Shown in pieces: positions 1 through 61,169 of a DNA stretch of 61,169 bases. Location of the stretch: NCBI GenBank assembly GCA_017405965.1, contig JAFQZK010000025.1:1-61169 (forward strand), written 5' to 3'. Made by a program: the position numbers and the translations under genes. This stretch comes from Muribaculaceae bacterium. Lineage in GTDB: Bacteria; Bacteroidota; Bacteroidia; Bacteroidales; Muribaculaceae. The notes under the pieces are model-generated. The model was not told the DNA's origin. It searched no databases and saw only the letters and a program-made list of their open reading frames with translations. Numbering within the stretch: the stretch's first letter is position 1; every line of letters begins with the position of its first letter.

Positions 1-644
1 CCGAGTTTTTTCTTTTGCCAGGATTGGGGGAGGTTGTTGATGATGGGGGTGGATTGGTGGCCGGGGAAGCGTAGGTCAACGAACCATTCTTTGTAGAGAC
101 GTTGTGCGGCTTCTTCGAGCAACTTGATTTGGCGCTGGTAGTTTTCTATCAGGGCGTCGTAGCGGGAAAGCACCTCCGCTATGCGGCGCTGAACATCAAG
201 ATTAGGTAACTCAAGTTTCAGATTTCTGATAGTTGGCAGATTAACATGCGCCACGGTTGCGCCATTAGCCGTACTTAACAAATTGTATTGCTGCTTGGGC
301 GCCAACAAAAAGTAAGTCAGAAATGCTGGATTAACCAGAGCCTTGTTCGGTCTAATGAGCACTGTCCTTTGACCAAGACACACTTTTTCTCCTTCCTGGA
401 TGAGAGCGACATTTCCAGCTGTAGCCTCGCGCGCAAAAATCAGGTCATCTTCTTGTGGCGTAGCACGCTTGTTTCGCTGAAGATAAATATCTTCTGAAAC
501 ACGATGCATTCCTTGATAAATGAGCCGCCCTTTCCCAATATTAGGAGTGCGTACCAACGGATAGCCCTTACCCTCATCTACAGCTGTAGAATGTGGGCAA
601 TCGACAATCAGTTCACATATATCACTTAACAGAACTTCGGTCAT
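1..644 (-). CDS. hsdS: Type I restriction-modification specificity subunit HsdS (partial)
   Basis: This is the N-terminal 214 residues of a DNA-recognition subunit; the gene runs off the left edge of the window. It starts at ATG 644, which overlaps the Fic stop codon as ATGA. The first target-recognition domain covers about residues 1-150 and contains VRTPNIGKG and LVNPAFLTYFLL. A coiled-coil spacer follows (about 155-190, RRIAEVLSRYDALIENYQRQ) and then the typical WFVDLRFPG linker before the second recognition domain. HsdS sets the target sequence and bridges HsdM and HsdR. HsdR is not in the window and could lie beyond the left edge. Confidence 0.9.
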   Translation of the reverse strand, partial: MTEVLLSDICELIVDCPHSTAVDEGKGYPLVRTPNIGKGRLIYQGMHRVSEDIYLQRNKRATPQEDDLIFAREATAGNVALIQEGEKVCLGQRTVLIRPNKALVNPAFLTYFLLAPKQQYNLLSTANGATVAHVNLPTIRNLKLELPNLDVQRRIAEVLSRYDALIENYQRQIKLLEEAAQRLYKEWFVDLRFPGHQSTPIINNLPQSWQKKKL

Positions 645-1549
645 GCGTTATCCTCCTTTCTGTTGGGCTCTGGGGCGTCTTCTTGCTCGTAGTAGTAGGA
701 GTAGTCGATGCCCTTCATAAAGGTCTCGCGGTCGTTGATTTTGTCGGTGAGCGCGCCCTGCAGCAGACGGTGGAGCATGGCGGGGTCGGTGGCGCTCAGC
801 ACCATGGCGGCCAGGTAATCGCGCTTGGGGATTTGGCTCCAATCCACACAACGGCCGATGCGGTGCTTGAGCAGCAGGTCGAGCCACAAGCGGGTGCTGC
901 GTCCGTTGCCCTCCATGAAGGGATGAGCCACGTTCATCTCGACATATTTGGCCACAATCTCGTCGAAGGTGTCATCGGGCATGCGGTCAATCTCGCGGAG
1001 TGACTGAGGCAGGTACTGTGCGCGGCAAAAAGTGAAACCGCCTTTAGAGATCGTCACATTGCGGATTTGCCCGGCGAAGTCATACAGGCCACCGAACAGG
1101 TAGCCGTGAATCTGCTGCAGCCCACGCGTGGTGCCCACCTCGATGCTGTCCATGAGGCCGCTCTCCCACAGGGTGTAGGCCTTGTCGCGGCTCTTGCCAT
1201 CAATGGAATCGCTATCGCTGGCAAACCAGTGCACAAAGTGGGCGGCATTGGTGTTGGGGATGTTCTTGGCCAGCAGGAGCACGCCGTCGTAGTCGAGCAC
1301 ATCGGTCAATCGATGTTTGCCGTCAGGAGCAAGGAGTTTCAACTGGTTAGTGACACTAACCACTTCACTACCCTGCTTGCGCAACTTGGTCTTGAGGTAC
1401 TTCCAATAGTTGCGCGTGCGCGTGTAGTCGTCCTGCCCATTGATAGCTCCAACAACGTCGAGCACCGAGAACCACCACTTGCTCTGTTGGTCGTCCCACA
1501 CGGCCCGCACCTCGCGATCGTTATAGAAGCGTATCGAGATTTTCCTCAT
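641..1549 (-). CDS. Bro-N/Fic domain fusion protein within type I RM operon
   Basis: This 302-residue protein has two parts. Residues about 5-110 resemble the Bro-N (phage antirepressor N-terminal) fold, with WWFSVLDVVGAI and a KYLKTKLRKQG segment. Residues about 125-265 form a Fic domain with the motif HPFMEGNGRSTR, which carries the catalytic His and the phosphate-binding loop. Fic proteins usually transfer AMP or another nucleotide onto hydroxyl side chains. The start at 1549 is preferred because its ATG overlaps the hsdM stop as ATGA; an in-frame ATG at 1564 would extend it by five residues. It sits between hsdM and hsdS, with overlaps on both sides, so it is co-translated with the RM system. 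The target is unknown. Confidence 0.85.
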   Translation of the reverse strand: MRKISIRFYNDREVRAVWDDQQSKWWFSVLDVVGAINGQDDYTRTRNYWKYLKTKLRKQGSEVVSVTNQLKLLAPDGKHRLTDVLDYDGVLLLAKNIPNTNAAHFVHWFASDSDSIDGKSRDKAYTLWESGLMDSIEVGTTRGLQQIHGYLFGGLYDFAGQIRNVTISKGGFTFCRAQYLPQSLREIDRMPDDTFDEIVAKYVEMNVAHPFMEGNGRSTRLWLDLLLKHRIGRCVDWSQIPKRDYLAAMVLSATDPAMLHRLLQGALTDKINDRETFMKGIDYSYYYEQEDAPEPNRKEDNA

Positions 1550-3351
1550 TTCAGGTCCTCCCATGCTTTAAGGATGTCGGTCATCAGGGCGTTGGCCTCG
1601 GTGTTGAGGCGGGCGAGCTCGTCATGGATCTCGGTCATGCGCTCGTGGAAGTCCACTCCGTCGTCTTCCTGTTCGGCAACGCCGACGTAGGCACCAGGGG
1701 TGAGCGAGTAGTTCTTCTCCTCGATTTCCTGGATGGTGGCGACCTTGCACAGGCCTAATACGTCCTGGTACTCGCCCTCGCCGAATTTCTCGACGAGCCA
1801 CTCATGCTGGCGGGCGGTCTCGAGGATGTCCTCAAGTGCTGCTAACTGGATATTCATTTCGGCCTCGATGCGCTTTTTGTCCTTGCGGGGCGCATCGGCG
1901 ATGAGTTGCTTGGCCTCGGCCTTCTGGCGGTCAATGGCTTCCTGGGCGGTGGCGACGGTCGTGTCGCCCAGGGCTGCCTTGTAATCCTGCAGCAGTTGGC
2001 AGTATTTGTCGGTCTCGCCACGGTAGAGGTGGACGATGGCCTGGAGGTTGCGCAGTTGCCACTCGCTCCATTCGTTGAGGGTGCGGTCCACGACGGTGTA
2101 ATAGTTGCGGGCGTCGATAAAGAGTACCTTGTCACAGTTCTCGGGACGCTTGGCGCGATCAAAGAACCACAGCGAGCACGGCAGCGAGAGCGTATAGAAG
2201 AAGTTGTTGCCCACACTCATCATCACGTCCACATCGCCCGTGCGCACGAGCTGCTCGCGGATGTCACGGTCCTTGTTGGCGCTGTCGGTCGCCGAACTAG
2301 CCATCACAAAGCCAGCACGGCCGTGGTCGTTGAGGTAGGCGTAGAAATAGCTTATCCATAGGTAATTGGCATTGCTCACCTCTTTCTTCTTGGCATTGAC
2401 GCCCGGCAAGCCGAAGGGCAGACGCCCGGCAGCAAAGGTGGACTCGGCCTTCACCTTATCGACATTGAAGGGGGGATTGGCCATCACATAGTCGCACTTG
2501 CCAGCCAGGTTGTGGGCGTCGTGGTAGAAGGTGTTGGCCTCGTCGCCCGAGATGATGCGGCCGTTCAGGCCATGCACCGCCATGTTCATTAAGCACAGCT
2601 GGGCATTGTACTCCACCTTCTCCTGACCGTAGAAGGTCATCTGGCTGTTGGCGTTCATGCCTGCAGCGTTGACGAAGTCGCCCGTCTGGACAAACATGCC
2701 GCCGCTGCCGCAGGCGGGGTCGAGCATGACGCCCTGCTTGGGCTCCAGCACATTGACAAGCATTTTTACCAATGACTTGGGCGTGAAGAAGACGCCGTCA
2801 TCGCTGGCGACAGCCTTGGCAAACTTGGAGAGGAAGTACTCGTAGATGCGCCCGATGATGTCGCCGCCCACCTCGTCGATGGTCTTGTTGTTGAAGATGC
2901 GCAACAGCTCCCGCAACAGGTCGTCGGCAAACATGGTGTAGGTCTTGGGCAGCACGCCCGTCAACTGCTCGCTCTGGTCCTCGACGAGCTGCATGGCGTT
3001 GTTGACCGCCTCGCCAAGCGAGTTGATGTCGTGACCGTCCTTGCCCTTGAGGTGGGCATCCAGGATGTTATCGGGCAGGTTGACCAGATAGTCGAACTGG
3101 GCCTCGCGGGGCAGGTAGAGCGCACTCTTGGCGGCAAAATCACTCGGTTCGACGGGCATCACGCGCCCGCCGCGCATGGGGCGACCCTGGAGAATCTCAG
3201 CCTCGACCATCTTATAGCGGCTGTAGGCATAGCGCAGAAACAGCAGCGCCAATACCGGCATGCAGTACTGGCTGCTGGTCAACTTACTGCCCTGACGCAG
3301 CAGGTCGGCCGATTCCCACAATTCCGCTTCAAGTTTCCTGATATTTATCAT
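1546..3351 (-). CDS. hsdM: Type I restriction-modification methyltransferase subunit HsdM
   Basis: This N6-adenine methyltransferase of 601 residues has an N-terminal helical HsdM_N domain (about 1-150, start MINIRKLEAELWESADLL). The SAM-binding motif DPACGSGGMF and the catalytic motif NPPFN follow. A C-terminal helical region carries KNYSLTPGAYVG, usual for the subunit interface. Longer in-frame starts at 3426 and 3411 were rejected because a TATCTTTG promoter box at 3414-3421 would place them upstream of the transcript; ATG 3351 also matches the family N-terminus. It is the first gene of the hsdM-fic-hsdS operon. Confidence 0.93.
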   Translation of the reverse strand: MINIRKLEAELWESADLLRQGSKLTSSQYCMPVLALLFLRYAYSRYKMVEAEILQGRPMRGGRVMPVEPSDFAAKSALYLPREAQFDYLVNLPDNILDAHLKGKDGHDINSLGEAVNNAMQLVEDQSEQLTGVLPKTYTMFADDLLRELLRIFNNKTIDEVGGDIIGRIYEYFLSKFAKAVASDDGVFFTPKSLVKMLVNVLEPKQGVMLDPACGSGGMFVQTGDFVNAAGMNANSQMTFYGQEKVEYNAQLCLMNMAVHGLNGRIISGDEANTFYHDAHNLAGKCDYVMANPPFNVDKVKAESTFAAGRLPFGLPGVNAKKKEVSNANYLWISYFYAYLNDHGRAGFVMASSATDSANKDRDIREQLVRTGDVDVMMSVGNNFFYTLSLPCSLWFFDRAKRPENCDKVLFIDARNYYTVVDRTLNEWSEWQLRNLQAIVHLYRGETDKYCQLLQDYKAALGDTTVATAQEAIDRQKAEAKQLIADAPRKDKKRIEAEMNIQLAALEDILETARQHEWLVEKFGEGEYQDVLGLCKVATIQEIEEKNYSLTPGAYVGVAEQEDDGVDFHERMTEIHDELARLNTEANALMTDILKAWEDLK

Positions 3352-3413
3352 ATTAAGTGGCTCCTTATCGTATGTTAGCTTGTGTTTTTTTGTCCATTTA
3401 TCGGTTTTCATGG

Positions 3414-3421
3414 CAAAGATA
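3414..3421 (-). promoter_or_regulatory. Bacteroidota -7 promoter box for hsdM
   Basis: TATCTTTG on the minus strand matches the TAnnTTTG consensus. A TTCG, one mismatch from the -33 TTTG, lies about 19 bp further upstream. The predicted start near 3407 fixes the hsdM start codon at 3351. The promoter lies back to back with that of the glucokinase gene. Confidence 0.6.
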
Positions 3422-3463
3422 AACATTTTAAGTTACTTTTCGAATAAACTGAAAAGTTTTTAT

Positions 3464-3471
3464 TACCTTTG
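3464..3471 (+). promoter_or_regulatory. Bacteroidota -7 promoter box for ROK glucokinase
   Basis: TACCTTTG matches TAnnTTTG exactly and lies 54 bp before ATG 3526. This makes an upstream in-frame start at 3469 impossible, since it would be inside the promoter. Confidence 0.65.
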
Positions 3472-3525
3472 CCCAATGCGTATAAAAACAATTGTTATTA
3501 TCAACCTATAAAAAGAACCAAAATC

Positions 3526-4488
3526 ATGGCTAAACCTTATGTTATCGGTATCGACATGGGCGGCACGAACACGGTATTCGGCATCGTTGACGCTCGTGGC
3601 AATGTCATCGCCAGCAGTTCTATCAAGACTGGCAAGCACAGTGACTTCAATGACTATATCGACGAGCTGCACACCGAGCTGTCTCGCCTGATCCAGGACA
3701 ATGAAGCCGAGGGCAAGATCAACGGCATCGGCATCGGCGCCCCCAACGGCAACTACTACACGGGAATGATCGACCAGGCTCCCAACCTGCCCTGGCCCAT
3801 GCCCATTCCTCTGGCCGAGATGGTGTCCCAGAAGTTCGGCATTCCCTGCCTGATCACCAATGACGCCAACGCTGCCGCTATCGGCGAGATGACCTATGGC
3901 GTGGCTCGCGGCATGAAGGATTTCATCATGATCACGCTGGGCACCGGTGTGGGCAGCGGTATCGTGGTGAATGGCCAGATGGTGTATGGTCACGACGGTT
4001 TTGCCGGTGAGCTGGGCCACGTGATCGTGAAGCGCACCAATGGCCGCGTGTGTGGCTGCGGTCGCACGGGCTGCCTTGAGGCTTACTGCTCGGCAACGGG
4101 TGTGGCACGCACGGCACGCGAGTTCCTGGAGCTGCGCGACGAGCCGTCGAAGCTGCGCGAGTATGACATCGAGGCTATCACGAGCAAGGATGTGTATGAC
4201 TGCGCCATCGCCGGTGACAAGCTGGCCAAGGACATCTTTGAGTACACGGGCAACATCCTGGGCGAGGCGCTCGCCGATTTCACCAATTTCTCGAGCCCTG
4301 AGGCCTTTGTGCTGTTCGGTGGATTGACCAAGAGCGGTGACCTGATCATGAATCCCGTGAGGGAGGCCTTCGACCGCAACGTGCTGGGCATCTACAAGGG
4401 CAAGGTGAAGATCCTGATCAGCGAGCTCAAGGAGAGCGATGCTGCTGTGCTGGGTGCCAGCGCCCTGGGCTGGGAAGTGAAGGAGTAA
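3526..4488 (+). CDS. glcK: ROK-family sugar kinase, probable glucokinase
   Basis: This 320-residue protein phosphorylates a hexose, most likely glucose, with ATP at entry to glycolysis. The N-terminal phosphate-binding motif GIDMGGTN starts at residue 7. A second nucleotide-binding segment, GTGVGSGIV, lies near residue 145. ELGHVIV, with the conserved His, and the zinc site CGCGRTGCLE follow at about 170-190; these are ROK signatures. Length is typical. It has its own promoter box and is followed after 13 bp by a lipoprotein gene. Substrate is inferred from the family; another hexose or N-acetylhexosamine cannot be excluded. Confidence 0.88.
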   Translation: MAKPYVIGIDMGGTNTVFGIVDARGNVIASSSIKTGKHSDFNDYIDELHTELSRLIQDNEAEGKINGIGIGAPNGNYYTGMIDQAPNLPWPMPIPLAEMVSQKFGIPCLITNDANAAAIGEMTYGVARGMKDFIMITLGTGVGSGIVVNGQMVYGHDGFAGELGHVIVKRTNGRVCGCGRTGCLEAYCSATGVARTAREFLELRDEPSKLREYDIEAITSKDVYDCAIAGDKLAKDIFEYTGNILGEALADFTNFSSPEAFVLFGGLTKSGDLIMNPVREAFDRNVLGIYKGKVKILISELKESDAAVLGASALGWEVKE

Positions 4489-4501
4489 GACGTAGGGCGA
4501 G

Positions 4502-4882
4502 ATGAAGAGAATCATTCCCATCCTGCTGACTGCAGCCCTGTGCTGCGGTGTGCTCTCGTGCAACGAGAAGCCCAAGAGCTACCGGTTTGTGAAAGTGGCC
4601 AACGACGGCAAGGAGGTGGTCGAGAAGTTCGTTGCCAGCAACGACACCGATGCGCTGAACCAGTACTTCGAGCGCATGGAGAAGATCATCGTCGAGAACA
4701 TCGACAAGGCCGAGGAGCCGTTCAAGGCGATGTTCGTGATTTCGCCCGACGGCGACACGCTGAACACCAACAAGGCGTTGATCGAGGAGGTGATGAAGAA
4801 CGTGCCGACCGTGATGCCCATGCCCGAGGCTACGGATGTGCCCATCAGCGACGCTCCGGCCGAGGAAGCTCCTGCCAAATGA
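4502..4882 (+). CDS. Small lipoprotein of unknown function
   Basis: This 126-residue protein has a signal peptide ending in the lipobox GVLSC (Cys20), so the mature protein is probably lipid-anchored. The mature part is hydrophilic and highly charged. It contains FVASNDTDALNQYFERMEKI, an ISPDGDTLNTN segment, and an Ala/Pro/Glu-rich tail (APAEEAPAK). No family is recognised. It lies 13 bp after the glucokinase gene and probably shares its transcript, but nothing in the sequence links it to sugar metabolism. Confidence 0.75.
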   Translation: MKRIIPILLTAALCCGVLSCNEKPKSYRFVKVANDGKEVVEKFVASNDTDALNQYFERMEKIIVENIDKAEEPFKAMFVISPDGDTLNTNKALIEEVMKNVPTVMPMPEATDVPISDAPAEEAPAK

Positions 4883-4922
4883 GCTGACAGACAGTAGCCG
4901 TCAAGGCGGCACTACATGAAAC

Positions 4923-4962
4923 GACAAGAAACCCCGCGCCAGATGGTGCGGGGTTTCTTGTC
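4923..4962. terminator. Bidirectional terminator between lipoprotein gene and rplQ
   Basis: A perfect 15-bp inverted repeat (GACAAGAAACCCCGC with its complement) extends inward by a G·U pair and CCA/TGG. It lies between two convergent units and can serve the plus-strand glucokinase operon and the minus-strand ribosomal operon. There is no long T-run, so strength is uncertain. Confidence 0.75.
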
Positions 4963-4989
4963 AATATTCGGTCTAATCGTGCTGAACGA

Positions 4990-5484
4990 TTATTCTTCGG
5001 TCTTGGGAGCCTCCTCGGCGGGAGCGGCAGGAGCCTCAGCTGCGGGAGCGGCTGCTTTCTTGCGGCTGCGGCGGGTCGATTTCTTGACGGCTGCCTTCTC
5101 CTGGCTCTTAGCCTCGAGCATCACCTCATTGAAGTCAACGAGCTCGATGAAGCAGGTCTTGGCGTTGTCACCCAGACGGTTGCCGAGCTTCAAGATGCGG
5201 GTGTAGCCACCGGGACGGTCGGCCACCTTAGCGGCAACGGTCGAGAACAGTTCCTTGACGGCCTCCTTGTTCTGGAGGTGCTTGAAAACGAGGCGGCGCG
5301 ATGCAGTGGTGTCCTCCTTGGTCTTGTTGATCAGGGGCTCGGCGTACATGCGCAGGGCTTTAGCCTTGGCGAGGGTCGTGATGATGCGCTTGTGCATGAT
5401 GAGCGAGATGGTCATGTTGGCCAACATGGCATCACGATGGGCGCTCTTACGGCTCAGGTGGTTGAATTTCTTATTGTGTCTCAT
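4990..5484 (-). CDS. rplQ: 50S ribosomal protein L17
   Basis: The first 120 or so residues are the bL17 core ([20 protein letters not shown], then the NLTISLI-type helix as [12 protein letters not shown]), located near the exit of the peptide tunnel. The total of 164 residues is longer than the enterobacterial protein because of a low-complexity Lys/Arg then Ala/Pro/Glu tail from about residue 125. It is the last gene of the ribosomal operon, 5 bp after rpoA, and is followed by the hairpin at 4923-4962. Confidence 0.97.
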
Positions 5485-5489
5485 CGTTA

Positions 5490-6482
5490 TTATTCTTTTT
5501 CTAATTTGTATTTAGTGATATCCATGCCAAAGTGCAGATTGAGTGTGGCCAAGAGCTCCTCAAGCTCGCTGAGCGACTTCTTACCGAAGTTGCGGAACTT
5601 GAGCAGGTCGGTCTTGTTGAACACCACAAGCTCACCGAGCGTTTCCACTTCGGCCGACTTGAGGCAGTTGAGGGCACGCACTGAGAGGTCCATGTCAACA
5701 AGCTTGGTCTTGAGCAGCTGGCGCATCTTGAGAACTTCCTCGTCAAACTCCTCGTTGCCGTTGACCTCGGTGTTGTCGAGAACGATCTCACGGTCGGTGA
5801 ACAGCTGGAAGTGCTGGATGAGGATTTCGGCAGCCCCCTTGAGGGCATCCTTGGGATGAATGGAGCCATCGGTGGTGATTTCGAGGATCAGCTTCTCGTA
5901 GTCGGTCTTCTGCTCGACACGGAAGTTCTCGACCTTGGTCATCACGTTGAGGATGGGGGTATAGATCGAGTCGATAGCGATCACGTCGATGGGGTCATTG
6001 GCATTCTTGTTCTCCTCGGATGAGCGATAACCGCGGCCCTTGTTGATCGAGAGCTCGATCTGGAAACCGCTGGAGGGGTCGATGTGGCAGATCTCAAGGT
6101 CGGGGTTGAGCACCTCGAACGCGCTGAGCACCTTGCCGATATCGCCAGCCTTGAAGACGCTTTGACCTGAAACCTTGACAACAGCCTTCTCGGTGTCGGT
6201 GTCCTCGACGATGCGTTTGAGGCGCACCTTCTTGAGGTTCAGGATGATGTTGGTGACATCTTCCTTCACACCGGGAATTGTGGCGAACTCGTGCTGCACA
6301 CCGTCGATGCGGATGGCGCAGATGGCGAATCCCTCGAGTCCCGAGATGAGGATGCGGCGCAGGGCGTTACCGATGGTGACACCGTAGCCGGGCTCCAGAG
6401 GTCGGAACTCAAACTTGCCGAACGAGTTGTCGGCTTCCAACATTAAGACCTTGTCGGGTTTCTGAAATGCTAAAATAGCCAT
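5490..6482 (-). CDS. rpoA: DNA-directed RNA polymerase alpha subunit
   Basis: This 330-residue alpha subunit nucleates RNA polymerase assembly. The N-terminal dimerisation domain is about residues 1-235 ([19 protein letters not shown]). A linker and the C-terminal DNA- and activator-contacting domain follow, about 255-320 ([15 protein letters not shown] and [14 protein letters not shown] helices). It lies in the standard alpha-operon position between rpsD and rplQ, 11 bp after rpsD. Confidence 0.98.
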
Positions 6483-6493
6483 GGATAAAAATT

Positions 6494-7102
6494 TTACTGT
6501 TTAGAATACAACTCGACGATCAACTGTTCCTTGATGTTCTCAGGAATGTCTTCACGAACGGGCATGTGGAGGAGCTTGCCGCCCTTCACGTTCTCGTCCC
6601 ATTCGATCCAGGGGTACTTGCTGTGGTTGAAGCCAGCGAGGGCATCTTGTATCACCTCGAGCGATTTGGACTTCTCACGAACAGCGACAACTTGACCCTC
6701 ACTTACCGAGTAGGAAGGGATGTTGACCACCTTACCGTCCACGGTGATGTGACGGTGCAGCACGAGCTGACGGGCAGCGGCGCGGGTGGGAGCGATTCCC
6801 AGACGATAAACGACATTGTCGAGCCTTGCCTCGAGGAGCTGGAGGAGCACCTCACCGGTAACGCCCTTCATGCGCGAAGCCTTGTTGAAGAGGTTGCGGA
6901 ACTGACGCTCAAGAACGCCATAGGTGTACTTTGCTTTCTGTTTTTCGCGAAGCTGAGTGCCGTACTCCGACATTTTGCGGCGACGGTTGGCACCATGCTG
7001 GCCCGGGGGATAGTTCTTCTTGGCAAAGTATTTGTCTTCACCGAAGATGGGTTCACCCAGTTTGCGGGCAATTTTACTTTTAGGACCGGTGTATCTAGCC
7101 AT
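6494..7102 (-). CDS. rpsD: 30S ribosomal protein S4
   Basis: This 202-residue primary 16S rRNA-binding protein initiates small-subunit assembly. Its N-terminus is [20 protein letters not shown] and the S4 RNA-binding domain lies at about 95-155 ([24 protein letters not shown]). It is separated from rpsK by an unusually long 173-bp gap that can form competing hairpins. S4 is the known autoregulator of alpha-type operons in other bacteria, which makes that gap notable. Confidence 0.98.
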
Positions 7103-7137
7103 AGTCTTTTTCTTAAAAAATTAACATTGTGAATTGG

Positions 7138-7187
7138 AATCGCTACAGTGCAGCCGCGATTGCAGAGAGGTCGTTAAAAATGCAATC
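7138..7187 (-). promoter_or_regulatory. Candidate structured leader before rpsD (competing stems)
   Basis: In the rpsK-rpsD gap the minus-strand RNA can pair GATTGCA (7187-7181) with TGCAATC (7164-7158). Alternatively it can pair AATCGC (7161-7156) with GCGATT (7143-7138). Both use the same AATC, so they exclude each other. This suggests a switch, possibly S4-responsive, but no ligand evidence is visible. Confidence 0.35.
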
Positions 7188-7275
7188 CATTCACTGATAG
7201 AGATTCGCGAAAAAAGTTTGTTAATAAAAACTGTTGTTAATACAGTAAGTGATTTGCGTGAAGCGCCTAAATCTC

Positions 7276-7665
7276 TTAGACCCTTCTGCGCTTGGGAGGA
7301 CGGCAGCCGTTGTGGGGCAGCGGCGTGACGTCGATGATCTCGGTAACAGCGATGCCGGCGCCATGGATGGTGCGGATAGCCGATTCGCGGCCATTACCCG
7401 GACCCTTGACATAGGCTTTCACCTTGCGCAAACCGAGGTCGTAAGCGACCTTAGCGCAATCTTCGGCAGCCATCTGGGCAGCGTAGGGCGTGTTCTTCTT
7501 GGAACCGCGGAAGCCCATCTTGCCAGCCGAGGACCAGGAAATTACCTGTCCCTCACCATTAGCGAGGCACACAATGATGTTGTTGAACGAAGAATGCACG
7601 TGCAGTTGACCAATACCGTCAACACGAACGACTCTCTTCTTAGCTGCGACTGTCTTTTTAGCCAT
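7276..7665 (-). CDS. rpsK: 30S ribosomal protein S11
   Basis: This 129-residue platform protein of the small subunit contacts 16S rRNA near the mRNA exit. Recognisable segments are [11 protein letters not shown] near the start, [29 protein letters not shown] and the C-terminal [18 protein letters not shown]. It lies 12 bp after rpsM and before the long rpsD leader gap. Confidence 0.98.
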
Positions 7666-7677
7666 AATTCAATAATG

Positions 7678-8058
7678 TTATTTAGTAGCTTTCTTCTTGT
7701 TAGCAACAGTTTTCTTGCGGCCCTTGCGGGTGCGTGCGTTGTTCTTGGTGCTCTGACCGCGAACAGGGAGTCCGTTGCGATGACGGATGCCGCGATAGCA
7801 ACCGATGTCCATCAATCGCTTGATGTTCATCTGCACTTCGCTGCGCAGGTCACCTTCCACTTTGTATTCGTTACCGATCACCTCGCGCACTGCTGCTGCC
7901 TCGGCATCGGTCCAATCCTTAACGCGGGTGTTCTCGTCCACACCGGCCTTCTTGAGGATTGTAGCGGCTGAGCTGCGCCCGATACCAAAGATGTAGGTCA
8001 AGGCGATGACGCCGCGCTTGTTTTGGGGAATATCAACCCCGACAATTCTTACTGCCAT
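7678..8058 (-). CDS. rpsM: 30S ribosomal protein S13
   Basis: This 126-residue head protein contacts tRNA and the large subunit. It starts [16 protein letters not shown] and carries the H2TH-like [19 protein letters not shown] segment and the basic tail [29 protein letters not shown] promoter-like box lies 22 bp upstream, so the alpha part may be transcribed independently as well as from the main promoter. Confidence 0.98.
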
Positions 8059-8080
8059 ATATTAAATTCAAAATTTTTTG

Positions 8081-8088
8081 CAAAGTTA
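8081..8088 (-). promoter_or_regulatory. Possible internal -7 promoter box before rpsM
   Basis: TAACTTTG on the minus strand fits TAnnTTTG in the short rpmJ-rpsM gap. No good -33 TTTG is seen at the usual spacing, so this is weak evidence for an internal alpha-operon promoter. Confidence 0.35.
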
Positions 8089-8097
8089 ATACTTTTT

Positions 8098-8214
8098 TTA
8101 TCCCTGACGCTGCTTAAACTTGGGATTTTTTTTGTTAATCACATAAAGGCGACCTTTACGACGGACGATCTTGCAGTCCTCGTTGCGCTTTTTGATAGAT
8201 GCTCTAACTTTCAT
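8098..8214 (-). CDS. rpmJ: 50S ribosomal protein L36
   Basis: This 38-residue protein is easy to miss because of its size. It starts [20 protein letters not shown] and ends NPKFKQRQG, matching bL36. Of the usual CxxC...C...H zinc ligands only one Cys (residue 14) remains, and the ligand His near the C-terminus is Phe, so it is a zinc-independent form. It lies between infA and rpsM, its normal neighbours. Confidence 0.95.
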
Positions 8215-8234
8215 AATGTTGTATTGTGATGTTG

Positions 8235-8453
8235 TTATTTATATCGGAATGAGATTCTGCCTTTGGTCAGATCGTAGGGGGACATCTCGACTCTCACCTT
8301 GTCACCGGGCAGGATTTTGATGTAATGCATGCGCATCTTGCCGCTGATGTGAGCAGTGATCTGGTGTCCGTTCTCCAGTTCCACACGGAACATCGCGTTG
8401 GACAGAGCCTCAACGATAGTGCCGTCCAGTTCTATTGCAGTCTGTTTAGCCAT
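8235..8453 (-). CDS. infA: Translation initiation factor IF-1
   Basis: This 72-residue OB-fold protein blocks the A site during initiation. It shows [49 protein letters not shown] and the end [12 protein letters not shown]. Length and position between map and rpmJ are typical. Confidence 0.98.
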
Positions 8454-8498
8454 ATAAAACCTGTTTTTACGTTATTGTTTCTTTAATGAAGGAATTAA

Positions 8499-9284
8499 TC
8501 AAATGAATCGTTCTCCCAGCACTTCCTTGATGGGTTCAAAGGAGGAAAGGATGTCGGGCTTGCCGTGGTGGATGGCAATCGAGTGCTCGAAGTGGGCACT
8601 GGGCTTGCGATCCCTGGTGCGGGTGGTCCAGCCGTCGCGCTCGGTGACGATGTTCTTGCTGCCCATGTTGATCATGGGCTCGATGGCGATCGTCATGCCG
8701 TTGCGCAGCAGGGGGCCGGTGCCGCGGCGTCCGTAGTTGGGAACCTCGGGGTCCTCGTGCAGCTTGCGTCCCACGCCGTGTCCGCACATCTCGCGCACGA
8801 CGCTGTAGTTGCGACGCTCGCAGTACATCTGGATGGCGTTACCGATATCGCCGATGCGCTTGCCGGGCACTGCGTGCTCGATGCCGACATAGAGCGATTC
8901 CTTGGTGGTGCGCAGCAGCTGCAGAGTCTCCTCGGCAACCTCTCCCACACAGAAGGTGTAGGTGCTGTCTCCGTTGAACCCCTCGGGGGTGACGGCACCG
9001 CAGTCACAGGATACGATGTCGCCATCCTCGAGCACGTAGTTCGACGGGATGCCGTGCACTACAACCTCGTTGACCGAGGTGCAGAGCGTGGCGGGAAAGC
9101 CATACAGCCCTTTGAAGCCGGGCAGACAGCCTTGAGAGCGGATATACTCCTCGGCGATTTGGTCCAGTCGGCGCGTGGTCACACCGGGGGCGACCCACTT
9201 GGCCACCTCGGCCAGAGTGTGAGCCACGACCATGTTGGCCTTGCGCAGCAACTCGATTTCCTCGTCTGTCTTGAGATATATCAT
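8499..9284 (-). CDS. map: Type I methionine aminopeptidase
   Basis: This 261-residue metallopeptidase removes the initiator Met from nascent proteins. The metal ligands are all visible: Asp in SCDCGA, Asp in GDSTYTF, His in GHGVGR, Glu in IEPMIN and Glu in FEHSIAI. The substrate-binding His is in VVHGIPS. It lies 36 bp after secY, coupling translocation and N-terminal processing genes in the operon. Confidence 0.97.
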   Translation of the reverse strand: MIYLKTDEEIELLRKANMVVAHTLAEVAKWVAPGVTTRRLDQIAEEYIRSQGCLPGFKGLYGFPATLCTSVNEVVVHGIPSNYVLEDGDIVSCDCGAVTPEGFNGDSTYTFCVGEVAEETLQLLRTTKESLYVGIEHAVPGKRIGDIGNAIQMYCERRNYSVVREMCGHGVGRKLHEDPEVPNYGRRGTGPLLRNGMTIAIEPMINMGSKNIVTERDGWTTRTRDRKPSAHFEHSIAIHHGKPDILSSFEPIKEVLGERFI

Positions 9285-9320
9285 CGCCTGATTGATCCTT
9301 TTAAAGAAGCCTTAACGATT

Positions 9321-10658
9321 TTAACGGTTGCGGCCCTTGAGTTTACCAGACTTCATCAGACCATCATAGTGGTGCATCATCAAGTGGGTCTCGATCTGCT
9401 GCAGGGTGTCGAGAACGACACCGACGGTGATCAGCAGTGAGGTGCCACCGAAGAACTGTGCAAACTGCTGGTTGACGCCGAAGAAGCGTGCGAATGCCGG
9501 CAGAATAGCGACGATTCCAAGGAAGATAGAACCCGGCAGGGTGATGCGAGACATGATCGAGTCAAGATACTCGGCGGTCTTCTTGCCCGGCTTGATGCCA
9601 GGGATGAAGCCGCTGTTCTTCTTCATCTCCTCGGCCATCTGGGTGGGACGCACCGTGATGGCGGTGTAGAAGTAGGTGAAGGCGACGATCATGAGGAAGT
9701 AGATCACATTGTACCACACGCCGTTCATGTCACCGAAGTTGCGTGAGATCCAGCCACCGAGGCCAGCAGCGTCCTGACGGGCACCGAAACCGGCGAGGGT
9801 GATGGGGATGAACATGAGTGCCTGAGCAAAGATGATGGGCATCACGTTAGCGGCGTTGACCTTCAGGGGGATGTACTGGCGGGCGCCACCATACTGCTTG
9901 TTGCCCACGATGCGCTTGGCATACTGCACGGGGACCTTGCGGGTACCCTGGGTCAGCATCACGGCGCCAGCGGTAACAGCGAACAGGATGACGATTTCCA
10001 CAAGGAACATCACGAGACCACCCTGGGCGGTGTTAAGACGACTGGTGAACTCTTGAACGATGGCTCCGGGGAAGCGGGCAAGAATACCCACGAGAATGAT
10101 GATGGAGATACCGTTACCGATACCCTTGTCGGTGATCTTCTCGCCGAGCCACATGATCAACATGGCGCCAGCGGTGAGGACGATCGACAGGAAAATCATC
10201 ATCGGCAGAGTCATATGAGCGTGTCCACCGGCTGCGTTCACCTGATACTGGAGGTTAGCCAGATAGGCGGGAGCCTGGAACAACAGGATAAACACCGTCA
10301 AATAGCGGGTGTACTGGTTGAGCTTCATGCGACCGCTCTCACCCTCGCGCTGCATCTTCTGGAAGCTGGGTACTACCATACCCATCAGCTGGATAACGAT
10401 CGAAGCGGTGATGTAGGGCATGATACCCAACGCGAAGATTGAGGCCTGGCCGAATGCACCGCCCGAGAACATGTCGAGCAGCTGCATCAGACCACTATTG
10501 GTGAAGTTGCGCATGGCTTCGAGGTCACTCGGGTTGATACCGGGCAGCACCACGTGGCATCCGAATCGGTAGATCAGGATGAACAAGAAGGTGGTGACAA
10601 GACGCTTGCGCAGGTCTTCAATCTTCCAGATGTTCTTTAATGTTTCAATGAGTTTCAT
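9321..10658 (-). CDS. secY: Preprotein translocase channel SecY
   Basis: This 445-residue inner-membrane channel has ten hydrophobic segments, from LVTTFLFILIYRFGCHV near residue 20 to ITVGVVLDTLQQIE at the end. The family motifs LGIMPYITASIVIQL and the plug/pore region ALEAMRN-like (LEAMRNFTNSGLMQLLDMFS) are present. The cytoplasmic loop has MTQGTRKVPVQYAKR, used for ribosome and SecA contact. It starts 7 bp after rplO, the normal spc-operon arrangement. Confidence 0.98.
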   Translation of the reverse strand: MKLIETLKNIWKIEDLRKRLVTTFLFILIYRFGCHVVLPGINPSDLEAMRNFTNSGLMQLLDMFSGGAFGQASIFALGIMPYITASIVIQLMGMVVPSFQKMQREGESGRMKLNQYTRYLTVFILLFQAPAYLANLQYQVNAAGGHAHMTLPMMIFLSIVLTAGAMLIMWLGEKITDKGIGNGISIIILVGILARFPGAIVQEFTSRLNTAQGGLVMFLVEIVILFAVTAGAVMLTQGTRKVPVQYAKRIVGNKQYGGARQYIPLKVNAANVMPIIFAQALMFIPITLAGFGARQDAAGLGGWISRNFGDMNGVWYNVIYFLMIVAFTYFYTAITVRPTQMAEEMKKNSGFIPGIKPGKKTAEYLDSIMSRITLPGSIFLGIVAILPAFARFFGVNQQFAQFFGGTSLLITVGVVLDTLQQIETHLMMHHYDGLMKSGKLKGRNR

Positions 10659-10665
10659 CGTCGGG

Positions 10666-11112
10666 TTAGAGTTTTACGATTGAGCCACCGGCAGCGGTGA
10701 TAATCTCCTCGGCCTTCTTTGAGAAAGCGTGGGCTTCAACCTCAACCTTGTGGTTGAGCTGTCCCTGGCCCAAAATTTTAATAAGTTGGTTCTTGCGTGC
10801 CATACCAGCCTGAATGAGGTCGGCAACGGTAATCTTTTCGAGATTGTTCTTCTCGGCGAGTGCCTCAAGCACAGCAACGTTGATGGCCTTGTACTCCACG
10901 CGGTTGATGTTCTTGAAACCACCCTTGGGGACACGACGCTGGAGGGGCATCTGGCCGCCTTCGAAGCCGACCTTTTGCTTGTAACCCGAGCGCGACTTTG
11001 CACCCTTGTGACCACGAGTCGATGTACCGCCCTTACCAGAACCGGGACCACGGCCAACGCGACTTTTCTTCTTATTTGAACCTACAGCAGGTTTTAAATC
11101 ATGTAATTCCAT
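10666..11112 (-). CDS. rplO: 50S ribosomal protein L15
   Basis: This 148-residue large-subunit protein has an extended N-terminal arm rich in Gly, Lys and Arg ([20 protein letters not shown]) that threads into 23S rRNA, and a globular C-terminal half ending [18 protein letters not shown]. It lies between rpmD and secY. Confidence 0.98.
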
Positions 11113-11144
11113 AATGTTGTTTTCTTGTTTTGAGATGTTAAGAA

Positions 11145-11327
11145 TTAATCAACATTGGTGACTTCCACCAGATGACGAACTGCGTTAACCATACCCAGCA
11201 CCTGAGGGGTAGCCTCGAGGGTGACGGTGTGGTTCAGCTTCTTGAGACCCAGTGCATCGAGGGTCTTCTTTTGGCGAGCCGGACGATTGATGCGGCTTTT
11301 CACTTGTTTAATCTGAATCTTTGCCAT
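11145..11327 (-). CDS. rpmD: 50S ribosomal protein L30
   Basis: This 60-residue protein starts [20 protein letters not shown] and shows [13 protein letters not shown] and [14 protein letters not shown]. The ATG at 11327 is chosen; a longer frame from 11369 would run into rpsE and add a non-conserved leader. It follows rpsE by 16 bp. Confidence 0.97.
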
Positions 11328-11343
11328 AATCGCTAAACAAACA

Positions 11344-11862
11344 TTAACCGTTAAACACCTTGTCCACACTCACGCCGCGATAGTGAGCCACCATAGCCGG
11401 GCTGCGCATCTCGTCGAGAGCCTTGAGCGTAGCCTTCACCAGGTTGTGAGGGTTGCTCGAGCCCTTGGACTTACAAATAACATCGGTTACACCCACCGTC
11501 TCGAAGACGGCACGCATAGCACCACCAGCCTTCACACCGGTACCGGCGCTGGCGGGCTTCATGATGATGCGGCTGCCGCCGAACTTGGCGACTACCTCAT
11601 GAGGGATGGTGCCCTTGTGGATGGGGACCTTGATCAGGTTCTTCTTAGCCACCTCGGTGCCCTTGGAAATGGCAGTGGTGACCTCATTGGCCTTACCCAG
11701 GCCGTAGCCGATAACGCCATTGCCGTCACCCACAACCACGATGGCTGCGAAGGTGAACGTGCGACCACCCTTGGTGACCTTGGTGGTGCGGTTGATAGCA
11801 ACCAGACGCTCTTTCAGCTCGGCGTCGGCAGCGATCTTTACTCTATTATTTTTCTTCAGCAT
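11344..11862 (-). CDS. rpsE: 30S ribosomal protein S5
   Basis: This 172-residue protein is involved in decoding accuracy and mRNA entry. The double-stranded RNA-binding-like domain is at about 12-80 ([30 protein letters not shown]-type as [16 protein letters not shown]). The C-terminal domain has [19 protein letters not shown] and [14 protein letters not shown]. It lies 12 bp after rplR. Confidence 0.98.
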
Positions 11863-11874
11863 GATGTTGTTTCT

Positions 11875-12216
11875 TTAGAATTTAAGTCCGCCTTTGCGTG
11901 CGCCGTCGGCTAACGATTTTACTCTACCATGGAACAGGAAGCCATTGCGGTCGAACACGACCGTGGTGATGCCGGCCTCGAGGGCCTTCTTTGCAACGGC
12001 CTCACCCACCTTAGCGGCGATCTCGCTCTTGTTGCCCTCGGTGATTCCCTTGGAGGAAGCGGAGCACAGCGTGTTGCCAGCGACGTCGTCGATGAGCTGG
12101 GCATAAATTTGCTTATTGCTGCGGAAGACACACAGCCTGGGACGCTCCTGGGTGCCGCTGATGCGACCGCGGATGCGAGCCTTGATCTTGTTTCTTCTAT
12201 CAGTTTTGGATATCAT
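11875..12216 (-). CDS. rplR: 50S ribosomal protein L18
   Basis: This 113-residue 5S rRNA-binding protein starts [20 protein letters not shown] and carries [34 protein letters not shown] and the C-terminal [19 protein letters not shown]. It is 20 bp after rplF. Confidence 0.98.
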
Positions 12217-12236
12217 ATCGTTTCCTTTCTACTTAA

Positions 12237-12791
12237 TTATTTGGCAGCTGCCGTTTTACCAGACTTACGACGAATAACTTCGCCAACAAACTTAACACCT
12301 TTACCCTTGTAAGGCTCGGGCTTGCGGAAGGAGCGGATCTTGGCGCAGATCTGGCCAAGGAGCTGCTTGTCGCACGATTCCAGGGTGATGAGCGGGTTCT
12401 TGTTGCGCTCGGTCTTGGCGTCAACCTTGACCTCGGGCGGCATCTTCAAGTAGATGGCGTGTGAGTAACCGAGAGCCAGCTCGAGCACTTGACCGTTGCT
12501 GGTGGCGCGGTAACCAACGCCGACAATTTCCAGTTCTTTCTTGAAACCCTCGCTCACGCCGACAACCATGTTGTTGATCAGCGCACGGTAGAGGCCGTGC
12601 TGAGCGCGTGACTCACGCTCGTCGTTGGGGCGGGTCACCTTGATTTCATTGTCCTCGATCTCGACCGTGATGTTGGGGTTGAGGGTCTGCTTGAGCTCGC
12701 CCTTGGGGCCCTTGACGGTGAGAACGTTGTCCTTCATTTCAACAGTTACGCCAGCGGGGATGGCGATGTGCAATTTACCAATTCTTGACAT
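12237..12791 (-). CDS. rplF: 50S ribosomal protein L6
   Basis: This 184-residue protein lies near the factor-binding site. It has two related domains: residues 1-80 (MSRIGKLHIAIPAGVTVEMK) and 83-180, with the signature PEPYKGKGVKFVGEVIRRKS at the end. It lies 15 bp after rpsH. Confidence 0.98.
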   Translation of the reverse strand: MSRIGKLHIAIPAGVTVEMKDNVLTVKGPKGELKQTLNPNITVEIEDNEIKVTRPNDERESRAQHGLYRALINNMVVGVSEGFKKELEIVGVGYRATSNGQVLELALGYSHAIYLKMPPEVKVDAKTERNKNPLITLESCDKQLLGQICAKIRSFRKPEPYKGKGVKFVGEVIRRKSGKTAAAK

Positions 12792-12806
12792 AGCGCTGTT
12801 CCTCCA

Positions 12807-13208
12807 TTAATATACGTAACACAATACTTCGCCACCGATCTTCTGGGCCTTGGCCTCCTTGTTGGTCATCACGCCCTTGGAAGTGGAGAGGATGGCAATA
12901 CCTAAACCATTGAGCACGCGGGGCATGTCCTTGTAGCCAGTGTACTGGCGCAGGCCGGGCCTTGAAACGCGTGTGAGGCACTTGATGGCGCTAACGTGGT
13001 CCACGTTGTCATACTTGAGCGCGATCTTGATGGTGCCACGGGGAGAGTTCTCTTCCTCGACGAACTTGTAGTTCAGGATGTAACCCTGTTCGAAGAGGAT
13101 CTTGGTGATCTCCTTTTTGAGCTTGGAAGAAGGGATTTCAACGACACGGTGCTGTGCCTTGATCGCATTCCTCAATCTAGTCAGATAATCTGCAATAGGA
13201 TCTGTCAT
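12807..13208 (-). CDS. rpsH: 30S ribosomal protein S8
   Basis: This 133-residue primary rRNA-binding protein starts MTDPIADYLTRLRNAIKAQH and ends with GIAILSTSKGVMTNKEAKAQ and EVLCYVY. In enterobacteria S8 represses its own operon by binding mRNA. Here the 84-bp gap before rpsH contains a small hairpin at 13227-13248 that could be examined for such a role. Confidence 0.98.
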   Translation of the reverse strand: MTDPIADYLTRLRNAIKAQHRVVEIPSSKLKKEITKILFEQGYILNYKFVEEENSPRGTIKIALKYDNVDHVSAIKCLTRVSRPGLRQYTGYKDMPRVLNGLGIAILSTSKGVMTNKEAKAQKIGGEVLCYVY

Positions 13209-13226
13209 TATTGTAACTTGTTTAAA

Positions 13227-13248
13227 TTGATTCGACTCGGTCGAACAA
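13227..13248 (-). promoter_or_regulatory. Small hairpin in the rpsN-rpsH gap
   Basis: TTCGAC (13231-13236) and GTCGAA (13240-13245) form a 6-bp stem with a TCG loop, extended by TTG/CAA past a single bulged A. It may be a regulatory or processing site in the spc part of the transcript. Function is inferred from position only. Confidence 0.3.
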
Positions 13249-13292
13249 TATTTAATACTTAGTGTTTATTTAATTGAAAAAGTGGTTGAAAA

Positions 13293-13562
13293 TCACCAGC
13301 TGGCTTTGCGCACGCCGGGGATGAGGCCGTTGGAAGCCATCTCGCGGAAGTTGATACGTGAGATGCCGAACTGGCGCATGTAACCCTTGGGACGGCCTGA
13401 CATCTTGCAGATGTTGTGCAGGCGCACGGGAGAAGCGTTGCGGGGCAGCTTCTGGAGTGCATCGTAGTCACCGTCCTTCTTGAGCTGAGCGCGCTTGGCG
13501 GCATACTTGGCGACGAGGCGCTCACGCTTAGCCTGGCGGGCTTTCATTGATTCTTTTGCCAT
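13293..13562 (-). CDS. rpsN: 30S ribosomal protein S14 (zinc-free type)
   Basis: This 89-residue protein is the long, Cys-poor form of uS14. It starts [20 protein letters not shown] and ends [20 protein letters not shown] then [11 protein letters not shown]. The paired CxxC zinc motifs of the short form are absent (only one Cys). It lies 14 bp after rplE. Confidence 0.97.
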
Positions 13563-13576
13563 AATTTAACTCTCAA

Positions 13577-14119
13577 TTATTTGTTGTTAAAGGGGATTCC
13601 GAATTCCTTGAGCAGTGCATAGCCTTCCTCGTCGGTCTTGGCGGTGGTGACGAAGGTGATGTTCATACCGGTCATCTTGGTCACGTTGTCGATGTTGATC
13701 TCGGGGAAGATGATCTGCTCGGTAACGCCAACGGTGTAGTTACCGCGGCCGTCGAGCTTGCCGTTAACACCCTTGAAGTCGCGGATACGCGGCAGGGCGA
13801 TGCGGATGAAACGCTCCATGAACTCGTACATGCGGTCACGGCGCAGGGTCACGCGAACACCGATGGGCATCTTTTTGCGCACCTTGAAGTTGGAGATATC
13901 CTTCTTCGACAGGGTCTGAACGGCCTTCTGTCCGGTGATGGCGGTGAGCTCGTTGATAGCGGTCTCGATGATCTTCTTGTCCTGGGTTGCGTCACCCAGA
14001 CCCTCGTTGAGGACGATCTTGACCAGACGCGGAATCTGCATCGGGGTGCTGTAGTTGAATTGCTTCATCAAAGCGGGAGCAATCTTCTCGTCATATTGTT
14101 TCTTCAGCGTGGTACTCAT
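13577..14119 (-). CDS. rplE: 50S ribosomal protein L5
   Basis: This 180-residue 5S rRNA-binding protein contacts P-site tRNA. It has [36 protein letters not shown]-type sequence and the [21 protein letters not shown]-terminal segment. Its ATG shares one base with the rplX stop (TAATG), implying coupled translation. Confidence 0.98.
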
Positions 14120-14448
14120 TACTTGATCTCCTCTCCAGATTTTTTAGAATAACGTACTTTCTTACCCTCCTCGTTGAGCCTGAAACCGACGCGTGCGGGC
14201 TTGGGGTCGCGACCGCTCTTGGGGTCAACGACTGCCAGGTTGCTCAGGTTGATCGGGGCTTCCTTCTTGATGATGCCGCCCTGGGGGGCCTTGGCATTGG
14301 GCTTCGTGCTCTTGGACACGATGTTGACACCCTCGACGATGGCCTTGCCTTCCTCGCGCAGGATATTGAGCACGCGGCCGGTCTTACCCTTGTCGTCTCC
14401 AGCGAGAACGTAGACGGTGTCGCCCTTCTTGATTTTTAACGTAGCCAT
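14119..14448 (-). CDS. rplX: 50S ribosomal protein L24
   Basis: This 109-residue assembly initiator of the large subunit has an N-terminal KOW motif ([20 protein letters not shown]) and the conserved [20 protein letters not shown] loop. Its stop overlaps the rplE start. It lies 29 bp after rplN. Confidence 0.98.
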
Positions 14449-14477
14449 ATATAGTTTATTGCTATTTTAAAGTGTGA

Positions 14478-14843
14478 TTAAAGAACCTCGGGAGCGAGCG
14501 AAACGATCTTCATGTTGGTGGCGCGCAGCTCGCGGGCTACGGGGCCGAAGATGCGCGTTCCGCGCAACTCACCGGTATTAGTGAGCAATACACAGGCGTT
14601 GTCGTCGAAGCGGATGTAGGAACCGTCCTGGCGACGGATTTCCTTGCTGGTGCGTACAACGACAGCCTTGGAAACGGTACCCTTCTTCACCTCGGAAGCG
14701 GGGATTGCCTTCTTGACGGTGACAACGATGATGTCACCCACCGAAGCATAGCGTCGGCCCGAGCCGCCCAGCACCTTGATGCAGAGGACTTCCTTGGCGC
14801 CGCTGTTATCGGCAACGGTCAATCTACTTTCAGTCTGTATCAT
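14478..14843 (-). CDS. rplN: 50S ribosomal protein L14
   Basis: This 121-residue beta-barrel protein forms an intersubunit bridge. It begins [20 protein letters not shown] and contains [20 protein letters not shown] and the closing [13 protein letters not shown]. It is 9 bp after rpsQ. Confidence 0.98.
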
Positions 14844-14852
14844 AATCTGTAA

Positions 14853-15113
14853 TTACTTGGCTTTTTCGATGATTTCAACTAATCTCCACCTCTTGGTCTT
14901 GCTCAACGGGCGTGTTTCCATCAGGCGAACGGTGTCACCGACGTTGCACTCGTTGTTCTCGTCGTGAGCGTGGTACTTCTTGGTCTTGTTGACAAACTTG
15001 CCATAGATTGGGTGTTTCTCCTTCCACTTGATGGTCACAGTGATGGTCTTGTCACCCTTGTTGCTGGAAACAACCCCAATTCTCTCTTTTCTTAAATTAC
15101 GTTTTTCTTCCAT
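14853..15113 (-). CDS. rpsQ: 30S ribosomal protein S17
   Basis: This 86-residue OB-fold protein starts [20 protein letters not shown] and contains [19 protein letters not shown], the [20 protein letters not shown] motif and [11 protein letters not shown]. The ATG at 15113 is chosen over a longer frame from 15149, which would overlap rpmC and is not conserved. Confidence 0.97.
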
Positions 15114-15126
15114 TGTAGTATCGGGA

Positions 15127-15327
15127 TTATTTGTTGTTCTTGAGTTCACGAGCGCGGATCTCGGTCTTCAAGCGCGCGATGAGTTTCCTGTCAAGCGTGA
15201 TCTTGGCCGGATTATCGAGCGGGGAAATCGTGTGCTGGATCTTCTCCTGTACGTATTCCTTCTGTACCTGGTCGAGGCGATCCTGCAATTCCTTATCGGT
15301 CAGTTCCTTGATATTTTCCTTTTTCAT
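15127..15327 (-). CDS. rpmC: 50S ribosomal protein L29
   Basis: This 66-residue two-helix protein at the tunnel exit starts [20 protein letters not shown] and carries the typical basic segment [20 protein letters not shown]. It docks nascent-chain factors in the family. It is 14 bp after rplP. Confidence 0.97.
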
Positions 15328-15341
15328 AATACGGTCAAATA

Positions 15342-15773
15342 TTAAACGAGTTGAGTGGGATCATAGTCGCGGCGAACGACAAACTTAGTGGCCACGGGGA
15401 GCTTCTGAGCGGCGAGGCGCAGTGCTTCCTTGGCGATTTCAAAGCTCACGCCGTCGACCTCGATGAGGATGCGACCGGGGTGAACGGGAGCGACGTAACC
15501 TGCAACATCACCTTTACCTTTACCCATGCGGACATCGGCAGGCTTGCGGGTGTAGGGCTTGTCGGGGAAAATGCGGAGCCAGATCTGACCCTGACGCTGC
15601 ATGTAACGTGTCACGGCGACACGGGCGGCCTCGATTTGGCGAGCGGTGATCCACTTGCTCTCCAGGGTCTTGATTCCGAAGGAACCGAAGGCGAGCTGAT
15701 TGCCGCGCTTGCTGTACTGGCGAGGATGCCCATCACTGGGACGACGGTATCTTAATCTCTTAGGTTGTAACAT
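15342..15773 (-). CDS. rplP: 50S ribosomal protein L16
   Basis: This 143-residue protein near the A site starts [20 protein letters not shown] and shows [40 protein letters not shown] and [20 protein letters not shown]. Family length is normal. It follows rpsC by 52 bp. Confidence 0.98.
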
Positions 15774-15825
15774 TTTGAATTTCGTTTTTTATAGTCACAC
15801 TTCAAGTTACTGGTTGTGACTGGGT

Positions 15826-16578
15826 TTAACGATTGTTGTTTCTCTTGCCACCGCGGAAACCACGACGCTCGCCGCGCTCACCGCGCTCGCCACCGCGACC
15901 GCCGCCACGACGCTCGCCGGCATTGTTGGCAAAGTTAGGAGCCAAGTCCTTCTTACCATAGACCTCACCACGGCAGATCCATACCTTGACGCCGATTACA
16001 CCAACCTTGGTGTGAGCGGGCACGAGTGCATAGTCGATATCGGCACGGAGGGTGTGCAACGGAGTGCGGCCTTCCTTGAACATCTCGCTGCGGCGCATCT
16101 CGGCACCGTTCAAGCGACCCTTGACCTGGATCTTGATGCCCTCGGCACCCATGCGCATGGTGCTGGCGATAGCCATCTTCACGGCACGGCGATAGGCGAT
16201 CTTACCCTCGATCTGGTGAGCGACGTTGGCAGCTACGAGCTGAGCATCGAGCTCGGGGCGCTTCACCTCATGAATGTTGATCTGAACGTCCTTGTTGGTC
16301 AGAGCGATGAGCTCCTGCTTGAGGGCCTCGACGTCGGCACCCTGCTTACCGATGATGATACCGGGGCGAGCGGTGCAGATGGTGATGGTGACAAGCTTCA
16401 AGGTGCGCTCGATGACGATACGTGCGACACTAGCCTTAGCAAGACGCTCGTTGAGATACTTGCGGATCTTGTCGTCCTCAACAAGAGTATCTCCATAATT
16501 ACTGCCACCAAACCAGTTGGAGTCCCAACCGCGGATGATGCCTAAACGGTTACTGATCGGATTTACTTTCTGTCCCAT
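15826..16578 (-). CDS. rpsC: 30S ribosomal protein S3 with Arg/Gly-rich tail
   Basis: This mRNA-entry protein has an N-terminal KH domain ([14 protein letters not shown] region) and the C-terminal uS3 domain ([20 protein letters not shown], then [16 protein letters not shown]). The last 30 or so residues are an Arg/Gly-rich tail ([20 protein letters not shown]) that extends the protein to 250 residues and probably contacts RNA. It starts 5 bp after rplV. Confidence 0.98.
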
Positions 16579-16583
16579 ATCGT

Positions 16584-16991
16584 TTATGCGTCTTTTTCGT
16601 TGTTAATAGTGTCCACGTAGATGGTCACGTGGTTAGAACGTTTGCGGATGCGGTAGCCGCGGCCCTGAGGAGCCGGGCGCAGGCGCTTGAGCATCGGAGC
16701 TGCATCGACCGTGATGGTCTTGATGAAGAGCTCACCGCTCTCGGCCTTCTTGCCATTCTTCTGTTCCCAGTTGCTGATAGCCGACTTGAGGAGCCTCTCA
16801 ACATCGGTGGCAGCCTGCTTGTTGGAGAAGTGGAGCAGACCGAGTGCCTTGAAGACCTCGACGCCACGAACCATGTCGGCCACGAGGCGCATCTTGCGGG
16901 GCGAGCTGGGGATATTGCGCAACTTTGCGAAGGACTCGTTGCGGCGAGCCTCCTTCTTCAAGTTAGCAGATTCTCTTTTTCTTTTACCCAT
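16584..16991 (-). CDS. rplV: 50S ribosomal protein L22
   Basis: This 135-residue tunnel-lining protein has the long beta-hairpin tip [20 protein letters not shown], where macrolide resistance changes occur in other species; nothing unusual is visible. The helical core has [18 protein letters not shown] and [20 protein letters not shown]. It lies 50 bp after rpsS. Confidence 0.98.
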
Positions 16992-17041
16992 TGTATTTAA
17001 TTCTTTTTTGTTCTAGAAAACGTTAAATAATCCCGGGCCCA

Positions 17042-17311
17042 TTATTTCTTGTTGTTGCCGCTGTGGCCACGGAAGGTGCGGGTGGGAGCGAACTCGCCCA
17101 GCTTGTGTCCTACCATGTTCTCGGTAACATACACGGGAATAAACTTGTTGCCATTGTGAACGGCGAAAGTGTGTCCCACGAACTCGGGTGCGATCATCGA
17201 AGCACGCGACCAGGTCTTGATCACACTCTTCTTGCCGCTCTCGTTCATGGCGTCAACCTTCTTCTCCAGTTTCACGCTGATGTAAGGGCCTTTTTTTAAT
17301 GAACGACTCAT
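17042..17311 (-). CDS. rpsS: 30S ribosomal protein S19
   Basis: This 89-residue head protein begins [20 protein letters not shown] and has [40 protein letters not shown] and [14 protein letters not shown]. Its position after rplB is standard. Confidence 0.98.
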
Positions 17312-17332
17312 AATTAATCGAATTTAATCAAA

Positions 17333-18157
17333 TTACTTCTTTCTTCTTTCAATGATGTACTTCGAAGACTGCTTCTTCGGCGCACGGGTCTTCAAGCCCT
17401 TAGCATACAAACCGTTGCGGTTACGGGGATGACCACCACTCTGGCGACCTTCACCACCACCCATGGGGTGATCAACGGGGTTCATCACGACACCACGGTT
17501 GTGGGGGCGACGTCCGAGCCAGCGTGAGCGGCCGGCCTTACCGGACTGCTCGAGCGCATGGTCGCTGTTGCCAACCACACCAACGGTAGCCTTGCAGGTA
17601 GCGAGGACCTTGCGAGTCTCACCCGAAGGTAATTTGATGATTGCGTAGGTACCCTCACGGCTGGTGAGCTGTGCGAAGGTGCCGGCTGCACGTGCCATAG
17701 CGGCACCCTGACCGGGACGCAATTCGATGTTGTGAATTAAAGTACCAACAGGAATCTTGCTCAGTGGAAGCGCGTTTCCCACTTCGGGGGCCACGTTCTC
17801 ACCGCTCTCGATCGTTGCACCCACCTCGAGTCCGTTGGGAGCAATGATGTAAGCTTTGTAGCCGTCTTTGTAGTAGAGCAGAGCAATGCGAGCCGAACGG
17901 TTGGGATCGTACTCGATGGCTTTCACTACTGCCGGCACACCGTCCTTGTTCCTCTTAAAGTCGATCAGGCGGAGTTTGCGCCTGTGACCGCCTCCACGAT
18001 AGCGGGCGGTGAGGTGACCCTCGTTGTTGCGACCGCCGGTGGAACGCTTACCGACCGTAAGAGACTTCTCTGGTGTACGCTTAGTAATGTCGTCAAATAC
18101 ACCAATAATCTTGTGTCTTTGCCCCGGTGTTGTGGGCTTCAATTTTCTTACTGCCAT
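17333..18157 (-). CDS. rplB: 50S ribosomal protein L2
   Basis: This 274-residue protein is essential for peptidyl-transferase centre assembly. It starts [20 protein letters not shown] and contains [20 protein letters not shown] and the conserved [20 protein letters not shown] segment with the functionally important His. It is 6 bp after rplW. Confidence 0.98.
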
Positions 18158-18163
18158 TTTTTA

Positions 18164-18457
18164 TTATAAATTACTATAGAAATCAATAGTTTGTCCTTCG
18201 GCAATGGTAACAACGGCCTTCTTGAAGGCAACCGTGTGGCCCTTGATGATGCCACTCTTGGTGTAGCGCTGCTTGCTCTTGCCGCTGTAGTTCATCGTGC
18301 TCACGCCGACCACCTTAACGTCGTACATTTTCTCGACGGCGTCCTTGATCTGGTGCTTGTTAGCGTCGGGGGATACCTTGAAGGTGTAGCGGTTGGTCTT
18401 CTCGGTGATTGCGTTGGCCTTCTCGGTCACAACGGGGATGATCTGAATGTTATCCAT
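18164..18457 (-). CDS. rplW: 50S ribosomal protein L23
   Basis: This 97-residue exit-tunnel protein docks trigger factor and SRP in the family. It shows IIPVVTEKANAITEKTNRYT, KDAVEKMYDVKVVGVSTMNY and a C-terminal strand. It is 12 bp after rplD and is slightly acidic at the start compared with the enterobacterial form. Confidence 0.97.
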   Translation of the reverse strand: MDNIQIIPVVTEKANAITEKTNRYTFKVSPDANKHQIKDAVEKMYDVKVVGVSTMNYSGKSKQRYTKSGIIKGHTVAFKKAVVTIAEGQTIDFYSNL

Positions 18458-18469
18458 GATTGCTCCTCC

Positions 18470-19096
18470 TTACTTTAAATTGTTGAGCGCATCAACCGAG
18501 CTCTCGGTAACGAGAATCATGCGGTTGTCAAGCACGCGATAGGTGTTGATGTCGCTGGCGGTAACCACACTGGCGGTGGGGACGTTGCGGAGCGACAGGT
18601 ACAGGTTGCGTTCCACGCCGTTGAGGACGAGCAGCAACTTCTGACCCTCGAGCTTGAGGTTGCGTGTAATGTTCACGAATTCCTTGGTCTTGGGGGCGTC
18701 GAACTTGATGTCCTCGATGACCATGATCTGGTTGTTCTGGGCCTTGTAGGTCAGCGCCGAGCGGCGAGCCAGGGCCTTCACCTTCTTGTTCAGCTTGAAG
18801 CTGTAGTTGCGGGGACGGGGACCGAAAACGCGGCCACCACCATGGAACAGAGGAGAATTGATGTCGCCATGACGAGCACCGCCGCCACCTTTCTGGCGAC
18901 CGAGCTTCTTGGTCGAGCCAGCGATTTCACTTCTCTCTTTTGCCTTATGGGTACCCTGGCGCTTGTTGGCCATGTACTGCTTAACGTCGAGATAAACGGC
19001 GTGCTCGCTGGGTTCGGCGATGGCGAAGATCTCATCGTTAAGGTTCACCTTGCGACCGGTGTCCTCACCCTTGATGTTATAAACTGAGAGTTCCAT
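18470..19096 (-). CDS. rplD: 50S ribosomal protein L4
   Basis: This 208-residue protein has the tunnel loop [20 protein letters not shown] and [20 protein letters not shown], followed by the Rossmann-like C-terminal domain ([18 protein letters not shown]). In enterobacteria L4 represses the S10 operon; no equivalent leader is obvious here. It lies 2 bp after rplC. Confidence 0.98.
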
Positions 19097-19098
19097 TC

Positions 19099-19716
19099 TT
19101 ACATTTCAATAATTACGATTGAACCTTTGCTGCCCGGAACTGAGCCTTTTACCATGAGAAGATTGTTCTCGGGCAATACTTTAATCACTTGCAGGTTTTG
19201 AGCGGTGCAGCGCTTGTTGCCCATCTGGCCGGCCATGCGCATGCCCTTGAAAACCTTAGCGGGATAGGAGCAGGCACCGATGGAACCGGGAGCGCGCTGA
19301 CGGTCGTCCTGACCGTGCGTGGTCTGGCCCACACCTCCAAAGCCGTGACGCTTCACAACGCCCTGGAAGCCTTTACCCTTGGTTGTGCCGATCACATCAA
19401 CAAATTCAACGTCGTTGAGCATCTCTACGGTGAATTCATCACCTGCCTTGTGCTCACCATCAAATCCTTTGAACTCGGCCAAGAATCTTTGCGGTTTCAC
19501 TCCGGCTTTCTTGAAATGACCTGCCATGGGCTTGGTGGTGTGCTTGTCCTTCTTCTCGACAAAACCCAGCTGCAAAGCCTCGTAACCGTCGGTTTCAACA
19601 GTCTTCACTTGAGTGACAACGCAAGGACCTACTTCGATAACAGTGCACGGCACGTTCTTGCCGTCGGCACTGAAAACGGATGTCATTCCGATTTTCTTTC
19701 CTAATAATCCTGGCAT
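19099..19716 (-). CDS. rplC: 50S ribosomal protein L3
   Basis: This 205-residue early-assembly protein starts [20 protein letters not shown] and has [19 protein letters not shown], the [19 protein letters not shown] loop reaching the peptidyl-transferase centre, and [15 protein letters not shown]. It follows rpsJ by 59 bp. Confidence 0.98.
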
Positions 19717-19775
19717 TTCTCTAAATTTTTAATTGTTAATGCTGTTAGTTTAACTCGTTTGTTCAATCAATTGTA

Positions 19776-20081
19776 CTACACTTTAATCTCGACTTCAACT
19801 CCGCTGGGCAACTCAAGCTTCATGAGGGCGTCCACAGTCTTTGCGGTTGAGCTGTAGATGTCGATGAGGCGCTTGAAGGAGGACAGCTGGAACTGCTCGC
19901 GTGACTTCTTGTTGACAAAAGTCGAACGGTTCACGGTGAAGATGCGCTTGTGGGTGGGCAGGGGGATAGGACCGCTAACCACTGCGCCAGTGCTCTTCAC
20001 TGTGCGCACGATCTTCTCGGCCGACTTGTCAACCAAGTTGTGATCGTAGCTTTTCAATTTAATTCTAATCTTCTGACTCAT
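19776..20081 (-). CDS. rpsJ: 30S ribosomal protein S10
   Basis: This 101-residue protein serves the 30S head and, with NusB, antitermination. It starts [20 protein letters not shown] and includes [20 protein letters not shown] with the long loop, and ends [14 protein letters not shown]. It lies directly 22 bp after fusA with no tuf gene between, which merges the str and S10 units. Confidence 0.98.
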
Positions 20082-20103
20082 ATTATTAATAATGTAAATT
20101 GTA

Positions 20104-22230
20104 TTATTGCAATAATTCGACGTGACCCAGGCATTCGCTCAGCACCTTGATGGCGATCGGGGTCGCAACGGGTGCGTAGTGGGAGAACGACATGGTGCTC
20201 GTGGCACGGCCACTGGTGATGTTGCGCAGGGCGGTGACGTAGCCGAACATCTCGGCCAGCGGGGTGCTGGCTTTGACGATGCGGGCACCGCTACGTGCGC
20301 TCTCCATGCCCTCGACTTGGGCACGGCGCTTGTTCAGGTCGGCGATGACGTCACCCATGTTCTCCTCGGGGGTCACCACTTCCAGGCTCATCATCGGCTC
20401 CAGGAGCACGGGGCGAGCCTTGCGGCAAGCGCTGCGGTAGGCCTGCATGGCACACAGCTCGAAGCTGAGCTGGTCGCTGTCCACGGGGTGGAAACTGCCA
20501 TCGAGGATGGTGACCTTGAGGCTCTGGAGGGGGAATCCGGCCAGCACACCGCTGTGCATGGCGCTCTTGAATCCCTTCTCGATGCTGGGGATGAATTCCT
20601 TGGGAATATCACCGCCCTTAACCTCGTTGACGAACTGCAAGCTGCCGTCGAAGTCGACGTCGATGGGCTCGACGCGGCACTCGATGTCGGCGAACTTGCC
20701 GTGACCGCCGGTCTGTTTCTTGAAGACCTCGCGCACGGTAGCTGCCTGCGAGATGGCCTCCTTGTAGGTGACCTGGGGACGACCCTGGTTGCACTCCACC
20801 TTGAACTCGCGGCGCAGACGGTCGAGGATGATGTCCAGATGCAACTCACCCATTCCACGGATGATGGTCTGGCCAGTCTCCTCGTTGCTCTCGACCTGGA
20901 AGGTGGGGTCTTCCTCGGCAAGCTTTGCCAGGCCCACTGCCATGCGGTCGAGGTCGTTCTGCGTCTTGGGCTCGACGGCGATGCCGATCACGGGCTCGGG
21001 GAAGTCCATGGCCTCGAGGGCGATGGCGGTCTCGCGGCTGCTGCACAGGGTGTCACCCGTGTGCACGTCCTTGAAACCGACTCCGGCGCCGATGTCGCCG
21101 CAACCGATAACCTCCATGGGGTTCTGGCGGTTGCTGTGCATCTGGAACAGGCGGGACACGCGCTCCTTTTGACCGGTGCGCACGTTGTAGACCTGGGTGC
21201 CGGCATTGAACTGACCTGAATACACGCGGAAGAACACCAGGCGGCCCACATAGGGGTCGGTAGCGATCTTGAACACCAGCGCGCACAAGGGCTCCTCAAA
21301 CATGGGCTTGCGGGTGATCACCTTGTCGGGGTCGTTGACTGCGGTGCCGCTCACCTCGCCAGCGTCTTCGGGGCTGGGCAGGTAGGCGCAAACGGCGTCG
21401 AGCAGTGTCTGGACACCCTTGTTCTTGAACGAGCTGCCGCACAGCACGGGAACCATGTTGCGGTTCAGCGTGGCGTTGCGCAGGGCGCTCTTGATCTCGA
21501 CTATGGTGATCGACTCGGGGTCGTCGAAGTACTTGGTCATGAACTCGTCGTCGAACTCGGCGAGCTGCTCAAGCATCTTGTCGCGGTACTCCTGAGCCTC
21601 CTCAAGCATGTCGGCGGGAACCTCGGCGGTCTCGTACTCGGCACCGAGCGTCTCGTCGTGCCAGTACAGGGCCTTCATCGTGATCAGGTCAACGACGCCT
21701 TTGAAGCTCTCCTCGGCTCCGATGGGCAACTGAATGGGACACGGGTTGGCACCCAAGACTTCGCGAATCTGGCGAACCACGTCGAGGTAGTTGCAGCCAA
21801 CACGGTCCATCTTGTTCACATAAGCGATGCGAGGCACCTCGTACTTGTCGGCCTGACGCCACACGGTCTCGCTCTGGGGCTCTACGCCGCCCACGGCGCA
21901 GAAGGTGGCGATAGCGCCATCCAGCACGCGCAGCGAGCGCTCCACCTCGACGGTGAAGTCCACATGCCCCGGAGTGTCGATCAGGTTGATCTTGTACTTG
22001 CTGCCGTCATAGTTCCAGAACGCGGTGGTGGCAGCGCTGGTGATGGTGATGCCCCTCTCCTGCTCCTGCTCCATCCAGTCCATGGTGGCGGTACCTTCAT
22101 GAACCTCGCCCATCTTGTGGGTCAGGCCCGTGTAGTACAAGATCCGCTCCGATGTGGTGGTCTTGCCGGCATCGATGTGTGCCATGATGCCGATGTTACG
22201 TGTATATTTCAGTTGTGCGTCGGTGCCCAT
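20104..22230 (-). CDS. fusA: Elongation factor G
   Basis: This 708-residue translocation GTPase has G1 [20 protein letters not shown]3 [20 protein letters not shown] and G4 NKMDRVG. Domains II-V follow ([14 protein letters not shown]-type segment as [18 protein letters not shown]; a C-terminal domain with [20 protein letters not shown]). Length and motifs are complete. It lies in the str part of the operon after rpsG. Confidence 0.98.
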
Positions 22231-22254
22231 TGTCTAGTTCACGTCGTCGCTAAA

Positions 22255-22731
22255 TCAGAATCTGAAGTGGGCGAATGCGCGGTTAGCCTCGGCCATGCGG
22301 TGCATGTCCTCTTTGCGCTTGAACGCGCCACCCTGCTCGTTATATGCGTCCATGATTTCAGCAGCGAGCTTGTCGGCCATAGTCTTGCCGCCACGCTTGC
22401 GAGCGAAAATAATCATGTTCTTCATTGAAACCGACTCTTTGCGGTCGGGGCGAATCTCGGTGGGCACCTGGAAGGTTGCACCACCCACGCGACGGGACTT
22501 CACCTCCACTTGAGGAGTGATCTTCTCCAACGCGGCTTTCCAGATTTCGAGAGGGGTCTTCTCTTCACTAGCCATCTTCTTGCCCACGAGGTCCAGGGCA
22601 CTGTAGAAGATACGGTAAGACGTAGTCTTCTTACCATCGTACATGAGGTGGTTGACGAACTTGGTTACGCGAACGTCACCGAACTTAGGATCGGGGAGAA
22701 TGATCCTTTTCTTGGGCTTAGCCTTTCTCAT
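22255..22731 (-). CDS. rpsG: 30S ribosomal protein S7
   Basis: This 158-residue primary rRNA-binding head protein starts [20 protein letters not shown] and has [40 protein letters not shown] and the C-terminal [20 protein letters not shown]. In E. coli S7 represses the str operon through the rpsL-rpsG intercistronic region. The 180-bp gap upstream of this gene can fold into a two-tier hairpin. Confidence 0.98.
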
Positions 22732-22762
22732 TTTTTTGACACAGTTGTAGTTTTAAGTCTGC

Positions 22763-22821
22763 TTGGTTGTTTTTTGCTTTGTTCTTCAACGCCCGCCGCT
22801 GCGGCGCGTTTACTCAACCAA
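22763..22821 (-). promoter_or_regulatory. Structured rpsL-rpsG intercistronic element (candidate S7 site)
   Basis: A 7-bp outer stem pairs TTGGTTG (22763-22769) with CAACCAA (22815-22821). It encloses an inner hairpin in which AACG (22788-22791) and CGCC (22794-22797) pair with GGCG (22803-22806) and CGTT (22807-22810), with a 2-nt bulge. The surroundings are AT-rich, so the GC-rich stem stands out. Position matches the E. coli S7 autoregulatory site; binding is inferred. Confidence 0.45.
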
Positions 22822-22911
22822 ATATCCAATCCAATAAAACTGAAAACTAAGTTTGAAATTAATTTTACTTTTGAATTGTTTTAGTAAGTCAGGGCCTTAG
22901 TCGTACCGTTT

Positions 22912-23292
22912 TTACTTTTTCTTCTTGGGACGCTTGGCACCGTACTTGCTGCGGCGCTGGGTGCGGCCTTCAACACCGGCGGTGTCGAGGGTGCCGCGGA
23001 TGATGTGATAGCGTACACCGGGAAGGTCTTTCACACGGCCACCGCGTACCATGACGATCGAGTGCTCCTGCAGGTTGTGGCCCTCACCAGGGATGTAGGA
23101 GTTAACCTCCTTGCCGTTGGTCAGGCGGACACGGGCAACCTTGCGCATAGCCGAGTTCGGCTTCTTAGGTGTGGTCGTGTAAACACGAACACACACACCG
23201 CGACGCTGAGGGCACGAGTCCAGAGCGGGCGATTTGCTGGTCGATTCCAGCGCAGTGCGGCCTTTTCTTACTAATTGCTGAATAGTAGGCAT
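22912..23292 (-). CDS. rpsL: 30S ribosomal protein S12
   Basis: This 126-residue decoding-centre protein starts [20 protein letters not shown]. The two lysines where streptomycin resistance arises are unchanged (in [12 protein letters not shown] and [13 protein letters not shown]). The Asp of the D-methylthiolated loop is present in VKDLPGV. It is the first gene of the long ribosomal transcript, about 130 nt after the predicted start site. Confidence 0.98.
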
Positions 23293-23426
23293 CTTAGTTC
23301 TTTTTGATTTTAATTAATTTTACAAATATTTTTCAGTTTGCTTTTGCGCTTTCTGGACCACTTAACCACCCACGTTTTCAAGCGTTTAGAGGTCAAAATC
23401 GGACCAAGCGGCGCAAAAAAGCGATG

Positions 23427-23458
23427 CAAAATTACAAACAATTTTTGTAATGGCCAAA
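23427..23458 (-). promoter_or_regulatory. Main promoter of the str-S10-spc-alpha operon
   Basis: On the minus strand TTTG (23458-23455) is followed after 20 bp by TAATTTTG (23434-23427), an exact Bacteroidota -33/-7 pair. The transcript would begin near 23420, giving a leader of about 130 nt before rpsL. Confidence 0.75.
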
Positions 23459-23769
23459 CCTTTTCACCGATTTATTTTATATATAATGTCTAACCCCTAT
23501 CGGAGCCAAGTGCCTGTTTTCCATAACGATACAGCTAAAATCGTGAAAATCAGGTGCTTTTTTAATTGTGAAAATTATTCAATCTTAACACTATTTAACT
23601 TCATTTAATCAAATTCGGAGCACTTTTGAGGCCATAATGAGTCTGAGCGGTCAAGAAGCCCTACCCTTTCCTGTAACCTCAGCAAGAAGGCATTGTCGCC
23701 TGAATTCTACTTACACCTTATATATAATATAATATATAATATATATATAGGCGAGGCGCATCGATCAAA
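23459..23769. other. Gene-free AT-rich spacer upstream of the ribosomal operon
   Basis: About 310 bp with no convincing gene. It includes an alternating AT stretch at about 23717-23750 (many TATA/ATAT steps). An upstream element for the strong ribosomal promoter is possible in the AT-rich part nearest 23460-23600. Nothing else was recognised. Confidence 0.6.
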
Positions 23770-23803
23770 AAAGGATGGAGCCTCACGCGAGGTTCCATCC
23801 TTT
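23770..23803 (-). terminator. Terminator after the CDP-alcohol phosphotransferase gene
   Basis: AAAGGATGGAGCCTC and GAGGTTCCATCCTTT form a 15-bp stem with one G·U pair and an ACGC loop. On the minus strand it ends in a run of six T, so it fits termination of the minus-strand gene that stops at 23827. Confidence 0.85.
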
Positions 23804-23826
23804 ATATCCTGTACCGGTAAATCTTG

Positions 23827-24795
23827 TTACTTGGTGGCTTCCAGGTGGGCAATGGCCTTCTTGCAGATGCCCTCGTGACGCAACACCATGTAGACGAGCA
23901 GCAGGTTGAGCACCACGATCTCAAAGACGAAGTACAGCCACGGCATGTTGATGATCACCGCGATAAAGCAGGCGATGATGCGCGTGTTGAAGGTCAGGAT
24001 GTTGGTGTACTTCATCAACGGCAGGCTCAGCTGGCGGAAGTAGTCGCGGAATTCCTGACTGGGAACACCGTCCTCACCGTAACGCTCGTTGAGGGCGGCA
24101 CGCAGGCGCTGCATGTTGGGCGTCATTCGCTCCTGGTTGGCTGTGTAGCCACTGTAGAAGAACAGCGGCAACTTGCTCCAGAAGTTCCTGCCCCACTCCA
24201 GCTGATGATACTGCTCCTTGAGCTTGGCTGCGCTATCGAGCTCACTGCCCTGTCCGCCCTTGAGGAAGAAGAGATGGAACTGGCGATAGCAGTCGGCCAG
24301 AGCGGCCTGCAGGGCATGGCTGAGCCCCGAGAGGATGCCCAGGGTCCAGATCAGCCACTCGTGCTGTTGAAAGAAATGCGGTCCGGTCAAGCTGTCACCG
24401 AAATCCAATTCCCTGAAAACCAAGGAAAAACCGATAGCGGCAAACCACAGGTCACCGCTCACGCCGTCAAGGATGCGTCCCAGGCGGGAATACTGCTGGG
24501 TCATGCGCGCCAACTGTCCGTCGGCGCTGTCAAATGTGTCGGCCCACGTGATAAGCAGCATGCCCACCCAGTTGAGCCATGCCAAATGCGGCTGATGGAA
24601 ATACAGCATGATGCCGCCGGCAACACCCATAAAGATGCTGGCCACAGTGATGGCATTGGGGCTCACTCCCAGCTTTTGAAAGAATTTGGCCCACAGGAAC
24701 CCCAAGGGGCGATGGAAATGCAGGTCGAACCACTCCTCGGTGTCCGACGACTTGAGCGAAGCCTGATATTCTTCTCTTAATGTCATGTTTTTCAA
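23827..24795 (-). CDS. CDP-alcohol phosphatidyltransferase family protein
   Basis: This 322-residue membrane enzyme transfers a phosphoalcohol from a CDP-activated donor, or a CDP-diacylglycerol phosphatidyl group to an alcohol. The class motif is visible at about residues 85-112: DTFDSADGQLARM, eight residues to G, then RILDGVSGD. The last Asp is one residue further than the usual D-x3-D spacing. Several membrane segments surround it (ITVASIFMGVAGGIMLYF and the C-terminal IIACFIAVIINMPWLYFVF). It follows the ATP-grasp gene by about 105 bp on the same strand. Bacteroidota use such enzymes for phosphatidylinositol-type and other headgroups; the exact substrate is not decided by sequence. Confidence 0.8.
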   Translation of the reverse strand: MKNMTLREEYQASLKSSDTEEWFDLHFHRPLGFLWAKFFQKLGVSPNAITVASIFMGVAGGIMLYFHQPHLAWLNWVGMLLITWADTFDSADGQLARMTQQYSRLGRILDGVSGDLWFAAIGFSLVFRELDFGDSLTGPHFFQQHEWLIWTLGILSGLSHALQAALADCYRQFHLFFLKGGQGSELDSAAKLKEQYHQLEWGRNFWSKLPLFFYSGYTANQERMTPNMQRLRAALNERYGEDGVPSQEFRDYFRQLSLPLMKYTNILTFNTRIIACFIAVIINMPWLYFVFEIVVLNLLLVYMVLRHEGICKKAIAHLEATK

Positions 24796-24900
24796 TTAAT
24801 CGTTTGTTTTGGTTTTAGTGTCAAGGCCTTAAGGCCCATAAGGTCTTTAAAGTCCTTAAGGTCCTTAAAGACAAACTCCTAATTCCTCACTTCTAACCAA

Positions 24901-25770
24901 TTAAAGGCCCAGATGAGCCTTGGCAAGCGCCAGGACGGCCTTGGCAATGTGGGGAGCCGACTCGTTGCGGCACGGCGCGAAGCTGGGCCAGTCGTTGAAG
25001 TCGATGATGCGAATGGTGCCGTCGGGATCGACGATGCAGTCACCGCCGTAGATGACGACGTTCAGTTCGTCGGCAGCACGGGTACAGATGTCCTTGAGTT
25101 CCTTCAGGTCGATATCGATACCCTGGCTGTGGCCATTGACTTCCTCCCAGCCATACTTGCTGTGACCCTCGTCAAAGGGGTAGAACCAATAGAAGAACTG
25201 AGAGTCCTTCACGCCGTAGAACTTCACCAGGTCACCGGTCAGGTGCACATTGATCACCGCGCGGGTGATGCCGCGGTAGAAGTACTCCTGGAGCACCTCC
25301 TGAGCCTCCTCGGGGTGGCGCACGTAGCTCACGTCCTCCTTGTGCATCGCATGGAAGTCACCGCGCTTGATCCAGCACGACTTGAACCCGGCCTTCTTGA
25401 GCTGGTCCTTGATATTCTCGTTAGTGTTGACAATCAGGCTCTCGGGATAAGGGATGCCGTTGCCCAGCAAGATGCGCGTCATGCGCTCGCGCGTACAGTT
25501 CTCAATGCCGTAGCCCGAGTTGATGACCAACTTGCCGGCGTCCTCAAGCTTCTGCAGCTTGGCGATGCTGGCGCGCTCGCGGCACATGGCCAGCACTACC
25601 GGCTCGTTGATCTCGCTATTGTTGAACTGTTCCTCGCTGTACACGTTCACCTGGCAACCGCGCTTGCGCAGCTGCTCGGCCACGAGGTTGAAGATGGCGG
25701 TGTCATTGCCGATGTGGTTGGGCGAATAAGCGCCTGCGCGCATAACGCCCGCAATAGTGATGTCTGCCAT
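24901..25770 (-). CDS. ATP-grasp family protein of unknown substrate
   Basis: This 289-residue protein has an ATP-grasp-like layout. An N-terminal region (AGVMRAGAYSPNHIGNDTAI) is followed by RMTRILLGNGIPYPESLIV. The nucleotide-binding core has CWIKRGDFHAM. The C-terminal metal-binding segment is DCIVDPDGTIRIIDFNDWPS, with Asp and Asn in the expected places. These enzymes ligate a carboxylate to an amine or thiol using ATP. A longer frame from 25854 was rejected because a TATCTTTG box at 25826-25833 lies inside it. It precedes a CDP-alcohol phosphotransferase gene, so a role in headgroup or cell-surface modification is possible but inferred. Confidence 0.65.
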   Translation of the reverse strand: MADITIAGVMRAGAYSPNHIGNDTAIFNLVAEQLRKRGCQVNVYSEEQFNNSEINEPVVLAMCRERASIAKLQKLEDAGKLVINSGYGIENCTRERMTRILLGNGIPYPESLIVNTNENIKDQLKKAGFKSCWIKRGDFHAMHKEDVSYVRHPEEAQEVLQEYFYRGITRAVINVHLTGDLVKFYGVKDSQFFYWFYPFDEGHSKYGWEEVNGHSQGIDIDLKELKDICTRAADELNVVIYGGDCIVDPDGTIRIIDFNDWPSFAPCRNESAPHIAKAVLALAKAHLGL

Positions 25771-25825
25771 TGTTGTTGACTTTAATGTTGATGTTAGCGG
25801 GCACCCTTGCCCGCAATACGAACTG

Positions 25826-25833
25826 CAAAGATA
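25826..25833 (-). promoter_or_regulatory. -7 promoter box for the ATP-grasp gene
   Basis: TATCTTTG on the minus strand, with TTTG (25859-25856) 22 bp upstream. Transcription would start near 25820, 50 nt before ATG 25770. Confidence 0.6.
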
Positions 25834-25958
25834 CAAAAAAATGAAATAGCCCACCCAAATTCAAGAAAAAACTTTATCCTCGCGTTTTTCAGTCACTTGC
25901 AATCATTAAAAATGGCCGGGGTTGCTTTTTGACATGGTGGAGAGGATTCACGGGGTGC

Positions 25959-25966
25959 TAATTTTG
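25959..25966 (+). promoter_or_regulatory. Possible -7 box before the phage-like module
   Basis: TAATTTTG lies 77 bp before the portal gene. A TTTG at 25928-25931 is 27 bp upstream, further than usual, so the call is tentative. Confidence 0.4.
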
Positions 25967-26043
25967 CAGCGTCGACAGGAGAGAAAGTCCAGAACTTCCT
26001 GCCAGAAGATGACAACAATCATTAAAACATAAATCAATCAACC

Positions 26044-27468
26044 ATGAGAACACCGACAACCAACGAACAACACACCCGCGTGCTGCATGCCGCCTACCAG
26101 GCTTGGATGAACGCTGCGGGATTGCGCCAAGCCAGGCTCCGCAACAAGCGGTTCACCTACGGTGACCAATGGGGTGATCTGGTGAAGGACTACAACGGCT
26201 GCGTGATGACCGAGGGTGAGCACCTCGCCAATCAAGGCTGTGCAAGCATCACCAACAACCTCATCCGCCAGATGGTCAAGACCATCGTCGGCCGTTTCCG
26301 CTCCCAGTACATCAAGCAGGACGATGACAAGGCTTCGGCGCTGGCTCAGGCCAGCCGCGACAACGAACTCGATGAACTCGACAGCCGCGCCCTTGAAGAG
26401 TTCCTGATCTCGGGGTGCTGCATCCAGCGGGTGGACACCTGCCACGAGCCGGGCGACACTGAGCACGTCAGGGTGGACAATGTGAATGTCAACCGCCTGT
26501 TTGTGGGCACAATGAACGACACCCGCGCCTGGGACTGCGAACTCATCGGCCAGCTCCACGACCTGAACATCGCCCAGCTGCTGCGCCGCGTGGCTGGCGG
26601 CAATCAGCGCAAGGCGGCATGGGTGAGACGGCTCTATACCGACAATGCCGAGAGCCGCCTGGCCGATTTCACCACCCGACTGGGTGCCGACACGCAATTG
26701 GGCACCGACTTCTGGCACGCCAGCGACGGCAAGTGCCGAGCCATCGAGGTGTGGACGCTCGAGAGCCGCGAGGTGGTCGTGTGCCACAACCGGCACGAGG
26801 GCACCCTCACCGTCGAGCCCTGCAGCGCCATGCACCGCCTGAAGAGCCGTCCCGACATCACCACCCGCTGGGACATCGCCACCGTGTGGCACTGCCGATG
26901 GTTCAGCCCGATGGGAGACTTGCTGGCCGAGTATGATTCGCCGTGGCCGCACGGCAGCCACCCCTTTGTCATCAAGCTCTACCCGCTCACCGACGGCGAA
27001 GTTCACGCCGTGGTCGAAGACATCATCGACACGCAGAAGCACGTCAACCGCATGATTTCGCTGCTCGACCAGGTGATGCGCACCAGCGCCAAGGGTGTGC
27101 TCCTGTTCCCTGAAACAGCACTGCCCGAGGGGTGGACCTGGGAGGACGCACGACGCTGCTGGTCCAGTGCCAACGGGCTGCTGCCCTACAATCCACGCTT
27201 CAGCGACGCCAAGCCTGAGCAGATCAATGCCAACGCGAACAACAGCAGCGCCTACCAGATGATAGAGCTGCAGATGAAGCTGTTTGAGGAAATCAGCGGC
27301 GTGAGCGGCGCCCTGCAAGGCAAGAACCCCACCGTTGTCAGCGCCAACGTGTACCAATTGCAGAGCGAAAACGCCAACATCGCCCTGAGCGACGTGTACG
27401 ACACATTCCAAGCATTTCGTCGCCAGCGCGATCGCAAAATGCTGGCTATCAGCAACACGAACCTTTAA
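26044..27468 (+). CDS. P22-type phage portal protein (short form)
   Basis: This 474-residue protein resembles portal proteins of podovirus type. It has an N-terminal NKRFTYGDQWGDLV segment, ITNNLIRQMVKTIVGRFRSQ, the central wing (HPFVIKLYPLTDGEVHAVV) and the helix DIIDTQKHVNRMISLLDQVM. It ends with EISGVSGALQGKNPTVVSAN and a helical SENANIALSDVYDTFQAFRR. Portals form the DNA channel at a capsid vertex. P22 portals are much longer, so the C-terminal crown or barrel is missing or was trimmed. It is followed by a scaffold-like and a capsid-like gene but no terminase lies upstream: its upstream neighbour is the unrelated ATP-grasp gene on the other strand. Confidence 0.7.
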   Translation: MRTPTTNEQHTRVLHAAYQAWMNAAGLRQARLRNKRFTYGDQWGDLVKDYNGCVMTEGEHLANQGCASITNNLIRQMVKTIVGRFRSQYIKQDDDKASALAQASRDNELDELDSRALEEFLISGCCIQRVDTCHEPGDTEHVRVDNVNVNRLFVGTMNDTRAWDCELIGQLHDLNIAQLLRRVAGGNQRKAAWVRRLYTDNAESRLADFTTRLGADTQLGTDFWHASDGKCRAIEVWTLESREVVVCHNRHEGTLTVEPCSAMHRLKSRPDITTRWDIATVWHCRWFSPMGDLLAEYDSPWPHGSHPFVIKLYPLTDGEVHAVVEDIIDTQKHVNRMISLLDQVMRTSAKGVLLFPETALPEGWTWEDARRCWSSANGLLPYNPRFSDAKPEQINANANNSSAYQMIELQMKLFEEISGVSGALQGKNPTVVSANVYQLQSENANIALSDVYDTFQAFRRQRDRKMLAISNTNL

Positions 27469-27541
27469 TCACCACTATCTCGAGTCAATCAACGCCGCGA
27501 CCCGTGTCACGGCCAATTATCAAACCAAAAACTAATGAACA

Positions 27542-27940
27542 ATGAACGAACAAGAAAACCATGAACAACAGGCAACACCAGCGGTAACGCCACCGCCTTT
27601 TCGCCAGAGCGAAGAACCGCAAGATGTGCCGAGCCAGGAGCCGGCCGCCTCCCCCACCCTCGCCGACAGGATCACCGAGCTGCACCTCGACGAGAACGCT
27701 ACTGCCAGCCTCACTGAGCTCACCCGGGGTTTGCAACCAGACCAGGTCACACCCGAACTGCTCGCCACACTTGCCCGCGGCGTCACCCATGACGACGACG
27801 TGCAGAATGCCGATGCAGCGGGCTATCTGCGAGGCCGCAACGAGAAAATCGAGGTCGTTCTCCATCCTCAGCCCCAGGACGAGGAGCCTCAGCCTCAACC
27901 TGTCTTTCCCCGCTACTGCCGCCGCAGCATCTGGGACTGA
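27542..27940 (+). CDS. Acidic Pro/Gln/Glu-rich protein, possible scaffold remnant
   Basis: This 132-residue protein has low-complexity termini (EQENHEQQATPAVTPPPF; PQDEEPQPQPVFP) and a predicted helical middle (TLADRITELHLDENATASLT, then TPELLATLARGV). It lies between portal and capsid-like genes, where phage scaffold or head-maturation proteins normally sit, so a scaffold role is inferred from order and composition only. The NADAAGYLRGRNEKIE segment may be the most conserved part. The short ORF could alternatively be a module-specific protein of other function. Confidence 0.45.
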   Translation: MNEQENHEQQATPAVTPPPFRQSEEPQDVPSQEPAASPTLADRITELHLDENATASLTELTRGLQPDQVTPELLATLARGVTHDDDVQNADAAGYLRGRNEKIEVVLHPQPQDEEPQPQPVFPRYCRRSIWD

Positions 27941-28112
27941 AATGAGTGAGGAATTAGGAATTAGGAATTAGAAGTTAGAAATGAGGAGTTGGTTTATTAA
28001 GCCACTCTTTCCTCCAACCTCTAAACCCTAAACACTAACCTCTAAACTCTATACTCTAAACTCTAAACTCTAAACTTTAACCATTAACCTTTAACCTTAA
28101 TCATTTACAACC
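27941..28112. repeat. Degenerate CTAAAC/TTAACC and GGAATTA repeats
   Basis: The gap before the capsid-like gene begins with GGAATTAGGAATTAGAAGTT-like units and continues with ten or so imperfect copies of a 7-nt unit CTCTAAA (for example CTCTAAACTCTAAACTCT), then TTAACCTTTAACC. No gene is visible. Related words occur near 24870-24900 (reverse orientation) and 60640-60680, so this looks like a spacer-repeat vocabulary of this genome. Confidence 0.7.
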
Positions 28113-29510
28113 ATGAACATCTTTCAATTATCCAAGGCTCTGCGCTGGATGCGCAACCACAAGAAGTTAGTCCTCTTTGTCATCGTCATGATTCTCATCG
28201 CCATCCTGGCCTCCTGTACAGGTTGCAGCGATAACGGCGCCACACTCGCGGTGGGCATGCTCATCGCCGGTGTCGAGGACGGCAAGCACGTCGTTGACGG
28301 TCCCCTCACGACCGATCTCACCCGCACCGGGTCGCCAGACCTGCTGCTCAACGAGATTGACCAGCAAATCGTCAAAATCAGGCCCATGTCCACCCCTATC
28401 GACCAGATTTCGCGCTTTGGCGGCAGCAAGCACGCCGGCAGCATGATCGTGGATTTCTACAGCGTGGACACCAAGCCGACTCAAGCTTCGCTGGTCGATG
28501 ATGTTGAGGAGAACCACACGTCGAGCAACGGCAACGCCCCCACAGCGGTCATCAGGACCACCAACGACGAGATCTTTGACCCCACCGACACCATCCTCGT
28601 TCAGGGCACACCAGGATATGACGTGGGCGAGAGCGTCCATGACCTGATGCTCTATGTCTTGAGCCGTGACAACAACGGTGTCACCGTCATGGCCGTCAAC
28701 GGCCCCACCGTGCAGGGCGTCGAGAACTGCATCCCCTACATCGTCGAGGGAAGCACCCTCGTGCGCATGGGACGCGCTGCCAGCGAACTCGACGTGCAGT
28801 CGCCGCAGTACGAGGCATTGCCCCACAAGAGCCGCAACCTGTGCCAGATATTTAAAATGCAGGTGGAGCAAAGCACCCTGCAGCGCCTCTCCAACAAGGA
28901 GGTGGGCTGGACGATGAGCGACCAGGAAGAGGCCGCCGTCTATGACATGCGCCTGGGCATGGAGAAGTCGTTCCTCTTCGGTGTTCCCCGCAAGCTGTGG
29001 GACAACAACAAGAAGGAGTACATCTACTTCACCGGCGGCATCTGGAACCAAGCCGGCAAGGACATCTTCCTCGAGTCGGCCAGCGACTTCGGCCCTGACA
29101 GCATGGTGGACCTGATGCGCGAGGCATTCACTGGCAACGCCGGTAGCAAGCGCAAGATCCTCATCGGCGGCAGCAAGCTCATCAGCCTCATCAGCAAGCT
29201 GGACTACACCCGCATCATCACCTCGAGCCAGCACGTGAGCAAGTGGGGCATCGACTTTACCGAGTTGAGGTCCAAGTTCGGTTGCCTGTACGTGCTGCTC
29301 AGCGAGGTGTTCGATGAAATGGGCATGGAGAACAACGGCATGATCATCGACCCCGAGTATATCCAGAAGTACACCCACATCCCCTTCAGCACCGAGCAGC
29401 TCAACCTCAAGAAGAGCGGCGTGCGCAACGTGGATGCGCTGGTGATGACCGAGGCCTCGTGTCTGGTACTGCGCTACCCCAAGGCCCACATGCGCATCAA
29501 GACGAGATGA
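28113..29510 (+). CDS. Phage major-capsid-like protein with N-terminal membrane/lipoprotein signal
   Basis: Residues about 60-465 resemble the SU10/DUF5309 type of HK97-fold capsid protein. Landmarks are DGPLTTDLTRTGSPDLLLNE, IRPMSTPIDQISRFGG, GSMIVDFYSVDTKP, KSFLFGVPRKLWDN and GIWNQAGKDIFLES. The first 45 residues are unusual: a basic stretch (RWMRNHKK), a hydrophobic segment (LVLFVIVMILIAILA) and then SCTGC, which reads as a lipobox (LASC). The codons before the capsid part look coding, so the signal is probably real and not an over-extended start; an internal ATG at 28257 could give a signal-free form. The gene overlaps the frameshifted M15 start as ATGA. Confidence 0.6.
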   Translation: MNIFQLSKALRWMRNHKKLVLFVIVMILIAILASCTGCSDNGATLAVGMLIAGVEDGKHVVDGPLTTDLTRTGSPDLLLNEIDQQIVKIRPMSTPIDQISRFGGSKHAGSMIVDFYSVDTKPTQASLVDDVEENHTSSNGNAPTAVIRTTNDEIFDPTDTILVQGTPGYDVGESVHDLMLYVLSRDNNGVTVMAVNGPTVQGVENCIPYIVEGSTLVRMGRAASELDVQSPQYEALPHKSRNLCQIFKMQVEQSTLQRLSNKEVGWTMSDQEEAAVYDMRLGMEKSFLFGVPRKLWDNNKKEYIYFTGGIWNQAGKDIFLESASDFGPDSMVDLMREAFTGNAGSKRKILIGGSKLISLISKLDYTRIITSSQHVSKWGIDFTELRSKFGCLYVLLSEVFDEMGMENNGMIIDPEYIQKYTHIPFSTEQLNLKKSGVRNVDALVMTEASCLVLRYPKAHMRIKTR

Positions 29511-29532
29511 AACACTTCACCATCAGGAACTC

Positions 29533-29904
29533 GTGCGGTCGGACACCGCTACCCGCCTGGGCATCAACAACACGCCGCCAGCCAGCGCCGTCAAGGCCCT
29601 GAACGCCCTTGTGGACAACGTCCTCGACCCGTTGCGCGACGCCTGGGGCGGACCCATCCACGTGAACAGCGGCTACCGCTCTCCTAGGCTGAACAGAATC
29701 GTGGGCGGCACGCCCAGCAGCCAGCATCAGCGCGGCGAGGCCGCCGACATCACCGTCGGCTCGCCGGCCCGCAACCGCCGCCTGCTGGCCCTGATCAAGC
29801 GCCTCGACCTCCCCGTTGACCAGTGCATAGACGAGAAAGGCTGCCGCTGGATCCACGTCAGCCACCGCACCGGCCACAACCGCCGCCTGTACATGAAATT
29901 TTAG
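29533..29904 (+). CDS. M15-family peptidase (endolysin-like), 5' end frameshifted
   Basis: The intact frame codes for 123 residues of a zinc D,D-carboxypeptidase-like M15 domain: NSGYRSPRLNRIVGG, SSQHQRGEAADI (metal-binding His and Asp) and RWIHVSH (second His). Family members begin MK-F-TI-REL-CRSD. Here the matching start MKHFTIR is in another frame from ATG 29507 (overlapping the capsid stop as ATGA). Inserting one G in the GG at 29526-29527 would join the two frames into MKHFTIRELVRSDTA. The listed start is the downstream GTG. It may be a pseudogene, a sequencing slip or a GTG restart. Confidence 0.8.
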   Translation: MRSDTATRLGINNTPPASAVKALNALVDNVLDPLRDAWGGPIHVNSGYRSPRLNRIVGGTPSSQHQRGEAADITVGSPARNRRLLALIKRLDLPVDQCIDEKGCRWIHVSHRTGHNRRLYMKF

Positions 29905-29951
29905 CTGCCTTTGGCCGCTAAAAATGATTAGAGATTTTAGTGATTAGAGAA

Positions 29952-29989
29952 AGGGCAAGACCCGATGCAAAAGCGTCCAGTCTTGCCCT
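29952..29989. terminator. Terminator between M15 gene and transporter gene
   Basis: AGGGCAAGAC and GTCTTGCCCT form a perfect 10-bp stem followed by seven T on the plus strand. It separates the convergent phage-like module and the AspT-like transporter gene. Confidence 0.85.
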
Positions 29990-30006
29990 GATTTTTTTAC
30001 ATTGGT

Positions 30007-31671
30007 TTACAGGAAGATGAGGAGGAGGACCTGGGCGATGATGACGCGGAGGAACATGCTCAGGGGGTAAACGGCGGCATAGGCGACCGAGGGACGGTCG
30101 CTGCCGAGGGTGTCGTTGGCGTAGTTCATCGCCATCGGGTTGGCCATGGCACCGCTGAGCATACCGCACACGGCGGCATAGTCGATGCCCGACAAGCGCA
30201 GGGCGAGGGCGCCGACAAGCAGCACCGGAATGACGGTGAGCAGGAAACCTGTACCCACCCACAACAAGCCCTCGGGGCGCACGACTGTTGCAAAGAAGTC
30301 GGGGCCAGAAGCCAGTCCCAGGCATGCGAGATACAGGGCAAGACCGATGGAGCGCAACATGAGGTTGGCGCTCGATGTGGTGTAGGCATTGACGTGGATG
30401 CGAGGGCCGAAGGCGCCGATGAGGATGCCGGCGATGATGGGACCACCCGCCAGTCCTAACTTGACGGGGGCCGAAATGCCCGGCAGCGCGATGGGGATGG
30501 AGCCGAGAATGAGTCCCAGCGTCATACCCAAGAATACGGTGATCAGGTTGGGTTCGTCGAGCATCTTGACGGCATTGCCCACTTCCTTCTCGACGTTCTT
30601 GATGGCCTCGCGGTGCCCCACGACGATGATGCGGTCGCCCAGCAGCAGTCGCAGGTCGGGGGTGGCCAGCAGTTGCAAGCCGCCACGATTCACACGGCTG
30701 ATGTTCACGCCGTAGTGCTTGCGCAACCGCAGGCTGCCAAGCTTACGGCCGTTGATTTCGGGTTTGGTGACGAGGATGGCCTGCGAGACGAGTTCGCTGT
30801 CGATGGCATTCCAGTCGATGTCGTCGCTGTTCCAGTCGGTGGTCTCCTGCTTGCCGAAAAGCACCTCCAGCGCCTCAGCGGCATCGTGGTCACGCATGAT
30901 GACCAGTAGACGGTCGTCGCGCATGAGCACCGTGTGGGCCTCGGGGATGGTCACACGGCCATCGCGCCACAGCCTGGAGATGACAAACTGCCGCGGACTG
31001 ATGCGCGCCAGGTCGCCCACCGTCTTGCCGATGATGCCCTCGTTGCGCACCTGATAGGTAGCAATGAAGGTATGGTCAGCCTCTTCCTCGCTATCGTCGA
31101 TGAGGTGGTCACCAGAACGCATCAGCACCTTGCGCATCAGCGCAAATGCCAGAATCACACCAATCACACCCAACGGATAGGTCACAGCGCAACCCAGGGC
31201 GGCACCGCTCTCGGGCCGGTGCATCTGCGCCAAGGTCTGCTGGGCGGCAGCCAGAGCAGGGGTGTTGGTCGTCGCACCGCACATGATACCCACAGCGTCA
31301 CTCAGGCCGATGTCCAGCAACGGCAGCAGCAAGGTGAGCACCGTACCGACCAGCACCACTGCCAACGCCCACAGATTGAGCGTGAGGCCTGACTTGTGGA
31401 ACGAACCGAAGAAACCCGGTCCCACCTGCAAACCCAGGGCATAGACAAAGAGCACCAAGCCGAAGTTCTGGGCATATTGCAGCATCTTCGCATCAATCGA
31501 CACGCCCAAATGGCCCGCCAAAATGCCCAGGAAGAACACGAAGGCGACACCCAGCGACACGCCCAGGACCCTGATCTTTCCCAAGGCCAAGCCACAGGCG
31601 CACAGCAGCGACAAGACGACTACCGCCTGCACCGCCGAGTGCGTCATGAATATGTCACTGAGCCACTGCAT
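30007..31671 (-). CDS. AspT/YidE-family transporter with TrkA-C domains
   Basis: This 554-residue inner-membrane protein has two duplicated membrane halves of about five segments each (residues 10-185 and 385-554). Between them lie two cytosolic RCK_C/TrkA_C domains (for example IGKTVGDLARISPRQFVISR, then INGRKLGSLRLRKHYGVNIS). Members exchange small anions or amino acids, but the substrate here is unknown. The ATG at 31671 is used; a GTG at 31677 overlapping the glycerate kinase stop is an alternative that adds two residues. It follows glycerate kinase directly, which suggests but does not show transport of an organic acid. Confidence 0.8.
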   Translation of the reverse strand: MQWLSDIFMTHSAVQAVVVLSLLCACGLALGKIRVLGVSLGVAFVFFLGILAGHLGVSIDAKMLQYAQNFGLVLFVYALGLQVGPGFFGSFHKSGLTLNLWALAVVLVGTVLTLLLPLLDIGLSDAVGIMCGATTNTPALAAAQQTLAQMHRPESGAALGCAVTYPLGVIGVILAFALMRKVLMRSGDHLIDDSEEEADHTFIATYQVRNEGIIGKTVGDLARISPRQFVISRLWRDGRVTIPEAHTVLMRDDRLLVIMRDHDAAEALEVLFGKQETTDWNSDDIDWNAIDSELVSQAILVTKPEINGRKLGSLRLRKHYGVNISRVNRGGLQLLATPDLRLLLGDRIIVVGHREAIKNVEKEVGNAVKMLDEPNLITVFLGMTLGLILGSIPIALPGISAPVKLGLAGGPIIAGILIGAFGPRIHVNAYTTSSANLMLRSIGLALYLACLGLASGPDFFATVVRPEGLLWVGTGFLLTVIPVLLVGALALRLSGIDYAAVCGMLSGAMANPMAMNYANDTLGSDRPSVAYAAVYPLSMFLRVIIAQVLLLIFL

Positions 31672-31676
31672 CTGCA

Positions 31677-32804
31677 CTATGATTCTTTATCTGATTTTAA
31701 CGTATTCACTAACTGTTTCACCGCCATGGCCACCCGCATGAGCGTGCCGTCATGGTCCATCGCCTCGTCGAGCGGGAGGCCATCGCTCACGGCGACAGCA
31801 ACTTCCAGCCCCGCCGCTTTGCCGTCAAAGCCAGGCGCTATCGTGCCGCACACGGCAGCCACGGGAACACCGCACTCGCGCGCCATGGCGATTACACAAC
31901 CGGGGCCCTTGCCCATGAGCGTCTGGTCGTCGAGACGGCCCTCGCCGGTAATGACGAGGTCGGCGCCGTCCAGAGCCTCGTTCATCCCATTCTGTTCAAG
32001 GATATAAGGCCCGCCGGGCAACAACTCGCAATCCAGCAGGTGCATCATCAGCGCCGGGATGCCGCCGGCGGCGCCGCAACCGGCACGGTCGGCGATTTCC
32101 TTACCTACCAAGGTTGCCACATGGGCCAGACCGCGATCGAGTTGCCCGACCTGTGCGGGCGAAGCCCCTTTCTGCGGCGCATAGACGTAGGCCGAGCCCC
32201 GCTCGCCGCACAACGGGTTGTCCACATCGGTCACCAGGGTGAAACGGCAGTCGCGCACGCTTTGCGGAATGCCGAAGGTCTCGATGCGGGCAATTTTCTC
32301 CAAGGATTCCCCGCAGGGATAGAGGTGGTGTCCATCGGCATCCAGAAACTCGGTACCCAGGGCACACATGATGCCCATTGCCGCGTCACAGGTCGCCGAG
32401 CCGCCCAATCCCAGCACGATGTGACGGCTGCCACGCTCCATGGCGTCGCGCATCATCAGACCCGTGCCCAGGGTGGTTGCCCGCATCACGTCACGCGCAC
32501 CGTCGGGCACAAGTGCCAAGCCACTGGCAGCTGCCACCTCGATGAGCGCCGTGCCGTCGTCACACAGGAAATAGCGGGCATTGACCGGCGGCAGTTGCAT
32601 CAACGGAGCCACCGCCATCATATCAACCCACTGGCCCTGACGTCCTTCGGCCAGCACCACGGTCGTGCCGTCGCCACCGTCGGCCACAGGGACACATACC
32701 GCCCTAACACCATCAAGACCGCACAAGAGATCTTGTGCGGCCCCGTTAAGTTGTTGAGACGTGGCCGAGCCTTTGAATTTGTCAAACGCCAGAACGACCT
32801 TCAT
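31677..32804 (-). CDS. glxK: Glycerate kinase (GarK/GlxK type)
   Basis: This 375-residue enzyme phosphorylates D-glycerate with ATP, feeding it into glycolysis. Signature pieces are FDKFKGSATSQQLNGA at the start, PVADGGDGTTVVL, GLGGSATCDAAMGIMCALG, the glycerate-site region GCGAAGGIPALMMHLL, and ITGEGRLDDQTLMGKGPGCV. Length is typical. It lies between a coiled-coil lipoprotein gene (43-bp gap) and a transporter gene, all on the minus strand, and may share their transcript. Confidence 0.93.
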   Translation of the reverse strand: MKVVLAFDKFKGSATSQQLNGAAQDLLCGLDGVRAVCVPVADGGDGTTVVLAEGRQGQWVDMMAVAPLMQLPPVNARYFLCDDGTALIEVAAASGLALVPDGARDVMRATTLGTGLMMRDAMERGSRHIVLGLGGSATCDAAMGIMCALGTEFLDADGHHLYPCGESLEKIARIETFGIPQSVRDCRFTLVTDVDNPLCGERGSAYVYAPQKGASPAQVGQLDRGLAHVATLVGKEIADRAGCGAAGGIPALMMHLLDCELLPGGPYILEQNGMNEALDGADLVITGEGRLDDQTLMGKGPGCVIAMARECGVPVAAVCGTIAPGFDGKAAGLEVAVAVSDGLPLDEAMDHDGTLMRVAMAVKQLVNTLKSDKES

Positions 32805-32847
32805 GGGAACAAAAGGGAGTACCCTCTTTAAGCCTGGTTCTTACAGC

Positions 32848-33735
32848 TTAATCCACCTTGATGACAAGGAAATTGGACTTTTCCCAGAAACGGCCTGCAT
32901 TCAAGATGCGCAGCGTCTTGGTACCGCCGTTGTCCACGATCTCGTAAGAATCCTTGGGATGGTTGGTCATCAGTTGAGCCTTCTTGCTGTGCAAGGGAAT
33001 CTCGCTCAGGGTGCGGCGGTCGGCCTTGGTGAAATAAGACATCTCGTAGTCGCCCTGCAGGATTTTGGTCTTGCGCAGGAAACCCGATTCGATGATCTTG
33101 TTGTCCTTAAGCTCCTTCTTCGAGCCGACTACATAGTAGCAGGTGTTCAGGTTGTTCACCTCGTTGGTGAGTTGCTTGGACTCCTCCTGTGCCTCCTCTT
33201 TCTCCTTGACGACAGCCTTGTTGACTGAATTCAGCGAGTCAACGCTCTGGTTCAGATTCTTGATCTGGATGTGAGCGGCAGCCAGCTGCTCGGTCAAATT
33301 GTTGATGGTCTTCTGCTGTTGCTCAAGCTGCTGCTTGAGGTTGGCAATGGACTTCTCCATCGAGGTGTTGTAGTTGGTGGACTGCTTGAGGCGCTTCTCC
33401 AGGTCCTCGAGGCGCTTCTTGTGCTTGTTGATCGACTGCTGGATGAGAACGATGTCTTCACGCAGCTGTTTCTTGCGATCGGGGGTTTCACCACTCAGGT
33501 TGTTGACCGACACGATGTCCTCCAGCTCCTTGATTTGCGCCATACCGTCGGCGATGTCGCCCATCAGTTGCATGAGGCTGTCTTTCTCGGCGTTGGCCGT
33601 GTTGATCGAGTCTTGGAGGACCGCATTAATGGAGTCCTGGCGCATGGCCTCCTGCTCCAACTGGTTAGAGCGCTTGCAGGACGGCATCAGAGCCAGACCG
33701 ATCATCAGCAGTACTAAATATGAAATCTTCTTCAT
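32848..33735 (-). CDS. Coiled-coil lipoprotein of unknown function
   Basis: This 295-residue protein has a signal peptide and lipobox (LMPSC, Cys20). A long heptad-rich helix (about 25-205, including RLEDLEKRLKQSTNYNTSME and LKQQLEQQQKTINNLTEQLA) is followed by a compact beta-rich C-terminal domain (CYYVVGSKKELKDNKIIESG to FWEKSNFLVIKVD). Such proteins occur widely in Bacteroidales and are predicted to be envelope-anchored, but no function is assigned. It lies upstream of glycerate kinase; the association looks positional. Confidence 0.75.
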   Translation of the reverse strand: MKKISYLVLLMIGLALMPSCKRSNQLEQEAMRQDSINAVLQDSINTANAEKDSLMQLMGDIADGMAQIKELEDIVSVNNLSGETPDRKKQLREDIVLIQQSINKHKKRLEDLEKRLKQSTNYNTSMEKSIANLKQQLEQQQKTINNLTEQLAAAHIQIKNLNQSVDSLNSVNKAVVKEKEEAQEESKQLTNEVNNLNTCYYVVGSKKELKDNKIIESGFLRKTKILQGDYEMSYFTKADRRTLSEIPLHSKKAQLMTNHPKDSYEIVDNGGTKTLRILNAGRFWEKSNFLVIKVD

Positions 33736-33795
33736 ACCTATTTGTTTTTTTTAGTTTGTTCTCTATTTTGACTTAAAGTGCTATTGTTCTTTTAC

Positions 33796-34539
33796 TTAAC
33801 CCTCGGGCAGGGCCTTCTTGCCCTTGAAAGCGGCATATTTGTCGACCCGGGCAGCGGTTACCGGCGGGCATCCCGCCACGATAATCACGATTTCGCCACG
33901 AGGGGCATTGGCGGTGAAATACTCCACCAGTTCGCCCAGCGTGCCGTTGTGGGTCGTGTTATGGAGCTTGCTGATCTCGCGCACCACACTCGCCTCGCGC
34001 TCGTCGCCGAAGACCTCGGCAAACTGTTGCAAGGTCTTCAACAAGCGCATCGGCGACTCGTAGAACACCATTGTCAACTGCTGCGACTTGAGTTCCTCAA
34101 GACGAGTGGCGCGACCTTTCTTAGGCGGCAGGAAGCCTTCAAATACAAAGCGGTCACACGGCAGCCCAGAATTGACCAGCGCGGGCACGAATGCCGTTGC
34201 TCCTGGCAGCGTCTCGACTTCAATCCCACGACGGCGGCACTCCCTCGAGAGCAAGAAACCCGGGTCGCTGATGCCCGGCGTGCCGGCATCCGAAATCAAA
34301 GCCATCACCGCCCCACCCTCGAGCTGGTCGGCCACGGCGGCCACCGCTTCGTGCTCGTTGAACTTGTGGTGGCTGCGCATGGGGGTGCTGATGCCGAAGT
34401 GCTTGAGCAGGACGCCGCTGGTGCGGGTATCCTCGGCCAGCACGATGTCAACGGTGTTCAACACCTCGATGGCCCGGGGAGTCATGTCCCCAAGATTACC
34501 CACCGGCGTCGGCACTATGTATAACTTGCCTGTTGACAT
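33796..34539 (-). CDS. rsmI: 16S rRNA (cytidine-2'-O-)-methyltransferase RsmI
   Basis: This 247-residue SAM-dependent enzyme methylates the ribose of C1402 in the 16S decoding centre. It has LYIVPTPVGNLGDMTPRAIE, AEDTRTSGVLLKHFGI, the SAM-loop ALISDAGTPGISDPG and the tail region RGEIVIIVAG. Family length is about 280, so this is on the short side because the C-terminal helical part is reduced. It lies 16 bp after the acidic protein gene. Confidence 0.95.
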   Translation of the reverse strand: MSTGKLYIVPTPVGNLGDMTPRAIEVLNTVDIVLAEDTRTSGVLLKHFGISTPMRSHHKFNEHEAVAAVADQLEGGAVMALISDAGTPGISDPGFLLSRECRRRGIEVETLPGATAFVPALVNSGLPCDRFVFEGFLPPKKGRATRLEELKSQQLTMVFYESPMRLLKTLQQFAEVFGDEREASVVREISKLHNTTHNGTLGELVEYFTANAPRGEIVIIVAGCPPVTAARVDKYAAFKGKKALPEG

Positions 34540-34555
34540 CGTCTTGAATCACTGA

Positions 34556-35584
34556 TTATGACTGGAAATGGTTGCGTACAATCTCCATGAAGTCCTGGAC
34601 ATCCTGATTGTCGCGGTCCCAATGCAGCTGACTGAAGAAATACAACTCAGCGTTGCCATAGCTGGTCATCACCTCGATGTGCTCGATAGCGGTATTCATT
34701 GCACTGGCACTGCCGGCGAACAGCTCACGCTGGAAACGGAAACGATCGTTCAGTGAGAAGGCCTTGCGGATGTCTTTGGACAGGTGACGCTGCAGCTTCT
34801 GTTCCACGCGCAACGGCTCGACAGGTTCCGGGAACTCGGTGGGAACGGGAGGCTGAGGCATCTCTTCGTCGGGCTCGGGAACGGCAGCGTCGGGAGCCTC
34901 GATGAACTCGACAGTGATGTCAGGCTCATCATCGGCCTCGGGAAGCAGTGCAGGATCGGGTTCGGGAACAGGCTCGTCGCTGGTATCTACAGGAGGCCTG
35001 AAAATCGGGGGCTGCACCGTCACGGGCGGCTCGGGGGTGACCGGAGCGGCAACAGGAGCGAAGGGAGCGACAGGTTCGGCTGCGACGGGTTCCTCGTCCG
35101 GAGCCTCGATGAACTCGACGGTAATGTCATCGTCGGGCTCACGGTCTTCGACGGGCACCTTGTCGGGCTCAACAGGCACATGCCTGGGCTCCTCATAGTC
35201 AAGAGTAAAGACTTCCTTGAATTCCTCACCGTTCTCGTGTTGCCACGTCTCGTCGGCGTCGTAGTCGTCCTCGGGAAGATGCTCCTGGGGGGCCGGTTGC
35301 TCGGTGGGCTCAGAGGACTCGGAAGGCTCGGAGATCTCGGAGATCTCGGAGGGCTCAGCGGGGGCAGGAGCCTCGGGAGCAGCGGATTGCTCGGTGGCAG
35401 CGGGGGCCTCAGCTACATCCAGCGTCACGCCGCACATCTCGGCCAGCTCTTTCACCTTGCGCTTGATTTTATCGGTAATGACATCGGGCGTGTTCTCCTC
35501 ACCCAAGCGACGGGTAACGAGCATCAAGCCTTCTATCTCATACACATGAGACAGCATTTTCTCAATCGACATGTTCATAATCAT
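34556..35584 (-). CDS. Acidic, Pro/Glu-rich conserved protein
   Basis: This 342-residue protein has a helical N-terminus (about 1-60), a disordered acidic middle (60-260) and a folded-looking C-terminal domain (about 265-342: KDIRKAFSLNDRFRFQRELF, then SYGNAELYFFSQLHWDRDNQ). The middle has two copies of the unit DDITVEFIEAPD / EPDITVEFIEAPD. There are three close ATG codons (35584, 35578, 35572), so the exact start is unsettled. The C-terminal domain resembles conserved proteins of unknown function in Bacteroidales. It precedes rsmI. Confidence 0.7.
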   Translation of the reverse strand: MIMNMSIEKMLSHVYEIEGLMLVTRRLGEENTPDVITDKIKRKVKELAEMCGVTLDVAEAPAATEQSAAPEAPAPAEPSEISEISEPSESSEPTEQPAPQEHLPEDDYDADETWQHENGEEFKEVFTLDYEEPRHVPVEPDKVPVEDREPDDDITVEFIEAPDEEPVAAEPVAPFAPVAAPVTPEPPVTVQPPIFRPPVDTSDEPVPEPDPALLPEADDEPDITVEFIEAPDAAVPEPDEEMPQPPVPTEFPEPVEPLRVEQKLQRHLSKDIRKAFSLNDRFRFQRELFAGSASAMNTAIEHIEVMTSYGNAELYFFSQLHWDRDNQDVQDFMEIVRNHFQS

Positions 35585-35670
35585 CTATTATATAGTTGCT
35601 TAGCTTGGTATTACCAAGGCTTTGCCTTACATTCAAACTGCAAGTTTAGGCATTTTTTTTGAAACACCAA

Positions 35671-37110
35671 CTATTTTCCCTCAAAAAGATTGCACAAGAA
35701 AGTGCCGATCTGCTCCTTGACGCTGGACTGCGAACAAGTGAAGTTGTTGACCAGCACGGCAAAAGCGTAGCGCGGCTCGTCGGCGGGATAATAACCCACA
35801 AAGCAACGCACGTGGCGCATGCTGCCCGACTTGAGCACGATGCGACTGCTCAACGGGTTGTTCTCCAGCGTCTTGCCGACGCGGTCCGAAGCGGTGGGCA
35901 TGAGGTCACACAGGCGCACACCGTCAAAGCGACGATGCGCCATCATCGACAGCATGTCGCCAAAGAAGTTGACCGATGCCTTGTTGGCACGCGCCAGACC
36001 GCTGCCGTCACGCATGAACAGCGGCTCGGTGTCAACCCCCTGCAACGACAGCCAGTGCTTGACGGCATTCACGCCGATGACATCCAGATCGGACGGCATT
36101 TCATCCAGCCCCTTCGTTTCATAGTCGCGAGCTCCGATGGCACGCAGCAGCGCGTGGGCAAACATATTGTCGCTGCGGTCCAGCAGCGAGGTGATGATTT
36201 CGGTGAGCTCGGGAGACTTGTGCAGCACGAGCAGCGAGCGCTCGGGCTGGGAAACATTGTCGCGGGCGGCGGCGTCAAAGTCATAGCGGATGCCGCTGTG
36301 CAGCAACGCACGCTCTACACTGTCGACCAGCATGGGGGCCGGTGTGGGATTGGCATAGGTGTTGCCGTAGCTCTTGGCGGTCGTCTCGCCGGTGAGCACC
36401 AGGGCGGGAACGCTGTAATCCATATAGGGCGTGATGGCGTTGCGGCCACGGCTGCCGCGACAGCGGCTGATGACCTTCAAACCAGGAACGGGAGGCCAGA
36501 ACGACGATTTCGACACGCGGCCACGGCCGTCGAACGTATAGCTGACTTTCACCAGGTTATCGTGGAAACTCAAGGCATGGACGGCTGCACCATAGTCGTA
36601 GGCCAGGTCGCCCACGTCCCAATCCTCGTCGTAGTACGGATAGCCATAGTAGCTGTCGTCGCCCACAACGGTGCCCTCGACACGGGTGATGCCGCGTGCC
36701 TTAAGCGCCTCGATGATCTCGGCAACGATGTTAGGCTGATTGGGCAGGAACACCGAGCCAATCGTCGGGTCGCCAAGTCCACGGATGACGATATTGCCCT
36801 TGAAAACGCCATCGTTGACCTCACCGTCGAGATACACCGGTGTCTCGAAGCGGAAATGCGGGCCCAGCAGGCCCAGTGCAGCCGACGAGACCACCGTCTT
36901 CATCGTCGAGGCGGTGATGTTGGCCTGTTCGGGGCGATAGCTGGCAATCGACTTGGCTGAATCCAGGTCAATGACCTGCACACCCACCGAGGCATAGCGC
37001 AACGAACTGTGTGACACGAACTTGTTGACAGCCTCCTGAGGCGTATAGGATGCCATGAGCTGCGACACCGCAGCAATGGCGGCAATGAGAAATAAAGAGA
37101 TTCGTTTCAT
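35671..37110 (-). CDS. dacB: D-alanyl-D-alanine carboxypeptidase/endopeptidase (PBP4, S13)
   Basis: This 479-residue periplasmic peptidoglycan enzyme has a signal peptide (RISLFLIAAIAAVSQLMA). The catalytic triad motifs are SxxK as STMK (in ITASTMKTV), SxN as SDN (in DRSDNMFAHAL) and KTG as KSG (in VLKSGSMRHVRC). A structural insertion between SxxK and SxN is typical of class C. It trims or cleaves peptide cross-bridges. The start at 37110 was chosen because it begins the signal peptide. It lies 2 bp after the HExxH gene, so the two are co-transcribed. Confidence 0.93.
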   Translation of the reverse strand: MKRISLFLIAAIAAVSQLMASYTPQEAVNKFVSHSSLRYASVGVQVIDLDSAKSIASYRPEQANITASTMKTVVSSAALGLLGPHFRFETPVYLDGEVNDGVFKGNIVIRGLGDPTIGSVFLPNQPNIVAEIIEALKARGITRVEGTVVGDDSYYGYPYYDEDWDVGDLAYDYGAAVHALSFHDNLVKVSYTFDGRGRVSKSSFWPPVPGLKVISRCRGSRGRNAITPYMDYSVPALVLTGETTAKSYGNTYANPTPAPMLVDSVERALLHSGIRYDFDAAARDNVSQPERSLLVLHKSPELTEIITSLLDRSDNMFAHALLRAIGARDYETKGLDEMPSDLDVIGVNAVKHWLSLQGVDTEPLFMRDGSGLARANKASVNFFGDMLSMMAHRRFDGVRLCDLMPTASDRVGKTLENNPLSSRIVLKSGSMRHVRCFVGYYPADEPRYAFAVLVNNFTCSQSSVKEQIGTFLCNLFEGK

Positions 37111-37112
37111 TG

Positions 37113-37463
37113 TCATCTTTTTTTGCGTTGATAGGAATTGGGGCGACGTTTCATGTAACGCCTCCACGCATACATCGGGCGGGACTCCAGATAATTCAAG
37201 TTGCGCTGATTGGCATAGGCCTCACGCTCAAACGAGATGTTCCTGTAGGCATTGCCGCGCATGGGCAGCCTCACCAGCCATTCCAGCAAATAAGCGATAT
37301 AGAAGAACACGAACAACATCTCGCGCTGCTGCGCCGAGTGGATGCGCTCGTGGTTCATCAGTTCCTCGCTCAAATAGACGCCGGGATGCACAAACAGCAG
37401 CCCCAGCAGGTTGATGGCTGTGAATCCCTTGAATGGCAATATCGTGGTCCGCACAATTTTCAC
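37113..37463 (-). CDS. Small membrane protein with HExxH motif
   Basis: About 116 residues. A hydrophobic start (FTAINLLGLLFVHPGVYL) is followed by NHERIHSAQQREMLFVFFYI, which contains HERIH, a possible zinc-metallopeptidase motif. SFEREAYANQ, an acidic residue spaced like a third ligand, comes after it. It may be a membrane-associated minimal peptidase or a zinc-binding relic. The start is unclear: the -7 box TATCTTTG (37469-37476) would rule out the first ATG (37508); GTG 37463 or 37454 are possible. It lies directly upstream of dacB. Confidence 0.6.
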   Translation of the reverse strand: MKIVRTTILPFKGFTAINLLGLLFVHPGVYLSEELMNHERIHSAQQREMLFVFFYIAYLLEWLVRLPMRGNAYRNISFEREAYANQRNLNYLESRPMYAWRRYMKRRPNSYQRKKR

Positions 37464-37468
37464 AGCCG

Positions 37469-37476
37469 CAAAGATA
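37469..37476 (-). promoter_or_regulatory. -7 promoter box for the HExxH-dacB operon
   Basis: TATCTTTG on the minus strand. It is close to the candidate GTG starts, so the transcript would have a very short leader or none. Confidence 0.5.
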
Positions 37477-37635
37477 CAACTTTTTCTTGAATCACATCCC
37501 CCCGGCAATCCTATCCCATAGTCCCATCATCACACAACACTATGAGAAACCGCCACATGCACCTTGTTTTTGATGAAAAATGGGCAAAAAACTATAATTA
37601 ATTGCAGTTTTTATTGTCAAGAAAACAAATTGCAG

Positions 37636-37643
37636 TATCTTTG
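37636..37643 (+). promoter_or_regulatory. -7 promoter box for the ECF-like membrane protein gene
   Basis: TATCTTTG lies 42 bp before ATG 37685. An AT-rich TTTATTG about 20 bp upstream may be a weak -33 box. Confidence 0.6.
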
Positions 37644-37684
37644 TCGCTTAAGATAACACTAAAAACCACAAATCAAGCCACATT

Positions 37685-38263
37685 ATGCAACGTGCGGTAA
37701 AATTAATCGGATTAGCACTGATATATGTACTCGCCTTCGTCCTCGTCGAGGTTTTCGGCGGAATGCACCCCTACGCATGGACCTACAGCGCTGTACCCGC
37801 TGCCCTGATTGCAGCATGGCCCTATTTCAAACTGTGTGAGCGTTACCCGCTGCCGGGCATCGCCATGTTGTGCGCCATCCTCCTGCTGATGGTCAACTTC
37901 CTCATCGGCCAGGGCCATGAGATTTTTGCCATCGGATGCCTCGTGCTCGGATTTATCGCCGAGGGCTTCCGCAAGCTGTGGGGGAACTACCGCGGCCGCA
38001 AAGGCACGATCGCCAGCTATGCCGTCCTGTCGCTCATGCCGTTCACCAAGACCTGCGTCTGGTGGATTGACTTCGACATTGCCAAGGAGATGAACATCCC
38101 CAACTATCTCGACGTGTACTATGCAACCCATGGCCGCATGCTCAACTTCGACATCCTGATAACTATGATTATCGTCACGCTCGTGCTGGCCGTAGGCATC
38201 ATGTGGTTCTTTACCCGCAATTGGAACCCGCGCGAGCAATACCACGTCATCATCGAGGACTAA
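37685..38263 (+). CDS. Membrane protein, MptD-like ECF transporter S component
   Basis: This 192-residue protein has about six hydrophobic segments (GLALIYVLAFVLVEVF, AMLCAILLLMVNFLIG, IFAIGCLVLGFIAEGF, ASYAVLSLMPF and ITMIIVTLVLAVGIMWFFT). The layout resembles the MptD/Trep_Strep group of putative substrate-binding S components of ECF transporters, which sit in the membrane and need an ATPase module encoded elsewhere. The substrate is unknown. A strong hairpin follows at 38286-38316. Confidence 0.5.
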   Translation: MQRAVKLIGLALIYVLAFVLVEVFGGMHPYAWTYSAVPAALIAAWPYFKLCERYPLPGIAMLCAILLLMVNFLIGQGHEIFAIGCLVLGFIAEGFRKLWGNYRGRKGTIASYAVLSLMPFTKTCVWWIDFDIAKEMNIPNYLDVYYATHGRMLNFDILITMIIVTLVLAVGIMWFFTRNWNPREQYHVIIED

Positions 38264-38285
38264 TAATCATCTTTACAGTATAGAC

Positions 38286-38316
38286 ACGGGGCAAGAGAGC
38301 TGTTCTCCTGCCCCGT
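38286..38316 (+). terminator. Terminator after the ECF-like gene
   Basis: ACGGGGCA and TGCCCCGT form an 8-bp GC-rich stem, with a further GAGA/TCTC pairing inside, followed by TTTT. It separates the gene from the tRNA-Ser promoter. Confidence 0.8.
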
Positions 38317-38430
38317 TTTCATTGTCCGAGCCAAATGTGCAATAACCAAAGGCCCAGCAACTTAGCCGCATAGCAAAATGTTTTTTCAAAAAAAATCGGG
38401 CAAAACTCTTGCAGGTATCAAAAAAAGCAG

Positions 38431-38438
38431 TACCTTTG
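38431..38438 (+). promoter_or_regulatory. Promoter -7 box for tRNA-Ser
   Basis: TACCTTTG matches TAnnTTTG, with CTTG (38408-38411, one mismatch from TTTG) 19 bp upstream. It lies about 35 bp before the tRNA. Confidence 0.65.
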
Positions 38439-38472
38439 CAGTCGCTATTGAAAATACTTTCAGCTAGCTTCC

Positions 38473-38559
38473 GGAGAGGTGGGTGAGTGGCTGAAACCAG
38501 CAGTTTGCTAAACTGCCGTAGGGGTAACTCTACCGCAAGTTCGAATCTTGTCCTCTCCG
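38473..38559 (+). tRNA. tRNA-Ser (GCT anticodon)
   Basis: The 87-nt sequence begins GGAGAGG and pairs with CCTCTCC at 38552-38558. The anticodon stem is GCAGT/ACTGC with loop TTGCTAA, so the anticodon is GCT (38507-38509) and it reads AGC and AGU. A long variable arm (GTAGGGGTAACTCTAC) is typical of serine tRNAs. CCA is not encoded. Its 3' end faces the repeat-rich island, which fits use as an integration site. Confidence 0.95.
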
Positions 38560-38683
38560 CCTTTGAACAACCGACCGCGACAGCGGTTGGTTGTTTTGTT
38601 ATAGGGGTGACGCCGAGTTTACTCGAGCGCACCCCTATAACAAAACAACCAAAAGATTGCGCAGCAATCGGTTGTTCAAAGGC
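38559..38683. repeat. Nested inverted repeats downstream of tRNA-Ser
   Basis: The outer arms are 15 bp (GCCTTTGAACAACCG at 38559-38573 and its complement at 38669-38683). The inner arms are 21 bp and perfect (38589-38609 and 38630-38650), with a further CGAGT/ACTCG stem in the middle. A 12-bp hairpin at 38566-38595 (one G·U), followed by TTGTT, could end the tRNA transcript, and GATTGC/GCAATC (38655-38669) adds another. The arms begin exactly at the tRNA 3' end. Confidence 0.85.
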
Positions 38684-38802
38684 AGCGCCCCCGCGGGAGC
38701 GCACAAGATGCACGAGCGCAGCGAGTGAATCTTGTCGCCCCGCTGCTCGCGCACTCACATTCTAAATCAAAGAAACGCGGTTGATTTACCGCAAAGGTAA
38801 AC
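38684..38802. other. Spacer with imperfect copy of the tRNA-Ser 3' end
   Basis: No gene is seen. GAATCTTGTC at about 38727-38741, followed by CGCCCCGC, imperfectly repeats the tRNA 3' sequence GAATCTTGTCCTCTCCGC. It could be a decayed attachment-site duplicate. The rest is GC-rich and palindromic. Confidence 0.4.
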
Positions 38803-38829
38803 CAACCGACTGATGCTTCAAAAGACGTC
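38803..38829 (-). repeat. Array repeat copy R0 (partial)
   Basis: CAACCGACTGATGCTTCAAA followed by AGACGTC resembles the end of the array repeat (CAACCGCCTATGCCTTGAAA then AGACG). It overlaps the stop codon of the membrane protein gene, so this gene too is followed by a repeat. Only this end of the repeat is recognisable. Confidence 0.5.
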
Positions 38830-39192
38830 ATATATCCAAGTAGCCATAAATCCAATTGATAAGACTAAATAGACTATTGACTCTATCATTAATATCTTTC
38901 TTTTTTGTTCTTTATTGAATAGATTCCTAAAGGAAAGATGAGAAATCAATGTTGATAGGCCAAGAAGCAAAAGTGATGCTAATAAGATAAACGCACATCT
39001 CCAGATAGCAATTCCAGGCATTGCCTCTTGTAGAGTTTCTTCTGTGCCCAGATAAAAGAAAGAACAAACAAATAAAACTGGAATGGCAATGATCAGAATT
39101 GAAAATTTCATGAAGAAGAAAGTTCCTTTATTCCTCTTAAAAAGAGAAAAAAGAAGCAGAACGATACCTATTTCAAATAAAAAGTTTAGCAT
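38818..39192 (-). CDS. Small membrane protein (array cassette)
   Basis: A 124-residue AT-rich gene for a protein with about four hydrophobic segments (NFLFEIGIVLLLFSLF, ILIIAIPVLFVCSFFY, AFILLASLLLLGLSTLI and ESIVYLVLSIGFMATWIY). No family is recognised. An ATG at 39192 is preferred to one at 39216 because a CAACTTTG box at about 39215-39222 looks like its promoter. Its stop lies inside repeat copy R0. Membrane topology would suit an immunity protein or transporter accessory, but that is only inference. Confidence 0.55.
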   Translation of the reverse strand: MLNFLFEIGIVLLLFSLFKRNKGTFFFMKFSILIIAIPVLFVCSFFYLGTEETLQEAMPGIAIWRCAFILLASLLLLGLSTLISHLSFRNLFNKEQKRKILMIESIVYLVLSIGFMATWIYDVF

Positions 39193-39263
39193 ATTGCATT
39201 CGGTCATTTCATGCAAAGTTGAAATAATTATTCTATTTGCTCAACTTTTTCGGTGACATATTA

Positions 39264-39340
39264 TTCATGACGCGCTGGTACTCGTCCAGACTTTTATAAT
39301 TTTGGAAAAGTTGCTCAACCGCTTAGACCTTGAAAAGACG
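39264..39340 (-). repeat. Array repeat copy R1
   Basis: A 77-bp core (from TTCATGACGCGCTGGTACTC to TTGAAAAGACG on the plus strand) that differs from copy R2 at about 7 positions. It starts 8 bp after the stop of the lipoprotein gene. Read on the minus strand it translates as LFKV-stop-AVEQLFQNYKSLDE. Confidence 0.9.
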
Positions 39341-39348
39341 TTGTTATA

Positions 39349-39786
39349 TCAGTTATTGTCTATTTTGCTGTCTTTCTTGAAACGAGCCATTTCCTCTTTG
39401 GAATCGGTCTTATACCAAACCATTTCGGACTTTGTGAGTTTGTGGATGTCACACTCGATATAAATCCTGGTTTGCCCATCATGTTCCTTGCCAGTGAAGA
39501 TGTTCATATGTGCTGTTTCACCAACTCGGTAATGAAGGTCAGTAATCGTCCATCCTTCATCAGGCCAATTTGATTCATAAAGCTCAATTCGACCAGAATA
39601 AGAAGTTTCAGGATAGAACACATATTTAACAACACTCGCATCTTGTATTCTACTATCGAATACTTGTGTCCAAATGCCCTCAAGTTTACTTGAGTCAAAA
39701 CTCTTGACATCATCGTCACCGCATGATGCCAAGGAGAACAATGTGAACAGTATTAGGATAAAACCTAAAAACTTTAATTTTCTCAT
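39349..39786 (-). CDS. Small lipoprotein, lipocalin-like (array cassette)
   Basis: This 145-residue AT-rich gene has a signal peptide and lipobox (SLASC). The mature part, with KLEGIWTQVFDS, a beta-rich middle (YSGRIELYESNWPDEGWTI) and IECDIHKLTKSEMVWYKTD, looks like a small lipocalin-type or similar beta-barrel domain (Leu-Glu-Gly-x-Trp opening). A longer frame from 39828 was rejected because it adds residues before the signal peptide. It is directly followed by repeat R1. Confidence 0.6.
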   Translation of the reverse strand: MRKLKFLGFILILFTLFSLASCGDDDVKSFDSSKLEGIWTQVFDSRIQDASVVKYVFYPETSYSGRIELYESNWPDEGWTITDLHYRVGETAHMNIFTGKEHDGQTRIYIECDIHKLTKSEMVWYKTDSKEEMARFKKDSKIDNN

Positions 39787-39893
39787 TTCATTACTCTTGT
39801 TTACATATTCAATACTACTGATTAACACTACTGATTAACGTAGGATAAATGCGATTATTATTTTACTTGCGTTTATTTTTGGGCGATTCATTG

Positions 39894-39970
39894 TTCATGA
39901 CGCGCTGGTACTCGTCCTGACTTTTATAATTTTGGAAAACTTGTTCAACCGCCTATGCCTTGAAAAGACA
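39894..39970 (-). repeat. Array repeat copy R2
   Basis: A 77-bp core nearly identical to R1. It lies 33 bp after the stop of the 138-residue membrane protein gene. Read on the minus strand it gives LFKA-stop-AVEQVFQNYKSQDE and then QRVMNNESPKNKRK-stop. Confidence 0.9.
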
Positions 39971-40002
39971 GAATGACTTATAATCATTATTCTTTATCGC
40001 AT

Positions 40003-40419
40003 TTATCTTGATAGCACTAAAATTCCCATGCCAATAAAAACAACCCATGAAAGAATTAGGAATAGAGCGACTAAAAAACCTTTAATTATCCTGTGTTTTT
40101 CATTTTCGTATTTGCTATTCAGCTCTTTATAGAACTCTTCCGTATCATCAGTGGTATCTGTAGGCATGACTTTAAACATAAACGGAACGCTGATAAGACA
40201 ACAAATAATTATAGAAGCCAACAGATTTGTCTCGGAAATAGTTCCGACGGTAAAAAAAACTAGAATAAAATACAATGACTCAAGATTCAAAAATGGGCAT
40301 ATAGTAGGTATCCGACCTAAATAAAGGTGAGAAAAAACATCCTCTTTTGGCCATCCATAATGGATCAACGCGTGGTATGTTCGATATATGACGTATCTGT
40401 AGAATTCAATAATCAACAT
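40003..40419 (-). CDS. Small membrane protein (array cassette)
   Basis: About 138 residues with several hydrophobic segments (YFILVFFTVGTI, LLASIIICCLISVPFMF and FLVALFLILSWVVFIGMGIL) and an acidic, charged loop between (TDDTEEFYKELNSKYENEKH). No family is recognised. The ATG at 40419 was chosen; a TTG 11 codons upstream is possible. It is AT-rich like its array neighbours and is followed by repeat R2. Confidence 0.5.
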   Translation of the reverse strand: MLIIEFYRYVIYRTYHALIHYGWPKEDVFSHLYLGRIPTICPFLNLESLYFILVFFTVGTISETNLLASIIICCLISVPFMFKVMPTDTTDDTEEFYKELNSKYENEKHRIIKGFLVALFLILSWVVFIGMGILVLSR

Positions 40420-40459
40420 TGCAAGTAGCAAAAGTTGTAATTCTTGTGCCAAGCACTCA

Positions 40460-40578
40460 TTTTCTCTTCTTTTTTGGTGACTTGGATAAATCGTTCTCGT
40501 TCACCAATGTTCATGCAAGCATGGCATCTCTCTTACTTAATCACGCTTTTATTGTACATGAGGCGCTGGCGCTCATCT
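40460..40578 (-). repeat. Array repeat copy R3 (long form, core truncated)
   Basis: Shares 110 bp (40460-40569) with R4, including TTGGATAAATCGTTCTCG and the CATGCAAGCATG palindrome, plus the beginning of the 77-bp core (ATGAGGCGCTGG), which is cut where the antitoxin gene ends. It includes an extra segment of about 75 bp that R1 and R2 lack. Confidence 0.85.
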
Positions 40579-40586
40579 TGCGACTA

Positions 40587-40868
40587 TCATGCCGTCTCCA
40601 TTTCGTGGTAAACTTGCAGAATTGGTGCTTGCAGCGATTCTTCTATGGCAACAACAGTGTCAATCGTGAAGTTATGAGTGCCACGCATCCACTTACTGAT
40701 TTCGGCTTCGCTCTTACCCAACATCATAGCTAAGTCTTTTTGGCGAAGGCCACGAGCGAGAAGAATTTCATGAATCCTGTCAACAATTTGGAATGAAAGA
40801 GCGACTCGCTCTCTCGTCTCGGCACTAACATGCTTGCGACGTTCGTCTATTATTCTACTCCGTTTCAT
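40587..40868 (-). CDS. HTH (XRE) antitoxin of a HigBA-type pair
   Basis: This 93-residue protein has an XRE-type helix-turn-helix at about residues 35-75 (LARGLRQKDLAMMLGKSEAE then ISKWMRGTHNFTIDT). It should neutralise the partner toxin and, with it, repress the pair's promoter. It overlaps the toxin gene by 14 bp, in the toxin-first order of HigBA systems. It is directly followed by repeat R3. Confidence 0.75.
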   Translation of the reverse strand: MKRSRIIDERRKHVSAETRERVALSFQIVDRIHEILLARGLRQKDLAMMLGKSEAEISKWMRGTHNFTIDTVVAIEESLQAPILQVYHEMETA

Positions 40869-41298
40869 CTCTGCTAAAATTTAAGTCTCCAATAATCTCT
40901 TTATCCACCAAAACAATCGTGCCGTTCTTAATCCGCGAAGAAATGAATCGACTCGTGTCAATAAGTAGTTTAACGTATGGTGCAAGTTCCTCGCTTTCTT
41001 CCCAAGTGGAAGCATCTTTTACTCCACCGTTGCCAAACACAAGAATCTTGTCCGAAAGTCTCAAGGAGTACAACCGTACTTTGTTACCAACATCAATCGG
41101 GATCACACCCACACCATCGCCATAACGACCTCTTGGACGAAAATAGCGTTCAAGCGCACCTGACTCGGCTATCTTGTCAAGCCAAGCTACGATGACATCA
41201 ATTTCGTCGTCATATTCACACCCTATCGGGAATTTCTCGAAAAACTTTTCCAGTTCAGTCAGTTCTTCGTCCTCCAAGCGGATGCTGTAGAAATTCAC
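40855..41298 (-). CDS. HigB/RelE-like toxin with 5' nonsense codon
   Basis: The open frame starts at GTG 41298 and codes 147 residues. The C-terminal half (KVRLYSLRLSDKILVFGNGG) matches RelE/HigB-like beta strands that form the ribosome-dependent mRNA nuclease fold. The frame seems to continue upstream as MKQFY, a TAG stop, then IDLIEEYPN before the GTG. This gives an ATG at 41343 and a nonsense codon at 41328-41326. The toxin may be disabled, weakened or restarted at GTG. The operator palindromes and promoter lie upstream. Confidence 0.6.
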   Translation of the reverse strand: MNFYSIRLEDEELTELEKFFEKFPIGCEYDDEIDVIVAWLDKIAESGALERYFRPRGRYGDGVGVIPIDVGNKVRLYSLRLSDKILVFGNGGVKDASTWEESEELAPYVKLLIDTSRFISSRIKNGTIVLVDKEIIGDLNFSRDETE

Positions 41299-41346
41299 AT
41301 TAGGATATTCTTCAATTAGATCTATCTAATAAAACTGTTTCATTCT

Positions 41347-41423
41347 TAACTTTTAAGTTATCTTGGTGCAAAAATAAAGCCAAGATCTGAATATGCCAAA
41401 TAAATTAACTTAAAAATTAAGTT
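41347..41423 (-). promoter_or_regulatory. Toxin-antitoxin promoter with paired palindromic operators
   Basis: TATTTTTG (minus strand, 41376-41369) is a -7 box. It is enclosed by ATCTTGG/CCAAGAT arms (41360-41366 and 41380-41386). On either side are palindromes sharing the AACTT/AAGTT half-site: TAACTTTTAAGTTA (41347-41360) and AACTTAAAAATTAAGTT (41407-41423). This is the layout expected for autoregulation by the HTH antitoxin. Confidence 0.65.
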
Positions 41424-41432
41424 TAGGCATTA

Positions 41433-41604
41433 TTTTCTCTTCTTTTTCGGTGATTTGGATAAATCGTTCTCGCTCGGCAATGCTCATGCAAGCATGGCAA
41501 TGCGCTCATTTAATCACGATTTTATTGTTCATGAGGCGCTGGTACTCGCCCCGAATTTTATAATTTTGGAAAAGTTGTTCAACCGCGTATGCCTTGAAAA
41601 GACG
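41433..41604 (-). repeat. Array repeat copy R4 (long form)
   Basis: The most complete copy: the 110-bp part shared with R3 (41433-41542), overlapping the 77-bp core at 41528-41604. It lies 8 bp after the stop of the dockerin/FISUMP gene. On the minus strand it reads without a stop as RLFKAYAVEQLFQNYKIRGE, then EYQRLMNNKIVIK-stop. Confidence 0.9.
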
Positions 41605-41612
41605 TTGCTGCA

Positions 41613-43046
41613 CTAATTCTGCGAGACACGCACAGGTCGGATGCTTAAGCCAAAACAGCGTTCCTGTTTGTTCCAACCAGGGTTGCTGCCCGAAAAGAAA
41701 AGTTGGTTGTAAGCATAAAGCGACATGCCATAGTACAGCGAGTGTGACCAATAGTAGCCGAATTCGCCTTCACTGACGATCCTGGTCCCATCTTTATAAC
41801 CTGCGGCCGGCAAGAACAAAGTCTTTCCGCTAGGGCCAGTGCCCAAATACCCATTCACGCCGTTCATCGTCGTCCACTGCCAATTGCAGTGCTCGTGCAG
41901 TTCGTCCTGTTGAGCCTTGGTCGGCATTTGCCACGACAGTCCCCAGTTCGCTTGGGCGGCATCGTCAGCAGGTTCCAGTTCGTTCTTATTGTCAACTGTG
42001 CCATAATAGTTCTGGAAATTATACTTCGTCAGAGAGTCCCATGTGCCTTTGCACCACTTGTAGTTTTCCCAGGTATAGGTCTCCTTGGGTGAGGTCTCTC
42101 CCCAAGCGAAGTAGCTGCCGTATTGCTCGGGACTGCTTGCACCGATGTTGCATGTGGCCCAGAGCGTGCCGCTGGGCAGGCCCAGGTCAACATATTCATG
42201 ATCAGGAGACGGTGCACCGCCCCCCAGGATGATGTCGATAATCTCGTTCACGTCGGCGATGTTGACTTCACCGTCGCTGTTGACGTCGGCGCTCGGGTAG
42301 CTGCCGCTGCTCAGGATCATGTCAATCACAGCATTGACGTCGGCAATGTTGACTTCGCCATCATTGTTGACATCGCCTTTAATGCCGCTGCCATTGCGAG
42401 AGATGATGATCTTATCGGGAATCTGCTGGTTACCACAATAGATGCAATAACCATAGCCTGTATTTTCGAAATAAGCATCCTCAGGATAAGTGATGGTGCA
42501 ATCCTTCAGGGTAATGCCCTCACCGATTCTGCCAACCTCACCTTTGATAGTGGCCTGAACGTTGTCGAATGTGAGCGCTACACCATTGCCTTCACCATTA
42601 TTGGCAATACCGTTGACAGTGTTTATTGTAATGTCCTCGATAGTCAGCCGTGTACAAACAAGGAAAATATCAATCCACGTGCTGGAGGTGGAAAGGGTGC
42701 CATTGCCCTTGATGGTCACATTCTTGGAGTTATAGCTGTCTAATGCGATAGCCACAAACCCGTTGGTGGTCAGGCTACACTGTCCAAGGACAACGATTGT
42801 TGCCTGATCGGCGGTAAGACGGATAGGCCGAATGTTATCATATTTATTATCGGTATTGTATTCAATAACGGCATTGTTCAGCGTGAGTGTGTTTGTTGTC
42901 GCATTCCATGTGACCGTGCCGCTCTTGATAAAAGGACTGTTAAATCGACCGTCTCCATCGGGAGAAACTCCACACACCGTCACTTGCGCAGCAGCGCTCA
43001 TGGCAACCATGAACAGCGCAAACAATAATAAGAAGTTCTTTTTCAT
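41613..43046 (-). CDS. Secreted protein with dockerin-like repeats and FISUMP domain
   Basis: This 477-residue protein has a signal peptide (FLLLFALFMVAMSAAAQ). Residues about 25-220 form a parallel-beta or carbohydrate-binding-like region (VTIKGNGTLSTSSTWIDIF). Two calcium-binding dockerin type I-like repeats follow (GDVNNDGEVNIADVNAVIDM and ADVNSDGEVNIADVNEIIDI). The C-terminus is a Fibrobacter-succinogenes-major-paralogous-type domain (VDLGLPSGTLWATCNIGA to SIRPVRVSQN). It is directly followed by array repeat R4. It is less AT-rich than the toxin and membrane cassettes. Function is probably extracellular binding; no cohesin is present here. Confidence 0.75.
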   Translation of the reverse strand: MKKNFLLLFALFMVAMSAAAQVTVCGVSPDGDGRFNSPFIKSGTVTWNATTNTLTLNNAVIEYNTDNKYDNIRPIRLTADQATIVVLGQCSLTTNGFVAIALDSYNSKNVTIKGNGTLSTSSTWIDIFLVCTRLTIEDITINTVNGIANNGEGNGVALTFDNVQATIKGEVGRIGEGITLKDCTITYPEDAYFENTGYGYCIYCGNQQIPDKIIISRNGSGIKGDVNNDGEVNIADVNAVIDMILSSGSYPSADVNSDGEVNIADVNEIIDIILGGGAPSPDHEYVDLGLPSGTLWATCNIGASSPEQYGSYFAWGETSPKETYTWENYKWCKGTWDSLTKYNFQNYYGTVDNKNELEPADDAAQANWGLSWQMPTKAQQDELHEHCNWQWTTMNGVNGYLGTGPSGKTLFLPAAGYKDGTRIVSEGEFGYYWSHSLYYGMSLYAYNQLFFSGSNPGWNKQERCFGLSIRPVRVSQN

Positions 43047-43108
43047 AAGCTATTATATTTAATGGTTTATTGGTTTATCATTCTCGTTAAAAGAGCCATT
43101 GGATGCGT

Positions 43109-43876
43109 TCAGTTCTGGAATCTCTCCCGAGCCTCAAGAATCAGCAATTCGGCCTTCTTGAACTCATCCCGCATCTCGTCTTCGAGGGTATCCCTCTCAG
43201 GGGTGACTTTGTGGCTCGACTGCTGCTCACTGAATTCAATCAAATCTTTTTCGCTCACGCCCATCATCACCATGCAGTTATCACGAATGGCTTTCATGTC
43301 ATGCAAGAAAGACCAAGCAATGAATGAATATTCCGGAAAGTCCGCATTTAACAACAACGATTTTAAGGATGTGAAGACAGCTTTCGACTCAACATCATCC
43401 CTCAACCTGTCCAATACCTCATTTTTGTATTTACTGCGCAAGCCATAGAATGACGATACCTCATTGACGAAGTTGACGTTGCCAATGGTGCTGAAAGTCT
43501 CGATACTGGTAGAGAAAATCTTTTCGGTCGTTTCAGGGTAATTCTCATTGATTAGCGTTATAGCCGGTAAAAACTTGCTGCGCAGCTCATTGAACTTTTC
43601 GGGATGGAGCACCAATTCCTGCTCGGCACTACTAGCCTCGCGCAGAGCAGTATCGGCTTTCTGCATGAACTCTATCGTCTTGTCAAAGTCGCAGATGACC
43701 ATCATCACCATTTCCTTCTTGGCCGACTGTTTCTTGTTGTAGTCGATGATGGCTGCCGTGCCAAAGGTGAGCACAATCGATATTGTAGTGGCGATAAGCG
43801 ACAGCAGAAACTGCTTGGCAGTAGCGATTCCACTGCCCGACTTCAGCGTGCTGGGTGTATGTAACTTGACATTCAT
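43109..43876 (-). CDS. Membrane-anchored helical protein of unknown function
   Basis: This 255-residue protein has one N-terminal membrane segment (QFLLSLIATTISIVLTFGTA) followed by charged helices (EMVMMVICDFDKTIEFMQKA to ELLILEARERFQN). The long open frame starts at 43954, but a TATCTTTG box at 43903-43910 places the transcript start near 43897, so ATG 43876 is chosen. No family is recognised. It lies after the 2122-residue protein and degenerate repeat R5, and upstream of the dockerin/FISUMP gene with a 62-bp gap. Confidence 0.55.
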   Translation of the reverse strand: MNVKLHTPSTLKSGSGIATAKQFLLSLIATTISIVLTFGTAAIIDYNKKQSAKKEMVMMVICDFDKTIEFMQKADTALREASSAEQELVLHPEKFNELRSKFLPAITLINENYPETTEKIFSTSIETFSTIGNVNFVNEVSSFYGLRSKYKNEVLDRLRDDVESKAVFTSLKSLLLNADFPEYSFIAWSFLHDMKAIRDNCMVMMGVSEKDLIEFSEQQSSHKVTPERDTLEDEMRDEFKKAELLILEARERFQN

Positions 43877-43902
43877 AATATTGGAGAATTTGTTAAACAT
43901 CG

Positions 43903-43910
43903 CAAAGATA
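43903..43910 (-). promoter_or_regulatory. -7 promoter box for the 255-residue membrane protein gene
   Basis: TATCTTTG on the minus strand. It fixes the start codon at 43876 and makes the longer frame unlikely. Confidence 0.55.
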
Positions 43911-43959
43911 GCAATAATTTCGGTTATTGGAATCAAGATGCCCATGATTTTCATTCATC

Positions 43960-44037
43960 GATTACACCAAGCATTGCTCATGCATCTCTCACCCAGGTGA
44001 CGTTCTCTATGCTTCAAGAGGCGCCGATGACGTCGAG
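43960..44037 (-). repeat. Possible degenerate array repeat copy R5
   Basis: Contains ATTGCTCATGCATCTCTC and AGAGGCGCCGATGACGTCGA, which resemble parts of R3 (ATGTTCATGCAAGCATGG, CATCTCTC and TGAGGCGCTGG) with several changes and gaps. Similarity is weak, so this may be coincidence. It lies between the 2122-residue protein and the 255-residue protein. Confidence 0.3.
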
Positions 44038-44048
44038 GCTCATTAAAA

Positions 44049-44084
44049 CAACAAGCCGCACCCGTGATGCGGATGCGGCTGTTG
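44049..44084 (-). terminator. Terminator of the 2122-residue protein gene
   Basis: CAACAAGCCGCA pairs with TGCGGCTGTTG, with one bulged base, plus an inner CCG/CGG. On the minus strand it is followed by TTTTAATG. It lies 18 bp after the stop codon at 44102. Confidence 0.75.
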
Positions 44085-44101
44085 TGAATGATGTGACGAC
44101 G

Positions 44102-47100
44102 TCAACGCAGCACCTTGCGTGAGTTGCGGCTGCCGTCGCTATAGGTGGTCACAATGATGTTGAAACCGTCAAACGGCTTGCTGCTCTCGACACCCATCAT
44201 GTTGTAGTAACGTACATTCACGACGGTGCGGGCAGTGGTCACCTCTTCGACGGTGGTCACATTACCCATGCTGCTGCCGTTGGAGCCGGCGGGGCTGGCC
44301 TCGATCGGGAAGATGATGAACTTGCTGTCTTCCAAACCCTCATAGTCACGGGTGAAGTACATGTTGGCATAGTTACCCTGACCATTGCCGTCACGACGAG
44401 GAGCGTTCTTGACATTGACTTTTTCATTGTCGCCTTCATCGCCATTGCCGGGGGCGTAGCACTCGTTGGGTTCGTAGCCTTCGCCATTACCACGGGCATA
44501 GCGGATGATGGCCTTGAGCTTGTAGGCTTGTCCAGGCTGGAAGATCTGCCACCAGGCCATGCCCACCGAATCCATGTCAAAGAGCGACCAGTTGACCTTC
44601 ACAGCGCCATATTGCATGTAGCCGTTGCTGTAAGGACCGTATTCCTGACCATAGCCACCCAGGGCATTGTCAAGCTGATCGCCGCTCAGGTACTGCAAAT
44701 CGTTGTACTTATCACCGGGAATGACAATACTGCGATCCCAGTTCATGGGAGCATAGAAGCGTCCCGGGTCAACAGGCTGCTCAAGGGCTACCGAAGTGAA
44801 GGGTCGATACTCACCCGAGACGTAGTCGCCATAAGGTCGTATGCCACTGCTCGGGTTGATCTCATTCAGGTTGTCATAGACAATCCAGGTGATGTAAGCA
44901 ATCTCCTGGGGCTTCGGAGCGACATAGTACATCTTGTAAGGCTCATCCTCTACCCTGGTTCGAGTCACCGTTCCATAGAGGACTTCACCGGTCTCGGGGT
45001 CAGTTTCCCACTGGATGCTGGGTTTGGTCCTGTAAGTGCCCTCATAGCTGTCGGGCTGCCATTCAGGATGGGCATAGTTGAACACGATGGTGTCGTTGAA
45101 ACTGGCCGATACATAGACGTTGGGCTCATAGGACATCGTGCGGCCCATACCGATCTTGAGCACATGGGCGGTGGGGTTGATGGTGTCGGTCATGAACACG
45201 TCGAGCGTTCCCGCGGGGATGATGTGTCCCACATAGTCGGCCAGAGCCGGACGCTGACTCTCCTCGACAGGCAGTGCAGAGCCACCGTCATAGTTGGGCG
45301 ACATGACGAGCTTCACCCAGTTACTCTGGTCATAGCTCGTCTTCTTGTCCATGATCTGCGAACGGCCAGGAGTGTGGCTGCTGTAGCAGATGTCATAGAC
45401 ATAGTCGGTATAGGTCGAATCGGGCTTGACTGATTTCTCGCCGTAGAGGTTGAGATCCTTGGCATACAGGGCACCAGTGACATAAATCGTATCGGGCTTG
45501 CCCGAGATGCCGGTAATCTCGATGGGCGTCACGGCATCCCTGTCGTAGTAAACTGCCAGCAGGTCGTTGCTCACGGTGTAGCGCACCTCCTCGGCCGCAG
45601 TGCGGATGAGGTTGTTGAGCGTGTAGGCACCGTCAAACAGACCCAGGTAGTCAAACACGCCACCGTTGACGAATTCAAAGTCACCGGTCTGTTCCTTGGT
45701 CTCGTCGAACTCGTTGGGATTACCGTCGTTGAAGATGACGTTGTCGGGCGGGTTCATCGCGTTGCCATGAGCATCGATGAGGATGCCGAAGTCGTACCTC
45801 CAAACTTCATAACCGGTTACCGGGTCAATACCCACGCACTCGCAGGGTCGGCCGGGCCAATCCTGCACATCGCGGCCATAACCGTCATGGTAGTGGCCGG
45901 AGGAGTTGTTGTCCCAAGCATAGCAATAGACGTTCTCCCAGCCCACGGTGTTGATGAAGTAGGCATAGTAGTGTCCCTCCATGACCACAGCGTTGGTGGG
46001 CAGTGCATTGGCCGAGTAGTCGAAGTACTCGCGGGTGTGATCGGTCATCACCGAGGTGCCGTTCGACTCATCCCAGGTAACCCACAACAGGCCGGAATGG
46101 CGCTGGATGGTGTCGCTCTGATTAGGAGCCTTATTGGTGCGGGTGAAGAACAGGTCACAGATCGAGGCGTGCACTTGCCAGTGCCACCATTTCTTGCCAT
46201 CGGCAGTGATGGTGTCGCCCAGATAGTCCACATTGTAGAAATTGGTGTTGCTCCAAGTGCCGTTCTGGCGGTTGTAGGCACTCAGGGGCCAAGCACCGCC
46301 TTCAAACATCTCATGGGTGTAGGTCGTGCCCGGATTCTGAATGTTGGAGATCTCGACGTTTTCGGTCTGCTCCAGATACACATTCATGGGCGAGAGCATG
46401 GAGTGGTCGGTCTTGATGAGTTTAACCCAATGCTCGGTGGTGTTCACCAGGACGTTGTAAACGCCGGCCGTGAGCATCCTGTACTCGCCGTAGGTATCAC
46501 TCCACAGGCCCAACGAGAGGTTGTGGTTGGCCATGGCGTCGGTGAAGCCCAGATAGTTGGTGCCGCCATCGTTGACGGTGTATCCGTCGGCACCGCCGTT
46601 ACCATAGCGGATTCCCACATGACTCCAGTCATCGCCCAGAGCGGTCGAGAAGCAGAAGGTGGCGTTGTTGCTCAAAATCACATTGTTCAGGTAGTAGGTC
46701 TGCGAGCTGCTGTCATACTTGAGCTGAGCGGCATTACTGCTGCTGTAGTTGTACTCCGTCGTGCCGATGATGTAAGTACCGTGCATGTACAGATTGTCGG
46801 CGACAGGCGAGGGCTCCACATTGTACAACTCGTAGTAGTTGAACTCCTCGTCGTCTTTCCTGACGGTGTTCCACTTGATGTAGTAGGTACCCGGGGAGAT
46901 ATTGGTGATGTCCTTGGTCTTGGAACCGTCGCCACCGCCACTGACAATGGCACCGACCAGATCGACCGAAGAAACACCACGCCAACGATACCAGTTGTTG
47001 CCGTCGTGCAGCGTCTCGATGCTGTCAGCACCAAGCGCAGTACCGGGATAGGGATCAGTCAGGGCAATGGTATTGCCTTCCCAAACGTAGATGTAAGGCG

Positions 47101-50100
47101 TCACGCTGGGATCGTCGGGCAGGATGTAGAAGGTGTAATCGTAGTAGGGCAGGTCGCCGGCTACCTTGAACAGCATGTTGGCGGGGTCAAAGTAGATGGT
47201 CACCGTGCCGGGAGCGACATGAATCTGGTAAGCGCCGCCATCGTTGCCGCCAGCCAGCTGGGTGCTCTGCCAGTTACCGTTGAGGCTCACGTTCTGGTTA
47301 CCGACGGTGGGACCGTAGCGGTATTGGGAATTGAAGGTATCCCAGTCGGCTGCCGTGTTGTTGTCGGCGAACACGAAGCTATAGGTACCCTGCTCGGTCA
47401 CGTTGGCCGTGTAAGAGTAAACACCCGTCGTGGGATCGAAGGTCATTGCCGTCGTGGGCGCATAGGTCCATCCAAGTCCCAATCCGTCTGAACCCACGAT
47501 GTAGTAGGTGCCCATATTATCGGCCTGGATGAGGGTGAGGTCGTAATTCACATTCGCGCCGTCGAAGGTCACAGTCAGCGTGTAGGTACCGTCATGCGGC
47601 ACATCCAGATTGATGTTGTCGGCAGGTCTCCAAGAGCCGTCATCGCCGTTGACTTTGAAGGCATACTCGCCGTCTCTGGTCAAGTGGACGTTGCTGGCAG
47701 TCCAGGTATAGGTGCCGGTCTGGCTGTCGTAAGTCATTTTGCCGGCCTCGCTCTGAGTCCAGATAGCGCCAAACAGATCCTCGTCATTACCCACAACGTA
47801 ATAGATGATCGGAGGCGTGGTTCCTTCAACCTTGTACTGCATGTTGATTGCATCGAAGTAGAAGGTCATTGTGCCGGCGCCAGCCACAACGCTGTAGGAA
47901 CCGTTGTCGCCGCCAGCCTTCTGGGTAGCGGTATAGCCGCTGTTGAGGGTATAAACCACGTCACCATTGTTGGGGCCGATGCGATAGGTGTTGTTGAAAA
48001 CAGTCCAGTCGGCATTCTGCCCGTCGGCAAAGACAAATTGTGTCGTGGCCTTGTCGGTCAACGGGGTGGCATAAGAATAGATGCCGTCGCCCTCATAGAC
48101 CATGGCAATGCCCTGGTCACATGAGAAACCGCCCAAGACGCCGTCACCAGTGATGTAAACAGTGGCGGGAGCCGTCATCGTCAGCGTGTGGCTGAGGGTT
48201 CCGTCGCTGTTGAGGGTGATGGTCACGGTATAGGTACCGCTCATGGGCACGTTGATAATGGCGTTGTCGCCGTTGCTGTCGCCAATCCACACGCCCTCGT
48301 TGGTGCCATCGTTGCCATAGGCCTTGTAGCCGTACTCTCCCCTAGTCAGGGTCAAGCCCGTAAAGGTCTTGCTGTAGCTGCCGTCACCGTTGGAGGTCAT
48401 CTGAGTGCCCTCGGTGCTCCAAGCGTTGAAATCACTCTCGGCATAATACACGATAGCGGGGTCGGCAGCCGCATTGGGGCCACTGATGGTGTTGCCGCCG
48501 CCATAGGTGAAGTAGCTCGTGCCGGGGGCTATAGCCAGGCTCTGGGTTTGAGTCGTATTGTCGCCCTCGTCAAAAATCAGGCTGAGCGAGGCATAGCTGG
48601 AACCTGTCAGCGTGTACTTGTAGTAGGTGTAACCGTTGATGGCCTCGGTGGAGAAAGCAGCATCGGTCAAAGCGGTGCCGGGGAAGCCGCCCAGCAGCTC
48701 ATCACTGCCGTTCCACAAGTACATGTAAGGCGTTCCGTCGCCCTTATAGCGCACGTAGATGGTGTAATCATAGGTGGGCGCGGGCTCTGGTGCATCGGTG
48801 GTGATGGTATAAGTGTTGTCGTTGACATTCCAGCGGATGTAGTAGGTATCGGGGGCCAGACTGGTGATGTCGGTAGTCTGATAGCCGTTGCCGCCGTTGT
48901 TGACGATGGCATTCATCAGGTTGGCATAGAGCGCACCGGTCCACTTGTACCAGGTGTTGCCGTCGGCAAGTTCTTCGGTATCAACCATCGCCGTGCCTGC
49001 CCAGTCGCCAAGGGGATGGTAGTTGTTATTATTGGTACCCCACAGGTACAGGGTCGGCGTCACGCTGCCGTCGTCGGGCAGGACGTAGAACGTGTAGGTG
49101 TACGTCGGATCGGGCTGAACGAGGTTCAACACGGCGTTGACGGTTCCGTTGTTGCTGTCGTAAGTCACCGTCACAGTGTAAGTGCCGGGAACATCGGCGC
49201 TGAACGTCTGGTTGCCGCTACTGGGGTACCAAGTGCCGTCGGAGCAATAGACACGATACTTGTAATTAGTGTTCTGGATGAGATGGAATTGACCTGAGGT
49301 CCAGGTGTAAACGCCATCCTCATCGGGGTCTGCCATCTGGGTGTTGGTCAAACCAGTGTTCCAGGCATCGGGGAAGATGCTGGTGCTGTCACCCTTGACG
49401 TAGTAATCCTTGGCAATCGTGGGGGCCGTGCCATCAACCTTGTAACGCATATTCGCGACATCCAGGGTGATGGTCACTTGACCGGCGTCCAAAGTCACAG
49501 CATAGCTGCCACCACCTTTCTGCGTCGGAGCCCAGGTGCCCAAGTTCACGGTTTCGTTGCCGCTATTGGGGCCGTAACGGTGGTTGCCGTTAAAATCATC
49601 CCAGGTGCTGCCGCCGCCATCGGCAAATGTGAAGTAGTAGGTGCCGAGAGCAGTGACGTTATAATTGTAGGTATAGATGTCATTGACGTCATCATAGGCC
49701 ATCGTTCTCAGGTTCTGCTGCTGATAGCTGAAACCGCCAAGGCCCAGGCCATTGTCACCAGTGATGTAATAGTTGGGGATAGTCGGGGTGACACTTTTTT
49801 CGGTGACCGTCACATCGACGTTCTTGGTGATGACATTGAAAGAGAAAGTCACATCGGCTTTACCGGTGAATCCCACATTATAGGACTTGTTTGAACTCGG
49901 CCAAGCGTAAGTCCATGCATGGTCTTGATTGACTTTGAACAAATAATTACCGGCGGTGACATCCACGTCGGTGAACGATAGCGTATAGTTGATACCATCG
50001 CTGCTTGTCATGTCATTGTTGGCGTCGTTTTGTCCCCATGAGGAAGCCAGAATTTCGGTTTGGTTTCCGGCCACCGTAAGGGTCTTGAACGGTCCGAACA

Positions 50101-50470
50101 ATGAAACTGAATTGTTGCTTGAGTCAAAGAGATAAACAATACTCCACTGGCCAGTTGAACTCACAGAGTAGCCGTAATCACTGCCTGGGTAAGCCGTACT
50201 CCAATCATGGTTTTTAACGATCTTAAAGGCGTAATCGTTGCTCTGATTGACATTGGCTGTTCTCGCTAAATAATAATAGCTTGAATTTGGATCCTTGGTC
50301 ATGTCGTTTCCTGCATAGTTTTGTGCCCAATTCTGGTTTTGCAGGAAACCGTTGCTGGTACCCGCCACAGTGTAGGTTTGAGCCCACAGCTGCGGCACAG
50401 AGGCGGCCAGGCATAGCAACAATGCTAAAAGCCTGAAGCCTTTGATCTTAGATAATTTTACCTGTTTCAT
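44102..50470 (-). CDS. Giant secreted multimodular protein with glycan-binding-like repeats
   Basis: This 2122-residue protein has a signal peptide (LLALLLCLAASVPQLWAQ). Three related units of about 115 residues, at about 231, 770 and 988, share ITGD or VGSDGLGLG openings, FADG or FADN, and a closing MRYKVDG, MQYKVEG or MLFKVAG. Two other units, at about 460 and 1113, share LPDDGSVTPTLYLWGTN / LPDDPSVTPYIYVWEGN. They look like beta-sandwich starch- or glycan-binding modules (CBM26/SusE-like). From about 1300 the sequence is mixed. It ends with RYYNMMGVESSKPFDGFNII and VTTYSDGSRNSRKVLR, a C-terminal sorting-like tail. Enzyme motifs were not recognised. Confidence 0.7.
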   Translation of the reverse strand: MKQVKLSKIKGFRLLALLLCLAASVPQLWAQTYTVAGTSNGFLQNQNWAQNYAGNDMTKDPNSSYYYLARTANVNQSNDYAFKIVKNHDWSTAYPGSDYGYSVSSTGQWSIVYLFDSSNNSVSLFGPFKTLTVAGNQTEILASSWGQNDANNDMTSSDGINYTLSFTDVDVTAGNYLFKVNQDHAWTYAWPSSNKSYNVGFTGKADVTFSFNVITKNVDVTVTEKSVTPTIPNYYITGDNGLGLGGFSYQQQNLRTMAYDDVNDIYTYNYNVTALGTYYFTFADGGGSTWDDFNGNHRYGPNSGNETVNLGTWAPTQKGGGSYAVTLDAGQVTITLDVANMRYKVDGTAPTIAKDYYVKGDSTSIFPDAWNTGLTNTQMADPDEDGVYTWTSGQFHLIQNTNYKYRVYCSDGTWYPSSGNQTFSADVPGTYTVTVTYDSNNGTVNAVLNLVQPDPTYTYTFYVLPDDGSVTPTLYLWGTNNNNYHPLGDWAGTAMVDTEELADGNTWYKWTGALYANLMNAIVNNGGNGYQTTDITSLAPDTYYIRWNVNDNTYTITTDAPEPAPTYDYTIYVRYKGDGTPYMYLWNGSDELLGGFPGTALTDAAFSTEAINGYTYYKYTLTGSSYASLSLIFDEGDNTTQTQSLAIAPGTSYFTYGGGNTISGPNAAADPAIVYYAESDFNAWSTEGTQMTSNGDGSYSKTFTGLTLTRGEYGYKAYGNDGTNEGVWIGDSNGDNAIINVPMSGTYTVTITLNSDGTLSHTLTMTAPATVYITGDGVLGGFSCDQGIAMVYEGDGIYSYATPLTDKATTQFVFADGQNADWTVFNNTYRIGPNNGDVVYTLNSGYTATQKAGGDNGSYSVVAGAGTMTFYFDAINMQYKVEGTTPPIIYYVVGNDEDLFGAIWTQSEAGKMTYDSQTGTYTWTASNVHLTRDGEYAFKVNGDDGSWRPADNINLDVPHDGTYTLTVTFDGANVNYDLTLIQADNMGTYYIVGSDGLGLGWTYAPTTAMTFDPTTGVYSYTANVTEQGTYSFVFADNNTAADWDTFNSQYRYGPTVGNQNVSLNGNWQSTQLAGGNDGGAYQIHVAPGTVTIYFDPANMLFKVAGDLPYYDYTFYILPDDPSVTPYIYVWEGNTIALTDPYPGTALGADSIETLHDGNNWYRWRGVSSVDLVGAIVSGGGDGSKTKDITNISPGTYYIKWNTVRKDDEEFNYYELYNVEPSPVADNLYMHGTYIIGTTEYNYSSSNAAQLKYDSSSQTYYLNNVILSNNATFCFSTALGDDWSHVGIRYGNGGADGYTVNDGGTNYLGFTDAMANHNLSLGLWSDTYGEYRMLTAGVYNVLVNTTEHWVKLIKTDHSMLSPMNVYLEQTENVEISNIQNPGTTYTHEMFEGGAWPLSAYNRQNGTWSNTNFYNVDYLGDTITADGKKWWHWQVHASICDLFFTRTNKAPNQSDTIQRHSGLLWVTWDESNGTSVMTDHTREYFDYSANALPTNAVVMEGHYYAYFINTVGWENVYCYAWDNNSSGHYHDGYGRDVQDWPGRPCECVGIDPVTGYEVWRYDFGILIDAHGNAMNPPDNVIFNDGNPNEFDETKEQTGDFEFVNGGVFDYLGLFDGAYTLNNLIRTAAEEVRYTVSNDLLAVYYDRDAVTPIEITGISGKPDTIYVTGALYAKDLNLYGEKSVKPDSTYTDYVYDICYSSHTPGRSQIMDKKTSYDQSNWVKLVMSPNYDGGSALPVEESQRPALADYVGHIIPAGTLDVFMTDTINPTAHVLKIGMGRTMSYEPNVYVSASFNDTIVFNYAHPEWQPDSYEGTYRTKPSIQWETDPETGEVLYGTVTRTRVEDEPYKMYYVAPKPQEIAYITWIVYDNLNEINPSSGIRPYGDYVSGEYRPFTSVALEQPVDPGRFYAPMNWDRSIVIPGDKYNDLQYLSGDQLDNALGGYGQEYGPYSNGYMQYGAVKVNWSLFDMDSVGMAWWQIFQPGQAYKLKAIIRYARGNGEGYEPNECYAPGNGDEGDNEKVNVKNAPRRDGNGQGNYANMYFTRDYEGLEDSKFIIFPIEASPAGSNGSSMGNVTTVEEVTTARTVVNVRYYNMMGVESSKPFDGFNIIVTTYSDGSRNSRKVLR

Positions 50471-50867
50471 TTGTTCTAGTATATAAAAAACTGTAGTAGT
50501 TCTTGATGATAGTTCTAATGGTTTGAAATACTTAAAGTTAAATAAAAGCGCGCAAATATATGGTTTCTTTTTAGAAGATGTTTTTGGGAAACAACGCTTT
50601 AACGAAAAAAAACATGCAATCGTTTGCAGAAATATTACGGTTTCTCATAAAAACCCTACTGTTTCTATCACAATGAAACAGAGCTAGTACAGCTTAATAA
50701 TTCAGGGCAATGGAGAATTGTGGCACGATTTTTGCTGCAACACCAGTGATAGAAGGCTAATAATCATTAAAAAATGTATTATCTGCCCTCGATGTCAATA
50801 AATGTCGAAAAAAAATTGTAATTTTGCAGTTTGTTCGCGACATGCAGATTTTTTAATATAAGCACTC
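50471..50867. promoter_or_regulatory. Divergent promoter region between the giant protein and dpm1-like gene
   Basis: About 400 bp without genes. On the minus strand TATATTTG (50560-50553) is a -7 box about 80 bp before the giant protein. On the plus strand TAATTTTG (50819-50826) lies 42 bp before the glycosyltransferase. Neither has a convincing -33 TTTG at 19-21 bp. Nothing else was recognised. Confidence 0.55.
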
Positions 50868-51638
50868 ATGAAGTCAGACAGTTTAGTAATCATTCCTACT
50901 TACAACGAGAAGGAGAACATCAGGAACATCATCACCGCCGTGCTCGAGTTGAACGAGCACCAGTTTGATGTGCTCATTGTCGATGACAATTCGCCCGACG
51001 GCACCGCTGCCATCGTGGACGCGATGATCGAGGAGCGCCCTGAGCGAATCCACATCCTCAAGCGAGCCGGTAAGCAGGGATTGGGCACAGCCTACATCGC
51101 TGGCTTCAAGTGGGCCCTGGATCATGGCTACGAGTACATCATCGAGATGGATGCCGACTTCTCACACCCCGTCAACAAGCTTCCCGAGCTGCAGGACTCT
51201 TGCGCCACTAAAGGTGCCGACGTATCGGTGGGCTCAAGATACCTGACCGGCGTGAATGTCGTCAACTGGCCGATGGGAAGAATGCTCATGAGTTACTTCG
51301 CATCGGCCTATGTGAGATTGATTACCGGCATGCAGGTGCGCGACGCCACGGCAGGCTTCGTGTGCTACCGTCGTGAGGTGCTGCAGTCCATCAACCTGGA
51401 CGCCATCGAGTTCAAGGGCTACGCTTTCCAGATCGAGATGAAGTTCACGGCTCACCGCATGGGCTTCATCATCAAGGAGGTGCCTATTGTGTTCATCAAC
51501 CGCGTGTTAGGCACGAGCAAGATGAACAGCAGCATCTTCTTCGAGGCGCTGTGGGGCGTGATCAAGTTGCGTCTTGACTCCATGTTCAACAAGAAGCGCT
51601 TCACACGCATGCCGCTGCCCAAGCAGCTCACTCAGTAA
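50868..51638 (+). CDS. Polyprenol monophosphomannose synthase (DPM1-like GT2)
   Basis: This 256-residue glycosyltransferase family 2 protein starts SLVIIPTYNEKENIRNIITA with VDDNSPDGTAAI and the DxD metal site MDADFSH at about residue 95. The C-terminal part has FKGYAFQIEMKFTAHRMGFI and VPIVFINRVLGTSKM. It is predicted to move mannose (or another hexose) from GDP to polyprenyl phosphate, giving a membrane donor for protein or envelope glycosylation. Bacteroidota DPM1-like proteins lack the C-terminal membrane domain, as here. A terminator follows. Confidence 0.85.
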   Translation: MKSDSLVIIPTYNEKENIRNIITAVLELNEHQFDVLIVDDNSPDGTAAIVDAMIEERPERIHILKRAGKQGLGTAYIAGFKWALDHGYEYIIEMDADFSHPVNKLPELQDSCATKGADVSVGSRYLTGVNVVNWPMGRMLMSYFASAYVRLITGMQVRDATAGFVCYRREVLQSINLDAIEFKGYAFQIEMKFTAHRMGFIIKEVPIVFINRVLGTSKMNSSIFFEALWGVIKLRLDSMFNKKRFTRMPLPKQLTQ

Positions 51639-51651
51639 CAATCATCCGACG

Positions 51652-51694
51652 AATCGATTTGATTCCCGCTGTCGCGGCGCAGATCAAATCGATT
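51652..51694 (+). terminator. Terminator after the DPM1-like gene
   Basis: AATCGATTTGAT and ATCAAATCGATT form a perfect 12-bp stem, with a smaller CCGC/GCGG stem inside, followed by TTTTTGTTTTTT. It separates the gene from the calcium ATPase gene. Confidence 0.9.
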
Positions 51695-51757
51695 TTTGTT
51701 TTTTGGAACGATTTTTGCCTTCATAGGCATTGTACCTACGCAAGACAATCACATCAA

Positions 51758-54454
51758 ATGGCTAAACACAACAAGAATAAGGGACTGACTGGCGAGCAAG
51801 TGATTGCAAGCCGCAGGGAGCACGGCAGCAATGTTCTCACCCCACCCACTCGCGATCCGCTATGGAAGCAATTCCTGCACAAATTCGATGACCCGCTTAT
51901 CAAAATTCTGCTGGTAGCACTCGTGCTGTCGGTAGCCTTATCGTTATATGAATACTTTCGTCTGCATGCAGGCGTCAGTGTGCTGTTCGAGCCCACCGGC
52001 ATCTTCCTGGCCATCATTCTTGCTACCCTGGTGGGATTCCTCGTCGAGGTGAACGCCAACAAGAAATTCCGACTGCTCAATCAGACCGATGACGATGCCA
52101 AAGTGAAGGTGCTGCGCGAGGGCCACATCACCCAAGTGCCGCGCCGCGACATCGTCGTGGGCGACATCGTCGTGCTGGACACGGGTGAGAAGGTGCCCGC
52201 CGACGGCACCATCCTCGACAGCTTCAACCTCAGGGTTGACGAGAGTTCTTTCACCGGAGAGCCATCAGCCTGGAAAACCCACGACACTGCAGCCGCCGCC
52301 CAAGAGAAAGAGGCCACCTATCCCGCCAACATGCTGCTGCGCGCCAGCACCGTCATCGAGGGCAATGCCACCATGCGTGTGGATCGCGTGGGTGACAAGA
52401 CCGAGTATGGCAAAGTGTACCGCGACGCTCAAATCGACAACAATATCAAGACCCCGCTCACGCAGCAACTCGACCGCCTGGGACGCACCATCGCCCGCGG
52501 CAGCTACGTCATGGCGGGACTGCTCGTGCTGGGACGAATCCTCGCCTTCCTGTGGTCGGGCAGCGAGGGCTTTGTCGCCGATGTCCAGTATTTCATCGAG
52601 ACAGTGATGCTGGCCGTGACCCTCATCGTGGTATCGGTGCCCGAAGGCCTGCCCATGAGCGTGACGCTGTCGCTTGCATTGAGCATGCGCAAGATGTTGA
52701 AACACAACAACCTGGTGAGGCGCATGCACGCCTGCGAGACCATGGGCGCCGCCACGGTCATCTGTACCGACAAGACCGGCACACTCACCCAGAACAAAAT
52801 GAAGATCTATCAGGCCCATTTTTACGGCCTGGACAATGGAGATAAGTTGACCGACGACGATGCAAGTCGCATCATCCAAGAGAGCATCGCCTGCAACAGC
52901 ACAGCTTTTCTCGACGACAGTGACCCCGGCAATGTAACTGCACTGGGCAACCCCACCGAGGGCGCTCTGCTGCTGTGGCTGCATGAAGCGGGCATTGACT
53001 ATATGGGCGTGAGAGACGCAAGCGAGACGCTGGCCCAGATGCCGTTCTCGACCATGACCAAGATGATGGCGACGGTCGTTGACAGCACCACCGGCAAACG
53101 ACTGTTACTGGTCAAGGGGGCTCCCGAAATTGTGATGCGCCTGTGCAACACAGTGGCTGGCAACGTCACCTTCCAGCAGATTACCGATGAATTGACGAGT
53201 TACCAGAATAAGGCCATGCGCACGTTGGCGTTCGCCTATTGCGAGTTGCCAAACGATGAGAATCCCGAGCAAGTGCTGGCGGGCCTCAAAACCGGCAACA
53301 CACCCGACCTTAATTTCCTGGGCATCGTCGCCATCAGCGACCCCGTTCGCACCGATGTGCCGTCGGCCATCCAGGACTGCCGCAACGCCGGCGTGAAGGT
53401 GAAAATCGTGACCGGTGATACCGGAGCCACAGCGCGTGAAATCGGCCGTCAAGTGGGATTGTGGAGAGACGATGACGACAATAACAAGGAGGCCATCATA
53501 ACCGGTCCCGACTTTGCCGCCCTCGATGACGGCGAGGCCGCCAAGCGAGCCCAAGCCATCAAAATCATGGCCCGTGCACGTCCCGATGACAAAGCGCGCC
53601 TCGTGCGCCTGCTCCAGCAACAGGGCGAAGTGGTGGCCGTCACCGGCGACGGCACCAACGATGCGCCAGCCCTGAATGCCGCCCAAGTGGGCCTGTCGAT
53701 GGGCGACGGTACCGCAGTAGCCAAAGAAGCCAGTGACATCACCATCCTGGACAACTCCTTTGCCAGCATCAACAAGGCCGTGCTGTGGGGTCGCTCGCTG
53801 TACAGCAACATCCAGCGTTTTGTCCTGTTCCAATTGGCAGTCAACGTGTGTGCCTGCCTCGTGGTCGCCATCTGTTCGTTCTTCAGCAAGCAGCCGGCGC
53901 TCACCGTGACACAGATGCTGTGGGTCAACCTCATTATGGACACCTTTGCCGCTCTGGCACTGGCTTCCCTGCCGCCCAACAGCGTACTCATGCGCCAAAA
54001 GCCGCGCGACTCCAAGGCCAGCATCATCACACCCAAGATGATGAAGTTCATCACCATCAGCGGAGCCATCTTTGCCGTGCTGATGATCGGATTGTTCTAC
54101 TACTTCACGCGTGAAGCCAACGGAGGACACAGGCTCACGCGCGGCATCAATCCCAACATCAACCCTCACGAGATGGGCATCTTCTTCAGCGTATTTGTTT
54201 TCCTGCAGTTCTGGAATATGCTCAACGCAAGGTCCTATGCCACTGGCAAATGGGCTTTCAACAACCTGCAGGACAGCAAGGTGTTCTGGGCCGTTGCAAC
54301 AGTCATCTTTGTGGGGCAAATCGCCCTCGTGCAATATTGCTACCTCTTGTTTGACTGCGCCCCACTCGACTGGCTGACGTGGGTCAAGATCATCGTGGGA
54401 ACCTCGCCTGTATTCATCATCGGGCAGCTTATTCCATATGTTAAAAACACATGA
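51758..54454 (+). CDS. PMCA-type calcium-transporting P-type ATPase
   Basis: This 898-residue membrane pump should export Ca2+ using ATP. The actuator loop is FTGEPSAW (TGE kept, Ser replaced by Pro). The fourth membrane segment has VPEGLPMSV. The phosphorylation site is ICTDKTGTLTQNKM, the nucleotide site VKGAPEIVMRL, and the hinge VTGDGTNDAPALNAAQVGLS. About ten membrane segments are visible, with a C-terminal group (FITISGAIFAVLMIGLFYYF and others). A longer frame from 51659 was rejected because ATG 51758 starts the conserved KNKGLTGEQV region. There is no C-terminal calmodulin-binding tail. Confidence 0.9.
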   Translation: MAKHNKNKGLTGEQVIASRREHGSNVLTPPTRDPLWKQFLHKFDDPLIKILLVALVLSVALSLYEYFRLHAGVSVLFEPTGIFLAIILATLVGFLVEVNANKKFRLLNQTDDDAKVKVLREGHITQVPRRDIVVGDIVVLDTGEKVPADGTILDSFNLRVDESSFTGEPSAWKTHDTAAAAQEKEATYPANMLLRASTVIEGNATMRVDRVGDKTEYGKVYRDAQIDNNIKTPLTQQLDRLGRTIARGSYVMAGLLVLGRILAFLWSGSEGFVADVQYFIETVMLAVTLIVVSVPEGLPMSVTLSLALSMRKMLKHNNLVRRMHACETMGAATVICTDKTGTLTQNKMKIYQAHFYGLDNGDKLTDDDASRIIQESIACNSTAFLDDSDPGNVTALGNPTEGALLLWLHEAGIDYMGVRDASETLAQMPFSTMTKMMATVVDSTTGKRLLLVKGAPEIVMRLCNTVAGNVTFQQITDELTSYQNKAMRTLAFAYCELPNDENPEQVLAGLKTGNTPDLNFLGIVAISDPVRTDVPSAIQDCRNAGVKVKIVTGDTGATAREIGRQVGLWRDDDDNNKEAIITGPDFAALDDGEAAKRAQAIKIMARARPDDKARLVRLLQQQGEVVAVTGDGTNDAPALNAAQVGLSMGDGTAVAKEASDITILDNSFASINKAVLWGRSLYSNIQRFVLFQLAVNVCACLVVAICSFFSKQPALTVTQMLWVNLIMDTFAALALASLPPNSVLMRQKPRDSKASIITPKMMKFITISGAIFAVLMIGLFYYFTREANGGHRLTRGINPNINPHEMGIFFSVFVFLQFWNMLNARSYATGKWAFNNLQDSKVFWAVATVIFVGQIALVQYCYLLFDCAPLDWLTWVKIIVGTSPVFIIGQLIPYVKNT

Positions 54455-54478
54455 TTTTTGAAAAATCTCATTATTTAT

Positions 54479-54509
54479 TTTGCGGGTTCGGTTTTTTGCC
54501 GTAACTTTG
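54479..54509 (+). promoter_or_regulatory. Strong Bacteroidota promoter for the 399-residue secreted protein
   Basis: TTTG (54479-54482), 19 bp, then TAACTTTG (54502-54509): a full -33/-7 match. It lies about 60 bp before ATG 54569. Confidence 0.8.
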
Positions 54510-54568
54510 TCACATCTATATGCAAACGAAAACAAACATTACATTAATATTTATTATAACTTACATCT

Positions 54569-55768
54569 ATGAAGAAATCATTACTTTTAGCTTTGACAAT
54601 GGCTTTTGCAGGCTTCGGTGTAGCTAATGCCGAACTCACCATCTCTGTCAACAACATTGCTCAGCCTGCCAACGACACCGCGTTGTTCGCTCTGCCCGTG
54701 AATCCTGACCTTTCTCAGGAAATCTGGACTGCGTACTCCTTGACCAACCCGATGACCGGTGCAGTAGATGAGTACATCTGCGGCAAGTTCCAGGCCGAGT
54801 ATCTGGTAACTGCTCTGGACTTCACCATGGGTGACACCAACAAGGGTACTGCTACCCTTCCCGCCAACGCCAAGGTGATTGGCCTGGGCCTTGATGGTTA
54901 TGACATCGGCAGTGAGCTGTCGCCCCAACACGACGTTCGCCACTATGTGACTGCATGGTGCCGCAACATCGCTCGCAGCAAGATGGAGCTTGATGCTCTT
55001 GACTTGTTCGATGGTTATAACGTTCACCCTCCCGTTGGCGACCTTTTCACCGACACCGATGCCAACCCCAATGGTATCCTCAATGTACTTGACCTGAATG
55101 CCGACGATCAGAACCCCGCTCCCGTTGTTAACATCGACTTCGGCACCCCCACCGATCCCGATATGCCTTTCTGGTACAAGGGAGAGAACATCTACCTCAC
55201 GCTGTGGCTGATCAACCCCGGTACACTCATGAAGTACAAATACATGTCCTATGACAACGCCGAGGCCAAGTATGCCAGCCTGATGCGTTCTGGAAACCTC
55301 TGCTTCAACAGCGAGTCACAGTATGACCTGTATGACGTATTCCACACCAACCTCATGTATGAGCTGCCCCAGTATCGTCTGCCCGCTTTCTACACGCCTT
55401 ATTTCACTAACGACATCCGCGTTACTGTATCGGGCTATGAGACCGAGTATCAGCTGAGGGATGCCGAGGGTAACATTTACTACCCCGAGGCCGACGGCAA
55501 CTTCTACAGCATGGATCACACCAAGCAGTACACCGTTTACTCCAATGGCAAGCCCCGTGGCACTTTCACCTTCGAGAACATCTACAAGGACATCGACCTG
55601 GAGATCACCAACACGACCGCTGTTGAGGAACTCGATGCCACCAAGGCTGTTGCAGGCGTAGCTTACTACAACCTGGCCGGTCAGAAGATGCAGGAGGCCA
55701 ACGGCGTGACCATCGTCGTTACCACCTACACCGACGGCAGCACCACCACCGCTAAGGTCATCAAGTAA
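54569..55768 (+). CDS. Secreted protein with C-terminal sorting-like tail
   Basis: This 399-residue protein has a signal peptide (LLLALTMAFAGFGVANA). The middle (about 20-345) is beta-rich and matches no family I recognise; it has ALPVNPDLSQEIWTAYSLTN and an NVLDLNADDQNP segment that resembles a metal-binding loop. The C-terminus, AGVAYYNLAGQKMQEANGVT then IVVTTYTDGSTTTAKVIK, resembles the tail of the 2122-residue protein. It has its own strong promoter and terminator, so it is expressed as a single gene. A role in surface attachment or glycan sensing is only guessed from its neighbours. Confidence 0.6.
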   Translation: MKKSLLLALTMAFAGFGVANAELTISVNNIAQPANDTALFALPVNPDLSQEIWTAYSLTNPMTGAVDEYICGKFQAEYLVTALDFTMGDTNKGTATLPANAKVIGLGLDGYDIGSELSPQHDVRHYVTAWCRNIARSKMELDALDLFDGYNVHPPVGDLFTDTDANPNGILNVLDLNADDQNPAPVVNIDFGTPTDPDMPFWYKGENIYLTLWLINPGTLMKYKYMSYDNAEAKYASLMRSGNLCFNSESQYDLYDVFHTNLMYELPQYRLPAFYTPYFTNDIRVTVSGYETEYQLRDAEGNIYYPEADGNFYSMDHTKQYTVYSNGKPRGTFTFENIYKDIDLEITNTTAVEELDATKAVAGVAYYNLAGQKMQEANGVTIVVTTYTDGSTTTAKVIK

Positions 55769-55807
55769 TTAAGCTATCAGCTTATAGCTGTTTTACTGAA
55801 AGATATG

Positions 55808-55837
55808 ACAGACGCTCCCTATTCAGGGGGCGTCTGT
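55808..55837 (+). terminator. Terminator after the 399-residue protein gene
   Basis: ACAGACGCTCCCT and AGGGGGCGTCTGT form a 13-bp stem with one T·G pair and an ATTC loop, followed by TTGTTTTTC. Confidence 0.85.
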
Positions 55838-55879
55838 TGTTTTTCAGTGTGATTTGTTGAAGATAACAAGATTAATTAC

Positions 55880-55887
55880 TACCTTTG
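55880..55887 (+). promoter_or_regulatory. -7 promoter box for the SusC-SusD-GH18 locus
   Basis: TACCTTTG matches TAnnTTTG, with a TTTG (55853-55856) 23 bp upstream. It lies 35 bp before ATG 55922. Confidence 0.6.
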
Positions 55888-55921
55888 CGATATTGAGAAA
55901 AATCAGTTCATCAAGGTAATT

Positions 55922-58900
55922 ATGAGAAAAATGAGATTAAAACTCCCGTGGACTGCAGGGGTGCTGGTGATGCTGGCTTTGGCTCTGTGTGGCAACGCGG
56001 CTATCGCTGCGCCAATATCACAGGTGCAGAGCAGCACAGTACAGACCTCGACGGTGACGGGACAAGTGCTTGACGAGAACGGCGAGCCCATGATCGGAGC
56101 TACCGTCAGTGTCAAGGGCACCATTGTGGCTACTGCCACCGATTTCGATGGGCGATTCAGCATCAGTGCGGCCCCGGGTGCTACCTTGACCGTAAGTTAT
56201 GTGGGTTATGAGACGTGCAATGTGCGGGTGGATGGCTCTAACATGACGATTACAATGGAACCGTCTGCAGCTCTTGACCTCGGTGAGGTTGTCGTGACCG
56301 CCCTCGGTATCAAGAAAGAGGCCAAGTCGCTGTCCTACAACGTGCAACAGGTCGAAGGCGATGCCCTGACGAGGGTGCCGGATGCCAACTTCGTCAACTC
56401 GCTCTCGGGCAAGGTGGCCGGTGTGACCATCAATGCCAGCGCGACGGGTGCGGGCGGCAGCAGCCGCGTGGTAATGCGCGGAGCCAAGTCTATCAATGGC
56501 AACAACAACGTGTTGTATGTCGTGGACGGCATCCCCATGCAGAACCTCTCCAGCGAGCAGCCTGAAGGCATCTTTGCCGGAGCCGGCCAGACGGGTGACG
56601 CCACCAGTAACATCAACCCCGATGACATCGAGAGCATCAGCGCCCTGACGGGCCCCTCGGCGGCGGCCCTCTACGGTGCCAATGCCGCCAACGGCGTCAT
56701 CATCATTACCACCAAGCGTGGTCGTGCAGGCCGGGTAGATGTCACCTACAACGGTAGTTTCCAGCTCTCCAAGCCCTTCGTATTGCCCCGCTTCCAGAAC
56801 CAATACGGACCGAGCGAGACGGGCAGTTACTTCAGTTGGGGTGAGAAACTGGCAACCCCCAGCGATTACCGTCCCGCCGACTTCTTCCAGACGGGCGCCA
56901 ATATCGCCAACTCGGTGAGCCTGAGCACCGGTACCGAAAAGAACCAGACCTATCTGTCGCTCGGTGCCACCAATGCCCACGGAATCATCCACAGCAACAA
57001 CTACGACCGCTACAACGTGAGCGTGCGCAACACCACCAGTTTCCTCGACGACCGCATGACGCTCGACCTGGGTTACATGCTCACCGCCGTCAAGGAGCAG
57101 AACATGATCAGCCAGGGCCAGTACCACAATCCGCTGGTGCCGGTCTATCTGTTCCCCGCCGGTGACGACTTCTCCAAGTTGGGCTACTACGAGCGCTATG
57201 ACACGGGCCGCAACTTCCCTGTGCAATATTGGCCCTATAACTATGATATCTCGATGGAGAACCCCTATTGGGAAACCGAGCGCGAGCGCTTCGTCAACCA
57301 CAAGGAGCGCCACCAGGCGACTGTCTCGCTCAACTGGCGCATCACCCCGTGGCTCGACATCACGGGCCGTGTGAAGTATGACAAGAGCAGCGATAAATAC
57401 GAGGAGAAATTCTTTGCCTCGACCAACACGCTCTATGCCTCCAAATATGGCCACTACGGTCTGCGCAACGTGAGCAACCGCCAGCTGTATGCCGAGGCTT
57501 TCGCCAAGTTTGACAAATACTTTTACGTTGACGGTGGTCACTTGAGCTTGAGCGGTGTGCTGGGCACGAGTTTTGACCAGCGCGACAACAGCATCGAGGG
57601 CTTCAGCGGCCACTTGAAGGGTACCGCCAACAAGTTCACCCTGGCCAATGTAGAGACTTCCAACTCGACTTTCAAGCCCGTGCAGAGCGGTTACCGCACC
57701 CAGTTGCAGAGCGTATATGCCACTGCCCAACTGGGCGTTAGCAGTTATGTCTATCTTGATGTGACTGCCCGCAACGACTGGTCGAGCAAACTCGAGAAGA
57801 GTTACTTCTACTGGTCGGCTGGCCTTTCATGGGTATGGACCGACGTGTTGAAAGAGTTGGATATAGAATGTGATTGGCTCAACTACTTCAAGACCCGCAT
57901 AGGCTACTCCCAGGTGGGTAATGAACCTAACGAGCCGTTCCTGACGCGTGAGACCTACGCCATCAACCCCTCGACGGGTCTGGCCGAGACTTCAACACGG
58001 ATGCTTACCGACCTCAAACCCGAGCGTACTAACTCGCAGGAAGCCGGTATCGACCTGTATATGTTCCGCAGCCGCCTGCGCATGAACATGACTCTATACA
58101 AGTCCAGCACCCGTAACCAGTTCTTCTATCCCACGCTGCCCGCTTCGTCAGGTTATACCAGTGCGGTGGTTAATGGTGGACGTGTGGATAACGAGGGCGT
58201 TGAACTCACGGCCCGATATATCCAGCCCCTTGGCCCAGTGACTTGGGAAACTTATTTGACCTGGACCCTTAATCAAAACAAGGTCAAGGAACTGCTCAAG
58301 AACTGGCGCAATCCCATCGATGGTGAGATTTACAACCTGGACGAACTCTACATGGGCGGCACCTCAGGCTATCAGATTCGCCTGACCGAGGGCGGCACCC
58401 TAAGCGACGTATATGTCTCGACGCTCAAGACCGATGAGCACGGCGCCATCTACGTCAACCCCGAGCGCCAGACCGTTGAGGCTAATCCCAACAACAACGC
58501 TTATTACATCTATGCCGGCCAGGCCGCTCCCAAGTACAACCTGTCGTGGGGCAACTCAATCAATTTCAAGGGTGTGACCCTGTCTGCCTTGTTGGCCTAC
58601 CGCTATGGCGGCATCGTCGTGAGTGAGACGCAGGCCATCCTTGACTACTATGGCGCTTCACAAGCCACACAGGAAGCCCGCAACGACGGCGGCGTGGTCA
58701 TCAACGGCAAGAAAATCAATGCCCAGGGCTACTATCAGACCGTGGGCAACCCCAACGGCACGGTCGATTCTCGCTATGTTTACAGCGCAACCAACCTCAG
58801 ACTGGCCGAGTTGAGCATCGGCTATGACGTGCCTGTTCATCGCTGGGTGAAGTGGATCAAGGGCCTGAATTTATCCTTTGTCGCCCACAACCTGTGCATG

Positions 58901-59026
58901 ATCTACAACAAGGCCCCCTATGACCCCGAGGCGACCTCCAATACGGGCACCTACTATCAGGGCATCGACTACTTCATGCAGCCCAGCCTGCGAACGATGG
59001 GATTTAATGTGAAACTCAAATTCTGA
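55922..59026 (+). CDS. SusC/RagA-type TonB-dependent outer-membrane transporter
   Basis: This 1034-residue protein imports oligosaccharides across the outer membrane. A signal peptide (about 1-29) is followed by a carboxypeptidase-regulatory-like domain (about 44-120, GQVLDENGEPMIGATVSVKG). A TonB-box-like stretch and plug follow (about 120-260, LGEVVVTALGIKKE, SINGNNNVLYVVDGIPMQNL), then a 22-strand barrel ending FMQPSLRTMGFNVKLKF with a C-terminal aromatic residue. The gene starts the locus, 7 bp before the SusD gene. The downstream GH18-like gene suggests an N-acetylglucosamine-containing glycan such as chitin or an N-glycan, but the ligand is not settled by sequence. Confidence 0.95.
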   Translation: MRKMRLKLPWTAGVLVMLALALCGNAAIAAPISQVQSSTVQTSTVTGQVLDENGEPMIGATVSVKGTIVATATDFDGRFSISAAPGATLTVSYVGYETCNVRVDGSNMTITMEPSAALDLGEVVVTALGIKKEAKSLSYNVQQVEGDALTRVPDANFVNSLSGKVAGVTINASATGAGGSSRVVMRGAKSINGNNNVLYVVDGIPMQNLSSEQPEGIFAGAGQTGDATSNINPDDIESISALTGPSAAALYGANAANGVIIITTKRGRAGRVDVTYNGSFQLSKPFVLPRFQNQYGPSETGSYFSWGEKLATPSDYRPADFFQTGANIANSVSLSTGTEKNQTYLSLGATNAHGIIHSNNYDRYNVSVRNTTSFLDDRMTLDLGYMLTAVKEQNMISQGQYHNPLVPVYLFPAGDDFSKLGYYERYDTGRNFPVQYWPYNYDISMENPYWETERERFVNHKERHQATVSLNWRITPWLDITGRVKYDKSSDKYEEKFFASTNTLYASKYGHYGLRNVSNRQLYAEAFAKFDKYFYVDGGHLSLSGVLGTSFDQRDNSIEGFSGHLKGTANKFTLANVETSNSTFKPVQSGYRTQLQSVYATAQLGVSSYVYLDVTARNDWSSKLEKSYFYWSAGLSWVWTDVLKELDIECDWLNYFKTRIGYSQVGNEPNEPFLTRETYAINPSTGLAETSTRMLTDLKPERTNSQEAGIDLYMFRSRLRMNMTLYKSSTRNQFFYPTLPASSGYTSAVVNGGRVDNEGVELTARYIQPLGPVTWETYLTWTLNQNKVKELLKNWRNPIDGEIYNLDELYMGGTSGYQIRLTEGGTLSDVYVSTLKTDEHGAIYVNPERQTVEANPNNNAYYIYAGQAAPKYNLSWGNSINFKGVTLSALLAYRYGGIVVSETQAILDYYGASQATQEARNDGGVVINGKKINAQGYYQTVGNPNGTVDSRYVYSATNLRLAELSIGYDVPVHRWVKWIKGLNLSFVAHNLCMIYNKAPYDPEATSNTGTYYQGIDYFMQPSLRTMGFNVKLKF

Positions 59027-59033
59027 TACGGCT

Positions 59034-60662
59034 ATGAAGACGAGATTTCTATTATATATCGGTGCTATTATGCTGCTTGCGGCATGCACCAAGTCGTTTG
59101 ACGACATCAACACCAACCAGCACCAGCTCACCGACGAGGAACTGGCCAATGACTACCAGAACGTGGGCGCCTTTTTCTCGCAGATGGTATCGAGGGTCGT
59201 TCTCTTTGATGACGGTTCGGGCAACTGCCTTTCGTCAGACTATCAGGTGGCACAAGGCTTGAGTGCCGACCCGTTCTCGGGCTATGTGGGCTTGACGGGC
59301 ACTTGGCGCAACGGTGTGCACAACGGTTCCTACAGTTTTGTGAGCGGTTGGTATGACCAGATGTTCACCCGCGCCTTCAGCGAGGTGATGCCGGCCTGGC
59401 AAAGGATCACAAAGGTTGCGGGCGAAATGAATCAGCCTGCCGTGGCTGCACTGGCCACCATCGTCAAGGTCGAGGCCCTGCACCGCGTGACCGACATGTA
59501 CGGGCCGATACCTTACATCCATTTCGGAAGCGGATCACTGGGCACGACCTACGACCGCCAGCAGGAGGTCTATCACAGGTTCTTTGAAGAACTTGATGAA
59601 GCAATCAATGTCCTCACGCCGCTTGCCGAGTCGGGTGAGTCGTTATTGCCCGACTATGACAACGTGTATGAAGGCAATGTCGCCCGCTGGGTGAAATTCG
59701 CCAACACGCTGCGCCTGCGTCTGGCACTGCGCGTGGCCTATGCCGACCCATCCCTGGCACAGCAGGAAGCCGAGAAATCGGCCGCTTGTTCCATAGGTTT
59801 CATCGAGACGCCAGCCGAACGTGCTCAATTGCTGCACGGTCGCCTGACCTACTTCCACCCCAACTATGACATGGCCTATAACTTCAATGCCGGTGAAGTG
59901 CGCATGGGGGCTTCGATGGACTGTTACATGAACGGCTACAGCGACCCGCGACTGGCCGCCTATTTCGTCCCCGCCAGCAGTGACAACAAGTATCACGGCG
60001 TGCGCCTGGGTGTCCATAACATGAATCCCACACGCTATGCCGGGGTGTACATCTCCAACCTGAACATCGACCGGGCCACCACGCCCATCGTGTGGATGAC
60101 GGTTGCCGAGGCCTACTTCCTGCGCTCCGAGGCAGCCTTGCGTGGCTGGAACATGGGAGGCACGGCAAAGACATTCTACGAGGCCGGCATCCGTGCATCG
60201 TTCAACGAGAACGGCGTGGGTGGCGAGGACGCCTATATCGCCAACTCGACGCTGAAACCCACCCGTTATGTGGACCGCACGGGCAGCAACAATGGCACCA
60301 ACGCCCCCAGCGACATTACCATCGCCTGGAATGACGAGGCCGACTTCGAGGTCAATCTGGAGCGCATCATCACCCAGAAGTGGATTGCGATGTACCCCGA
60401 CGGCTGTGAGGGCTGGGCCGAATTCCGCCGCACTGGCTATCCCCGCCTGCTGCCCGTCGTGAACAACGACAGCCAAGGGCTCATCGACACGCAGTTGCAA
60501 GTGCGTCGATGCCCCTTCCCCGTGCAAGAGTACAATACCAACGAAGCCGCCGTCCAAGCCGCCGTCCAACTGCTGGACAGCGAGGCGCTCAATGGTGGCC
60601 AGGACAATGGAGGCACCCGCCTGTGGTGGGACCGCAAAGAGTTAACAGTTAACAGCGAATAG
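59034..60662 (+). CDS. SusD/RagB-type glycan-binding lipoprotein
   Basis: This 542-residue surface lipoprotein caps SusC and captures glycans. The lipobox LLAAC gives Cys18. Helical TPR-like segments follow: VAALATIVKVEALHRVTDMY, QEVYHRFFEELDEAINVL and RWVKFANTLRLRLALRVAYA. The typical C-terminal part has IITQKWIAMYPDGCEGWAEF, RRTGYPRL and RLWWDRKE. It is 7 bp after SusC. The very end is encoded by a small direct repeat (GTTAACAGTTAACAG), which may have changed the tail. Confidence 0.95.
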   Translation: MKTRFLLYIGAIMLLAACTKSFDDINTNQHQLTDEELANDYQNVGAFFSQMVSRVVLFDDGSGNCLSSDYQVAQGLSADPFSGYVGLTGTWRNGVHNGSYSFVSGWYDQMFTRAFSEVMPAWQRITKVAGEMNQPAVAALATIVKVEALHRVTDMYGPIPYIHFGSGSLGTTYDRQQEVYHRFFEELDEAINVLTPLAESGESLLPDYDNVYEGNVARWVKFANTLRLRLALRVAYADPSLAQQEAEKSAACSIGFIETPAERAQLLHGRLTYFHPNYDMAYNFNAGEVRMGASMDCYMNGYSDPRLAAYFVPASSDNKYHGVRLGVHNMNPTRYAGVYISNLNIDRATTPIVWMTVAEAYFLRSEAALRGWNMGGTAKTFYEAGIRASFNENGVGGEDAYIANSTLKPTRYVDRTGSNNGTNAPSDITIAWNDEADFEVNLERIITQKWIAMYPDGCEGWAEFRRTGYPRLLPVVNNDSQGLIDTQLQVRRCPFPVQEYNTNEAAVQAAVQLLDSEALNGGQDNGGTRLWWDRKELTVNSE

Positions 60663-60684
60663 TGAACAGTTAATAGTTGGAAAA

Positions 60685-61169
60685 ATGAAAATTTCAAGAT
60701 ATATCATCATAACAGCAGCGCTGGCATTGGTGTTGGCGGCTTGTGACACCGAGCCCGAGGCGCTTGACCTGCAGCCGATGAAACAGTACAGCGAGGAGTA
60801 TTATCAGGCCTTGCGTGACTACAAGGCAAGTGCTCACGAGATCTGCTACGTCTATTATGCCGATTGGGCACCCATCGAGGGAGCCAGCGGCTACAAGGAC
60901 CCGGCCTCGTGGGGCGAGCGCATCATCGGCCTGCCCGACAGCATCGACATCGTCAACCTGTGGATGGGCATTCCCACCCCCGAGACGCACCCGATTGCTT
61001 ATCAGGACATGATCGAGACGCGCGATAAGAAGGGCACCCGCTTCGTCTTCCATGCCGACGCCTCGAACTATAACCACAAGTTCACTATCGGCGGCAAAGT
61101 CGTTGACCTCTCCACCGACCGAAGCGAGGAAGCCATCCGCGCCTATGCCCGCTGGGTGTGCGACACGGT
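60685..61169 (+). CDS. GH18-like surface lipoprotein (partial, cut by window edge)
   Basis: The first 161 residues of a protein that continues beyond the right edge. A signal peptide ends in the lipobox VLAAC (Cys20). It then shows CYVYYADWAPIEGASGYKDP, LPDSIDIVNLWMGIP and RFVFHADAS, which fit the GH18-like enzymes or glycan-binding proteins often paired with SusC/SusD for N-glycans and chitin-like substrates. The catalytic DxxDxDxE motif would lie further downstream and is not visible, so activity cannot be judged. It follows SusD by 22 bp. Confidence 0.7.
   Translation, partial: MKISRYIIITAALALVLAACDTEPEALDLQPMKQYSEEYYQALRDYKASAHEICYVYYADWAPIEGASGYKDPASWGERIIGLPDSIDIVNLWMGIPTPETHPIAYQDMIETRDKKGTRFVFHADASNYNHKFTIGGKVVDLSTDRSEEAIRAYARWVCDT

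Follow-up and report, generated by a model that had tools for sequence, protein, structure and literature searches.

A cassette array at a serine tRNA gene

In the window (the whole 61,169-nucleotide stretch of DNA that was analysed), five gene units lie on the minus strand, and the end of each gene directly precedes one copy of a common repeat (Table 1). Counted in 500-base windows, GC content is 34–45% across 38.5–41.5 kb, 42–52% from 41.5 to 44 kb and mostly 50–65% farther away. Both patterns, same-strand units with repeats (R0–R4) on their 3′ sides and an AT-rich stretch between GC-rich flanks, had been described in an earlier note on this DNA and were borne out, with the repeats lying where it had placed them. 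Its reading of two repeat features was corrected: R0 is a complete hairpin site that closes the array, and the extension common to R3 and R4 is a ~67-bp insertion inside the repeat. No known family matched the membrane protein F9. The head dockerin gene, which we take to be of the FISUMP type, has counterparts that occur as cassettes elsewhere (families F21 and F36); the DUF names of the small genes are likewise presumed labels.

Table 1. Features of the array and its surroundings (positions in the window)
Feature	Position	Strand	Remarks
tRNA-Ser(GCT)	38,473–38,561
R0 (site H), array-end terminator-like hairpin with overlapping promoter motif CTTTT-N20-TACCTTTG	38,776–38,828	−	T-tract; motif spacing 20; compensatory pairs
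Part of the repeat shared by R0	38,803–38,828		First ~26 nt only
F9 cassette gene, 129-aa membrane protein	38,818–39,207	−	ORF 100% identical (nt) in relative L131
116-nt repeat family copy	39,224–39,339
R1, joint repeat J: hairpin left half, linker, tape-measure gene 3′ end	39,233–39,340	−
F2 cassette gene, 145-aa lipoprotein	39,349–39,786	−
116-nt repeat family copy	39,854–39,969		83%
R2, joint repeat J	39,863–39,970	−	48/57 aligned positions match phage tape-measure 3′ end
F5 cassette gene, 138-aa membrane protein	40,003–40,419	−	149 aa if upstream TTG start
R3, tape-measure 3′ end with ~67-bp MITE-like insertion	40,459–40,579	−	Hairpin half not recognisable
R3/R4 extension	40,459–40,574 and 41,432–41,547		86% identity
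HTH_3 antitoxin-like gene of pair (PADLOC candidate PDC-M64)	40,587–40,868	−	Copy in phage slot L213, 83% protein identity
Toxin-like partner gene (PDC-M64)	40,855–41,298	−	Partner in prophage slot L213, 85% protein identity
R4, joint repeat J with same ~67-bp insertion as R3	41,432–41,604	−
116-nt repeat family copy	41,488–41,603		72%
Dockerin gene at array head	41,613–43,046	−

The repeat recurs across the genus and the cassettes move

Used as a query, R1 matched six further copies in a second array of the same genome (contig C28, 7,904–12,524; best E = 5e-33), so the repeat family is not a product of chance. The second array terminates in an R0-like site at 7,013. With at most four candidates scored per genome, the repeat or its right half was found in 55 genomes of the genus, this one included; nine of the 55 reach no better than E 5e-5 to 4e-3, and many of the matches span the tape-measure half (see below) alone. 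By our own count, both halves (a match from position ≤5 to ≥78) are present in at least 35 genomes of the genus.

At the same chromosomal site of a close relative (L131), beside the same tRNA-Ser, the genes stand in another order, and the two cassettes in common with the window are 99.8–100% identical against 95–96% for the flanking genes. The cassettes therefore move. (A further locus, L113, duplicates L131 and was dropped from later counts.) The lipoprotein F2 is present in five genomes, each time with different neighbours. Across the arrays, 126 cassettes fall into 77 families, counts in which L162 and L263, probably one contig to judge by their matching feature spacing, are included twice. 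The longest ORF runs in the array direction in 119 of the 121 cassettes with a plus-strand ORF of at least 60 aa, and median GC is 37% in cassettes versus 53% in flanks. Variable content at this tRNA-Ser and the repeat behind unrelated genes had both been suggested as checks and were both found, and the proposal of a one-directional mobile cassette array was upheld by the altered order and content in the relative. Our cargo table holds 73 families, two of its entries being non-cargo (the gene MIL, described below, and an overlapping ORF); 71 entered the protein comparisons, of which one matches a transposase.

Probable origin of the repeat in a phage cargo slot

The joint repeat J is a fusion of phage sequences: on its left, the left half of a terminator hairpin with promoter motif, and on its right, the final ~57 bases of a tape-measure gene, whose product was recognised with a PHROG E value of 3e-56. 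The "new repeat family" of the earlier note is accordingly no new family of recombination sites; it is a tape-measure gene end joined to half a phage terminator. A short conserved peptide encoded by the repeat itself was considered and rejected, the open frame being the tape-measure C-terminus; this frame is broken in some copies (S3, by eye). No source is known for the linker of J, which as an exact pattern had no match in IMG/VR; the hairpin left half matches one IMG/VR contig. J has not yet been seen in any virus-classified contig, the prophage loci that carry it coming from bacterial assemblies, and the array DNA had no match among 50,697 phage records. The tRNA-Ser gene was rejected as an attachment site: no direct repeat of ≥25 nt involving it was found within 37,500–43,500.

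In related prophages, a single cargo (moron) gene follows the tape-measure gene and precedes the next one, MIL, with one of the two repeat pieces on either side of the cargo. The order tape-measure end, T site, cargo, H site and full-length MIL was found in ten loci (L163, L164, L190, L191, L250, L253, L267, L268, L272 and L273), and also in L271, where the start of MIL is disturbed. Two prophage loci, L116 and L230, hold several cassettes joined by J, with MIL frameshifted in L230, and remnants consisting of a tape-measure fragment, an array and an N-terminal MIL fragment are common. MIL is present in 75 of 101 genomes of the genus and matched no known family; judged by its place, it is presumably a tail gene. 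The toxin–antitoxin pair of the window is the cargo of one prophage slot (L213, Table 1), the only match to a phage slot for any of the six window proteins among the loci compared.

As in a moron, the cargo is inserted between conserved phage genes and is absent from some relatives. Of 30 MIL loci, 28 include the N-terminus: 17 with cargo, 4 without and 7 undecided. In the four cargo-free loci the tape-measure stop abuts MIL and the hairpin was not found. In this scoring, H was recorded as missing from three cargo loci; one of them, L202, does have it (it is the same locus as L271), and L212 and L224 show the hairpin by eye. Among 27 IMG/VR loci, a MIL-like gene stands directly behind the tape-measure stop in 20, a different gene does so in L165, L166 and L173, and in L174 a gap of 655 nt precedes MIL.

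These loci bear on another reading, in which the repeats would descend from a small transposable element (MITE) whose decayed copies lie dispersed between genes. Such an element would account for the ~67-bp palindromic insertion in R3 and R4, and similar inserts were seen by eye in L052 and L053. In the mapped arrays, however, the core repeat keeps to one orientation at the ends of genes and includes the tape-measure gene end, and the cargo enclosed by its two halves lies between one and the same pair of phage genes. We regard a MITE origin of the repeats as extremely improbable.

Promoter motif and terminator-like hairpin

All 67 of 67 H sites are followed by at least four T in 9 nt, against 17% of random positions, and six of the nine stem pairs show compensatory changes, in 38 of 79 aligned H sites; the full hairpin is lost in J copies. 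The cargo promoter motif TAnnTTTG is present in 76 of 110 cassettes (shuffles, 4.2%). Upstream of MIL, 22 of 28 loci have CTTTT-N20-TAnnTTTG, its spacing always 20 although 10–30 was allowed; the four cargo-free ones all lack it. The motif also occurs in 61 of 79 H sites (spacing 20 in 60 of 61) and in 1 of 85 J copies; the pattern behind the H-site count partly fixes the spacing at 20, and the count upstream of MIL was made without such a pattern. By these sequence signals, the cargo appears to have its own promoter, and its own terminator in the H site with T-rich tail and compensatory stem pairs, as expected of a moron. From the motif, its spacing and the U-tract, we infer that the hairpin would terminate the cargo transcript while carrying a promoter motif that faces MIL. 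If confirmed, this overlap of terminator and promoter motif would account for the placing of cargo immediately after the tape-measure gene without silencing the next gene.

Breakpoints and recombinases

The same-strand cassettes with 3′ repeats could also be moved by an unseen tyrosine recombinase acting at CGTCTTTTCAAG-spacer-CGGTTGA, in the manner of an integron. Recombination breakpoints were compared for pairs passing a filter (right-hand, 28/99; left-hand, 20/99), their positions being interval-censored and blurred by conserved sequence. J–J breakpoints cluster at 0–22 nt on the left-hand side and scatter over 11–119 nt on the right. Ten of the 12 passing left-hand J–J breakpoints and most J-versus-H breakpoints lie at 0–28 nt, near the variable spacer, as a site-specific enzyme would predict, and such an enzyme could also explain the many passing breakpoints in the first 26 nt. 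Against it stand the scattered positions of the eight passing right-hand J–J breakpoints (11, 13, 24, 43, 49, 54, 80 and 119 nt) and the several among 20 filter-failing ones that point to 52–117 nt. The variable spacer makes better sense as that of a promoter, its length being constant at 20.

In L055 and L128 the array-end site is followed at ~300 bp by the gene of a 453-aa recombinase, but this gene occurs in 16 of 101 genomes, and of 14 best loci two adjoin an array end and one more lies ~7 kb from a T site; after inspection of the best loci of 14 of the 16 carrier genomes, we rejected it as the array integrase. No integron integrase (TIGR02249) scored over the cut-off in any of the 101 genus genomes. 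Sub-cut-off matches occur in 99 of 101, as any tyrosine recombinase gives. Site-specific movement is, in our view, unlikely. The integron-like array of the earlier note stands as to its mobile same-strand cassettes and finds no support as to integron membership, given the 0/101 integrases and a promoter motif of their own in most cassettes.

The earlier note had also suggested a recombinase-associated (rAID) island whose recombinase was lost or separated. The hallmarks given in PMC12247911, short genes of low GC that point the same way and have conserved sequence between them, are seen here. In this incomplete assembly, however, none of seven tyrosine recombinases (PF00589) lies on either array contig (C20 and C28); no immunity family was recognised among the window proteins; and the intergenic sequence is phage-derived. 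Among 71 cargo proteins there is one SUFU protein. We consider rAID membership highly improbable.

Probable tandem arrays of phage morons

The reading that best explains the arrays, and does so with good probability, is that phage morons are strung in tandem as cassettes, which arrays would trade with one another and with infecting phages through homologous recombination. A phage origin of the cassettes is well supported; the recombination route would run as follows. Source phages would carry one cargo gene between the tape-measure gene and MIL, with a promoter motif just past the tape-measure stop, before the cargo, and behind the cargo a hairpin that would end its transcript and direct a promoter motif toward MIL. 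J may have arisen through a deletion that once brought the hairpin of one slot directly up against the tape-measure 3′ end of a second slot. J shares homology with both flanks of slot and cassette, so that cargo could be added, swapped or lost through homologous recombination with other arrays or incoming phages, and the arrays would have stayed on the chromosome of the host, a rumen-type Prevotellaceae bacterium, after phage decay. Several observations count against this reading: the window holds no tape-measure or MIL fragment besides the repeats, no tape-measure end was seen before its head gene, the toxin–antitoxin pair alone of the six window proteins has a phage-slot match among the loci compared, J had no match in IMG/VR and its linker no known source, and many breakpoints lie in the first 26 nt.

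The cargo (membrane proteins, lipoproteins, a toxin–antitoxin pair) would most likely serve to protect or change the lysogen, the exclusion of other phages being one example. More tentatively, and at somewhat less than an even chance, the slot with its composite terminator-promoter, fused into joint repeats, may form an integrase-free gene-capture platform through which bacteria bank phage-borne, perhaps anti-phage, genes in arrays that grow, and trade them back to infecting phages; recombination homology would then do the job of the integrase in integrons. Among the matches listed, no title or start of an abstract of open-licence PMC papers mentioned tandem moron arrays. The moron reading suggests a route by which cassette arrays resembling those of integrons could arise from the cargo slot of a prophage with no integrase involved, and it links the pool of unnamed envelope genes of these bacteria to phages. 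It also opens two questions to testing: whether the arrays serve as libraries of genes for phage exclusion or immunity, and whether phages that arrive load and unload them.

Comparison with known systems

Like the rAID islands of Bacteroidales, the array has short, co-oriented, low-GC genes and conserved intergenic sequence; unlike them, it has no adjacent tyrosine recombinase that we found, and none of the window proteins was recognised as T6SS immunity. With integrons and CALIN (integrase-less cassette clusters) it shares same-strand cassettes of gene plus 3′ repeat, reordered between relatives. It differs from them in that most cassettes have their own promoter motif, no integrase scored over the cut-off, the repeat consists of phage coding sequence with half a terminator attached, and right-hand J–J breakpoints scatter.

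Ltp of phage TP-J34, a superinfection-exclusion lipoprotein, is likewise lipoprotein cargo on a prophage and is considered a moron; the window lipoprotein is likened to it by type of cargo, not by sequence. In the related phage TP-EW, primers placed in int and orf3 amplified the ltp gene, which therefore has another location in the phage.

Phage morons, finally, share with the present cassettes variable cargo between two conserved phage genes, their own promoter motif and terminator hairpin, and absence from some relatives. Descriptions usually have one or a few morons per prophage. Prophage morons are treated in PMC3952083 and PMC6379469; unlike the usual ones, the cassettes here are chained by a common joint repeat and kept as tandem arrays outside prophages.

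Organization of the array and its sister array

Read along the minus strand, the array runs from a dockerin (FISUMP-type) gene through repeat R4, a toxin–antitoxin pair, R3, a membrane protein gene, R2, a lipoprotein gene, R1, a second membrane protein gene and R0 to tRNA-Ser. The window lies on contig C20 of its genome (3.6 Mb, 40 contigs), and a search of that genome revealed a second array on contig C28. That array matches in layout: it opens with a dockerin gene, continues through six cassettes, every one with a copy of the repeat in front of it, and closes with a hairpin site. The same-strand gene units with individual repeat copies described in the earlier note are confirmed. Dockerin genes recur at the head of arrays or immediately in front of a hairpin site; these and other individual features are collected in the table.

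Coordinates of individual features in the window and at other loci (L numbers)
Feature	Locus	Position	Remarks
Dockerin (FISUMP-type) gene	window	41613-43046	
Dockerin (FISUMP-type) gene	L051	12533-13969	
Dockerin (FISUMP-type) gene	L055	7985-9595	
Inverted repeat	window	38587-38652	strong; just downstream of tRNA-Ser; 32-nt arms, 2-nt loop, 88% complementary
2,122-aa ORF	window	44102-50470	upstream of array; signal-like start, many similar-looking internal stretches
MITE-like insertion	window	40459-40574 and 41432-41547	~67 bp, palindromic, within tape-measure end
Insert resembling the MITE-like insertion	L052	~7130-7260	by eye; another locus of the genome
Insert resembling the MITE-like insertion	L053	~8750-8870	by eye; another locus of the genome
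~70-bp insert	L051	~1100-1250	within decayed MIL fragment, motif CTGAGGCGCCGCC; inverted copy nearby in decayed tape-measure fragment (both by eye)
453-aa tyrosine recombinase gene	L055	6248-7609	
453-aa tyrosine recombinase gene	L128	11161-12522	
Gap between tape-measure stop and MIL-like gene	L174	after 1967	655 nt

The repeat joins a phage hairpin to a tape-measure gene end

The right half of the repeat consists of the 3′-terminal part of a long gene. The C-terminus it encodes occurs in 27 IMG/VR loci, where it terminates ORFs as long as 1,500 codons. The complete L163 protein matches families of tail tape-measure proteins, with a best E of 3e-56. The tape-measure stop is followed directly (−4 to +21 nt) by an MIL-like gene in 20 of the 27 loci and by a different gene in three. 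In L162, L163 and L164, a cargo gene and then a hairpin follow the stop; a full MIL gene (648–669 aa) lies downstream in L163 and L164, and its N-terminal part only in L162. MIL, the gene after the cargo slot, matched no known family. Searching with it yielded L190 and L191, which have the same layout of tape-measure end, cargo, hairpin and MIL, with a tyrosine integrase following in L191. The 655-nt gap in L174, one of the 27 loci and a phage contig outside this group, is possibly another cargo slot.

The left half of the repeat is the left half of the phage-slot hairpin. Because the repeat halves match the slot hairpin and the tape-measure gene, the repeat is a joint (J) of hairpin left half, short linker and tape-measure end. 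The linker occurs 73 times inside J and four times outside, two of the latter resembling partial J. Such a joint probably formed via deletion between two slots.

Hairpin sites at array or slot ends (H) are terminator-like. Six of nine stem pairs show compensatory changes, with both sides changed and pairing kept (38 of 79 H sites aligned), and at least four thymines fall within the next 9 nt in 67/67 sites, versus 17% of random positions. TAnnTTTG follows J or a tape-measure end site (T) in 76 of 110 cassettes, compared with 4.2% in mononucleotide shuffles. The longer motif CTTTT-spacer-TAnnTTTG lies upstream of MIL in 22 of 28 loci, its spacer exactly 20 every time (10–30 allowed), and in J once in 85 copies. 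It is absent upstream of MIL in the four cargo-free loci, as well as in L217, which lies at a contig edge, and L204, whose start is frameshifted. In all four cargo-free loci, the tape-measure stop directly adjoins MIL and the hairpin is lacking. Scoring recovered H in 14 of the 17 loci with cargo. The remaining three are L202, which does carry H, and L212 and L224, where a hairpin is visible by eye. Cargo transcripts would terminate at H, where MIL transcription would restart.

A graded series connects phage to array

A graded series connects phages to the window array. It begins with a single cargo in the slot between tape-measure end and full MIL, and continues with prophage loci holding several cassettes with J among them: L116, which has a 410-aa recombinase besides a full MIL, and L230, in which MIL is frameshifted. 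In the next step, tape-measure fragments precede the array and N-terminal fragments of MIL follow it (for example, L245, L259 and L261); at the end of the series stand arrays without either fragment, such as those of the window, L111, L118 and L131. Cassette families are common to series members: F23 in L230 and L247, F16 in L118 and L245, and F3 in L111/L117 and L249/L266. The strongest link between phage slots and the window is L213, whose cargo is the window's toxin and antitoxin genes (85% and 83% identity), with a full-length MIL (68% identical) and then an ORF resembling an integrase by eye. The remaining four window proteins had no match among the phage-slot loci compared.

Cassette movement and route of spread

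The cassette behaviour is confirmed: cassettes move. At the orthologous site in L131 (uncultured Prevotellaceae RUG278), the head gene and tRNA side are kept and the cassette set differs: lipoprotein F2 directly follows the head gene, the middle is F4, which the window genome carries in its other array, two short ORFs (85 and 84 aa) replace the window's pair, and membrane protein F9 is not in last place. F2 and F9 are 99.8% and 100% identical to their window counterparts, versus 95.2–96.3% for three flanking genes. F2 occurs in five genomes with differing neighbours. Membrane protein F5 is 99.8% identical in two genomes of different species, the window's F5 reaching only 87% against those; F4 is 99.7% identical between two other genomes, with 94–96% for the window genome's copy. 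Script annotation of 71 loci, including one duplicate, gave 90 J, 69 T, 64 H and 25 partial sites; removing the duplicate left 126 cassettes belonging to 77 families, of which 27 have at least two copies.

Among 200 relatives, matches to all or part of the repeat (E ≤ 0.01) came from 59 genomes: 55 belong to the same genus, counting the window's own, and 4 with weak matches lie outside it. Nine of the 55 match weakly (E 5e-5 to 4e-3), and many genus matches are the tape-measure half alone, both halves occurring in at least 35 genomes. Where the closest loci have named records, these are assemblies of uncultured Prevotellaceae, Bacteroidales and Prevotella; RUG in assembly names stands for rumen.

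Cargo probably spreads through homologous recombination. On each side, 99 same-family pairs were compared, and the filter kept 28 breakpoints on the right and 20 on the left. Those between two J copies fell at 11, 13, 24, 43, 49, 54, 80 and 119 nt on the right and at 0, 0, 0, 1, 10, 18, 18, 18, 19, 22, 55 and 108 on the left, with exact positions hidden by conserved stretches. Given this distribution, J can travel with the preceding or the following gene, which fits homologous recombination. The clustering of left-hand breakpoints near the spacer also fits a site-specific enzyme. The assembly's seven tyrosine recombinases all lie off C20 and C28.

A 453-aa tyrosine recombinase gene lies ~300 bp behind an array end and an MIL fragment in two species. 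As the array integrase this candidate was rejected: it is present in only 16 of 101 genomes (E ≤ 1e-60), and when its best locus was inspected in 14 of them, it adjoined an array end only in L055 and L128.

Cargo and comparison with known systems

Cassettes have a median GC content of 37%, versus 53% for flanks. By simple rules, a membrane segment is predicted in 53 of 73 cargo families versus 124 of 331 control ORFs, and a lipobox-like start in 15 of 73 versus 34 of 331. Few of 71 cargo proteins match known families: dockerin (five), aspartyl protease (two), and one match each to families that include GDSL lipase, SUFU, PAD_porph and beta-barrel. The window's toxin–antitoxin pair is a PADLOC candidate, PDC-M64, and the rest of the cargo yielded one further clear PADLOC match, also PDC-M64. 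These data fit, and do not prove, a role of the cargo in altering the lysogen or excluding phages.

The label of integron or recombinase-associated acquired interbacterial defence (rAID) island was not upheld, with TIGR02249 over cut-off in 0 of 101 genomes and both array contigs free of tyrosine recombinases. We file the array instead as phage cargo genes (morons) in a new, array-forming arrangement.
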